Source: a virus. Taken from it: 30,134 bases of DNA. The stretch spans positions 1-30,134 of the IMG/VR virus record IMGVR_UViG_3300000361_000007; one strand, written 5' to 3'. How positions within the stretch are numbered: the first letter of the stretch is position 1; each line of letters starts with the position of its first letter. Both the position numbers and the translations under genes were made by a program. The notes beneath the pieces are model-generated. The model did not search any database, had not been told where the DNA came from, and saw nothing but the letters and a program-made list of their open reading frames with translations. Positions 1 through 30,134 of the stretch are shown here, one piece after another.

Positions 1-22
1 GTAGTCCGCAAAACTCGCAGTG

Positions 23-121
23 TTCGGCGTCGAATTCCTCCGTAATAAGCCTTGAGAAAGGCTGAAGTGCAAGAATGGGCTCGGAGGGATTTGAACCACC
101 CTCATCGGCGTCATAGACGCC
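23..121. repeat. Three short hairpins flanking the att fragment
   Basis: Three short inverted repeats lie here: TTCG/CGAA at 23-34 (4 bp, 4-nt loop), AGCCTT/AAGGCT at 48-63 (6 bp, loop GAGA) and GGCGTC/GACGCC at 107-121 (6 bp, loop ATA). The last could be mistaken for an anticodon or variable arm of the neighbouring tRNA fragment, but it lacks a 7-nt loop with U33. Stem and loop sizes match the dense hairpin array at the other end of the window. Confidence 0.5.
76..100 (-). other. att: tRNA 3' fragment, candidate attachment site
   Basis: Read on the minus strand this is the 3' end of a tRNA with exact spacing: a 5+7+5 T-arm (loop TTCAAAT at 95-89), a 7-nt acceptor strand CGAGCCC (83-77) and discriminator A (76). 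The 5' half of the T-stem (GGTGG) pairs poorly with CCCTC, with one mismatch and one wobble. No matching 5' acceptor strand (GGGCTCG) or D-arm exists on the minus strand further right, so the tRNA is incomplete. Haloarchaeal proviruses often integrate into tRNA 3' ends next to their integrase, and the integrase starts 75 bases away. The mismatched T-stem suggests the identity block ends in or near the T-loop, which would be the crossover region. The isotype cannot be decided because the anticodon is absent. Confidence 0.65.
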
Positions 122-174
122 TCGGCTGCGATATCTGGTTGGTGTAATGCCGGTGTGGTGGTCAGGAGCAATCC

Positions 175-1215
175 ATGAACCATACACACCAACAAGGCAG
201 GAAGGTGCGCGACGAACATCCACGTAAAGTCCGACGGATGTTTCTTAAGAACAAGCGCGGCGAAGCCAAGAAGTCCACAGCTCGGGCATACGAATACCCG
301 ACAAAACACTTCGTTTCGTTTATCGAACGCGAGGGCATCGACTCGATGCGAGACGTTGACGGCTATCTAATTGAGCAGTGGAAGAACAAGAGACAAGACG
401 AGGTCGCACCAGTCACGTACCAAGGCAACGTCAAGAAAATCAAGACGTTCATCGGATTCTGTGAACGGTCGAACTTCATCACACACGGAACGTTCGACGC
501 AATAGACGTACCCTCAATCAAAACGTCCGATAAGTCCAGTGACGAGCAAGTAGATAGTGCAGAGGCCGAGCGCCTTCTCGACTACCTCGATACCTACGAA
601 TACGCGACACGGCAGCACGTCTTGTTCTCTGTTCTGTGGCAAACCGGCTGTCGAATATCCGGCGCAATCGGTCTGGACGTTGACGACGTGTCTGTGGTAA
701 ACACGGACGAATACGTGATTGACTATAGTAACCGTCCAGAGTCGGGAACGCCGCTCAAGAACGACGACGGTGGAGAGCGCCGAGTGACAATCACGAAGGA
801 ACTCTGCGCTCTCATTGAGGACTACAGGCAGGCTCACCGCCATGATGTGATTGACGACTACGGACGGGAGCCGCTGTTTACAACAGAATCACGGAGACTG
901 ACGCGCCAGAGAGCGTACAAGAATTTTACGGCTCTCACGAGACCGTGCGTTTACACCGATACGTGCCCGCACGCCAGAGACACAGATGAATGTGAGGCAG
1001 CTCGTCTCAAAAAGAAAGCCTTCGGCTGTCCTTCATCGAAATCTCTGCATCCCATACGACGTGGCTCTATCACGCATCACCTGAATAGCGGATGGCCGAA
1101 ACAGAAAGTCAGCGAGCGGTGTGACGTGAGCCTCGACGTACTGGAGACGCATTACAATAAACAGACAAAGGAAGACGAGCGACAGCAACGCAAGAAGTAC
1201 GTAGAGCAGTTATAG
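175..1215 (+). CDS. int: Tyrosine recombinase / integrase
   Basis: 346-residue site-specific recombinase that would integrate and excise the element at the tRNA-derived site. The N-terminal part (about 30-115) looks like the helical SAM-like core-binding domain. The catalytic domain shows the first Arg in TGCRISG (R160), the HxxR box HPIRR (H292, R295) and the nucleophile Tyr in ETHYN (Y327). Between boxes I and II lies a Cys/His-rich insertion (C258, C264, H266, C273, C285) that could bind a metal. The length is normal for haloarchaeal integrases. The ATG is preceded by GGAG about 8 bases upstream. It is transcribed away from the att fragment and convergent with the late block. Confidence 0.95.
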   Translation: MNHTHQQGRKVRDEHPRKVRRMFLKNKRGEAKKSTARAYEYPTKHFVSFIEREGIDSMRDVDGYLIEQWKNKRQDEVAPVTYQGNVKKIKTFIGFCERSNFITHGTFDAIDVPSIKTSDKSSDEQVDSAEAERLLDYLDTYEYATRQHVLFSVLWQTGCRISGAIGLDVDDVSVVNTDEYVIDYSNRPESGTPLKNDDGGERRVTITKELCALIEDYRQAHRHDVIDDYGREPLFTTESRRLTRQRAYKNFTALTRPCVYTDTCPHARDTDECEAARLKKKAFGCPSSKSLHPIRRGSITHHLNSGWPKQKVSERCDVSLDVLETHYNKQTKEDERQQRKKYVEQL

Positions 1216-1252
1216 GACGAGAAGGCCGCGAGTAGACTATTGGTCAAAAGTG

Positions 1253-1259
1253 TTATTTA
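1253..1259 (+). promoter_or_regulatory. TATA-like box for the small membrane gene
   Basis: TTATTTA is centred 25 bases upstream of the ATG at 1281, the spacing expected for an archaeal promoter giving a leaderless transcript. No Shine-Dalgarno sequence is seen before that ATG, which agrees with leaderless initiation. Confidence 0.4.
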
Positions 1260-1280
1260 CTGCCAGATTGTATATTTGAT

Positions 1281-1532
1281 ATGGAACTACCCGCAAGAAT
1301 TAAAGAATACTTCGTTGTGAGTATGGTTATCATCTTATTCTCGTTTGTCATATATGGGCTCTTATATGAGTTTAGTGATGTTGGTGCTGGTGGTCCCTTT
1401 TCTGGAATCTTCTCGCTTGTCGCCCAAGTAACCGGAGTCGCGTTTAGTATTCTGACATCTCCCTACACTATAGCCCTCGCTATCATTGCTCTCATACTGG
1501 TACCCTTAGCATCTATCGACAGTGGAAGATAG
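1281..1532 (+). CDS. Small protein with two membrane segments
   Basis: 83 residues, not recognised as a family member. Two hydrophobic stretches (about 11-30 and 62-79) flank a Gly-rich loop with VGAGGPFSG near residues 37-45. The short N-terminus is charged and the C-terminus ends in DSGR. It lies 65 bases after the integrase on the same strand with its own candidate promoter. Holin, superinfection-exclusion or other envelope roles are all possible for a small viral membrane protein; none is shown by the sequence. Confidence 0.6.
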   Translation: MELPARIKEYFVVSMVIILFSFVIYGLLYEFSDVGAGGPFSGIFSLVAQVTGVAFSILTSPYTIALAIIALILVPLASIDSGR

Positions 1533-1624
1533 CTCAAAGCCGGGAACGCGGGCCGAGACAGTGTAGCCACTGACCGAGGTGGGGTCAATAAAATAAATGC
1601 AAAAATCGGAGCGCCTACCCGTCG

Positions 1625-1993
1625 TTACAGAGGCGGAGTGATAGCAGTAGTTCCGATGTAAAAGGTAATAATCAGTGGAGTTAGAAACCACCACGGTTCG
1701 TGTTTAATCGTCTTCATGCCTATCGTCTTGTACTCCGGGTCGTCGTGGGACAGACTGCGAAACGCGGGCTTCCCGAATATTGAGTAGCCGACCAGTAAGA
1801 GTACGAGAACGCCAACCGGAGCTTCAAGACTGGAAGCGTACAGAGTACCAAGAAGGAGACCGACGAGACCGAGCTGGAAGGCGTGAAGCTCATTGACAGT
1901 CACGGGGTGTCCGATAACCGGGTCACGAAACATCACGCGGTCGCCTCTCTGTAGCAATTTCCGCTTATCTGGTTCCTGGTATTCGTCAGTCAT
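1625..1993 (-). CDS. Membrane protein at the end of the late block
   Basis: 122 residues, function unknown. A charged N-terminal segment (about 1-35) is followed by hydrophobic stretches at about 38-54, 59-75 and 100-120, so three membrane passes are likely. It is the last gene of the minus-strand virion block, 6 bases downstream of the tail-fibre stop and convergent with the plus-strand small membrane gene. A late position and several membrane helices would fit a lysis or envelope function, but no diagnostic motif is visible. Confidence 0.6.
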   Translation of the reverse strand: MTDEYQEPDKRKLLQRGDRVMFRDPVIGHPVTVNELHAFQLGLVGLLLGTLYASSLEAPVGVLVLLLVGYSIFGKPAFRSLSHDDPEYKTIGMKTIKHEPWWFLTPLIITFYIGTTAITPPL

Positions 1994-1999
1994 TGTAGC

Positions 2000-3217
2000 T
2001 CAATATTCATTGAAATGTCGTTCAGACTCGTCCTCCAGAGTATAATCACCCGACCCGTTCTCGATAGACTGAACATCTGAATCGCCGTCGTAGAATCGAG
2101 AAATGGCATCTTCCCACGATTCATCGTCCTTCTTGGTGGTAATCATACCGCGACCCTGCGTGCTTTTGTCGTCAGTCCGGCGACCGAGTACAATTACATC
2201 GTACTCTCCGTCCTCGTTAGCGTTGACCTCCCAGTTGTCTGTATCGAGGTAGGCAACCCCGAAGTGGTTCACTGGAGTTACGCTCGTTATCCAGTCGTCA
2301 CCAAAATCGCCATTCAGTACGTACTCGGGGAAGTCTGGAGTGGGTGTGTCACCCTCCACCGTCACTCTGTCTCGGTAGATAAGACCACCGGAGACTGGTC
2401 CCTCGTATGTTCCATGCCGAAGGTCGTAATTTGAATCCGAGGGATGGTCAATAACAAAGTCCTTGTTTCCACCGACCTCGAAATCGTTCTTGACTTCTAC
2501 TTCGCCAGCAGAAATAGACAATTCGGTGTTACCACCAATACGAGTGTCTATGAATCCATCCCCCATCCAAATACGCGACGAAACTCCATTTGGGAATGTA
2601 TTATAAATAGACGACGTTGAAGAAGAATCCGCACCGATACGAAGGGAACCCTCGGTTATCAATGCCCCCTCTGCGCGAAAACTGCCTGATGTTTCGATGT
2701 CTCCATGACTCTCTACAGCGTCAACTGCATCTTGTGGGTCTATCGGTTGGGGCTGCGAATGAACTTCGTTGTCCCTGTGTTCGGATATGGACTCAGAGAT
2801 ATCGGAGGGGACTGCGTACGTGACACTGTGTGCCTCGTCACCGTGTTCTTCCGGTGGCTGTGGTCTGGTATGCACGCCCTCACTTTCGTGTTCACTGAGC
2901 GCGTTAGAAATATCACTGTAATACGCCAACTCTCTCCACGAGCTGCTGCCGCCGTCGTACACTGCAAGACGACGATTGTCAGTTCGCCACACCAAGTGTC
3001 CGGGTTCTGGACTGCCGGGATATCCCGAACCAGATTCACTTTCGAGTCTGTCGTTAGTCAGTGATACGAGGTACTGAACGTCCTTAATCAGATTACGGTT
3101 GACGAAATTGTCCCACGCATCAACCGGCTGTTCTCCCTTAACATAGCTGTAGCCAGCCGGGAAGGCCTCGCCAACGTCGCCCCAAGATGTTTCTAAATTA
3201 GTAGAATAGTCTGCCAT
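2000..3217 (-). CDS. Tail fibre / receptor-binding protein
   Basis: 405 residues, Ser/Gly/Asp-rich and beta-prone. Residues 1-100 look like a baseplate-attachment part. A duplicated module follows (about 100-150): two segments each start SDIS, carry SEH and end VHxxPQP, a His-containing fibre-repeat style. A long repetitive middle (about 165-260) has alternating hydrophobic residues typical of trimeric fibres. It directly follows the gpI-like baseplate gene, the position of fibre genes in P2-like tails. Host receptor binding is inferred from position and composition. The GLUG protein at 22772-24544 could be a second receptor-binding protein. Confidence 0.75.
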   Translation of the reverse strand: MADYSTNLETSWGDVGEAFPAGYSYVKGEQPVDAWDNFVNRNLIKDVQYLVSLTNDRLESESGSGYPGSPEPGHLVWRTDNRRLAVYDGGSSSWRELAYYSDISNALSEHESEGVHTRPQPPEEHGDEAHSVTYAVPSDISESISEHRDNEVHSQPQPIDPQDAVDAVESHGDIETSGSFRAEGALITEGSLRIGADSSSTSSIYNTFPNGVSSRIWMGDGFIDTRIGGNTELSISAGEVEVKNDFEVGGNKDFVIDHPSDSNYDLRHGTYEGPVSGGLIYRDRVTVEGDTPTPDFPEYVLNGDFGDDWITSVTPVNHFGVAYLDTDNWEVNANEDGEYDVIVLGRRTDDKSTQGRGMITTKKDDESWEDAISRFYDGDSDVQSIENGSGDYTLEDESERHFNEY

Positions 3218-3219
3218 AG

Positions 3220-3837
3220 TTATCCAAGCAATCCGGCGTATGTTCCACCCTCGCCGGTAGGGTCGTCTCCGTCGCCAAGCCCATCGTATCCGAGCTCAGC
3301 GTCGTGTGTGTCGTTCGCGTAGTCGTCCGGGCTGATGTATGTGAACGTGCCAAACTCAAGTGCCTCAATCCGATAGCCTGCGGCAATATTGTTTTTCAGA
3401 ATCTCAACAAAGTCCTGCACGGGAACTGCAATTTCATCGAGTGCGTTCTGTTGTATGTTGAGATATGCCGTTGCAGTATCCTCAGAATATTCTATCGTCT
3501 CCGGTGGAATATTCAGAATCGTTGAAGCTATTTCGAGCAGGTCTTCTGCTGTCCCACCACCGGCGTTCTGAGCAAATTCAGATATTACTCGTGCGCGATA
3601 TTGCTCGCGTGGCTCTTGTACTCGTGGCGGCAAATCGACAAGCTTTGCTAACTCGAATAGGGAATCTACCGAGTCTGCTGTCTGGACATTTGAATTAGCA
3701 TCCGCCGATTCAATGTTGTGGTCTGTGCGTTCAATCGCCTTCCCGACTGGTTCGAGCAGTTTGTGGTTATTGCTGCCGGTATTTATCGGAAAGTATGATG
3801 GAAGGCCTCTGGTAAGCTCCTCTCCTTCATTGGGCAT
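3220..3837 (-). CDS. gpI-like baseplate protein
   Basis: 205 residues, corresponding to the P2 gpI / YmfQ (DUF2313-like) group that links the baseplate to fibres. Visible features are the N-terminal LPSYFP segment, LFELAKLVDLPPR near 60-75, the REQYRARVISEFA helix near 80-92, and GGTAEDLLEIAS near 94-105, a pattern of short-tail-fibre connector proteins. It lies between the gpJ-like gene (3 bases apart) and the fibre gene (2 bases apart), the conserved J-I-fibre order. Assigned from motif style and synteny. Confidence 0.75.
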   Translation of the reverse strand: MPNEGEELTRGLPSYFPINTGSNNHKLLEPVGKAIERTDHNIESADANSNVQTADSVDSLFELAKLVDLPPRVQEPREQYRARVISEFAQNAGGGTAEDLLEIASTILNIPPETIEYSEDTATAYLNIQQNALDEIAVPVQDFVEILKNNIAAGYRIEALEFGTFTYISPDDYANDTHDAELGYDGLGDGDDPTGEGGTYAGLLG

Positions 3838-3840
3838 GGA

Positions 3841-5076
3841 TTACACCTCCGTTGTGTCAATCTCAATCGACCCATCAGTTGCGTCTGTTGTCGCTCTCTC
3901 GTTGTCGTCTATAGAGATATTTGAGCTACCGGACGGTGGCTGCGACGTATCTACTTCGAGATTGTCGATATCATAGACACCGCGGATGTTGCGAATCGCG
4001 TATTTGATTTCTCCGATAACGACCTCCTCGCCAACACCGAGCTGGCCGCTGGCCGCGTTTCCTGTCGAAAGTATCCCACCGACGTATCTGGTAATTTCGT
4101 CACGAACTGCGTCGTCTCCCTCATACTCGTCCGTCACGCTGATATTAGCCGAGATGTATATTTGCACAGGGATGTGTCGAGAAAACTCAACGGAGAACGT
4201 CTGTCCGTTGCTCAGAGTAGCATCTGTCGTTACCGGACTGCCATACGCTCCGGCATAGGCTGTATCTCCCGCTGCCTTAGTTTCCAGTATTAATTGGCCT
4301 ATGTCTTCGTCGTCGCCTCCCTCAACGACCAGTTCAAATGAATGGGCGGGAAGGCCGCCGGACCCCGTGTTATCCACGCTCGTATCGTTGGTGAATATGG
4401 ATACGTTGGTCACTCCATCGAGCGAACTGGTACCAGAAACGAGTGCAGCAGCAGTTGCTTTTGCGCCCTCGGCCAGTTCGTGCTTTGCCCGCTCACGAAG
4501 TTCGTCGTCTGTCTCGCGTTCTGCTCCGCCCTCTGTTGGGTCCGGGTTAGTAACGGCCTCGATTCCAGACGGTGGTGTGGGCATAACCACGAGCGTGTTA
4601 GAGCCAAGTATTCCATCAACGCCGGGGTTCTTGGATTCGACGGGAACCGCTATTTCTGTGTCCCCTTCTTCAAGCGTTACAGACTGAGTCGTCTCGAACC
4701 GAACAGGGTCGAAGCGGTGGTCAGTCTGAACAGTCGTCCCTCTCGGAATTGTGTAGTCGGTGCTGGCGGCGTTCTCGCGGGAAAAGATTACCTCTCCCGT
4801 AGCACGCCGTCCAGAACGTCTCCGAACGCCGATAAGAGCAGTGAGTAAGTCCAATGCGCGACCATCGGCATTATCAATCTGAGCGGAGCTTAGAACGAGA
4901 CCGATATCTTGCTGTGCTTCCGCAAGACGCTCCGCTACTGGTGTATAAAAAGCACGAATAACGGAAAATTCGCCGTCGTTTAAGTCTTCACCGAACTCGT
5001 CTCGTGCATCTTCGATTAGCGCATCAAGAATGTCATCGGCGGTGTCTTCTACAAAAGTTCCATCTACAATAGTCAT
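3841..5076 (-). CDS. Baseplate J-like protein
   Basis: 411 residues, clear Baseplate_J family. The N-terminal helical part (about 10-75) contains DGRALDLLTALIGV, the family's usual entry motif. The TIPRGTTVQT segment near 113-122, NPGVDGILGSNT near 150-161 and the TDDELRERAKHEL helix near 188-200 are characteristic. The protein forms the baseplate wedge periphery that triggers sheath contraction. It overlaps no neighbour but is only 1 base from the gp25-like gene and 3 from the gpI-like gene, so the set is co-transcribed. Confidence 0.92.
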   Translation of the reverse strand: MTIVDGTFVEDTADDILDALIEDARDEFGEDLNDGEFSVIRAFYTPVAERLAEAQQDIGLVLSSAQIDNADGRALDLLTALIGVRRRSGRRATGEVIFSRENAASTDYTIPRGTTVQTDHRFDPVRFETTQSVTLEEGDTEIAVPVESKNPGVDGILGSNTLVVMPTPPSGIEAVTNPDPTEGGAERETDDELRERAKHELAEGAKATAAALVSGTSSLDGVTNVSIFTNDTSVDNTGSGGLPAHSFELVVEGGDDEDIGQLILETKAAGDTAYAGAYGSPVTTDATLSNGQTFSVEFSRHIPVQIYISANISVTDEYEGDDAVRDEITRYVGGILSTGNAASGQLGVGEEVVIGEIKYAIRNIRGVYDIDNLEVDTSQPPSGSSNISIDDNERATTDATDGSIEIDTTEV

Positions 5077-5077
5077 G

Positions 5078-5398
5078 TCAATTTACCTCGAATGTGAAAG
5101 TTTCTCCGCCTTGATAGACTACGCTGACCTCCAGCGTGTTTGGTAGTTCGTTGTGTCTTTCGACAACTATGGTCTCTACGTCGATGTTGGGCGTAGTTCT
5201 GTTAGCCAGTCGGTTGACGTGAAGACGTATTCTTGATTCAGCACTGTCGTGGTCTACTGACCCGATTTCTTTAGAAAAGAAGTCAGTCACACCGAGTGCA
5301 AGATACTGTTCAAACTGTTCTCGTGATTCAGCTACTCCGAGGTCATTCCGGTGGTCAATGACAATATCAAAGTCTTCGTCAATCAGTAAGTCCTTCAT
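5078..5398 (-). CDS. gpW/gp25-like baseplate wedge protein
   Basis: 106 residues, the usual length of gp25-like wedge proteins. The family pattern is visible: a central helix EQFEQYLALGVTDFF, a short linker, the SAESRIRLHVNRLA helix and a strand-rich C-terminus ending in VVYQGGETFTFEV. These proteins nucleate sheath assembly at the baseplate. The gene starts with an ATGA overlap with the spike gene's stop and is followed by the gpJ-like gene. Confidence 0.88.
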   Translation of the reverse strand: MKDLLIDEDFDIVIDHRNDLGVAESREQFEQYLALGVTDFFSKEIGSVDHDSAESRIRLHVNRLANRTTPNIDVETIVVERHNELPNTLEVSVVYQGGETFTFEVN

Positions 5399-6051
5399 GC
5401 GATTTTTGTATCAGTCCCATCTTCGTTCGGTATATCTGTCGTCCCGCTGCCTCCTGAATCAGTCCAGCTATAATCGTGTGTGTGGTCTTGAATAGCCACA
5501 CTTACTGCCGACTCGACCTCACCGACTATAATATCAGTCAGTGCGTCGATAAAGACTGATTCCTCCGCGTCAACGGAAATGTCATTTTCTGACTCTATGA
5601 CGATATCATTCTCTGACTCGATAGTAACGTCGTGACCACCTTCGAGAACAATCTGATACCTGTTTACAAATTCGTCGTACACGAAAGACAAGTGTGTGTC
5701 CGAATCCGAAGCAAGGGTGATATCGTACTTTCCAGAATCGTTTTTCTGAAACCGCAGCTCGGTCTCGTCGTCAAGTTTCAGACACACGTCACCCTCTCCG
5801 AGACCTTCGGGGAGCTGTGGCTTCGCCGGATTATGCGGGAACCGGGCGACCCGTTCCCGGTCAACCGTTGCTACTTCAACAATATCACCCTCCTCTGGAA
5901 CGAGCCACATGGACGGTTTCGAGGTTAGGAATGGAATCTCACGCCGTTCAACGCCAGGGCCGGTAACGACGCTGACGAAGACCTTGTTTATTTCTTCGTC
6001 AACGAATACAGATGAGACTCGTCCAAGCTTTGTTTCCGTCATATAAATCAC
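5395..6051 (-). CDS. gpV-like baseplate spike protein
   Basis: 218 residues. The N-terminal half (about 5-90) has the alternating strand pattern of the OB-fold in gpV/gp5-type spikes. Residues 130-185 form repeated strands (TIESENDIVIESENDISV) typical of the triple-stranded beta-helix needle. A HTH sequence (His-x-His) near residue 193 could be the metal-binding spike tip described in gpV-type spikes. The start at 6051 overlaps the upstream stop as ATGA; a second ATG three codons later is an alternative start. Confidence 0.82.
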   Translation of the reverse strand: MIYMTETKLGRVSSVFVDEEINKVFVSVVTGPGVERREIPFLTSKPSMWLVPEEGDIVEVATVDRERVARFPHNPAKPQLPEGLGEGDVCLKLDDETELRFQKNDSGKYDITLASDSDTHLSFVYDEFVNRYQIVLEGGHDVTIESENDIVIESENDISVDAEESVFIDALTDIIVGEVESAVSVAIQDHTHDYSWTDSGGSGTTDIPNEDGTDTKIA

Positions 6052-7373
6052 TCCGAGGGGTCAACCGGGTTCTCGCCGTCTTCCAAATCTTCTTCGGTCT
6101 CGAAGAATTGGTCAGTTTCGTAGTCGTAAATCACAGAGCTAACCTCGACTTCCGGGGCTATTCGACTAACCTCTGCTGTAATTTGCCAGCCGACTCTTGC
6201 GTTTACCTTATGTAGAACGCGATTCACGATGAACCGACCGCCCTCAACAGTCCGGTCACAGACCCGACTCTGTTCTGGTGTGACTGCGATAAAGTCGCCA
6301 ACTGTCAACTCAGCCAGAGTCGTTTTGTCTTCTGAGGACATACCGTTGAACTCGATGGTGCCAGAGTTGTGGCTCATGTAGCTATCAATGAATTTCCTTT
6401 GTATCGCGCTCTCCATTTCCTCCTGACTGCGAACGCGAAGTGGGTCATCGAGAACGCCGTGGTTTCCTTCGAGGGACTTGTCTACGGTCTCGACCTGGGC
6501 AACGAAATGAACATCTCTGGTTTCTTCGTCTCCGAATCTGGCTGCTGTCAATGGTAGCGGAATACGATAGCGAACAGCGGAGCTTCTACCGTGCAAAGAT
6601 ACCAGACTGTTACGTGACGTTCCGACGTGATATCCTGAAATACTAAGCGTATCGAGTTGTGGGTCTCCGTACACGGCAAGTGCATTAATCGACCGAGATT
6701 CTGGTAGCCCAACTTCGAGAACGCCGTCTTTGTCTGACCATACAACGACACCGAAGACCTCCTCTACTTCTTTGAGGGCAGCATAGAGTGTATAGTCGTC
6801 AAAGTCAAAGCCAGCCTCGTGCTTGTGAATATTTGCACTCAGCTCAATAGCCCGCATACCGTGGTCAACCACAAATGACACCGCCTGTCCAAGTGTACTG
6901 GAACCTACTGTATCTTCGATGCGGTCGCGTCTCGTTCTAAGTGCTTTTTCAGACACGCTATCGTCTACAATTTCGATTCCCGTGAGCAGACCGTTAGGGT
7001 CATTTCGTCGGCTGAATAGTTCCTCAACAATTTCCTCACAGGTAATACTGTTGTATGATTCACTGATAGTCTCGTCTTCGAGTATAGTGAGGGGGTCAAG
7101 CAACTCGACCCACGCCTGCTCCTCCCCGAATGTGATACCGTCCTCGGGCACGTAGTAGCGGTTCTGTTTCACACCGCCGATTGAGAGATTGACGGGTTCT
7201 CGGTATGCGCTCCTGTCTTCAATTAAGGACGCTGCTTCTATCGAGACCTTCACGCGAGCGTAGGCAAACTTGTGACGCTTGGCTCTTGTCGAAATTTCAT
7301 ACGGACGAATACGGATACCTCGCTGTGGAAACTCCAGCTCTACGCCATTAGCTAAGTCACAGGCCTGAACCAT
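6048..7373 (-). CDS. gpD-like baseplate hub protein
   Basis: 441 residues, assigned as the tail hub (P2 gpD / T4 gp27 role), which connects tube to spike. The protein is beta-rich throughout, with LEVGLPESRSINAL near 220-235 and a C-terminal domain containing ELTVGDFIAVTPEQSR. Its place between the gpU-like gene and the spike gene matches the U-D-V order. The C-terminal tail is very acidic. The stop overlaps the spike start by ATGA and the start overlaps the gpU-like stop by one base, so translation is likely coupled. Confidence 0.75.
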   Translation of the reverse strand: MVQACDLANGVELEFPQRGIRIRPYEISTRAKRHKFAYARVKVSIEAASLIEDRSAYREPVNLSIGGVKQNRYYVPEDGITFGEEQAWVELLDPLTILEDETISESYNSITCEEIVEELFSRRNDPNGLLTGIEIVDDSVSEKALRTRRDRIEDTVGSSTLGQAVSFVVDHGMRAIELSANIHKHEAGFDFDDYTLYAALKEVEEVFGVVVWSDKDGVLEVGLPESRSINALAVYGDPQLDTLSISGYHVGTSRNSLVSLHGRSSAVRYRIPLPLTAARFGDEETRDVHFVAQVETVDKSLEGNHGVLDDPLRVRSQEEMESAIQRKFIDSYMSHNSGTIEFNGMSSEDKTTLAELTVGDFIAVTPEQSRVCDRTVEGGRFIVNRVLHKVNARVGWQITAEVSRIAPEVEVSSVIYDYETDQFFETEEDLEDGENPVDPSE

Positions 7374-7918
7374 TATCTACCTCTCAATAAGTCGGCTTCT
7401 TCATCTGTAACATCCTGTAGTGGGTTTCCTAAACCATCCTGCAAAATGCCTGCATTGTAGAAGCGCAAGTGTTGGGCTTCGTCTACGCCGGTAGAGACGA
7501 GGTCGAGTGAATATTCATATAGATATTGCCCGGTCTGTGGCTCCCATCCAATCGGACCTTCGTGTTCTCCTTTTACGACGCGAACCTCGCCCTCCCACCC
7601 CGGTGTTTCGAGGTCGGCTGGTTGGTTGTGGTCAAGAATACGAGCGAAGGCCGGTAACTCACTTTCGCGGAGTTTGCCAGAAATATGAATTTCCCTGTTG
7701 TGTCCGTGAACCTCAAACACGTCTTCGAGACCACAGAAGTTTGCGTGACGGACAAGGTTCCGCTCTTTCGTCACCGAAATCCTCTCGGGCATAAAGAACG
7801 GCCCGAAGTTAGCGCCGTTCCCGCTGATTCCGAATTTGTTGTCACGGGCCGATGTAGTAGGTTCGTCGCTACTTCCGGCGCTTCTGCTTCCGCCTCCTCC
7901 GTTTGGTGCTATAATCAT
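7373..7918 (-). CDS. gpU-like tail protein
   Basis: 181 residues. Residues 1-30 are a flexible Gly/Ser leader; the folded part includes FGPFFMPERISVTKERN, a REIHISGKLRESELPAF segment and YEYSLDLVSTG near the end. This layout, a strand-rich domain describing a field or value frame followed by a C-terminal strand, resembles the P2 gpU group acting at the tube-baseplate joint. It sits between tape measure and hub, where such a protein belongs. Assignment is by synteny and pattern, without a distinctive motif. Confidence 0.65.
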   Translation of the reverse strand: MIIAPNGGGGSRSAGSSDEPTTSARDNKFGISGNGANFGPFFMPERISVTKERNLVRHANFCGLEDVFEVHGHNREIHISGKLRESELPAFARILDHNQPADLETPGWEGEVRVVKGEHEGPIGWEPQTGQYLYEYSLDLVSTGVDEAQHLRFYNAGILQDGLGNPLQDVTDEEADLLRGR

Positions 7919-9973
7919 TTATCCCTGTGACATTCTATCGTTGATGTTCATTTCGCCCTCGTGCATACCGGGGAACATATCTTTGAACTGCTGAATCTGC
8001 GTGTTATCCGGGTTTCCGTAGATATTGATGGTGTTACTACCAGCAGACATATTGCCATGCTGTCCTCCGTGTCCTCCGGGTCCGGGTGTCTGGAAGTCAT
8101 CGGGGCTCGAACTCGGTAGGTCTATTTTACCCAGTGCGATTGCACCGCCGACGAGAGCGACCAGACCGATTCCAGTGAGCAATGCCATCTTTGCCGCAGC
8201 AGAAAGCGCAGCGACCCATGCCCACGTTGCCGCGATTGCAGCGGTCATTGACGCCAAGACGGACGTAATGAACGGACCAGCCACGAACGCGGTCAGCATT
8301 GCGAACAGGCCCAGTATTTTCCATACTACCGCACCCACGATTGCTAATGCAATAATCCACGAAACGATAGGTCCAAGAATCTGGTGACTGGCAATGGCAG
8401 TAGCCAATTTTCCAATGAGTTTGATAAGTGGCGACAGGTTTGCGATTGCCTGAGTCCACAGAACCGAGAGCCGGTAGACGAATATTGCCAGCTCCTTGAA
8501 CGCACCAAGACTCGACTTAATTAGCTCGTAGTTTGTTTCCAGTTCGTTGATAAGCCAAGCGAAGAAGCGCAGAAGTGCATCTCCAACGTCAGCACCGAGC
8601 ATCATTACGAGTCTGGAGATAACCGGCTCCATCTCGTTCATTAAATTCAAGAAATCGCGTGTCCAGGCGAGAAGGCCGCCGCCTATTGCTTCGACCGTAG
8701 GCATCCAGACGACCATTCCCTGTAGCGGCTCACTTAGTTCACGCGACAGACTGTGTGGTAGTGTCTTGAACCACTGGTCAACAAACGGTGCGAACGTGCT
8801 CGTGACCGGCTTGAATACCTTATGCAGCTCCCTGCCGAATATGCGTAAACGCACTTCTGCAAGTTTCAGGCTGTCGGCGGCGTTCTCGCCAAATCCGAGT
8901 ATCCCGAGAGATAGGGCACCAATTCCTGCTATTGCTGGACCTAATGCCGCAGCGAACGCACCCATAGCAGCGGTGTACGCCGTGAACATGAACGGCATGA
9001 AGAACGCAGCAAGGTCTTGGGTTAGCTGTCCTCGTGGAATGAGTCTCCACATAACCCATGAGGCCCACCCGCGCTTGGGACCGTGTTGGCCGCCACCTTC
9101 TTTGCCGGGAACGCCGTCGCCACCGTCCGGCAAGAAACTGCGTACTCTATCCAGAATACCGCGACCCCTTCGTTTGCGCCTACGACGGCCACCGAATCGT
9201 TCATCGAGGTCATCAAAGTCGAACCCCGTGACACTGCCTACGGGACCGTCCTTTCCACGGAATCGAGAGTCTGCGTAGAACAGGTCAGAGAGACGGAACT
9301 GGCTTTTGTCCAGTGCTCGGCGCGAACGACGAGCAGAGTCCTGTGCCTTCCCGGTTGTTCCCTTCGCTCTTTCTTTCGGTGTTCCGATACCGTGGAGACG
9401 TTTAGATTGTCTCGTCCGACGACGGACATTCGAGAGAAACTCGTCTTGGGCAGAGAGACGGAACTGGCTTTTGCCCAGTGCTCGGCGCGAACGACGAGCA
9501 GAGTCCTGCGCCTTCTCGGTTGCTCCCTTTGCCCTTTCTTTCGGTGTTCCGATGCCGTGGAGACGCTTAGATTGTCTCGTCCGACGACGGACATTCGAGA
9601 GAAATTCGTCTTGGGCAGAGAACTGTTTCCTGATTTTGTTTCGACGCCTCAGCGCCTCCATCTTAGCGATGGTCTGCGTCAGCTCGTGGTCGTGAGTTCT
9701 GACATAAACGTTCTCGACGCCGCTCAGAGACTTAACGCTGGCCTGTGTTTCCTTGAGCGCGGGCTTGCCGAGGACATTAAGTTTTACATTGACGATATCG
9801 TCAATGGTAGCCAACTCCGCCTTGAGTCGTTCAATTTGACCGCCGTCGTCAATCCTGAACCGGGGCCTAACCTTCTTTTTATCAATCTTGTCGAGCTGAC
9901 CTTCAAGTCTCTTTAGAGTCTTGGAAAACTTATCAACAAGCTTGACAGTGACTTTTACGTTATTCTTGCTCAT
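7919..9973 (-). CDS. Tail tape measure protein
   Basis: 684 residues, the longest gene in the block. The N-terminal part (about 1-235) is highly charged and helical, including a tandem 55-residue duplication (roughly residues 120-230, unit beginning AQDEFLSNVRRR). The middle and C-terminal region has several hydrophobic segments (about 310-360, 510-610) as in tape measures that insert into the host membrane. A Gly/His-rich segment precedes the C-terminus. It starts inside the frameshift extension of the tail chaperone, the classic arrangement. The size predicts a tail of about 100 nm if the usual 1.5 angstrom per residue holds. Confidence 0.93.
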   Translation of the reverse strand: MSKNNVKVTVKLVDKFSKTLKRLEGQLDKIDKKKVRPRFRIDDGGQIERLKAELATIDDIVNVKLNVLGKPALKETQASVKSLSGVENVYVRTHDHELTQTIAKMEALRRRNKIRKQFSAQDEFLSNVRRRTRQSKRLHGIGTPKERAKGATEKAQDSARRSRRALGKSQFRLSAQDEFLSNVRRRTRQSKRLHGIGTPKERAKGTTGKAQDSARRSRRALDKSQFRLSDLFYADSRFRGKDGPVGSVTGFDFDDLDERFGGRRRRKRRGRGILDRVRSFLPDGGDGVPGKEGGGQHGPKRGWASWVMWRLIPRGQLTQDLAAFFMPFMFTAYTAAMGAFAAALGPAIAGIGALSLGILGFGENAADSLKLAEVRLRIFGRELHKVFKPVTSTFAPFVDQWFKTLPHSLSRELSEPLQGMVVWMPTVEAIGGGLLAWTRDFLNLMNEMEPVISRLVMMLGADVGDALLRFFAWLINELETNYELIKSSLGAFKELAIFVYRLSVLWTQAIANLSPLIKLIGKLATAIASHQILGPIVSWIIALAIVGAVVWKILGLFAMLTAFVAGPFITSVLASMTAAIAATWAWVAALSAAAKMALLTGIGLVALVGGAIALGKIDLPSSSPDDFQTPGPGGHGGQHGNMSAGSNTINIYGNPDNTQIQQFKDMFPGMHEGEMNINDRMSQG
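9286..9615. repeat. Tandem 165-bp direct repeat inside the tape measure gene
   Basis: Copy 1 is 9286-9450 and copy 2 is 9451-9615, offset exactly 165 bases and differing at only a few sites (for example a T/C difference in the stretch after GGCTTTTG). 165 is 55 codons, so the frame is kept. Many differences look synonymous or conservative, which suggests a recent in-frame duplication that stays functional. Confidence 0.95.
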
Positions 9974-10220
9974 CTGAACCGACGTTTACGAATGTTGTAG
10001 TGTCGCCCGCGCCCCCGCCGTTGGGACGGGACATACTGTTTACTCTCGGCCCAGGACCACTACCAGACTGTGCCTTCTCAATCTCCTCATGCTGTTTCCT
10101 GAAACCCTCCAACATAACGTATCGTTGAAGTGGTGTCATATCGCCCTGAGTGGGCGCGAGAGGCGTGTTGCCTTCCGTAGCAAGTGAAAAGACTGCGCTG
10201 CCGTTCCCTTCCTCAACGAA
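9960..10220 (-). CDS. Frameshift extension of the tail-assembly chaperone
   Basis: In the +1 frame relative to the chaperone gene, translation stays open from 10220 to a TAA at 9962-9960, giving 85 residues beyond the shifted Phe codon and overlapping the tape measure start. There is no ATG or GTG in this frame until about 10136, so independent initiation would lose a third of the frame. In the overlap the zero-frame reads AAA TTT CGT TGA; Phe-tRNA on TTT can re-pair with TTC one base on, a simple +1 slip site directly before a stop. The extension includes LQRYVMLEGFRKQHEE and ends DEQE. Tail chaperone pairs with programmed frameshifts are common in Caudoviricetes; the +1 direction here is inferred. 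Confidence 0.7.
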   Translation of the reverse strand, partial: FVEEGNGSAVFSLATEGNTPLAPTQGDMTPLQRYVMLEGFRKQHEEIEKAQSGSGPGPRVNSMSRPNGGGAGDTTTFVNVGSDEQE

Positions 10221-10650
10221 ATTTCTCAGCGTCGATTATGTCACCTGAGAGTTCCAGAACCTCGCCTCCTATTTCCAAAGAGAAACCGCCGACCATGTTA
10301 TCGACCATCCACTCGACCTCCTCGTCGGTGTGGCCCATATCCTCGCCAACGATTCCTGCCTTTGCGGCCTCCGCCATCAACTCAACGAACTCTGTGTCAA
10401 ATTCGGAAACGTCGATGAAGTCTGTGTCGCCACTCTCTTTTGCATCCTCGATTGCGTCGATTGCTTCTTCTTCGTCCATGTCGAATTTGTCTTCGAGTCT
10501 GCCCGTCAGAGGAATGAAAATCTTGTCGGGCAGTGGACGGATAATGACCTCGACGGTCTCACCGAACATTTCGAGTTCGATAGTTTCGCGGTAGTTTTTC
10601 CCTCGAACGACCATTTCGTACAACTTGGAATCGGGTGTATCGTTAGACAT
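10213..10650 (-). CDS. Tail-assembly chaperone
   Basis: 145 residues, very acidic, located between tail tube and tape measure, the position of lambda gpG or P2 gpE. The N-terminal half has strands (TIELEMFGETVEVIIRPLP) and the C-terminal half is helical with EAIDAIEDAKES and FVELMAEAAKAG. It would bind the tape measure and tube subunits during tail assembly. The zero-frame ends with AEKFR then TGA; a longer product through frameshift is described separately. Confidence 0.82.
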   Translation of the reverse strand: MSNDTPDSKLYEMVVRGKNYRETIELEMFGETVEVIIRPLPDKIFIPLTGRLEDKFDMDEEEAIDAIEDAKESGDTDFIDVSEFDTEFVELMAEAAKAGIVGEDMGHTDEEVEWMVDNMVGGFSLEIGGEVLELSGDIIDAEKFR

Positions 10651-10703
10651 AATGAATCAAATAATTGTTGTGATAGCGAGACCGGGTAGTTCCGTTCCGT
10701 TGT

Positions 10704-11105
10704 TTAGTTGTTCGGGTTCGTGTCTTCGTCCTTCGACATGGCAATCCACTCGAACTCCGTTTCCACGGTTTCGCCGGATGTTACCTCGTAGCCCTGATTT
10801 GTTACCAGTGCCGAGTCGAACGACGTTGAGCCACCGTCGAGATGTGTGACGGTGATAGAGCTAAGAATTTCGGGGACGCCGTTCTCGTCAAAGAACTTGT
10901 CCTCCAAGTCTTTCTTGTTCCCCTTGATGCTCATATTTCCGGCATAGCTAATCTCCGTGATAGCGTAGCCAGACGGGATGATGTTCCCTGCACCGTAGAT
11001 GGTGTCAATTTCGATTTCCTTGGTAAAGGAGAGCTGTTCAACTGCTACCTGTTCGTTGCCAACATTGACTACAATGTCAGCAGCGGCTTCCTTGCGGTCA
11101 ACCAT
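10704..11105 (-). CDS. Tail tube protein
   Basis: 133 residues, sized for an inner tail tube subunit of a contractile tail. It is strand-rich, with IDTIYGAGNIIPSGYAITEI near the first third, the YAGNMSIKG segment and TVETEFEWIAM near the end, resembling XkdM/gpFII-type tube proteins. It lies directly after the sheath gene and before the tail chaperone, the conserved sheath-tube-chaperone-tape order. An AT-rich stretch precedes its ATG and a strong hairpin separates it from the sheath gene. Confidence 0.85.
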   Translation of the reverse strand: MVDRKEAAADIVVNVGNEQVAVEQLSFTKEIEIDTIYGAGNIIPSGYAITEISYAGNMSIKGNKKDLEDKFFDENGVPEILSSITVTHLDGGSTSFDSALVTNQGYEVTSGETVETEFEWIAMSKDEDTNPNN

Positions 11106-11131
11106 AATAAATTTTATAAATTTCAGTTAGA

Positions 11132-11148
11132 GGCCGGGAACCCCGGCC
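11132..11148 (-). terminator. Strong hairpin between sheath and tube genes
   Basis: GGCCGGG/CCCGGCC forms a perfect 7-bp stem with a 3-nt loop, 36 bases after the sheath stop and about 26 bases before the tube ATG on the minus strand. It could be an attenuator, a terminator or an mRNA processing and stability element that sets the sheath to tube ratio. There is no T-tract directly behind it, so termination is not certain. Confidence 0.4.
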
Positions 11149-11184
11149 AAGTCAGAGAGTCCGTCAGTAAATTTCCGTCCGCGT

Positions 11185-12483
11185 TCAGGCGTCCACTTCG
11201 CCAGCCGTTACCGTGGCAACGATGTTGCGAAGCGGAGCAACCGTCGTAACACCAACGTCAACAGACGCGGTCATTGAATCGACCTCCTGAACGGAGACCG
11301 AGTAAGCCGTGATAGCGTTCAGACTCATCAGGTCTTTCAACTCGGACTTGATGATGTTCTGGAGCGCGTTTCGGGCAGATGCAGTGTGCAACTCTCCGAT
11401 AAAAGCGTCAGAGTTGGCCTGTACGACCAGAGTGACGTAATCCACAACGAGACGCGCAATGCCCTGGCGCATCTGATGTTCGGCAGAGTTATCCTCCTTT
11501 GCCGTCGTCACGTCTTCGATAATCCGAGAACCAGCACGCTCGTTGGATATCGGGATAACGCGCTCGTCCAGCAGGTCAGTCTTCTGCTCCGGGCTGAGTG
11601 TGTGTATCAGACTGTTCTGCGAATTGAGACGCTTCCGCATCGGTGACGCGCTAATACCGAGAGCCGACCGAAGGCCAAGGTACGAACCGATGATACTCTC
11701 ACCATCGCTGTTTCTGGACGGGTAGACGAGCTGGAGACGAGACGTGTCGTAGCTGTTTTCGTAGTCACCAACGGCATCATCGCTGATTTTGGTGTCAACA
11801 CCAGCAACACCGATAGCGAAGTTGTAGTCCATCGCCATCAGCTCGGTCGTCTCGACAAGCTTGTCAATTACGTCCTCATGTTCAGCGAGAACGCCAATGA
11901 AGTCAGCAGCATCCCCGGCACTGTCTGCGGGAACTGCATCGAGTGCGCTTTCGTAGTCCAGGTGCTGGTAATCAACTTCCAAAGAAGTCGCATTGGAATT
12001 GATGTGAAATTTTCCAGTAACGGGATTGATATAGAACTCGCCTGTTTCGGGTACGAAGTTCTCGGGGTCTTCGTATGTGAAAATTGGGTCTCCGAGAACC
12101 GTCGTCGGTTCTGACGGGTCAGACAAAATTACGTGCTCCGGGTCCTCCAGAATCGGAGCAGAATCCAGAGTCCCAACTTCCGTTCCAAATTCCTCACCGC
12201 TTATTTCTGTCTGTTCAACGGCCATCGCATAAACCGGGAACGCGCCCTCTCGGAGAGCGTCAATTATTGCATCCGTAAGGCTCGACTCGTCACCAAAGTA
12301 GTGTCGAGCACGAGAGGGCGTGCGAATCTGATATCCTTCATTCGGCTCCGCGACCGCGTTCTCGTCTTCTGCACCGCCAATAAGTAGAACGTCGCCGGGA
12401 GAACCGAGGCCAACTCCCACAGAACGGGAGCTTTCAACGGTAGTCTGTACGCCGGGTAAAACTGTATTTCCAATCGTAACCAT
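11185..12483 (-). CDS. Tail sheath protein
   Basis: 432 residues. N-terminal LPGVQTTVESSRSVG is the usual opening of sheath proteins, followed by GDVLLIGGAED and a variable acidic insertion (about 100-165). The C-terminal part includes NALQNIIKSELKDLM and a final beta strand (TVAPLRNIVATVTAGEV), the handshake-type end typical of phage sheaths. This gene shows the tail is contractile. Both the N- and C-terminal sheath regions are present, so it looks intact. Confidence 0.95.
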   Translation of the reverse strand: MVTIGNTVLPGVQTTVESSRSVGVGLGSPGDVLLIGGAEDENAVAEPNEGYQIRTPSRARHYFGDESSLTDAIIDALREGAFPVYAMAVEQTEISGEEFGTEVGTLDSAPILEDPEHVILSDPSEPTTVLGDPIFTYEDPENFVPETGEFYINPVTGKFHINSNATSLEVDYQHLDYESALDAVPADSAGDAADFIGVLAEHEDVIDKLVETTELMAMDYNFAIGVAGVDTKISDDAVGDYENSYDTSRLQLVYPSRNSDGESIIGSYLGLRSALGISASPMRKRLNSQNSLIHTLSPEQKTDLLDERVIPISNERAGSRIIEDVTTAKEDNSAEHQMRQGIARLVVDYVTLVVQANSDAFIGELHTASARNALQNIIKSELKDLMSLNAITAYSVSVQEVDSMTASVDVGVTTVAPLRNIVATVTAGEVDA

Positions 12484-12532
12484 GATAGAATCTGCTTGTT
12501 CAGAAAAATGTCGTGTAAATTATACCGAACCG

Positions 12533-13102
12533 CTACTGCTCGTCGGTCGGGACCAAGTACTCAATTTCGTATGGAACTTGCTCAAGGGTGTCCACTTCTG
12601 TGTCGATTATTTCCTTAAGGTATCTGAATGTGACAACTTGGTCAGTTTCCATCCAGTTGGGTTCCTGTGTCGGGTCCGCTCGTGAGATTGCATCTTCAAC
12701 CTGAAATTCAAACGCATCCTCGTGAAACTCGGTGGCATCGTACTCGAACGGCACGAAAATCTCCGAGAGCATATTCGTGATTTCGTCCCGACCTTCCTCA
12801 CCATAACTGCCATCTTCACGTTGCCGAATCGGCTCGTCGTCGTATGTCTTAACCCATAGGTCAAGGCGCATTTCAAAATATGCGTGTAGTACACGACCAA
12901 CGGCGTTCCCGTCGTTATCGTAGACCGAACCTGCGTATGGATTATTGCCGTGAAGGCGATTTAGACGCCGTTGCGACCACGAGATAATGACACACGGAAA
13001 CTCCATGAACTCTCCGCCACCTTCCGTCCGTACAGTAACGTCGTCGGGAAGGCCGTCATTGAGAACCTCAACTGTTCGATGAATTGCTTCTTTTTCGTTC
13101 AT
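12533..13102 (-). CDS. Tail completion / terminator-like protein
   Basis: 189 residues, acidic. An N-terminal helix (EAIHRTVEVLNDGLPDDV) is followed by a strand FPCVIISWSQRR and a second long strand with YFEMRLDLWVKT; this alpha-beta pattern is that of tail terminator or completion proteins that cap the tube and join it to the head. It lies directly upstream of the sheath gene, as expected. Its start overlaps the stop of the upstream small gene by one base (TAATG), suggesting coupled translation. Confidence 0.65.
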   Translation of the reverse strand: MNEKEAIHRTVEVLNDGLPDDVTVRTEGGGEFMEFPCVIISWSQRRLNRLHGNNPYAGSVYDNDGNAVGRVLHAYFEMRLDLWVKTYDDEPIRQREDGSYGEEGRDEITNMLSEIFVPFEYDATEFHEDAFEFQVEDAISRADPTQEPNWMETDQVVTFRYLKEIIDTEVDTLEQVPYEIEYLVPTDEQ

Positions 13103-13287
13103 TAGAATCCGCGCTTTTTTAGGTTCTTTTCTATTTCCTGTTCGGTCGTCTCCACGGCCTGCGACTGCATGACCAGAAAAGCATCGTTCATGTAGCCGAT
13201 GCCACGGAGACCGTCACGCTTTATTTTGCGCTGGAGATAGAACGCTCTGTCAACTACGGGCTTTGGATACGCACCAAGATTCGACAT
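13102..13287 (-). CDS. Small basic neck-region protein
   Basis: 61 residues, unusually basic for this genome (FYLQRKIKRDGLRG, ending EKNLKKRGF), mostly helical. No family recognised. It lies in the connector-to-tail cluster, 3 bases after the preceding gene and overlapping the tail completion gene by one base, so it is probably a minor neck or assembly component. The gap-free packing on both sides is the main reason to accept it as a real gene. Confidence 0.6.
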   Translation of the reverse strand: MSNLGAYPKPVVDRAFYLQRKIKRDGLRGIGYMNDAFLVMQSQAVETTEQEIEKNLKKRGF

Positions 13288-13290
13288 ACC

Positions 13291-13524
13291 TTACTCCTCG
13301 GCAGGGCCGTCCGGCGTCCACGACCAAGCATAATAGATTTCCGGCTGTCCCTCTCTCATTCCCTCCGCGAACTCCTTCGTGTAGAATCCGAGACGTTCGT
13401 CGTAGGGGTCCGGCCCCGCCTGAAACATATTGTTATCTTCCAACGGCTCGTCCAATTCATCCCAGTCGGGTTCGTTCTCTGGAACGGTCAGTTCCTCCCA
13501 CGTCGGCTCGTTGTCGGATGTCAT
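13291..13524 (-). CDS. Small acidic neck-region protein
   Basis: 77 residues, very acidic with a Pro/Glu/Asp/Trp-rich first half (repeated WEEL / WDEL) and a C-terminal segment with IYYAWSWTPDG. No family recognised. The start overlaps the upstream stop as ATGA and the stop is 3 bases from the next start. Position suggests a minor virion or assembly protein. Confidence 0.6.
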   Translation of the reverse strand: MTSDNEPTWEELTVPENEPDWDELDEPLEDNNMFQAGPDPYDERLGFYTKEFAEGMREGQPEIYYAWSWTPDGPAEE

Positions 13525-14921
13525 GCGATAATGTTATTGAACATCTGTCGTGCTTCGTCTCTCGTAAGTCCCTTTTCCTCATAAAGAAATCGGGAAACGT
13601 ATTCGTCGCGTAGATTAATCACACGCTGTTGACCTGCGGGACTTGTTACCTGTTGGTCGTATTTGCTAATTTGCTTGACGAGCTTAGTAAATGAGTGGAT
13701 TTCGGGGTCTGTAAACCCGCTAAAATCGCCCTGCTCAAACTCGTCTTGGAAGTCTGTGTACGGGCGCAGTTGTTTCACCTTCCCGTCGGGTCCCATCTCG
13801 TGATATGTGAGAAAGACATTGTCCGGCGAGAACGACGCGCCGTCTCCCCCGATAAGATGTAGTTCCATCTCACCTCTGTCTCCTGGGTGTGGGAAAACCC
13901 AGTCGGGAGCCATCGTTATGTCATCGTCAATCGAGACATTCCGTTCTGCAATGAGACCACGGTCGAATATCTTTGCCACCTCCATCTCGGTGGTGTAATT
14001 ATTAATTGCGCTCGCGTCGAATGTCCACCTATCCGCTGATGGATTGTCGAACATCTCAGCGGCTACTGGTCCGGTCTCTCTTGTAAGACCTCGAATAACG
14101 TCCATTCTGCCATCTTCGTCCCCCACCTGCTCGTGCAAGTGTATCTTCGAGAGCTCACTCCAAGCCCGGAATGCGTCAGCGTATTCGGCCTCTATATCTC
14201 CTACATAGGGTCCCCGAGATGTTCCCTCGATTCCGAATATCTCTTTTGTCGCTGCGGCGTATTTCTCTACCCGCTCGTTTCCGGGTTTGCTGCTAAGCTT
14301 CCACCGAGCGATTGATTTAGATACCTCGTCAACTTGGGCTGCATCCAATTCCGGGTGCTGACTGAGCGCGTCTCTAAGTTCACCAGCGCTCTGGACAGTC
14401 AGGAGGTCTCGGTCTATCTCTATGTCAACATCCGACCAAACCTCGTCAGATATTTGCTCGTAGTTTAGACGACCGGGAACGTTCTGGAGCCTCTGTTTAT
14501 TCGAGAACCGCTTCGACCTCGTAGTAGAATCTTTGCTTGAACTACCAGATGGTCCACCGTCGCCGTCTCCAGTGTCAGCGGAGCCCGGATTCCATTTCGA
14601 GATTACCCACGGAATCAGCGCCTCTACAGGGGGACCACGAGCGCCGTACACAGCTCCTTCTTCAACAGCACCGGCATGGGTAGCAAAGTTCCAAAGGACT
14701 GCTCTGCGCCCCTTCCCGATGCCCTCGTTCTGTCTGTCGAACGAGTTCATTAGCTCTCGACGCCAAACCCGACCACGCTTCTGAATCGTGTTCTTCGCGG
14801 TTTTCTCCCCTGCGTCGAGAAGGCGGTCTCCCGCATCCCGCATCCCGCCCTTTATCGAGCGACGAATACGGTCGGGGATATCGTCATCGTCAACACTAAC
14901 GGAGAATTTGAGTTTCGACAT
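13521..14921 (-). CDS. gp10-like neck protein fused to an ADP-ribosyltransferase-like domain
   Basis: 466 residues in two parts. Residues 1-110 resemble HK97-gp10-like neck proteins, with a helix of Arg and Lys, the AVEEGAVYGARGPPVEALIPW segment and a size near 110. A Gly/Ser/Asp linker (112-135) follows. Residues about 150-466 show the order expected of R-S-E ADP-ribosyltransferases: Arg in VIRGLT (R277), a Ser/Thr region with FDASAINNYTT then EVAKIF (301-319), and E-x-E in RGEMELHLIGG (E351, E353). Such enzymes move ADP-ribose from NAD to a target. In some viruses they are packaged and enter with the DNA. The C-terminal domain is a motif-based call; the neck part is supported by position. 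Confidence 0.7.
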   Translation of the reverse strand: MSKLKFSVSVDDDDIPDRIRRSIKGGMRDAGDRLLDAGEKTAKNTIQKRGRVWRRELMNSFDRQNEGIGKGRRAVLWNFATHAGAVEEGAVYGARGPPVEALIPWVISKWNPGSADTGDGDGGPSGSSSKDSTTRSKRFSNKQRLQNVPGRLNYEQISDEVWSDVDIEIDRDLLTVQSAGELRDALSQHPELDAAQVDEVSKSIARWKLSSKPGNERVEKYAAATKEIFGIEGTSRGPYVGDIEAEYADAFRAWSELSKIHLHEQVGDEDGRMDVIRGLTRETGPVAAEMFDNPSADRWTFDASAINNYTTEMEVAKIFDRGLIAERNVSIDDDITMAPDWVFPHPGDRGEMELHLIGGDGASFSPDNVFLTYHEMGPDGKVKQLRPYTDFQDEFEQGDFSGFTDPEIHSFTKLVKQISKYDQQVTSPAGQQRVINLRDEYVSRFLYEEKGLTRDEARQMFNNIIA

Positions 14922-14942
14922 GACAGGAGAAAGAAAGCCGGA

Positions 14943-15389
14943 TTACTGCTCGATGAAGCGCTGCAAGTTGCCTTCGATGTGAGTCTCGAACGGAGCGATT
15001 GTCTCCAGCTCCCACAACTGCTTTTCCGGGTTTGGATTCATCGGATATCGGGGAAGCGGATACTCGATTACGTCTTTCTCCTCCACCACCGCATCACTCG
15101 GGAAATAGATAATCGGTTCCCAGTAAACGTGTTCACCGAATCTCTCCTCGACACGGTCTATGCTGGAACCGCCGGGCGAGGTTCCCGTCGAATCAACGAC
15201 AGCCAACTGGTCGTCCGTGACCAGAAATTTTGACTCTATATCCTTTCCGTACCCGTCTTTTCCGCCAATTTCAACCTCACGCCAGACTTTGACGGGAACG
15301 CCCAGGCGCTGAAACATTAACTTGATTGTCTTGCGCCGGGCTGCGAGTATTCGTGACTGAGGCTGTTGGAGGTCGTGTTCTTCGGACAT
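14943..15389 (-). CDS. Neck / head-tail joining protein
   Basis: 148 residues, unassigned family. The N-terminal helix (SRILAARRKTIKLMFQRLG) is followed by strands (VKVWREVEIGG, KFLVTDDQLAVVDS) and a C-terminal part with YWEPIIYFPSDAVV and PFETHIEGNLQRF. The alternation and the location between two connector genes and the gp10-like gene fit a head-completion or stopper protein. The start overlaps the preceding gene by one base. Confidence 0.6.
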   Translation of the reverse strand: MSEEHDLQQPQSRILAARRKTIKLMFQRLGVPVKVWREVEIGGKDGYGKDIESKFLVTDDQLAVVDSTGTSPGGSSIDRVEERFGEHVYWEPIIYFPSDAVVEEKDVIEYPLPRYPMNPNPEKQLWELETIAPFETHIEGNLQRFIEQ

Positions 15390-15781
15390 TATCGGCTGTA
15401 CTCTCTGTTTTCCCTGTTGACAGTCGTAATGCCACCAGTGGCTGTGTCTGAGCGTAGAATGTTCAGATACTGGTCAAGACGGCGATACCACACCCGTGTA
15501 ATATCACGACGAGGGAACTGTTCCATCTTGATGGAGCCAATTTTCATGTCTACACCCTCCATTTCTCCCATGTGGATTTTGCTAAAGAGTGCCGTTGACC
15601 AGAAGGCAGCACGTTCAGCGGCAGGGTGGTCGAAATCTTCGGGATTTTCGCCTATAACGCCCTGAATGTCACTGACTGCGGCCTGATACAGAGTCTCCAT
15701 ATCTGAATCAGAGATTATATCGTTCGAGTATCCAGTTATTGTCCGAACTTCTTCAATTACTTCTATTTTATTAAACGGCAT
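15389..15781 (-). CDS. Head-tail connector (adaptor-like) protein
   Basis: 130 residues, mainly helical, with DMETLYQAAVSDIQGVIG near 28-45 and HPAAERAAFWSTALFSKIH near 51-70, a pattern seen in gp6/gp15-type connectors that bind beneath the portal. It lies two genes after the major capsid gene, where connectors are found in this gene order. Assigned from structure-like pattern and synteny, without a diagnostic motif. Confidence 0.65.
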   Translation of the reverse strand: MPFNKIEVIEEVRTITGYSNDIISDSDMETLYQAAVSDIQGVIGENPEDFDHPAAERAAFWSTALFSKIHMGEMEGVDMKIGSIKMEQFPRRDITRVWYRRLDQYLNILRSDTATGGITTVNRENREYSR

Positions 15782-15782
15782 A

Positions 15783-16172
15783 TCATACCTCCTGAATAGC
15801 GCTGATTAGTTTGTCGCGCCAGAAGTTCATCTGAGAATCCTCAAAATCCGTCCGGCGAATCATCGAAGGCAGCATTGGAACTGGAACGTGGTCCGGCGGG
15901 CCTCCCGGTGGCCCGGTTCCCTCACCGCCGGATGCGCGAGCCTTCTCAGAGATACGCAAGAATAGATAGTTTTCCAGCGCCGCCTTGCCCGCCTCCTCTC
16001 CGAAATTCAGAGATTCGCCATTATTCAGCCGCTCTCGAACTTCCTCCGAGATAAGCACCTTCGCACTTTCAAGCTCATCTTCTATGTCACTACGCGGGAC
16101 AGCGGCTTCGTCCGTCGCTCCTGTCTCGCTGCGAACTTTTGCGATTATTTTGCGGTCAAAAGACGACGCCAT
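15783..16172 (-). CDS. Head-tail connector / adaptor protein
   Basis: 129 residues. Helical with a first helix KIIAKVRSETGA, an acidic helix DIEDELESAKVLISEEVRE and GKAALENYLFLRISEKA, followed by a Gly/Pro-rich linker (about 81-95) and a C-terminal helix with NFWRDKLISAI. It is immediately downstream of the capsid gene and one base from the next connector gene. The best reading is a portal adaptor or minor capsid connector. Confidence 0.6.
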   Translation of the reverse strand: MASSFDRKIIAKVRSETGATDEAAVPRSDIEDELESAKVLISEEVRERLNNGESLNFGEEAGKAALENYLFLRISEKARASGGEGTGPPGGPPDHVPVPMLPSMIRRTDFEDSQMNFWRDKLISAIQEV

Positions 16173-16184
16173 GATTTATTAGAT

Positions 16185-17129
16185 TCAGGCGAGGTCGGTC
16201 GCGTGGAAGCTAACACCGGCCAGCGGGTCAGCAATGACCGCACCGTAGCGGACAGACCCGTAGCTGCCGAGCAACGCGCCGGGGTCTCCAATCGGGCCGC
16301 CGGTCTCACCCTGCGTGAGCTGCATTTCACGGGCCGTGTGGAAGTACAGCGGACGCTCGTCACCGGCAACTACGTGGACCTCGTCGCCGGTCAGCCACGC
16401 CGTCTGGAGCAGCACCGTGCCGTCGATGCGAAGTGTTGCGTCGGGAAGGGCGGTGGAGACCAGACCTTCCGCCTCTGGAATGAGGTACTGGGCATCGTAC
16501 GCCAGCTCGTCGACGAACTCGTTCGCCATGTCGTTCGAGAGCAGCGCGACGGTCGGGCGCTTGCCGTGGTGGCGAAGATGTTTGTTCGCTTCGCGGATGT
16601 GCCGCGTCGGAGTGAAGTTGTCGGCCTCACCGAACAGGTGCTCGGTGTCCTCGAACTGGTGGTTGTGGGTGCTGTCGAACTCGTATGCACCGTAGTTCTC
16701 CGGCTCGAACCAGAGGTTGTCGCCGTCCGCCCATCCGTCGCGGACAATGTCGAACAGAACCTCGTGTTCCTTGTCGAGAGCTCCTTCCAGAAGCTTCTCC
16801 CATTCGCGGCGAACAATGTCCGCCGTGTTGTCCTCGATGAACTCCTGAGTGTATCCGAGCGAGCGTCCGTACTTCTTGACCGAGAAGGCCATCTGGCTCG
16901 AATCCATCCGGCCAGTACGGGCGTGCTCACCCTCAGCAAGTTCCTCCCACGTCATATCGCCCGTGTGGACACGGAAAGTACGTTCGCTCACGTCCTGAGC
17001 GAGCAGTTGGCGGAATGGACGCTCTGCCTGATTGAAAATCTCGATATCCTCCAGCATATCGAGCATGAGGTCTTCAAGCGGAACGTCGTCCTTCGTCGTA
17101 ACCTGTCGGTAGAATCTGTCGTTAGCCAT
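16185..17129 (-). CDS. Major capsid protein (HK97 fold)
   Basis: 314 residues. Features of HK97-fold capsids: an N-terminal helix with EDLMLDMLEDIEIFN, an elongated loop-like segment VHTGDMTWEELAEGEH near 54-69, KYGRSLGYTQEFIED near 85-99, a long spine helix REANKHLRHHG near 178-188 with PTVALLSNDMANEF, and a C-terminal domain ending GSVRYGAVIADPLAG, the common capsid ending. It sits after cement, scaffold and protease genes. Codon use here is more GC-rich than in the small downstream genes, typical for a highly expressed gene. An AT-rich stretch 5' of the ATG may carry a separate promoter. Confidence 0.92.
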   Translation of the reverse strand: MANDRFYRQVTTKDDVPLEDLMLDMLEDIEIFNQAERPFRQLLAQDVSERTFRVHTGDMTWEELAEGEHARTGRMDSSQMAFSVKKYGRSLGYTQEFIEDNTADIVRREWEKLLEGALDKEHEVLFDIVRDGWADGDNLWFEPENYGAYEFDSTHNHQFEDTEHLFGEADNFTPTRHIREANKHLRHHGKRPTVALLSNDMANEFVDELAYDAQYLIPEAEGLVSTALPDATLRIDGTVLLQTAWLTGDEVHVVAGDERPLYFHTAREMQLTQGETGGPIGDPGALLGSYGSVRYGAVIADPLAGVSFHATDLA

Positions 17130-17175
17130 GATAAATCAGATAAATATGTTAAAATCGCTGTTGAATACGCCCGAT

Positions 17176-17649
17176 TTAGGCGTTAATTTCGTCCGACGCA
17201 CGAACGTCGAGACGAATCCGTTCCGCAGTCAGTGCCGTTCCGATTATCTGAACGAGAGAACCGGAACCGGCAGGAACGTCCTGTGTGTATTCCCCGCCTG
17301 CTCCGAGATAGACGGGTTCGCCGGGAGTAAATTCCCAGTCTTGGTCGCCGTTCTCGACCTCAACGCCATTCGAGACGGCAGAAACACGGTCGCGCTCAAC
17401 GAGCGCCCGCTCCGACTCAACTATGAGCGCGGTCGGGACGTTTTCGTCGCCGGTAAGCTCCGTCGCAGGAGTCAGACAAACACCAACGGCCATCTGTGGG
17501 CCGTCGCCTTCGTCGGCGGCATGGGCCTGCACCATGTAGCCTTCGTCGTTAATGCCGACGAGGTCTCCCTCGCTCATTTCTTCTCCGGCAACAGCACCGT
17601 GTCGGTTGATAGGCTGTTCAGCACCAGTCGCAATCTTTGGGTACGCCAT
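17176..17649 (-). CDS. Capsid decoration / cement protein
   Basis: 157 residues with the pattern of DUF2190-like capsid cement proteins: GAVAGEEMSEGDLVGI near the start, repeated V-GVCLTPATELTG style strands, GEPVYLGAGGEYTQ near 120-133 and a final strand IIGTALTAERIRL. Such proteins stabilise the expanded capsid. The gene lies between scaffold and major capsid genes, the usual location. Confidence 0.82.
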   Translation of the reverse strand: MAYPKIATGAEQPINRHGAVAGEEMSEGDLVGINDEGYMVQAHAADEGDGPQMAVGVCLTPATELTGDENVPTALIVESERALVERDRVSAVSNGVEVENGDQDWEFTPGEPVYLGAGGEYTQDVPAGSGSLVQIIGTALTAERIRLDVRASDEINA

Positions 17650-17678
17650 GATAATAGTGGAAAAATTATGTCAGAAAT

Positions 17679-18152
17679 TCACTCGACGGAGATACCGCCA
17701 ATGCGCGAAACGCGGCTCTTGGCAGCTTCACGCCGACTCTCCTCGCCGGAGACTACAGGGGCCTTCGAGGGCTTGTCGGCAAACAGAGTAACATCCTCGT
17801 CGTCCTCTCCTTCGTCCTCGTCCTCCGAGAACTCCTGCTCCTCCTCCTCTGTCTCGTCTGCCTGTGCAGCGAGACCAACAAGCTCGTCTATCGAGAAACG
17901 CTCAACGAGAAGGTCTTCGTTCAGTTTCGTGACCTCCGAAGCCTTCTGCGCGAAGTAGCCAGCAGCCTCCTCAATGTCGGCTTCCAGCTCCTCGATGGTC
18001 TCGGAAAACTCAGCGGCCTTCTCGGCCTCTGCCTGAACATCCGAAAACTCCTCGACGTTTTCCTCGTGCGCTTCCATGACCTGCGAGAACGTCTCTCGGA
18101 GGTCGGCTTCGCTCATTTCGTCAATCGGGGTCTCAAGTTCAATCTTCTTCAT
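17679..18152 (-). CDS. Scaffolding protein
   Basis: 157 residues, almost wholly helical and extremely acidic: a long coiled-coil-like region (about 10-90) with heptad spacing, then an Asp/Glu run around residues 100-125, and a more basic C-terminus (RREAAKSRVSRIGG) that could bind the capsid protein. This composition and its location between protease and cement genes fit an internal scaffold that the protease removes. No catalytic motif present. Confidence 0.8.
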   Translation of the reverse strand: MKKIELETPIDEMSEADLRETFSQVMEAHEENVEEFSDVQAEAEKAAEFSETIEELEADIEEAAGYFAQKASEVTKLNEDLLVERFSIDELVGLAAQADETEEEEQEFSEDEDEGEDDEDVTLFADKPSKAPVVSGEESRREAAKSRVSRIGGISVE

Positions 18153-18153
18153 G

Positions 18154-18810
18154 TTAGAAATCGTAGTGGTAAATTCGTGCCCGGTTGCATCCTTTCAAAT
18201 GAGACGTTGCTTCCGGGCCGTTGCTTTCAGTCTCGTCAGAGAACAGACCGGCTTCTCTGGCCGCGTCCGCGAACTGTGGCGATAATCCTCCATCACTGCC
18301 GTATCCAGCCGGGAAGGGCGTGAGGGAAAACTCCACCATCGTTGCGTCAACGAACTCAGGTTCTCCAGCATCGTTCCGCTCAATGCGGTAATCGTTGCCG
18401 AATCCTACAGAGCCGTCATTGATAGCCGGGGGTTCGTGCGTAAAGTCCGCAATCACGTCTGACCGGACAGTACTCCCAGTGTTGGGGACGTGTCCGAGAA
18501 CACGCAGAAAGTCGTTAGTAAACTTTACGTCCTTAATGTGGCCGACGTTTGCGAGCTGACCCTGTGAGTGGTCGAGCTGCATCGGGAGTCCGTCTGAAAA
18601 GTTTCCTGCCACGCGGTCCAGAAACTCATTCGTCACGCGGATTCCCTTACGAAGACCGGGCTCCATAGCCGCGAAAATCACATCTATAGAGCCGTCCTCG
18701 TACTCTTTCACTCCGTATCGGTTAAACCCGGACTCGGCTTCGATGCCGATTGGACGGGCGAACGAGACATTAAAAGAGAGTTCTTCGTCAATGTTATAAT
18801 TATTAGTCAT
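18154..18810 (-). CDS. Prohead protease
   Basis: 218 residues. The prohead protease pattern is visible: a His in QLDHSQG (H81) followed by GHIKDVKF, then a Ser in VEFSLTPFPA (S162), the two catalytic residues of this family; the EFSLTPFP block is the most diagnostic part. It would cleave scaffold and capsid N-termini during maturation. The C-terminal tail (after about 190) is Cys/Arg-containing and may be trimmed. It is one base from the scaffold gene. Confidence 0.88.
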   Translation of the reverse strand: MTNNYNIDEELSFNVSFARPIGIEAESGFNRYGVKEYEDGSIDVIFAAMEPGLRKGIRVTNEFLDRVAGNFSDGLPMQLDHSQGQLANVGHIKDVKFTNDFLRVLGHVPNTGSTVRSDVIADFTHEPPAINDGSVGFGNDYRIERNDAGEPEFVDATMVEFSLTPFPAGYGSDGGLSPQFADAAREAGLFSDETESNGPEATSHLKGCNRARIYHYDF

Positions 18811-18820
18811 CTATCCTGTT

Positions 18821-19075
18821 TTATATCAACTCAAATACATACGCAGTAAACGATGTGAACAGGATTGTAATTGCACCAACCATTGCCGTGAGAATGATTG
18901 AGTTTTTGTGCGTCTTAGTTTCCAGTTTAGCAATTCGAGCGTCTTTGGAGTTCGATTCCTTGACGTAGCGCTTTTGGAACTGTGCTAAATTATGTTCTAT
19001 ATTTCGAGTCCGTTCTGCGGTTTGAGCTGTGTTTTTTAAAATTTCGTTAAGTTGATTTTGGTCGGACATTTTCAC
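18821..19075 (-). CDS. Coiled-coil protein with C-terminal membrane segment
   Basis: 84 residues. Residues 5-55 form a charged heptad-like helix (EHNLAQFQKRYVKE, KDARIAKLETKTHK); residues about 60-82 are a single hydrophobic helix ending FELI. This layout is that of XhlA/haemolysin-like and some holin-associated proteins, but here it lies between portal and protease, where lysis genes are not expected. The start overlaps the portal stop by ATGA (19075/19072). A role in anchoring capsid assembly at a membrane is an alternative; neither is proved. Confidence 0.7.
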   Translation of the reverse strand: MKMSDQNQLNEILKNTAQTAERTRNIEHNLAQFQKRYVKESNSKDARIAKLETKTHKNSIILTAMVGAITILFTSFTAYVFELI

Positions 19076-20481
19076 TCATTCGTTACGTCGCCCTGATTTC
19101 GTCCGTCTGAGCTATCCCGCTCAGGGTTCTGTCGGGACTTGACCTCCCTTCCAGCGGACTCGGCTCCTGCACCAGTATCGGTTGGCGCACCACCCTCGGG
19201 GTTCTGAATAGCGTCTCCAGACCCCCGCAAATCTTGAAGTAGAGCAACAATTTCACCGAGTTCGTTATCGTCAGGAAGCTCGGCTTCGGGGTCTATTCCG
19301 ACTCGGTGAGCAAACGCCTCCCGTGTAAGGAAACCTTCGTTGAATAGCTTAATTGCCGCGTCTATATCCAAGCGCTCCTCGTCACTGGAGTGCTGTCCGA
19401 ACTCAAAGTCCGGTGGATATTCTGTGTAATCTTCGGGATTCGGGTCGCCAAGGATAGACACGAATATCTGGTGTCTAATTGCCTGACGGATAGTTGCCCG
19501 ATACCGCTGAATACGGCGGTCAAATTTGGGCATTACGGCCACAGATGTGTTTCGGTTAACATCCACGTCCATGTTCATTAAGAAGGCGGGAACGCCGAGA
19601 CCGGCAGCAATCCGCTTCTGCAAGTGAGCGAACGTGCTGTCGAGATTCAGCATACCGGCGCTTGCAGACGTGCTCGACGTTCCAATAACATCATGGTCAA
19701 CATCGTGCCCGACAGCAAGCATGGACTCTGGCTCGATTTGTTCAACCGTCTCAAGCCATTCTTCAATTTGATTCGGACTCCACGGGCGCTCCTCGGTCCC
19801 AAGCTTCCACAACACAGGCGGATACGCCTTCGTGGAAATGAACCTCGCCAAGTCAATCTCCATGTCACGGAGGAAATCTGCCTGTTCCTCGACTCGTTCA
19901 ACGAGAGAATGACCGAAATCTTCGCCGGGGTGTCGGTGAAATCGAAGAACCGCAATATCGAAGGCGTCGAACGGAATATCATCGGCTCCGCCCTCGTCTT
20001 CCATCAGGTATTCTTCGACGTTCCCGAACTCGTCCGTCTGAATCTTCATCCGTTCCGTTGGGAGCAGTTTCGGCTTGAAAACGCCGTCTTCAACGACAAT
20101 TTCAAGGAACGCTGTTCCGTCAACGAGAGCGTGCCAGACCCACTCGTGGAGAACGGTTTCAAACTGCGAAGATTCGATTAGCTTTTTGAAGTCTGCTATG
20201 TCTTCGTCGGTCTGCTCCTGTTCTGTGAACGGGATATTAGCGGGTGTGACGGCGAACCCTGAGCCTACCAGATAGTCCACCAAAGTATCAATCCCGTCCG
20301 CGATATGGGGGTCTCGTGCAATGAGACGGAACTTTTCAATTTGCTGTTCTGGCGGCTCCGAAACTTCCGGGCGACCCGTGGCACCGGATGCCGGTTTGAT
20401 GACGGCCCTCGGGGCCTCCAGATGGAAACCAATCCGACCATCAGCAGCCCGCCGCATCATGGCCTGTTTAACGTCACTCAT
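19072..20481 (-). CDS. Portal protein
   Basis: 469 residues, portal size. The N-terminal part carries PHIADGIDTLVDYLVGSGF near 55-75, followed by TDEDIADFKKLI and WHALVDGTAFLEIV. The central part has GHSLVERVEEQADFLRDME and KRIAAGLGVPAFLMNMDV near 280-300, typical of phage portals before the crown helix (KFDRRIQRYRATIRQAIRH). The C-terminus is an acidic low-complexity tail. It follows the large terminase by 15 bases, as expected. Confidence 0.9.
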   Translation of the reverse strand: MSDVKQAMMRRAADGRIGFHLEAPRAVIKPASGATGRPEVSEPPEQQIEKFRLIARDPHIADGIDTLVDYLVGSGFAVTPANIPFTEQEQTDEDIADFKKLIESSQFETVLHEWVWHALVDGTAFLEIVVEDGVFKPKLLPTERMKIQTDEFGNVEEYLMEDEGGADDIPFDAFDIAVLRFHRHPGEDFGHSLVERVEEQADFLRDMEIDLARFISTKAYPPVLWKLGTEERPWSPNQIEEWLETVEQIEPESMLAVGHDVDHDVIGTSSTSASAGMLNLDSTFAHLQKRIAAGLGVPAFLMNMDVDVNRNTSVAVMPKFDRRIQRYRATIRQAIRHQIFVSILGDPNPEDYTEYPPDFEFGQHSSDEERLDIDAAIKLFNEGFLTREAFAHRVGIDPEAELPDDNELGEIVALLQDLRGSGDAIQNPEGGAPTDTGAGAESAGREVKSRQNPERDSSDGRNQGDVTNE

Positions 20482-20496
20482 GTATGATTAGAGATA

Positions 20497-22209
20497 TTAG
20501 TAGCGGTGCCGCCGCCTGGAATAGCGGGGCGTATAGGACCGCCGACCCGTTCGAGAAACAGAACCCTTCCTGAAAACACCCGGAGTAGAAGAATCGGTTT
20601 CTACCTTTTCTGCCCCTCCCGGCGTTCTCGGCTGTTTCGGTTCCGGTGGCTCCTTCGGTTTCGGCGGAGTGTATTCTTGCGTCTTTTCTACAGGATTTGT
20701 TACCGGCAGTTGGCTCACTTTAGGCGGGAACGCCCCGAGAACAACCGACATAGCAATGTCGTCCTTTCCTGACTCCGAGTAGTCCTTCCCAGTGAATTTC
20801 GGTTTCTGTCCGTCCCGCTTCTGTTCTCGAACAATAGAAGTGAGCTGGTCGAACATCTCCTCGTCGTCGTCCAGAATCACGTTGCCGTTTCGCAACGCCG
20901 CGTTCATGTCACCGAACGCCTTCTTTACGGCATCTCTGTCGGAGAAGTTGAAACCGATAACACGCCGACCGAGCTGCTCTCGGATGATACGGTCGAACGT
21001 TTCACCCGGCCCCGTCGAATCGAGAACGATGTAGTCTGCTTCGAGATGTGCCTGTATCTGCGACAGGCGCTTTGCGACGTGAACTGCGTTACCACGGTCG
21101 GGATTCTGCATACCCGCTTCTGAAAGGGTCTCGTTGTCGATAACCTCCCAGTAGCGCATTTCTCGGCGCTCACCGACGTGGTCAAAGACCGAGACCGCCG
21201 TATCGTCGTGGTCTATTCCAATGTCAACGAACATCGTCCGCATGATACCGGGGACTTTCGGGGAGTATAGACCAAACCGATAATCCGGGTCGTGTGACTT
21301 GTCCATCGCATCGCGGACGGAAACTTCCGAAAAGAATCGGTACGATTCATCAATCGGACGGCACAAATACTCCTGTGCAAACCCTTGCGGGTCTTTCAGT
21401 CTATCCTCCTCGACCTTGTCAATATTCAGGTCCGGGCGGACTGGCTCAACGTCCTGTTCGTGCAGCGGAACCTCAATGTCAATCTCGTCTGCGTTCTTGA
21501 ACGTCGGCTGTTTAATTGAGATAGTTCCGAGGCGCTTCCCGTCCTTACCGAAGCCCGTCTCCGTTCCACGGGCGTGATTCCGCATGAACAGGTCGTTCTT
21601 CGTCTCCGGTGTGGAGACCTCGACCATGAGACCCTGTGAACCGAGAGAGACGAACGGCGAGAACGCACGAGACGTGGCTTCTTGGTCCTCCAAGAAAGCC
21701 ATCTCGTCAATGAAGACGGTCTTAGCGGAATCGTCACCACGAGCACCAGCGGGGTTCCCGGTGTATGCCTTGTATCTGGTTCCGTTCCACAGCTCAATTT
21801 CGCCAGCAACCGACTTCGTCATCGGAATGTCGATTACGGCGTTTTCAAACAGGTTCTTGAGGTCACGAATCCGCGATTGTGCCTGTTCCTCCTTCGAGGA
21901 CACGATGGGGAAGAAGGAATTTCCCTGCATCATGCCGTCGAGCGCCAGACAGACTACAATAATGAACGAGACGCCTATTCGTCGTCCCTTGTAGATATTC
22001 AGCGTCGAAGCGTCACCATAGAAGTATGCGTGAACGATTTTGGGCTGATACGGCGCAAAGAGTCCGAGGTCGCCAATCTCTCCGGTATCGAGGTCCTTCA
22101 CCCGAAATATGTCTTCGGCAATACGGTCTGGACGACCGTTCCACCGTTCCTCGATTACTGTGGCATCAAGGCCAGTGTGTTCGGCAAATTCGGAGACCAG
22201 CTCGTTCAT
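20497..22209 (-). CDS. Large terminase subunit
   Basis: 570 residues. ATPase part: adenine-binding PYQPKIVHAY near 53-62, a deviant Walker A KGRRIGVSF (74-82), Walker B TVFIDEM (164-170) and the coupling motif VEVSTPET (196-203). Nuclease part: the RNase H-like acidic residues lie in MFVDIGIDHDDTAV (D329), VLDSTGPGETF (D397) and GKDDIAM (D483/D484). The C-terminus (after about 515) is a Pro/Arg/Tyr-rich tail. It packages DNA into proheads through the portal. The start overlaps the upstream small gene as ATGA. All key motifs are present. Confidence 0.95.
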   Translation of the reverse strand: MNELVSEFAEHTGLDATVIEERWNGRPDRIAEDIFRVKDLDTGEIGDLGLFAPYQPKIVHAYFYGDASTLNIYKGRRIGVSFIIVVCLALDGMMQGNSFFPIVSSKEEQAQSRIRDLKNLFENAVIDIPMTKSVAGEIELWNGTRYKAYTGNPAGARGDDSAKTVFIDEMAFLEDQEATSRAFSPFVSLGSQGLMVEVSTPETKNDLFMRNHARGTETGFGKDGKRLGTISIKQPTFKNADEIDIEVPLHEQDVEPVRPDLNIDKVEEDRLKDPQGFAQEYLCRPIDESYRFFSEVSVRDAMDKSHDPDYRFGLYSPKVPGIMRTMFVDIGIDHDDTAVSVFDHVGERREMRYWEVIDNETLSEAGMQNPDRGNAVHVAKRLSQIQAHLEADYIVLDSTGPGETFDRIIREQLGRRVIGFNFSDRDAVKKAFGDMNAALRNGNVILDDDEEMFDQLTSIVREQKRDGQKPKFTGKDYSESGKDDIAMSVVLGAFPPKVSQLPVTNPVEKTQEYTPPKPKEPPEPKQPRTPGGAEKVETDSSTPGVFRKGSVSRTGRRSYTPRYSRRRHRY

Positions 22210-22430
22210 AGATTCGTGTCTAACTCTATTATATCATCGACGTGCGCTCGAATCCAGCAAGTGTCCCGGTTGTAACCGTTTCCACTCCATCTGATAATTA
22301 GACCAGTATGAGTTCCGCCAGCGGTGATTCTGTAATTCGATATATTTTCGGGGTTCTCCGTTCCCTCACCCGACCGAGCAACCGAAACGATGTTCTCATC
22401 CTCTGGCTCGGGCTTGTAAGTCGCCGTCAT
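22206..22430 (-). CDS. Small protein upstream of terminase
   Basis: 74 residues, acidic at the start (PEPEDENIVSVARSG) then strand-like (ISNYRITAGGTHTGLIIRW, DTCWIRAHVDDIIEL). Not recognised. Both ends overlap neighbours by ATGA (22430/22427 and 22209/22206), so it is translated with the BppU-like and terminase genes. A minor virion protein attached to the BppU-like protein is possible. Confidence 0.6.
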   Translation of the reverse strand: MTATYKPEPEDENIVSVARSGEGTENPENISNYRITAGGTHTGLIIRWSGNGYNRDTCWIRAHVDDIIELDTNL

Positions 22431-22762
22431 TGGCTTCCGTCTCTGATATTATCGGAAATATATACCTTAATATAGCCAGAGTTCGGGAAGGTTTCTTTTA
22501 CGCCACCATCCCATGATACTTTCCATTCTGCGTAATGAATGCCGGGCAGGTCCGTGTCTCCTTCTTCCCAATAGTAAACGACCAGACCCTCCTCCGATTC
22601 ATCAATAACGGCGGGTTCGTCAATCAAGAGAATACCGTCCCGGTGTGCCATCTGAAATTGCACAGATGCACCATCAAGCTCAAGTGGAACGCCACTATTG
22701 TCTTTTAACACCGCTTCAATTGCGGGCGATGTGTCTCCCTGTTTTATAATAAATGTTGACAT
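22427..22762 (-). CDS. BppU N-terminal-domain-like protein
   Basis: 111 residues, the full length of a BppU_N-like beta-sandwich. The family pattern is visible: IIKQGDTSPAIEAVL at the start, PLELDGASVQFQM, an acidic turn EEGLVVYYWEEGDT, GIHYAEWKVSW and a final FPNSGYIKVYISD. In phages this fold attaches receptor-binding proteins to baseplates or capsids. Its neighbour is the GLUG-repeat protein, 9 bases away, so it may be that protein's attachment partner. Confidence 0.72.
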   Translation of the reverse strand: MSTFIIKQGDTSPAIEAVLKDNSGVPLELDGASVQFQMAHRDGILLIDEPAVIDESEEGLVVYYWEEGDTDLPGIHYAEWKVSWDGGVKETFPNSGYIKVYISDNIRDGSQ

Positions 22763-22771
22763 TGTTAGATG

Positions 22772-24544
22772 TTATCTGTAACTGTTTGGAGATTGTGACA
22801 ATTGGACGCTGTTTGGCTCTCCGTAAAGTATTCGTACCTTGTTAGAGCTATTGCCGACCCGTGTCCGTCTGGCGTGTGCCAGAAGAATAGCACTTATGGG
22901 CATCGCAACGGTACTGGAGGTATCTGCATTAACCACGGACTCCGTCACCGATTCTGCACCACTCACCACGACACCGAATTGTGCGGTTTCTGCATATGAG
23001 CCGGTTCCTGTGTGTCCCGTTACGGTTGACGGTACTCCATCCGAACCGGCGGTTAATGCCTGTGAGAAACTCTGTGAGAGTCCTGCGGGACTTACATACG
23101 GATGTGAGGAGACGAAGTCTGTGGGGTGTGCAGGCCCGGATGTTACCGAGTGTATATCTGGAATCTGTGGTTTTGTCTCGGTTTCGGCGGGAAGTGAGGG
23201 CGACAACGCTATAGGTGTAGCTGTTACTATTGACGGTGAAGCCATTCCTTCGGTGAGACTACCGCTTGAAATACTTATCGTGGAAATTCCAGTACCGGCT
23301 ATCGAAGCGGGAAGGGACATTGCCTGTGCAATGAGCCCCAACGAGCCGGTCAGCGTTTCTGTACCTACGGTAAGCGTTTGTGTGACTGCTGATGTTGGCA
23401 ATCCCTGAGCTGCTGTGCCGAAAATTGCATTGGGTAACTGCTCCTCGAACTGTGTCTGGCGACCATGCGTTAGGAGAATCGGATAACCGTCTTCTGAAAA
23501 TTCATCGTCTGTGTACTCGACGGTCTCCCAGGTATCAGTGAAGTCCAAACCGCCCATGTTGACGGTCGCGGAATCACCTCGCATCTCTACGGTAGTTAGT
23601 CCGATTCCTGCATCACTGGAACTTTGTCCAGAGGATTCGGTATCCCAGTACGAATTACTAACAGTAGTCGAAGCACTACCGATAAAACCACCAACATCAG
23701 TATCGCCGGAAACTTGGCCCACCGAATAACAATCGTAAGTTCCCCCTCGACCACCAGTCGTCCCTGCAAAGCCACCTACTTCATCAGTTCCTTCGACATC
23801 TCCGAGGGCGTATGAGTCAGAAATGTTTGTAATAGAGTTACCAGCAAATCCGCCAACTTCCTCTATTCCGGTAACGGATACGTTAGCGAAACATTCGCTC
23901 GCACCTCCGACAGCCCTTCCGAACATACCACCGACCATTTCGTTACCGTTAACGGTTCCGATGGCGTATAAGCTGTTAAAAGTTCCAGTACTTTGGCCTA
24001 TGAGACCCCCTACGATATCCTGTCCAGCTACGGACACAATTGAGTATGAATCATCAATACTTGAGGAACCTACAGTAATACCTATTAGTCCTCCTACTAC
24101 ATCATCGCCCTCGACTTCTCCGGTGGTATATACGTCTGATACATCTCCACCGGAAAACCTGCCAGCAAGAATACCTACGGTCTCTGAACCGACGATATTG
24201 GCGTCCACTACACCTAAATCGAACACCTCTGCGGCAGATGTTGTATCAAATAGCCCAACGCGGTTCTCCGTCGGTCTCGATATGTTAATATCCCTTATTT
24301 CGTGCCCATTGCCGTCGAAGACACCCCCGAACTCGTTATCCGAATCTCCGATAGTTTCCCATCCATCTCCACCGTTGGCAGACGAACTTGCGTGGTCGTT
24401 GTAACCTTCAGTACCAGAGTCCAAGTCGGCGTCTAACTGGAAATAGGCATCGAGCTCCGTACGAACATTGTCAAGATGATTCCAGTTTTCTATTCTGTAC
24501 GGAGCCGATTCATGTCCATGACCACCGGCAAAACTACCACTCAT
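22772..24544 (-). CDS. GLUG-repeat adhesin-like protein
   Basis: 590 residues. After an N-terminal segment with PYRIENWNHLDNVR and FDGNGHEIRDINISRP, about seven GLUG-type repeats run from residue 95 to 325, each with a core like VVGGLIGxxxG followed by S-Y-S/A-G-V; these form a beta-solenoid in surface proteins. The C-terminal 230 residues are Ser/Thr/Ala/Gly-rich with alternating strands, ending in a basic tail (HARRTRVGNSSNKVRIL). Likely a host-binding fibre or capsid-surface spike. It is unusual that it lies upstream of the terminase instead of with the tail fibre. The ATG has GGGAGG about 10 bases upstream. Confidence 0.8.
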   Translation of the reverse strand: MSGSFAGGHGHESAPYRIENWNHLDNVRTELDAYFQLDADLDSGTEGYNDHASSSANGGDGWETIGDSDNEFGGVFDGNGHEIRDINISRPTENRVGLFDTTSAAEVFDLGVVDANIVGSETVGILAGRFSGGDVSDVYTTGEVEGDDVVGGLIGITVGSSSIDDSYSIVSVAGQDIVGGLIGQSTGTFNSLYAIGTVNGNEMVGGMFGRAVGGASECFANVSVTGIEEVGGFAGNSITNISDSYALGDVEGTDEVGGFAGTTGGRGGTYDCYSVGQVSGDTDVGGFIGSASTTVSNSYWDTESSGQSSSDAGIGLTTVEMRGDSATVNMGGLDFTDTWETVEYTDDEFSEDGYPILLTHGRQTQFEEQLPNAIFGTAAQGLPTSAVTQTLTVGTETLTGSLGLIAQAMSLPASIAGTGISTISISSGSLTEGMASPSIVTATPIALSPSLPAETETKPQIPDIHSVTSGPAHPTDFVSSHPYVSPAGLSQSFSQALTAGSDGVPSTVTGHTGTGSYAETAQFGVVVSGAESVTESVVNADTSSTVAMPISAILLAHARRTRVGNSSNKVRILYGEPNSVQLSQSPNSYR

Positions 24545-24666
24545 TATATGAAATCCTCCCGTCTATTAGTTCCATGTTGTAATATCCACGCCTATCTCCG
24601 GTTCCGTAACGGCTACAAGTCGCAACATGGCGCTCCTCCACGACACTAATTCTTCAATTTGGTATT

Positions 24667-25398
24667 TTATTCAGCGTCCAGTACCAAGTCCTCGAAATCG
24701 TACTCCGTGTCGCCGTCGTCGTTACGAACAACCGCCTTTGCTTCCGTAAACGAGATATCTTCGTCCATGTCACCGACCTCAACCGTAAATTCGGCAACAT
24801 AGAGACCAGAACCGATATCCTCCTGCGAAACCACAATGACACCGTCTGGACTCACTGCTCTGAGCATCGGGAACGTTGCGTCTCCGCCTATAGTAGTACT
24901 TTCCAGTTCTACGTCCTCGAATTTCGGCTCAGTCTTCCAAACAATGTCCACAGCAGTGTCGTCAGGCTCGACAGGAACCTCGATATAAAGCGTTGTCGCG
25001 GCGTCTGAACCAACTGAATCTGGCTCAAGAAAGGCTTGAAATTCACCAGCCACGGGACCGTCGTCGCCGGGGTCGGCCAACTGTGCCACGATTTCGTGGC
25101 TATACGTACCGCTCTCGAAGTCGTTCGTATCGACCGGGTCGAAGACGAGGTGTTTGGGTTCTCCGACCGGCAGAGTTGCCTCTACAGTCTCCTGTAGCAG
25201 CGCAATATCCTCGTTGTCGGTAAATTCCCACCCGAATACGGCGTCGAGAGGCGAATCATCTTCATTCACCACCACTGCCTGCGGAGTGATTTCCTCACCG
25301 ACCTGCACTTTGCCTTTCGGAGAAAGGTCTTCTACGGTCACGAGGCCATCAATCAGTGTTATCTGTGCTTGTTTCTGGTCCTGAATTTCGTCAGTCAT
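24667..25398 (-). CDS. Beta-rich putative virion protein
   Basis: 243 residues, highly acidic and made of strand-like segments (ALLQETVEATLPVGEP, ATTLYIEVPVEPDDTAVDI, GLYVAEFTVEVGDMDEDI), two to three Ig-like domains by pattern. No family recognised. It is co-directional with the GLUG and BppU-like genes, so a surface or decoration role is reasonable. The ATG is 17 bases after the upstream gene. Confidence 0.65.
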   Translation of the reverse strand: MTDEIQDQKQAQITLIDGLVTVEDLSPKGKVQVGEEITPQAVVVNEDDSPLDAVFGWEFTDNEDIALLQETVEATLPVGEPKHLVFDPVDTNDFESGTYSHEIVAQLADPGDDGPVAGEFQAFLEPDSVGSDAATTLYIEVPVEPDDTAVDIVWKTEPKFEDVELESTTIGGDATFPMLRAVSPDGVIVVSQEDIGSGLYVAEFTVEVGDMDEDISFTEAKAVVRNDDGDTEYDFEDLVLDAE

Positions 25399-25415
25399 AG
25401 TAAAATGAAAAATCC

Positions 25416-25850
25416 TCAGTCAATCGAAATGCCGCTGCCCTGCATGGTGAACTGGGTAACGCTGTTCAGGTCGTACTCCTGGTCGAGCTCGCCAGTAAAC
25501 AGAAGATTCTCCGATGGTGAGGAATCACCAGCCTCATCTGACTCAAATTCGACCGTCACGAAGTAACCGTCAACATCGACGCTCGAATCATCAACATCGA
25601 AGACCACGTCGTCTATAATCGTCTCCCAGTTATCGCCATTGTTCTGAAACGAAAACTCTGCATCGAGAGTGGCACTCTGCCGCTCGTAGCCAGCTCCAGA
25701 CGGCTCCGTGGTAATGTCATCGACATTGTCTGAGTCAGCCAGCGCATCCGATGTATTATACAGACCGCACGAAACAGAAGTGGCCCCGCTGCCAGAACCA
25801 AATGCCTCTTTCAGAACCCATTCCTCTCCAGTGTTGTGTAGTTGTGCCAT
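25416..25850 (-). CDS. Beta-rich putative virion protein, first of its transcript
   Basis: 144 residues, acidic and strand-rich (ATLDAEFSFQNNGDN, IDDVVFDVDDSSVDVDGYF, TQFTMQGSGISID). Early residues HNTGEEWVLKEAFG are typical of small phage structural proteins with a beta-sandwich fold. A TATA-like box 77 bases upstream suggests it starts a transcript carrying the following genes. Function not assigned. Confidence 0.65.
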   Translation of the reverse strand: MAQLHNTGEEWVLKEAFGSGSGATSVSCGLYNTSDALADSDNVDDITTEPSGAGYERQSATLDAEFSFQNNGDNWETIIDDVVFDVDDSSVDVDGYFVTVEFESDEAGDSSPSENLLFTGELDQEYDLNSVTQFTMQGSGISID

Positions 25851-25926
25851 GAATATTTACCGTGAAATTAATAGTCGAGAACGCGCCGAATCGCCAGACT
25901 GCCTTGTTTGTTTTGCCTCTATGACA

Positions 25927-25934
25927 AATTATAT
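25927..25934 (-). promoter_or_regulatory. TATA-like box for the virion block
   Basis: On the minus strand the sequence CATATAATTT lies in the gap before the gene at 25850, with predicted transcription start near 25903. The gap of 194 bases holds no credible ORF. Confidence 0.35.
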
Positions 25935-25959
25935 GCTAATTGGTAACATTTACAAAGTA

Positions 25960-25989
25960 GGGCGGATTCGGTAGACCGCTTATTCGCCC
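25960..25989 (-). terminator. Hairpin downstream of the small terminase-like gene
   Basis: GGGCGGA (25960-25966) pairs with TTCGCCC (25983-25989, one G-T pair), and inside it CGG/CCG closes a TAGA loop. It lies 56 bases after the stop of the gene at 26045 and before the next promoter, so it may separate the two transcripts. There is no clear T-tract. Confidence 0.35.
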
Positions 25990-26044
25990 AACTCGGCGGA
26001 CTATCGAGACCGTCCTGTGACCAGTAGAAGCTTAGAATAGACGT

Positions 26045-26866
26045 CTACTTGTTTTCCGACGATTCCTCGGACTCTGAATCGAAGGCAGTAGGGTCGTATT
26101 CTTGTTTGTCGCTGACCATCTCGGACATTGCGCCCACGAGACCGTCCATGACCTCGGATGCGTTCTTGACCTGCTCGTTCTTCGCCTGCTGCTTCCTTGT
26201 GATTCCGAGACTGTCCTTGATTTTCTGAATTAGACGGACCTGAGAGGCCATCGCCTCATTCAGTGTGTTTGGCAGCTCCTCGGTCTCCACGAGCGTGCCA
26301 TCGGGTAGGTAAACGCCCTTCTCGCGTATTTCGGAGTTCCGAAGAATGTAATCCTTCCCGCGTGCCTCCCTCACAATCTCAATAGCAAGTGTATGGAAGT
26401 CGTGTGCCGCCGATGGGTCGGCTTCGAGGTCGATATTATACTTCTCGGGCCAAGATAGCACCCAGTCGTATAATTCCTCCTCGCGTTCGTTCATCGTCTG
26501 GCGAAGGTGTTCGTCTGTAGCGTACATACCGTGTTTTAGACTTGCTAATTTGTCGAGATTTTCGGGGTGCAATTCCGCGTATCCTAAGTGAAACTTGCAG
26601 CGTCCGTTCTTTTTTACATTTCGAGACGCACAAAACCGCTGCGGGCCGTCGTAATCCTCGGGCTGTCTTGGAATTTTAGCCAGGCAGAAACATTCCTCGA
26701 AATCGTAATGTTCTGAGCGTGGCTTCGTATTAAATTCGGCTCGCATCTCTGCAAGCTCCTCTTTTGTCTTACCAGTGACGCCCTTAGATGCCATGTGTTC
26801 TCCTCTGCTAACCGATAGCGATAGTCTGCTTGCGTACGGGCCGCCCTTCCCGTCGAAAAATGCCAT
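26045..26866 (-). CDS. Small terminase-like protein with Cys/His cluster
   Basis: 273 residues, first gene of the minus-strand block. A Cys/His cluster (CFCLAK, then RFCASRN and GRCKFH, about residues 59-92) resembles the metal-binding element of DUF-type small terminases, followed by helices (EELYDWVLSWPEKY, ASQVRLIQKIKDSLGI) and an acidic tail. It would recognise virus DNA for packaging by the large subunit. Two starts are plausible: 26866, preceded by GGGAG, and an internal ATG at 26794 (M25), preceded by GAGGAG at good spacing. The large terminase is more than 3.8 kb away, an unusual separation. Confidence 0.6.
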   Translation of the reverse strand: MAFFDGKGGPYASRLSLSVSRGEHMASKGVTGKTKEELAEMRAEFNTKPRSEHYDFEECFCLAKIPRQPEDYDGPQRFCASRNVKKNGRCKFHLGYAELHPENLDKLASLKHGMYATDEHLRQTMNEREEELYDWVLSWPEKYNIDLEADPSAAHDFHTLAIEIVREARGKDYILRNSEIREKGVYLPDGTLVETEELPNTLNEAMASQVRLIQKIKDSLGITRKQQAKNEQVKNASEVMDGLVGAMSEMVSDKQEYDPTAFDSESEESSENK

Positions 26867-27051
26867 TAGTTCTCCCTAATGCGTGTCCTTGTAACAGTGA
26901 CACTGATATAATGAACTGAATAGAGTCGATAAGAGGACTCTTTAAAGACGGGAAGGCCGCCACCTACAACCGCAACCAACAACTGCAACCAGAAATAGAA
27001 ACTAAAAGCTAAAAGAGATAAAGAAACTACGGAAGCTTCCAGAAACAACAA
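26866..27051 (-). CDS. Possible small hydrophobic leader ORF
   Basis: 61 codons from a TTG start, with one long hydrophobic stretch (about 5-33) and a C-terminal Ser/Tyr/Arg-rich part. The TAA stop overlaps the ATG of the terminase-like gene (TAATG). It is listed because it fills the leader and its stop touches the next start. Against it: no ATG, no acidic bias. Probably not coding. Confidence 0.2.
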   Translation of the reverse strand: MLFLEASVVSLSLLAFSFYFWLQLLVAVVGGGLPVFKESSYRLYSVHYISVTVTRTRIREN

Positions 27052-27160
27052 CCGAGGGCAGCGGGAAAGTGAGTCGCAAAAGTGCCACTATTTCGTAGTT
27101 ACGAACCCAATCCGGCTCATTAACTACATTGTGGCAGACTCGGAAACTGCTTCCCTCACC

Positions 27161-27190
27161 CTTAATAATATACACTGGTATATATAGGGG
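27161..27190 (-). promoter_or_regulatory. Candidate late promoter with operator-like palindrome
   Basis: A TATATATA run (27179-27186) on the minus strand is a likely archaeal TATA box for the virion block, with start expected near 27150. It overlaps a perfect inverted repeat ATATAC-ACTG-GTATAT (27168-27183), which could be an operator for a repressor or activator. The GGGG run to the right (27187-27197) lies where a BRE would be. The whole divergent gap of 26867-27404 holds this element, the weak leader ORF, and nothing else I can name. Confidence 0.45.
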
Positions 27191-27419
27191 GTCGGGGGTT
27201 TAAATACTAATTCTCGGTTTCTTGGCACAATTACCGGCAATAGTTGCCACCACCAAGTGTATTCCACCGAGATACAGGCAATCTGCGCACTCGGGCGCGT
27301 TTGCCGGTATCTCTGAGTTGTAGCATGACGGGCCTTCTCTCACCGTTTAACCGTTACGAGACACTCTTTTAGATACACTTAAGATAATGCAACACGTCTA
27401 ATCGGTGAGGAAGAATACT

Positions 27420-27845
27420 ATGAGTAGCTCCTACCCCGACGATTGGGACGACCGCCGCCGCCGTGTCTACCGCCGGGACAATTATACGTGTCAGAACTGC
27501 GGTGTCCGGGGCGGCAGTGGCCCTGGTGCCGAGTCTGTCGAGCTGCACGCTCATCACATCGTTCCCATCTCCAAGGGCGGCACTCACTCGACCTCTAATC
27601 TGAAGACACTCTGTGTCGCCTGCCACAATGCCATCCATCACAAACACGCTGTTGCTCCCACAACTCGAAACGAGGACCACGAACAAGACGGGAACGCACC
27701 GACTGGGCAGACCGCTGTTTTTGCCATCACGATGATTGTACTCGCGTTGTGGCTTGGCTACGAAGACGGTGGTATCATCCAAGCTCTCCTCTTTTTCGCT
27801 ATCATGGCACTCATGTTCGGACTACTGTATCATCGGATTCGCTAA
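27420..27845 (+). CDS. HNH endonuclease with two C-terminal membrane segments
   Basis: 141 residues from the ATG at 27420, preceded by GGTGAGG about 9 bases upstream; an in-frame GTG five codons earlier is less likely. Residues 20-75 are a complete HNH nuclease: zinc ligands in CQNC (C24, C27) and CVACH (C65, C68), the catalytic block HAHHIVP (H43-H46) and Asn in TSNLKTL (N60). Residues 80-98 form a polar linker; 99-113 and 118-137 are hydrophobic, giving two membrane helices. HNH proteins beside terminase genes often aid packaging, but the membrane anchor is unusual and may point to a role against incoming DNA. Confidence 0.85.
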   Translation: MSSSYPDDWDDRRRRVYRRDNYTCQNCGVRGGSGPGAESVELHAHHIVPISKGGTHSTSNLKTLCVACHNAIHHKHAVAPTTRNEDHEQDGNAPTGQTAVFAITMIVLALWLGYEDGGIIQALLFFAIMALMFGLLYHRIR

Positions 27846-28228
27846 ATGACCTGCTGAAATCTGAAAAATTCTGAGCAAGTTACGTCCCCACGCGCCCGCG
27901 CACCCCCGTGCGTGACCGTGTTGCAACCGCAGCGCTTGCGTATGGCACTTTTGCGTGGCATCGCGTACGGGCATCGCGCCAGCGCCCGCGCCCGCGCCCG
28001 CTCGCCACGACGCAGCGTATGAGCGCTACGCATTGCGTATGGCACCGCCTGTACGCAACCGTATGACAGGACAAAATCGAGAGACGGCAGCCCGATAGAC
28101 GCATCCGTTCGCAACGGGACGCTGGCAGCGCATCGCTCGCTCGCTCGTTCGCACCCCCGCGTAGCGCTCGCAACACGACAGTTACCGGCAGATATTGCCT
28201 ACAAATCAGTGTCGCGCAGCAGAGTTGA
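27846..28228. repeat. GC-rich non-coding stretch with direct and inverted repeats
   Basis: This stretch is more GC-rich than the virus genes. TTGCGTATGGCAC occurs twice exactly (27936-27948, 28033-28045), each preceded by AGCGCT, and partial copies (TTGCGTGGCA at 27951-27960; GGCATCGCG) surround them. There is a tandem CGCGCC-type run near 27974-28000 and a 7-bp inverted repeat TTGCGTA/TACGCAA (28033-28058). ORFs here give Arg/Cys-rich proteins unlike the acidic genes nearby, so it is judged non-coding. An origin with iteron-like repeats or a host-derived segment are both possible. Confidence 0.5.
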
Positions 28229-28249
28229 GTATATAAAGGGTATATAAAG
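28229..28249 (-). promoter_or_regulatory. Two tandem archaeal TATA boxes facing left
   Basis: GTATATAAAG occurs twice, at 28229-28238 and 28240-28249, 11 bases apart. Its complement CTTTATATAC is close to the archaeal BRE/TATA consensus, so leftward transcription into the GC-rich region would start near 28200-28215. No protein gene lies downstream until the HNH gene on the other strand, suggesting a non-coding or antisense transcript. Confidence 0.45.
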
Positions 28250-28388
28250 ACAAGGCCTACTCAAACGACCAATATCACTCAGTAATATCTTAATATAATC
28301 ATCACCATGCTATTGTCAAGCACAGCACAGAGAAGGCCTGAAACAGCCGAAAACAAGCGAATCAAGTTATTAAAATGAAATCGACACC

Positions 28389-28395
28389 TTTAAGT
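28389..28395 (+). promoter_or_regulatory. Candidate promoter of the structured RNA
   Basis: TTTAAGT is a TATA-like element of haloarchaeal type. A start about 25 bases downstream (near 28415) coincides with the first paired segment of the structured RNA, which supports the assignment. Another AT-rich box (TTAATATAA near 28290) is an alternative upstream promoter. Confidence 0.4.
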
Positions 28396-28414
28396 CATCA
28401 CCCATCTGTGTCGT

Positions 28415-29497
28415 GGTATCGACTGATGAACCGAAAGGCGAGGTCGTGGCCGTCGTTTGTACGGTCGCAAGCCACACACCTGCCAACGACCACGGGTGAC
28501 AGACGTACGAGGCAGGTGTACCCGACCACGGGAGTCGGGCACGCCATACTCGGATGTGGGCTTAGGTCCACGTCGAGGCATGGATGGAACGAGAGCCAGC
28601 CTGTAGGCTGTCCTCCGAGTGCCCCTCAAGGGTTCGCGCCCTCCGGGTAATGAGGCGCGAGACACAGCCAAGGCGCAAGCCTGTGCAAAGCCGTAGAAGT
28701 GGTCAAGCCCCTCCGGGGCTTATCGGGTTCCCAAATACACGGGAGAGTTCGCCCCCTTCACATGGCAAGCCATGTGACCTTCACGGGTCATAGGGTTGGA
28801 CAGCGAAGCCTGACTGACGACCTCTCACACTCTACGAGTGTCACGTCGTCGGAACGGTGGAGTCAGAGGTGCAGCCTTCGGCTTGAACCGGGACACAGAG
28901 CGCTTCCCACCTTCGGTGGTAGTAGCATGGTGTCACGTTCGATGACCACACAACAGAGTTGTGTGACGACAAGAACGCCGGGCTTTGTGCAAGGAGGCCC
29001 CGGAAGGGGACGGCGAAGGTGAATACTGCCTTATAAGGCAGCGGAATTTCCTCGGCGTGAATAGGCCTTTGGCCTACACGGTGCAGCCAAGCTGATGACG
29101 CCAGAGCGGTTCCCGGCCATCTCCCTACGGGAGAATCACCACTGACCACCCTCCGGGTGGCAAGGTCGGATTGTGTGATGACGGCAGAGGCACTCAAGCG
29201 AAGCTTGTTCGAGATGGGCAAATTCCTACGGAATTTCAACGATTCCGTTCACTCCTCGGAGTGAACGCCGGAAGCACAGGACATGAGTCCTGTCCGAACA
29301 GGTGCCGAGCGAGTTCGAGGCGAAGCAGCTCACCCCTTGGGGTGAGTTCCGATAAGGTGCAGCCAGCGGATACCACGGTTCCCTCGGGAACCGCCGCTAA
29401 AGGCCAATGACGCACGGACTGCTAAAGCAGTCACTTGGGCGAACCGGAAGCCACCGATAGGTGGTACAGAAAATCGACGTGGTCTTTTGACCAAAAC
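28415..29497 (+). ncRNA. Large hairpin-array RNA, previously unrecognised
   Basis: No ORF here resembles the acidic proteins of this genome. The sequence is a series of perfect short hairpins. From the 5' end: CGAC/GTCG with inner CC-GAAA-GG (28420-28446), GTGGC/GCCAC (28446-28475), a 9-bp stem ACACCTGCC/GGCAGGTGT (28476-28519), CCCGAC/GTCGGG (28521-28539). From 28597 on, about twenty stems of 5-9 bp with 3-4 nt loops follow, for example at 28705, 28758, 28827, 28947, 29026, 29062, 29120, 29146, 29220, 29246, 29277, 29329, 29376 and 29417. Outer helices enclose some (28816-28850, 29056-29080, 29365-29398). Loops recur: TAC, TCC, TTC, CTCG. It resembles in style, not sequence, large ornate RNAs such as GOLLD, ROOL and OLE. 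Confidence 0.75.
28868..29364 (+). repeat. Repeated short motifs inside the structured RNA
   Basis: GGTGCAGCC occurs three times (28868-28876, 29080-29088, 29356-29364). TGATGACGSCAGAG occurs twice (29093-29106, 29176-29189). AACGCCGG occurs twice (28974-28981, 29264-29271). TGATGA, the C-box motif bound by L7Ae in kink-turns, is found at 28424, 29093 and 29176. These are single-stranded or junction segments between hairpins and suggest repeated modules. Confidence 0.6.
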
Positions 29498-29552
29498 GCT
29501 GCTGACTGGTGTTACCCCTACGGGGTAGTGGGTTCGATTCCCACAAGCAGCA
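29498..29552 (+). ncRNA. tRNA-like structure at the 3' end of the RNA
   Basis: The 5' acceptor strand GCTGCTG (29498-29504) pairs with AAGCAGC (29545-29551) over 6 bp plus one G-A, and A29552 is in the discriminator place. The T-arm is perfect: GTGGG (29528-29532), loop TTCGATT (29533-29539), CCCAC (29540-29544), joined directly to the acceptor stem. Between them are eight bases with a GG that could dock on the T-loop, and a 6-bp hairpin TACCCC-TAC-GGGGTA (29513-29527) in place of D and anticodon arms. No anticodon loop exists, so it is not a decoding tRNA. It could be a processing signal for RNase P and tRNase Z, as in mascRNA of MALAT1, or a tmRNA-like end domain. Confidence 0.7.
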
Positions 29553-29553
29553 T

Positions 29554-30106
29554 GGCTTCAACTGGAAGCCTGACCTCTATCTCCACAGGAGATACGTCAC
29601 AGAACAGCAGAACTATGGCAGCTATCCCCAACTTCGCAGAAGTTGCACAGAGCGAGAACAAAGAAGCGGCTGAGTCGGAGACTCAGAAAGGCGAGACAGT
29701 ACAGACACTCGAACTCACCGAAGGTGAGATTGACAACTACACGGCGTATGAGGCGATGGTGGACGTTGGCCGCTACGCCTCAGCTCTGCTGAAGGAAACC
29801 GGCGACGACCGTTACCAGTCAGTCGTAGACTGGGCAGTGGAAAAGAAAGAAGAACTCCGTAAGGAGTGCAAGGAACAGGACGGGAACCTCCCGATGTTCC
29901 GGGCAGCCTTCCCGGTCGAGGACCGCGCAAATGATGTGTGGGTCCTTCCCGCCGAGGAAGCGGCAGAGGTCGGCATCGACTACGACAGCGAGGACTACAT
30001 AGCCCTTCCCGTCTACGACGGGACGAAGTGGAACCCGAAGCTGATTGACGACGAGCCTGTCGAAGACAGCAACGACGAGAGCGAGACGGAGACCGTCGAA
30101 GACGGT
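29554..30106 (+). repeat. Hairpins embedded in the following ORF
   Basis: Perfect stems with mostly 3-nt loops continue through the leader and coding region: GGCTTC (29554-29570, 5-nt loop), TATCTCC-ACA (29578-29594), CAACTTC-GCA (29629-29645), CTGAGTC-GGA (29670-29686), CTCACC-GAA (29714-29728), TCAGC-TCT (29780-29792), CAGTC-GTA (29820-29832), ACTCC-GTAA (29854-29867), TCCCGTC-TAC (30007-30023), CTGTC-GAA (30057-30069), ACCGTC-GAA (30092-30106). Confidence 0.85.
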
Positions 30107-30134
30107 GAGCCACAGACAGAAGCTCAGAAGCGGG
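29615..30134 (+). CDS. Acidic protein, 3' end beyond the window
   Basis: Open to the window end (at least 173 codons). Composition is haloarchaeal: Glu/Asp-rich with a helix NYTAYEAMVDVGRYASALL near 40-58, VVDWAVEKKEELRKE near 67-82, a strand part with FRAAFPVED and VWVLPAEEAAEVGIDY near 95-125, IALPVYDGTKWNPK and an acidic tail. No family recognised. An in-frame ATG at 29552 overlaps the last base of the tRNA-like structure; cleavage there would remove it, so 29615 is preferred. It is linked to the structured RNA by proximity, direction and shared hairpins. Confidence 0.7.
   Translation, partial: MAAIPNFAEVAQSENKEAAESETQKGETVQTLELTEGEIDNYTAYEAMVDVGRYASALLKETGDDRYQSVVDWAVEKKEELRKECKEQDGNLPMFRAAFPVEDRANDVWVLPAEEAAEVGIDYDSEDYIALPVYDGTKWNPKLIDDEPVEDSNDESETETVEDGEPQTEAQKR

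Follow-up and report, generated by a model that had tools for sequence, protein, structure and literature searches.

A hairpin-studded leader, probably a functional RNA, ahead of a gene of unknown function in a Hafunaviridae-like virus

Near one end of the 30,134-base virus contig analysed here (IMG/VR record IMGVR_UViG_3300000361_000007, referred to throughout as the window), a stretch of about 1.2 kb crowded with short inverted repeats precedes a gene that is cut by the end of the record. The question raised by this locus is whether the stretch is a structured RNA, a protein gene that has escaped recognition, or a set of palindromes that act as DNA. A sequence-only reading had proposed a large structured viral RNA.

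The contig is probably a fragment and includes genes for terminase, portal, capsid, sheath, baseplate and integrase. The best matches of its portal protein were those of Halorubrum tailed viruses 25 and 27 (59% and 58% identity), followed by HF2-like viruses. HRTV-25, HRTV-27, HRTV-5 and HF2 are members of the Hafunaviridae, and by its sequence the window virus resembles this group and appears to be a haloarchaeal tailed virus. The gene order from the small terminase to the integrase in HRTV-25 is broadly that of the window read backwards. The hairpin-rich stretch, here called the leader, adjoins the small terminase and an HNH gene and is oriented opposite to the late genes. The HNH domain protein (27420–27845) has a C-terminal half that looks hydrophobic and membrane-like by eye.

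A hairpin array without a recognisable protein

Hairpins were counted as non-overlapping perfect stems with loops of 3–4 nt. Between 28390 and 29552 there were 20 with a stem of at least 5 bp, 15 with at least 6 bp and 8 with at least 7 bp, compared with means of 2.52, 0.68 and 0.16 (maxima 8, 4 and 2) in 500 dinucleotide shuffles, and 2.84, 0.93 and 0.21 (maxima 8, 5 and 2) in 136 overlapping stretches of the same length from elsewhere in the window, all ending before 28300. For stems of at least 6 bp this is an excess of about twenty-fold over chance, and a separate run over 28415–29614 found 16 such stems compared with 0.69 in 100 shuffles. The folding z-score of 28560–29550 (991 nt) was −5.6, a value reached by none of the shuffles, of which there were only 20. 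When the leader was folded in 300-nt pieces, z was −1.6, −2.3, −3.7 and −4.9 on the sense strand and −1.2, −3.8, −3.9 and −3.3 on the antisense strand, a similarity expected because palindromes fold on both strands. The array first noticed from the sequence alone is therefore real, but the limits originally given to it, ending at 29552, were too narrow: the leader extends as far as the start codon at 29615, and the gene beyond it contains hairpins too. The parts of the leader and its surroundings are listed in Table 1.

Table 1. Coordinates of the leader, its helices and neighbouring features (positions in the window unless another genome is named)
Feature	Position	Strand	Sequence and evidence	Form in the Natronorubrum relatives
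Integrase	175–1215		Opposite end of the record from the tRNA-like element	
Putative promoter box CTTTAAGTC	28384–28396	+	From sequence; transcription start predicted near 28415	
CTTTAAGT box	28388–28395	+	From sequence	
Predicted structured leader RNA, non-coding, length about 1.2 kb (ends predicted)	28415–29614	+	Hairpin excess; two relatives; 10 of 12 frames without a protein family	
Helix A	28892–28934	+	Outer GACAC/GTGTC around conserved GAGCGC..TAGTAGCA; 4 of 5 pairs compensated	GTCGTC/GACGAC and GTCGC/GCGAC
Helix B	29026–29041	+	CTGCCT/AGGCAG; 4 of 5 pairs compensated	
Helix C	29054–29102	+	GGCGT/ACGCC enclosing conserved linker CCTACACGGTGCAGC; 2 of 5 pairs compensated	AGCGGT/ACCGCT
Helix F	29220–29236	+	AAATTCC TAC GGAATTT; 3 of 6 pairs compensated	AACAGC GAA GCTGTT and AACATC TAC GATGTT
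Helix G	29248–29265	+	TTCACTC CTCG GAGTGAA; 5 of 5 pairs compensated	
Helix I	29329–29346	+	CTCACCC CTTG GGGTGAG; 2 of 5 pairs compensated	GCCCC TTCG GGGGC and AGATCCC CTTG GGGATCT
Conserved unpaired linker AGGTGCAGC	29355–29363	+	CCGAYAAGGTGCAGC across the three sequences	
Helix J	29365–29398	+	Outer AGCGG/CCGCT, 5 of 5 compensated; inner CGGTTCC CTCG GGAACCG, 4 of 7	
Helix K	29417–29432	+	GACTGC TAAA GCAGTC; 2 of 6 pairs compensated	GACACC with GGAA or GAAA loop
tRNA-like element	29498–29552	+	Acceptor GCTGCT/AGCAGC, short arm, T-arm GTGGG TTCGATT CCCAC; candidate site for RNase P/tRNase Z	
Hairpin TATCTCC ACA GGAGATA	29578–29594	+	Between the tRNA-like element and the start codon	
First gene after the leader, phrog_29632	29615–30134	+	PHROG E 1.8e-55; cut by the record end	
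HF2 leader (position in HF2)	470–1912		Close to the terminal repeat and to a putative nick site annotated in HF2	

A promoter-like box had been claimed ahead of the first helix and CTTTAAGT is indeed found there. This motif forms part of the beta motif of the tested class I promoters of HF2, which are located at 16–49 kb and not at the HF2 leader (PMC8707807). TATA-like boxes were also seen by eye at the 5′ edge of the HRTV-25 leader, of most HF-type leaders and of the two Natronorubrum leaders described below.

Twelve open frames of at least 50 aa overlap 28415–29614. Ten were searched against PHROG and Pfam and gave no match at E ≤ 0.1; the two left out were the frame containing the gene at 29615 and a short frame across the start of that gene. 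Stop-free runs of up to 122 codons in the sense and 135 in the antisense direction are what an unrecognised or decayed protein gene might leave, but the three sense frames contain 12, 11 and 12 stops, no protein family was found in these ten frames, and the relatives carry indels of many lengths inside hairpins with the pairing retained. We regard a protein gene as extremely improbable. A search of the leader against the 4227 families of Rfam 15 with cmscan found no family at gathering score, in agreement with the earlier impression that the RNA is apparently new. GOLLD, ROOL and OLE, to which it had been compared, were absent from the matches at E ≤ 10 (5, 4 and 3 listed for the window and the N. 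sulfidifaciens and N. bangense relatives, respectively), and the likeness to these RNAs extends to style and nothing beyond.

Leaders in related viruses and compensatory change

Relatives of the leader were found in two of 17 related viral loci reached via the terminase. One is a provirus of Natronorubrum sulfidifaciens JCM 14089 (locus L003, nhmmer E 1.8e-20) and the other a provirus of N. bangense JCM 10635 (locus L004, E 2.5e-22). In both, leader and terminase are on opposite strands, and the leader immediately precedes a phrog_29632 gene, the product of which is 53% and 51% identical, respectively, to the window protein. A protein alignment search led to the same two proviruses. In blastn searches against phages and plasmids neither the window leader nor that of N. 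bangense had a match, and the latter was present in two of 391 haloarchaeal genomes, its own and that of N. sulfidifaciens. When viral contigs were scanned, the window protein found no relative and DNA patterns found no new member of this type among the matches listed.

MAFFT misplaces hairpins between the window and its relatives. Fourteen helices were matched by hand across the three window-type sequences via conserved flanks, without a shuffle control, and among the 72 matched pairs 40 had changed on both sides, one on one side and 31 were invariant, with compensation in 12 of the 14 helices. None of the 216 matched cells was non-canonical and one was G.U; the lack of broken cells arises by construction because hand-matching picked paired stretches, while the two-sided changes do not. 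For helix L, the position reported by the script in both proviruses belongs to helix A, an earlier hairpin of identical sequence, and the letters compared are the same. Linkers, for example CCGAYAAGGTGCAGC and CCTACACGGTGCAGC, were kept while the adjoining hairpins had been rewritten. A candidate long-range pairing of the 5′ end (28412–28420 with 29369–29377, part of the I2 repeat) was not seen in either provirus by eye and was rejected. The window leader is probably a functional RNA, in which folds have been kept while the letters change.

Cultured viruses also have leaders at this place. Beyond the small terminase of HRTV-25, a hairpin-rich leader on the minus strand is followed by gp107. 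This leader has 6 stems of at least 6 bp compared with 0.84 in 100 shuffles (maximum 4), and its pieces gave fold z-scores of 1.9, −2.2 and −0.1. The small ORFs gp108–gp112 are annotated within it (L217 30480–31640), and these, like the leader ORFs gp131–gp134 of HRTV-24 (L232 700–1840, either strand), may be spurious. Gene 121 of HRTV-5 follows a 1.43-kb stretch that carries no annotation and has 6 stems of at least 6 bp compared with 1.06 in shuffles. A second cluster, of 5 hairpins of at least 6 bp in 500 bases, was seen near the HRTV-5 polymerase gene (L221 ~6000–6500, HRTV-5 ~46.0–46.5 kb). The HF-type leader is present in 41 phage records, of which some are duplicates, and 35 of the 41 have no annotated feature beneath the match. 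The corresponding region of HRTV-27 shows no hairpin excess (2 stems of at least 6 bp compared with 1.29); by eye, L219 27262–28227 is rich in GGGGTCTCGG / GTCGACCGG-like repeats in place of hairpins.

An alignment of 13 of the 41 HF-type records yielded a consensus fold of 441 pairs, predicted on the same alignment that was used for counting pairs. In this fold 91.4% of cells pair compared with 85.8% in shuffles (0/500), and 119 of the 441 pairs show two-sided changes compared with 55.4 in shuffles (0/500) and 31–54 in slid structures. Covariation is therefore present among homologues of both types, and together with the lack of a protein family in the ten frames searched it supports the large structured viral RNA first proposed.

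The leader types share no detectable sequence. The leaders of the window, N. bangense, HRTV-5 and HRTV-25 found their own kind or nothing in blastn searches, and profile searches in both directions between types found nothing better than E 0.85. Comparison of the first-gene proteins of the leader types with hhalign gave no convincing match, with E values of 0.0064 (HRTV-25 and window type), 0.45 (HF and window type) and 0.35. For this reason, place and style are the grounds for kinship among the leaders of the window, HRTV-25 and the HF type. The leaders of HF2 and HRTV-5 have the same genomic place as that of the window, a similar size, strong covariation and a hairpin-rich first gene, but differ in having no detectable sequence similarity to it, and the HF helices are longer, with more G.U pairs and other loops.

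Hairpins within the first gene and the level at which they act

The first-gene protein belongs to a PHROG of unknown function (phrog_29632). It had no Pfam match over the cut-off and its structure model was poor (mean pLDDT 37.6). Hairpins with stems of at least 5 bp number 11 in the gene of the window, 15 in that of N. sulfidifaciens and 13 in that of N. bangense, counts reached by none of 300 synonymous-codon shuffles in each case; at 6 bp or more, 0, 0 and 3 of 300 shuffles reached the count. The first genes of HRTV-5, HF2, HRTV-10 and HRTV-25 behaved similarly, with 0 of 200 shuffles each at 5 bp or more and 9, 0, 1 and 0 of 200, respectively, at 6 bp or more. Among five structural genes of the window used as a control, the nearest was the portal gene (12/300 at 5 bp and 300/300 at 6 bp). 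Nineteen other genes were also compared, the lowest being one N. bangense provirus gene (0/200 at 6 bp, 29/200 at 5 bp), and low values were obtained for HRTV-5 g116, g120 and helicase (3, 4 and 6 of 200 at 5 bp) and for one N. sulfidifaciens provirus gene (6/200 at 6 bp, 39 at 5 bp). Since several of the 19 score low, the early regions also have some hairpin excess outside the first genes.

Several of the first-gene hairpins occupy the same alignment columns in the window and the two proviruses even where stems and amino acids differ, as in CTCACC GAA GGTGAG (LTEGE), CTGACC GAA GGTCAG (LTEGQ) and CTGACC TCC GGTCAG (LTSGQ). The HF-type gene shows few clearly compensated pairs over its first 342 nt. 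An unrelated phage contig (L088, IMG/VR 3300017911_000896) has 14 hairpins of at least 6 bp in one kb at 1026–2262, across and around a gene at 1139–2011 (minus), and 0 of 300 synonymous shuffles reach the count for that gene; it may represent a separate instance of a gene studded with hairpins.

Hairpins that run into the first gene, in the window, both proviruses, HRTV-5, HRTV-10, HF2 and HRTV-25, and that keep to shared columns, are what would be expected if leader and gene formed a single armoured mRNA acting in cis, with hairpins that shield it from nucleases or control its translation and with no RNA acting in trans. However, the conserved unpaired linkers and nested helices resemble a folded domain more than plain protection, and possible processing elements lie between leader and gene in two lineages. 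We judge the cis-acting mRNA somewhat unlikely, and it is the main rival to the trans-acting leader RNA that we favour.

Whether the hairpins act as RNA or as DNA was considered separately. Palindromes near a genome end could form single-strand or cruciform hairpins for replication, packaging or protein binding, or be products of template switching. The C(GNA)G loop is very stable in DNA, and this is how triloops of the form C(TNC)G, which make up 21 of 33 in the window-type leaders compared with 17 of 778 in shuffles, read on the other strand. The closing pair is C-G in 54 of the 58 hairpins of the three window-type leaders compared with 517 of 1485 in shuffles. The window-type stems are nearly free of G.U, as the single case among the hand-matched cells shows, six stretches held no G.T and no A.C interruptions of perfect stems, and the HF2 leader has the genomic surroundings given in Table 1.

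A first count of HF-type pairs, predicted from both strands, also appeared to favour DNA, with 78 G.U and 68 A.C, but this was reversed by a control with RNase P RNA and the filtering of broken helices. In a strand-neutral recount, for which the structure was predicted without G.U and broken helices were left out, there were 44 G.U and 16 A.C in the HF leader (34 and 11 in 9 closer sequences), compared with 42 and 12 for archaeal RNase P RNA from 26 haloarchaeal genomes (10 and 3 in a 7-sequence subset). This proportion matches that of RNase P RNA, so on the sense strand the HF leader has the behaviour of an established RNA; the window type varies too little for the same comparison. The leaders of the two proviruses fold slightly better on the antisense strand, and the difference in fold energy between strands is not decisive because coding controls favour the sense strand too. 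The T-arm and the hammerhead described below match on the sense strand, and the conserved linkers and the promoter box at the leader edge also fit RNA. A role purely at the DNA level therefore seems quite unlikely, and an RNA is the better account of the leader.

Candidate processing elements and a possible role

The best Rfam match of the region was between 29498–29551 and the mascRNA-menRNA family (RF01684), at 30.2 bits (E 8e-4) and below the gathering cut-off of 42.5 bits. The element has the architecture of that family, namely an acceptor, a short second arm and a T-arm without a full cloverleaf, and its fold (−25.3 kcal/mol) was equalled in stability by one of 200 shuffles. The tRNA-like end described in the sequence-only reading is thus real as a fold. 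ARAGORN called no tRNA gene in the region and no tRNA reached the Rfam gathering score. As at the 3′ end of MALAT1, where mascRNA is found, a tRNA-like fold ends a long non-coding stretch, but the score of the window element lies below the family cut-off and shared descent is not implied.

A tRNA-like sequence could also be an attP copied from a host tRNA gene, with the remainder of the leader as spacer. The window virus encodes an integrase, and HF2 has a tRNA-like attP near its own (PMC8707807, section 3.6). Here, however, the element has a matching 5′ acceptor strand, the integrase is encoded at the opposite end of the record, and a 22-nt stretch from the 3′ half of the element was found in 0 of 391 haloarchaeal genomes at up to 2 mismatches, a set from which the true host may be absent. 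On this last count the element is not readily recognisable as an attP or a copy of a tRNA, and we consider that explanation very unlikely.

With cmscan, no hammerhead was found in the window leader at E ≤ 10, and no processing element was recognised in the leaders of the two proviruses. In HRTV-25, a type II hammerhead (RF02276, 60522–60595) scored 42.3 bits, over the cut-off of 37, and is sited between leader and gene with its end about 40 nt before the ATG. The hammerhead of HRTV-5 (65997–66064) is just before the helicase gene and outside the leader. In HF1 and HF2, a hammerhead (HHphage) is located 13 nt before the helicase start and a transcript 5′ end has been mapped within three nucleotides of its cleavage site, as reported in PMC3088659. 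For the long transcripts of HF2 the authors suggest processing into shorter ones (PMC8707807). The window resembles HF1 and HF2 in having a candidate RNA-processing element just 5′ of a putative early gene, within what appears to be the same virus family, but it has the tRNA-like element in that place and no hammerhead. The tRNA-like element in the window and the hammerhead in HRTV-25 are thus possible processing elements between leader and gene.

The early regions of HRTV-25 (L217 29768, 27805 and 15923, minus) and HRTV-27 (L219 26715, 23001 and 20533, minus) contain several further tRNA-like elements according to a simple scan for a T-arm plus acceptor. Some are just before a gene and may be points of transcript processing; ARAGORN identified L219 20509–20597 as tRNA-Ala. 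In the N. sulfidifaciens provirus, a tRNA-like stretch with the T-arm GAGGGTTCGATTCCCTC is found 5′ of a later gene (L003 3088–3148, minus), and folds no better than shuffles (57 of 200 as stable).

These findings support a conserved structured leader RNA that heads a transcription unit. By analogy with HF2, in which the first 16 kb is transcribed first (PMC8707807), this first rightward unit would be early. We infer that transcription of the leader would start from the CTTTAAGT promoter and that the RNA would form about 20 short hairpins, several nested in outer helices, with conserved unpaired linkers between them. The processing element would then sever it from the mRNA, by host RNase P and tRNase Z at the tRNA-like fold in the window or by the type II hammerhead in HRTV-25. 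The products would be an early non-coding RNA, stable and about 1.1 kb long, and an mRNA for the first protein with little of the leader left. The free RNA may serve as a trans-acting scaffold, binding proteins or itself, as large phage RNAs may do. Taken as a whole, this account of a leader that is cut free to act in trans appears reasonably likely, and the scaffold role on its own is a tentative suggestion. It is conceivable, although improbable, that leader and gene are together one selected RNA object of at least 2 kb that dictates amino acids in the encoded protein, is retained by the virus family at the start of the early region in at least three forms unrelated in sequence with the cutting device swapped, and may build an RNA particle or compartment in the infected archaeal cell.

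We know of no large structured RNA described from archaeal viruses, and in the full-text literature none was reported for these viruses among the matches listed; a term search found no mention in the available text of PMC8651126 and PMC7911831. GOLLD and ROOL, from bacterial phages, are large, elaborately folded RNAs of unknown function that are often near tRNA genes (PMC12286853). The window leader is similarly predicted to be a large and elaborately folded viral RNA. It differs from GOLLD and ROOL in having no Rfam match, in coming from an archaeal virus, in its position 5′ of a protein gene into which its hairpins run, and in being made of many short perfect hairpins.

Leaders of this style are found in the culturable viruses HF1, HF2, HRTV-5 and HRTV-25, where they are mostly unannotated, and the question of their function is therefore testable at once. 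In the hairpins within the coding sequence, the structure of an RNA would clearly be seen to constrain the sequence of a protein. If processing elements are interchangeable, this would account for both hammerheads and tRNA-like folds being found inside the early regions of these viruses.

Follow-up and report, generated by a model that had tools for sequence, protein, structure and literature searches.

A candidate viral t-element between a long structured RNA and an ORF in a haloarchaeal tailed virus, with relatives in viral operons

Results

A tRNA-like element separates a structured RNA from an ORF

The window studied here is the whole of a 30,134-base virus record from a haloarchaeal tailed virus. 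Its terminase, portal and major head proteins, recognised by PHROGs matches, are encoded on the minus strand. In tblastn searches the terminase small subunit matched 52 phage records, all at less than 60% identity and all named Halorubrum, Haloarcula or Halophage; those whose taxonomy was examined belong to the Hafunaviridae. Divergently from these genes, the plus strand carries a hairpin-rich RNA, then a tRNA-like element and then an ORF of phrog_29632, with the following features.

28227..28249, plus strand: AT-rich promoter-like stretch with repeated TATATAAAG, upstream of the RNA (putative promoter)
28400..29497, plus strand: large RNA rich in hairpins, with an approximate start; conserved in two Natronorubrum proviruses, where it also precedes this ORF
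29498..29504, plus strand: acceptor stem, 5' strand GCTGCTG; six pairs, G7·A66 unpaired
29505..29512, plus strand: eight-base linker ACTGGTGT, containing the TGG motif of most family members
29513..29527, plus strand: extra 6-bp hairpin TACCCC-TAC-GGGGTA, missing from the common ~41-nt form
29528..29544, plus strand: T arm GTGGG-TTCGATT-CCCAC, exact 5/7/5
29545..29551, plus strand: acceptor stem, 3' strand AAGCAGC, joined directly to the T arm
29552, plus strand: discriminator-like base A; predicted tRNase Z cut at 29552/29553 and predicted RNase P cut at 29497/29498
29554..29570, plus strand: hairpin GGCTTC-AACTG-GAAGCC directly downstream of the element; predicted 5' end of the downstream mRNA
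29615..30133, plus strand: phrog_29632 ORF (function unknown), still open where the window ends; PHROG match 1.6e-55

The anatomy given in the first-pass annotation of the element (29498–29552) holds, with an acceptor stem, an exact 5+7+5 T arm with a TTCGATT loop, a direct junction between the two, and eight bases followed by one 6-bp hairpin. The acceptor stem, though present, consists of six Watson-Crick pairs, with the G7·A66 mismatch beside the T stem. Acceptor, hairpin and T arm are all present in the ViennaRNA minimum-energy structure, the stability of which is unremarkable (z -1.76; equalled by 11 of 200 shuffles). The hairpin that follows at 29554–29570 has a folding energy of -9.0 kcal/mol, equalled by 2 of 100 shuffles. 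The element had been placed between the RNA and the downstream ORF; its position between a conserved structured RNA and the phrog_29632 ORF is borne out. By homology that ORF most likely starts at 29615 rather than at 29552.

The window element has the t-element trait of an acceptor strand directly following a 5/7/5 T arm with a TTCRANN loop. D and anticodon arms are absent and a TGG-type linker is present, as in the 5S-type t-element, with one hairpin in addition; the TGG may correspond to the GG of a D loop. A tRNA is recognised by its D and anticodon arms and by ARAGORN detection, and the element shows none of these: ARAGORN reported no tRNA and no tmRNA in the window. Searches with Rfam at gathering thresholds gave no match in the window either, the best sub-threshold match of the element being mascRNA-menRNA (RF01684), which spans the whole element at 30.2 bits, with a cut-off of 42.5.

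Related elements recur in haloarchaeal viruses

A descriptor written after the window element had been seen, and modelled on it, specified at least 6 of 7 Watson-Crick acceptor pairs, a TTCRANN loop, a 5-bp T stem and a middle of 8–34 nt. Run on 494,615 nt comprising the window, HRTV-25, HRTV-27 and related contig stretches, it found nine elements, compared with a mean of 0.46 in shuffled sequence (50 sets, 50-nt blocks); a tenth lies at the N. bangense provirus locus L032. Five of these ten elements, viral or proviral, served to train a covariance model of 41 positions, R2, whose E-values are rough (short calibration). At E≤0.05 the model matched 18 of 31 whole virus records, a set that includes close relatives and short fragments, so that the 18 are not independent cases. 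Across 48 viral or proviral stretches totalling 886,163 nt, R2 returned 43 matches of at least 20 bits, or 41 without two duplicate N. bangense copies, and the five training elements among them score highly by construction.

Most of these 41 matches (38) lie outside any ARAGORN tRNA and 31 are 39–44 nt long. The commonest form is RNNNNNA - NTGG - about six bases - NNNGG TTCRAYT CCNNN - RNNNNNY, in which base 7 is usually A and stands opposite a purine. Further matches came from HHTV-2 (Saparoviridae, 37.9 bits), HRTV-7 (36.7 bits), HSTV-2 (28.1 bits) and HRTV-4 (24.8 bits); R2 found no match in HVTV-1 or HCTV-1. As controls, 400,000 nt of the N. bangense chromosome contained no R2 match of at least 20 bits (best 18.9), and the bacterial phages T4 and T5 gave one match each (24.0 and 20.4 bits), both of them 3' parts of ARAGORN tRNAs. 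The window copy is atypical of the family, being 54 nt long with an extra hairpin and scoring 21.6 bits (E 0.049 in 886 kb). An alignment gave no support to the idea that a Serpecor1 element is the published partial tRNA-Arg.

The window region itself has no useful close DNA relatives in phage records: an 81-nt query returned only short T-arm matches there, none extending over more than about a third of its length. The exact pattern of the element's 3' end had no match in IMG/VR, and R2 found no match in two short contigs (L073 and L074) whose major head protein is 83% identical.

Viral elements lie mostly in gaps and precede stable hairpins

In the annotated records, 8 of 11 elements occupy intergenic gaps, and each of the 11 has the same orientation as the CDS on either side. 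Both HF2 elements are wholly within gaps (2905–2945 between 2875 and 2979; 4375–4414 between 4346 and 4446), as is the single HHTV-2 element, between CDS 57 and CDS 58. Four of six HRTV-27 elements are in gaps, allowing at most one coding base (p 0.032 against random 40-mers of that region), and two are inside annotated CDS; R2 recovers five of the six, and only the descriptor finds the sixth (54692–54739). One of the two HRTV-25 elements is in a gap and the other overlaps the annotated 5' end of gp106.

The 30 nt downstream of 28 elements, drawn from the 41 by omitting near-duplicate orthologues and the weakest matches, fold with a mean energy of -10.0 kcal/mol, compared with -4.9 kcal/mol for mononucleotide shuffles. 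This downstream fold begins within 3 nt of the acceptor stem in 27 of the 28 and at the fifth nucleotide in the remaining one (L003 17783); at least two of the 27 (L156 10893 and L070 10457) do not exceed shuffles in stability.

DNA surrounding the two HF2 elements is conserved in 41 and 43 phage records, respectively, and we compared both elements among eight viruses of the HF1 group. Their T arms are invariant. The acceptor of the second element has two compensatory pairs, suggesting purifying selection on pairing, and its downstream hairpin also has two; the first shows three in the downstream hairpin and no compensatory acceptor change. In all eight viruses, both HF2 elements have a conserved GTGACACCNAT stretch after the hairpin, located at the start codon that follows (L131 2945–2980 and 4415–4446; alignments A13 and A14).

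The upstream RNA is conserved and the element at its 3' border is not

A blastn search with the upstream RNA gave 71% identity over 251 nt, and Natronorubrum sulfidifaciens and N. bangense proviruses carry this RNA immediately ahead of the same ORF. Compensatory double changes occur in 9 of 36 predicted pairs of a three-sequence alignment of the 3' part (29295–29478), and whole-RNA folds of the two homologues have z-scores of -7.2 and -6.0 (20 shuffles each). The upstream RNA is thus real and conserved between the Natronorubrum proviruses and the window. A model of the RNA, R1, matched only the two Natronorubrum genomes from which it was built among 391 haloarchaeal genomes; a single low-scoring match in HRTV-25 (15.4 bits, E 0.0048), 5' of gp107, is suggestive only.

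GOLLD and ROOL are ornate large phage RNAs, in which a long structured RNA is found near tRNA-type sequences in viral DNA. Unlike these, the upstream RNA matched no Rfam family, GOLLD and ROOL included. The long ornate RNA, in each case upstream of a phrog_29632 ORF, occupies window 28400–29497, L031 5020–5940 and L032 4960–5900. These three haloarchaeal viral or proviral loci form a new family of long ornate RNAs, of which the window copy has no Rfam match.

Possible counterparts of the long RNA are seen in HRTV-25 (L003 20500–21460, minus strand) and HF2 (L131 306–1970, plus strand), where hairpin-rich stretches with little or no annotation lie 5' of an early ORF, at a matching genome end. 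The HRTV-25 protein gp107 was considered as a distant relative of the window ORF product and set aside (hhalign E 1.5e-4 but a probability of 51), and the same relationship for the first CDS of HF2 was unsupported (E 0.4); since neither is established as a relative of the ORF, HF2 and HRTV-25 are likened to the window by position only. The N-terminus of the ORF is matched in 13 of 391 haloarchaeal genomes, two of them strongly. In phage records the window protein had no match, and its homologue at L008 had only three weak partial ones. The 23 nt at 28227..28249 are 95.7% identical to HRTV-25 DNA upstream of that virus's own hairpin-rich stretch, and this AT-rich stretch is the presumed promoter of the RNA.

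Acceptor pairing in homologues had been named beforehand as a point on which the element should be judged. Both the R2 search and the sequence show that the element is absent from the RNA–ORF junctions of N. sulfidifaciens and N. bangense, which instead hold a stem whose closing strands, read by eye, are GACCGG/CCGGTC or GACCAG/CTGGTC, while both proviruses have R2 matches further down the same strand. Being absent from the junctions of the two nearest homologues of the RNA, the element is not part of that RNA; together with the matches further downstream, this makes it look like a movable punctuation mark of viral operons rather than a conserved 3' end of the RNA.

Host relatives precede 5S rRNA

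Searching the 391 haloarchaeal genomes with R2 gave matches in 177 at E≤1e-3. We examined 20 matching loci, a subset of these, and 16 of them immediately precede 5S rRNA and have the same type of linker, often showing A1·C72 and A7·A66. In 15 of the 16 a 5S core motif occurs within the next 80 nt; the sixteenth, L186, shares its 5S start with L187 and L191. At L179 the last base of the element is 1541, and 5S rRNA follows at 1543–1665 by Rfam (84.9 bits). Three of the other four loci have viral or proviral ties: L172 is the N. bangense provirus, L174 is identical to an element in virus record G002, and L177 is nearly identical to one in virus record G004. The fourth, L178, holds a strong 41-nt element (1501–1541) that is neither 5S-linked nor placed in a known provirus.

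A t-element is reported in H. volcanii directly upstream of 5S rRNA, where processing by tRNase Z generates the 5S 5' end (PMC4326828), a role of tRNase Z that is repeated in PMC7714728. The primer itele1 starts with ACCGATATTGG (PMC4326828), the form seen at L189 and L190. The host elements found here 5' of 5S rRNA are the t-element described in H. volcanii, and one covariance model, R2, finds both these and the viral elements as a family, the window copy only at 21.6 bits (E 0.049). The 5S t-element (Hoelzle 2008, 2012, cited in PMC4326828) has in common with the viral elements an acceptor stem, a TGG-type linker, a 5/7/5 T arm with a TTCRAYT loop, the lack of an anticodon arm, a length of ~41 nt and a frequently unpaired 7·66 position; its processed RNA starts one nucleotide downstream. 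The viral copies differ in lying between mRNA genes, in occurring as several diverse copies per genome and in being followed by a hairpin, and the window copy differs further in its extra 6-bp hairpin and in following a long RNA. When flanking a crRNA, t-elements release it through RNase P and tRNase Z in vivo in H. volcanii (PMC4326828).

Discussion

A proposed cutting mark in viral transcripts

The analysis shows the anatomy, recurrence and placement in gaps, the downstream hairpin, and the ability of a model trained on viral and proviral copies to find host 5S t-elements. On these grounds we consider it probable that the window element is a viral t-element, a host RNase P and tRNase Z substrate serving as punctuation in a polycistronic transcript. 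Cleavage of the viral elements, the enzymes taking part and the protective role of the hairpin are inferences. A primary transcript would start from the promoter-like stretch near 28227 and run through the RNA, the element and the ORF. The 5' border of the element (29497/29498) would then be cut by host RNase P, and the junction that follows the discriminator base (29552/29553) by host tRNase Z, sites predicted from the host 5S t-elements, in which 5S starts one nucleotide past the acceptor. Cutting would detach the message of the ORF from the long structured RNA and give the latter a defined 3' end; with the tRNase Z cut after the discriminator base, the ORF message would open with the hairpin at 29554–29570, which probably shields the new 5' end. 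Related viruses have up to seven R2 matches each, mostly between early genes, pointing to a general role in which host tRNA-processing enzymes would punctuate long primary transcripts; these marks are probably where such enzymes cut.

Structured tRNA-type units between genes also punctuate mitochondrial transcripts, where RNase P and tRNase Z cut at them; unlike these, the viral units are not tRNAs and have no anticodon. Polycistronic bacterial mRNAs can be cleaved by RNase P at an intergenic tRNA-like fold within an operon, and such sites are not known to have a dedicated, repeated element of acceptor and T arm. MALAT1 and MEN beta likewise have a tRNA-like element (mascRNA-menRNA) 3' of a long RNA. 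The comparison with MALAT1 made in the first-pass annotation survives in part: 3' release of the window RNA is possible, but the arrangement is specific to this lineage, as the two homologues of the RNA have no element. Further differences from mascRNA-menRNA are the RF01684 score below cut-off and the setting in an archaeal virus. The RNase P and tRNase Z cuts also proposed there are favoured by the covariance model common to the viral elements and the host 5S t-element, which is processed (PMC4326828).

A broader reading, which we hold only tentatively and regard as somewhat doubtful, is that the 5S-type t-element has spread through the early operons of haloarchaeal tailed viruses and that the window mark frees a noncoding RNA of ~1.1 kb. 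Each mark would then create a 3' end for the RNA before it and, after it, an mRNA that opens with a protective hairpin, using host enzymes only, and release of the window RNA would be a MALAT1-like arrangement that evolved independently in an archaeal virus.

Alternative explanations

The acceptor stem and T loop are features recognised by tRNase Z and RNase P, and the host relative undergoes cutting, with the 5' end of 5S lying one nucleotide further on; both argue against the rather unlikely alternative that the element acts uncut, as a leader or a stability or translation element, for instance at transcription starts. In favour of an uncut leader, the elements usually precede a gene and come with a hairpin, and the HF2 5' end T-4384, mapped by primer extension, falls within an element and is interpreted by its authors as the start of transcription from a promoter of its own, claimed to lie upstream (PMC8707807). 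T-4384 lies inside the element at 4375–4414, nine nucleotides past its first base and not at a border, and is possibly a reverse-transcriptase stop in the fold; it is the one published HF2 5' end at such an element and counts against cleavage. Also to be set against the t-element reading are the atypical window copy, the missing element at both homologous RNA–ORF loci, the lack of a compensatory acceptor change in the first HF2 element, and the overlap of two of six HRTV-27 and one of two HRTV-25 elements with CDS.

That the element is a degenerate tRNA gene without function is improbable. Viruses of this group do carry partial tRNAs (PMC7230728) and 3 of the 41 R2 matches overlap ARAGORN tRNAs, but the near-uniform length of ~41 nt, the conserved linker and T loop, the hairpin that follows, the placement in gaps and the compensatory acceptor changes in orthologues speak against it. 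An attP site, or the leftover 3' end of a host tRNA gene as in integrative elements, is still harder to credit: att sites are commonly tRNA 3' ends and HF2 has a tRNA-like attP beside its integrase (PMC8707807), but there are several copies per virus with differing sequences, pairing of the 5' acceptor strand is kept although an att core has no need of it, and no integrase was found among ten window proteins scanned. Furthermore, the 24-nt T-arm and acceptor 3' end was unmatched, at up to one mismatch, in 371 haloarchaeal genomes, a set outside which the true host may fall. The unremarkable single-sequence folding energy would suit a chance fold, which we judge about equally implausible, since only about 0.03 descriptor matches are expected by chance in 30 kb and the element lies in sense orientation between RNA and ORF with a hairpin after it. 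A tmRNA-like end domain had been offered as the alternative; an acceptor and T arm ending a long RNA would fit it, but ARAGORN and Rfam searches gave no tmRNA match and the element is missing from both homologous RNAs, so we give this idea almost no credence.

Implications and HF2 transcripts

As far as we found, t-elements are known from H. volcanii and what is new here is a family of them in viral operons: no such family was described in the largely open-access literature that we searched on haloviruses, tRNA-like elements and RNase P or tRNase Z. If the t-element reading is true, a known but rare host element, that of 5S rRNA, has been turned into a repeated cutting mark in viral operons, and could serve as a general signal when archaeal virus genomes are annotated. 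The viral elements would further show that a natural substrate of RNase P and tRNase Z in archaeal mRNAs can be as small as ~41 nt, and tRNA-type punctuation of mRNA could be tested in well-studied viruses and laboratory hosts.

Such cutting would explain the contrast in HF2 between very long transcripts detected by RT-PCR and Northern species of mostly 1–2.5 kb, for which the authors suggest processing (PMC8707807); we regard this pattern as indirect support. The short HF2 transcript F1 is reported to start at the first annotated CDS, and a middle transcript to include the RtcB gene (PMC8707807). The tRNA-like sequences and hammerhead ribozyme of these viruses have been singled out for further study (PMC7230728). 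In HF2, an annotated hammerhead ribozyme (L131 10292–10359) lies between two co-directional early genes and is another possible transcript-cutting mark.

Follow-up and report, generated by a model that had tools for sequence, protein, structure and literature searches.

Why should the end of a viral contig carry a dense run of small perfect hairpins that continues through a protein-coding gene, and does the pressure behind it act on DNA or on RNA? The locus in question is the right end of virus record IMGVR_UViG_3300000361_000007, which we analysed over its full 30,134 bases (the window). It is a plus-strand unit truncated at the contig edge, and the large genes ahead of it are mostly on the minus strand. 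Portal, terminases, tape measure, integrase and an HNH gene point to the haloarchaeal tailed viruses, and the portal is 59% identical to that of HRTV-25 and 52% to that of HF2, both Hafunaviridae. On these genes we assign the window to a haloarchaeal tailed virus that is a relative of Hafunaviridae. Its portal is 83% identical to that of a provirus in Natronorubrum sulfidifaciens; this provirus, of the same virus type, holds the entire hairpin locus (strain JCM 14089, contig NZ_AOHX01000026.1, L009 2700-4678). The papers on these viruses that we checked contain no description of a hairpin locus.

Hairpin excess in the non-coding part and in the gene

Hairpins were counted as perfect Watson-Crick stems of at least 5 bp with loops of 3-5 nt, and expected numbers were taken from 200 dinucleotide shuffles. 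The excess that the first-pass annotation had reported for 29554-30134 is borne out by this count: 14 hairpins with stems of 5+ (13 with loops of 3-4 nt) are present against 1.5 expected and a maximum of 5 in the 200 shuffles, with 7 stems of 6+ (0.38 expected) and 4 of 7+ (0.08 expected). The preceding segment, 28375-29553, has 21, 15 and 8 hairpins with stems of 5+, 6+ and 7+ (3.4, 0.9 and 0.2 expected). Two control segments of the window behave as shuffled DNA does, with 5, 0 and 0 at 2000-5000, at or under expectation, and 33, 7 and 3 at 10000-20000 (29, 7.5 and 1.9 expected). Expressed as density (stem 5+, loop 3-4), the non-coding part has about 18 per kb, the gene fragment about 23 and the remaining window 2.6; host 23S rRNA loci including flanks have about 5-6. 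Past the end of the gene hairpin density drops. The two findings named beforehand as fatal to a special pressure, equal density in ordinary genes and homologues free of hairpins, did not turn up: ordinary genes of these genomes carry 2-3 such hairpins per kb, and no hairpin-free homologue was found among those of the protein. CRISPR repeats likewise form short hairpins and were considered as a decoy; no common flank was visible by eye.

Features of the hairpin locus, with the provirus counterpart of each hairpin (all on the plus strand)
Position	Feature	Basis or remark
28230..28249	Double TATA-like motif TATATAAAGGGTATATAAAG, likely promoter of the hairpin transcript	Read directly from the letters
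28597..29493	Non-coding hairpin array, candidate large structured ncRNA	Hairpin excess; fold z -6.45; provirus hairpin coincidence
29498..29551	tRNA-like minihelix: 7-nt acceptor strand (6 pairs), one hairpin, T-arm GTGGGTTCGATTCCCAC	Rfam match and geometry scan
29513..29527	TACCCC-TAC-GGGGTA	Inside tRNA-like element
29554..29570	GGCTTC-AACTG-GAAGCC	Leader if start is 29615
29578..29594	TATCTCC-ACA-GGAGATA	Leader if start is 29615
29615..30134 (alternative start 29552)	Acidic protein gene, 3' end beyond contig	phrog_29632; provirus homologue
29629..29645	CAACTTC-GCA-GAAGTTG	Provirus CCACC-TTC-GGTGG 3 columns off, residues differ
29670..29686	CTGAGTC-GGA-GACTCAG	Provirus hairpin displaced by 7 nt
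29714..29728	CTCACC-GAA-GGTGAG (LTEGE)	Provirus CTGACC-GAA-GGTCAG (LTEGQ), compensatory
29780..29792	TCAGC-TCT-GCTGA	No provirus match
29820..29832	CAGTC-GTA-GACTG (SVVDW)	Provirus CACTC-TTC-GAGTG (ALFEW), compensatory
29854..29867	ACTCC-GTAA-GGAGT (GNRA loop)	Provirus CACTCC-GTGA-GGAGTG
29881..29893	CGGGA-ACC-TCCCG	No provirus match
29913..29925	CGGTC-GAG-GACCG	No provirus match
30007..30023	TCCCGTC-TAC-GACGGGA (PVYDG)	Provirus TTCCCATC-TCC-GATGGGAA (PISDG), compensatory
30057..30069	CTGTC-GAA-GACAG	No provirus match
30085..30097	GACGG-AGA-CCGTC	Overlaps and competes with hairpin 30092..30106
30092..30106	ACCGTC-GAA-GACGGT (TVEDG)	Provirus hairpin at same place

The frame that these hairpins run through matches phrog_29632 (E 1.6e-55, residues 23-190 numbered from 29552), and its product is 54% identical to a 318-aa provirus protein. 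Since the alignment with this homologue begins at the ATG at 29615 (MAAIPNF / MAIESIPTF), the start at 29552 is probably wrong, and the first two hairpins of the 29554-30134 segment then lie in a leader, outside the protein. The placement of the hairpins inside a reading frame thus holds for the other 12 and probably fails for these two. A search of IMG/VR and phage homologues with the gene fragment gave no match, and the provirus was reached via the portal protein; among 391 haloarchaeal genomes a true homologue was found in N. sulfidifaciens only. Other listed haloarchaeal matches were weak; most covered only the profile's acidic middle, and we took them to be low-complexity. An AlphaFold2 model of the window protein was unusable (pLDDT 39).

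HF2 has the same layout, with an unannotated hairpin-rich region (305-1970) followed by HrrHF2_005 (1970-2875), which has internal hairpins. The dN/dS of the HF2-group gene at this place is near 0.2 (dS 0.27-0.57, dN 0.04-0.12), which marks it as a real protein gene. When the codons of the window gene were shuffled with protein and codon usage kept, 2.35 hairpins with stems of 5+ remained on average against 12 observed (p<=0.002), and the genes of the provirus, HF2, HRTV-15 and HRTV-25 are likewise above their own synonymous-codon shuffles. The coding hairpins are not accounted for by codon usage or by protein sequence.

Conserved positions, rewritten stems and loop types

The window's own RNA comparison is one of two sequences, window and provirus. 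Aligned by codon (63% nucleotide identity), the two have hairpins centred no more than 3 nt apart at 7 of the 13 places where the window has one; 1.4 would be expected (p<1e-4). At three of them (29714, 29820 and 30007) the stem is preserved by paired changes that alter the protein. Non-coding hairpins coincide in 12 of 19 cases (2.9 expected, maximum 8 in 5000), and here too stems are rewritten, as in GACTGC-TAAA-GCAGTC against GACACC-GGAA-GGTGTC. The 17 HF2-group loci give a broader comparison: hairpins stand at fixed codon positions, and stems of 6+ number 4-6 in the gene, 4-14 upstream (up to 1.3 kb) and 0-3 in the 1.2 kb downstream. Their alignment holds 53 non-coding and 5 coding pairs with at least two Watson-Crick types, so few in the gene that its covariation is thin. 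In the leader RNAalifold finds compensatory pairs in 37 local and 14 long-range helices, as well as in middle-range ones. The first-pass annotation had proposed that the same bases answer to two constraints and that the pressure belongs to the transcript, not solely to its non-coding part; codon shuffles, the matched coding hairpins with their compensatory changes and conservation across the HF2-group loci all uphold both proposals.

The same alignments bear on whether the hairpins arrived as small mobile insertions, comparable to mitochondrial GC clusters or double-hairpin elements. The C-G-closed triloops common to many hairpins would suit such an origin, but a common unit sequence is absent, coding hairpins preserve the frame and vary by paired substitutions, and only 1 of 19 and 2 of 20 hairpins are wholly gapped in the relative. 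As the gap fraction is 0.14-0.15 inside hairpins and 0.17 outside, they are gapped no more than their surroundings and are not inserted units; the suggestion of mobile elements fails, and we leave it hardly any probability. A mutational origin, in which template switching perfects imperfect palindromes and leaves hairpins that have no function, would explain why the excess is confined to perfect stems. Such a bias would, however, need to hit one transcription unit only, and RNA-type loops, positions conserved at about 60% nucleotide identity and amino-acid replacements point to selection, so that we think this origin very improbable.

Strand and loop types separate RNA from DNA. Among 81 distinct tetraloop hairpins, GNRA, UNCG or CUUG loops occur 23 times on the transcribed strand and 3 times on the other (p 2e-5); control tetraloop hairpins from the same genomes divide 21 to 17. 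Triloops are closed by C-G in 58 of 73 cases at hairpin loci against 49 of 192 in the control. RNA-type tetraloops on the plus strand and C-G-closed triloops together favour selection on the transcript. It should be noted, however, that stems with one G-U pair are not in excess at the hairpin loci, which is unusual for RNA-only selection and counts against our preferred reading; host 23S rRNA has a small G-U excess only by the same crude count. A second point against it is that the minus strand of the gene, though it folds less stably than the plus strand, does not do so strikingly (z -1.23 versus -2.88).

A function at the DNA level would have the hairpins serve as recombination sites or form in single-stranded DNA, for instance close to the genome end when DNA is replicated, packaged or injected. 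It draws some strength from the perfect stems that do not tolerate G-T and from the HF2 locus, which adjoins the terminal repeat and a putative nick site. Against it, the stable-RNA tetraloops keep largely to the transcribed strand, the array stops near the end of one transcription unit, at a point that has no DNA landmark, and GNA and TNC triloops are found in both orientations. The strand bias disfavours the single-stranded DNA stage that had been listed among possible causes, and we regard a DNA-level function as improbable.

Processing-type elements and related viruses

Between the non-coding array and the gene lies the tRNA-like element, with an acceptor stem and T-arm and lacking canonical D- and anticodon arms. 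It matches the Rfam mascRNA-menRNA model (RF01684) over its full length (model 1-56, 30.2 bits, E 0.0014), under the gathering score of 42.5. We consider it a probable processing site for RNase P and RNase Z. HRTV-25, which has the same layout on the minus strand with gp107 last, carries at the corresponding place, just ahead of gp107, a type II hammerhead (RF02276, L012 20522-20595, minus; 42.3 bits versus gathering 37; core CUGAUGA / CGAAAC) that is unannotated in the record. Ahead of the HRTV-25 hairpin locus there is also a copy of TATATAAAGGGTATATAA, an 18-mer from the window's double TATA motif. Each of the 17 HF2-group loci has a T-arm minihelix behind the gene, which in HF2 lies at 2905-2945, between the first and second CDS. 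Perfect T-arms number 1-6 per genome including true tRNAs, against 0-0.3 expected, and the recurrent minihelices suggest processing of viral transcripts in the style of tRNA punctuation.

HF2 transcripts have been described as very long by RT-PCR and as 0.5-9 kb on Northern blots, for which the authors suggested processing; by RT-PCR they also distinguished two transcripts, the short F1, which starts at the first CDS, and the long F2 (PMC8707807). The F1/F2 division would be consistent with a break at the minihelix, and cutting at the tRNA-like and hammerhead elements would be a testable explanation of why RT-PCR transcripts are long and Northern ones short.

Profile comparison finds gp107 weakly similar (E 0.013, 33% over 101 columns) and does not link the HF2-group protein to other locus proteins. 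Hairpin character is shared across loci whose proteins are unrelated or barely related. The evidence as a whole supports a folded, processed early transcript with an array that is maintained regardless of coding status. HRTV-27, the next relative, has no comparable hairpin hot spot, and pattern scans using conserved single-strand blocks gave chance matches only.

A probable hairpin-array transcript and its possible roles

Read from sequence as regards transcription, cleavage and function, the locus probably gives rise early in infection to a transcript, partly large structured ncRNA and partly mRNA, in which selection on the RNA maintains an array of small stable hairpins. Transcription would begin at the double TATA near 28230, and the RNA would fold into closely spaced short perfect hairpins whose small loops are closed by C-G. 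A large structured non-coding RNA would make up the first 1.2 kb, and the array would run on through the acidic-protein gene, with codons and some amino acids chosen to preserve stems. Built-in elements would cut the primary transcript into units: the tRNA-like minihelix via host RNase P and RNase Z in the window, in HRTV-25 the self-cleaving hammerhead that takes its place, and in the HF2 group the T-arm minihelix behind the gene. We infer these cuts from the predicted elements.

What the array is for can be answered only tentatively: it may give a compact, nuclease-resistant RNA with few single-stranded stretches, and so a long-lived, abundant RNA or an RNP scaffold early in infection. The next most likely function is that of a binding-site array for a structure-specific RNA-binding protein, perhaps the encoded one, which would coat both RNAs and form an RNP or a decoy for a host factor. 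Conserved positions with rewritten stems are what a shape-specific binder would leave, and the array does span ncRNA and mRNA. Against this, loops vary (TNC, GNA, TAA, GNRA, UUCG, CUUG) around no single motif, proteins at the hairpin loci have no recognised domain and no relationship of the HF2-group protein to the others could be detected, so that we hold a hairpin-binding protein to be rather unlikely.

The nearest known systems are GOLLD, ROOL and OLE, which are likewise long, richly structured non-coding RNAs; phages and prophages carry the genes for GOLLD and ROOL, in many cases close to tRNA genes (PMC12286853). Covarying structure with long-range helices, a trait of these RNAs, is present in the HF2-group leader. 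Here, in contrast, the carrier is a haloarchaeal virus, the structure consists mostly of small local perfect hairpins and it extends through a protein gene. Their Rfam models give no gathering match in the window, HF2, HRTV-25, HRTV-27, provirus or HRTV-15 loci, and none at E<=5 in window 28000-30134. The window's 54-nt element resembles those of MALAT1 and MEN-beta in matching the entire mascRNA-menRNA model and ending a long ncRNA, but it scores under gathering, belongs to an archaeal virus and is followed by a gene, and its cleavage is predicted. The type II hammerhead stands at the ncRNA/gene junction in HRTV-25, where the window has the tRNA-like element instead; HF2 has a known hammerhead elsewhere in its genome. 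Coding-region structures of RNA viruses are similarly held in frame by synonymous and compensatory change, whereas this is one transcription unit of an archaeal dsDNA virus with perfect triloop and tetraloop hairpins. We put forward with some reservation that these loci may be an undescribed class of viral RNA gene, a hairpin-array ncRNA plus mRNA with a protein partly dictated by hairpins, in which lineages would swap the junction device (tRNA-like or hammerhead) and keep the array.

The left end of the HF2 record has about 1.6 kb with no annotated gene ahead of the first gene; our results suggest a large structured RNA here, with the same structure carried into the first gene. If confirmed, archaeal viruses would have an equivalent of the ornate phage RNAs, and one whose function could be studied in culture (HF2 / Halorubrum coriense). 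The locus would also be a clear natural example of a DNA virus in which RNA structure shapes the sequence of a protein.

Coding-strand T-arm minihelices with perfect T-stems recur in these genomes, mostly in short intergenic gaps of early modules. They lie in HF2 at L046 4370-4414, in HRTV-25 at L012 17782-17857 (minus), in HRTV-27 at L044 23653-23726, 18511-18568 and 16380-16433 (all minus) and in the provirus at L009 5719-5772, the last with a second T-loop-like hairpin, TTCGGGCTTCAATTGCCCGAA, immediately 3' of it (5775-5795). Two modest perfect-hairpin peaks (7 per 600 nt, mean 1.7) occur in HVTV-1 (Druskaviridae), at L048 about 900-1500 and 14400-15000.
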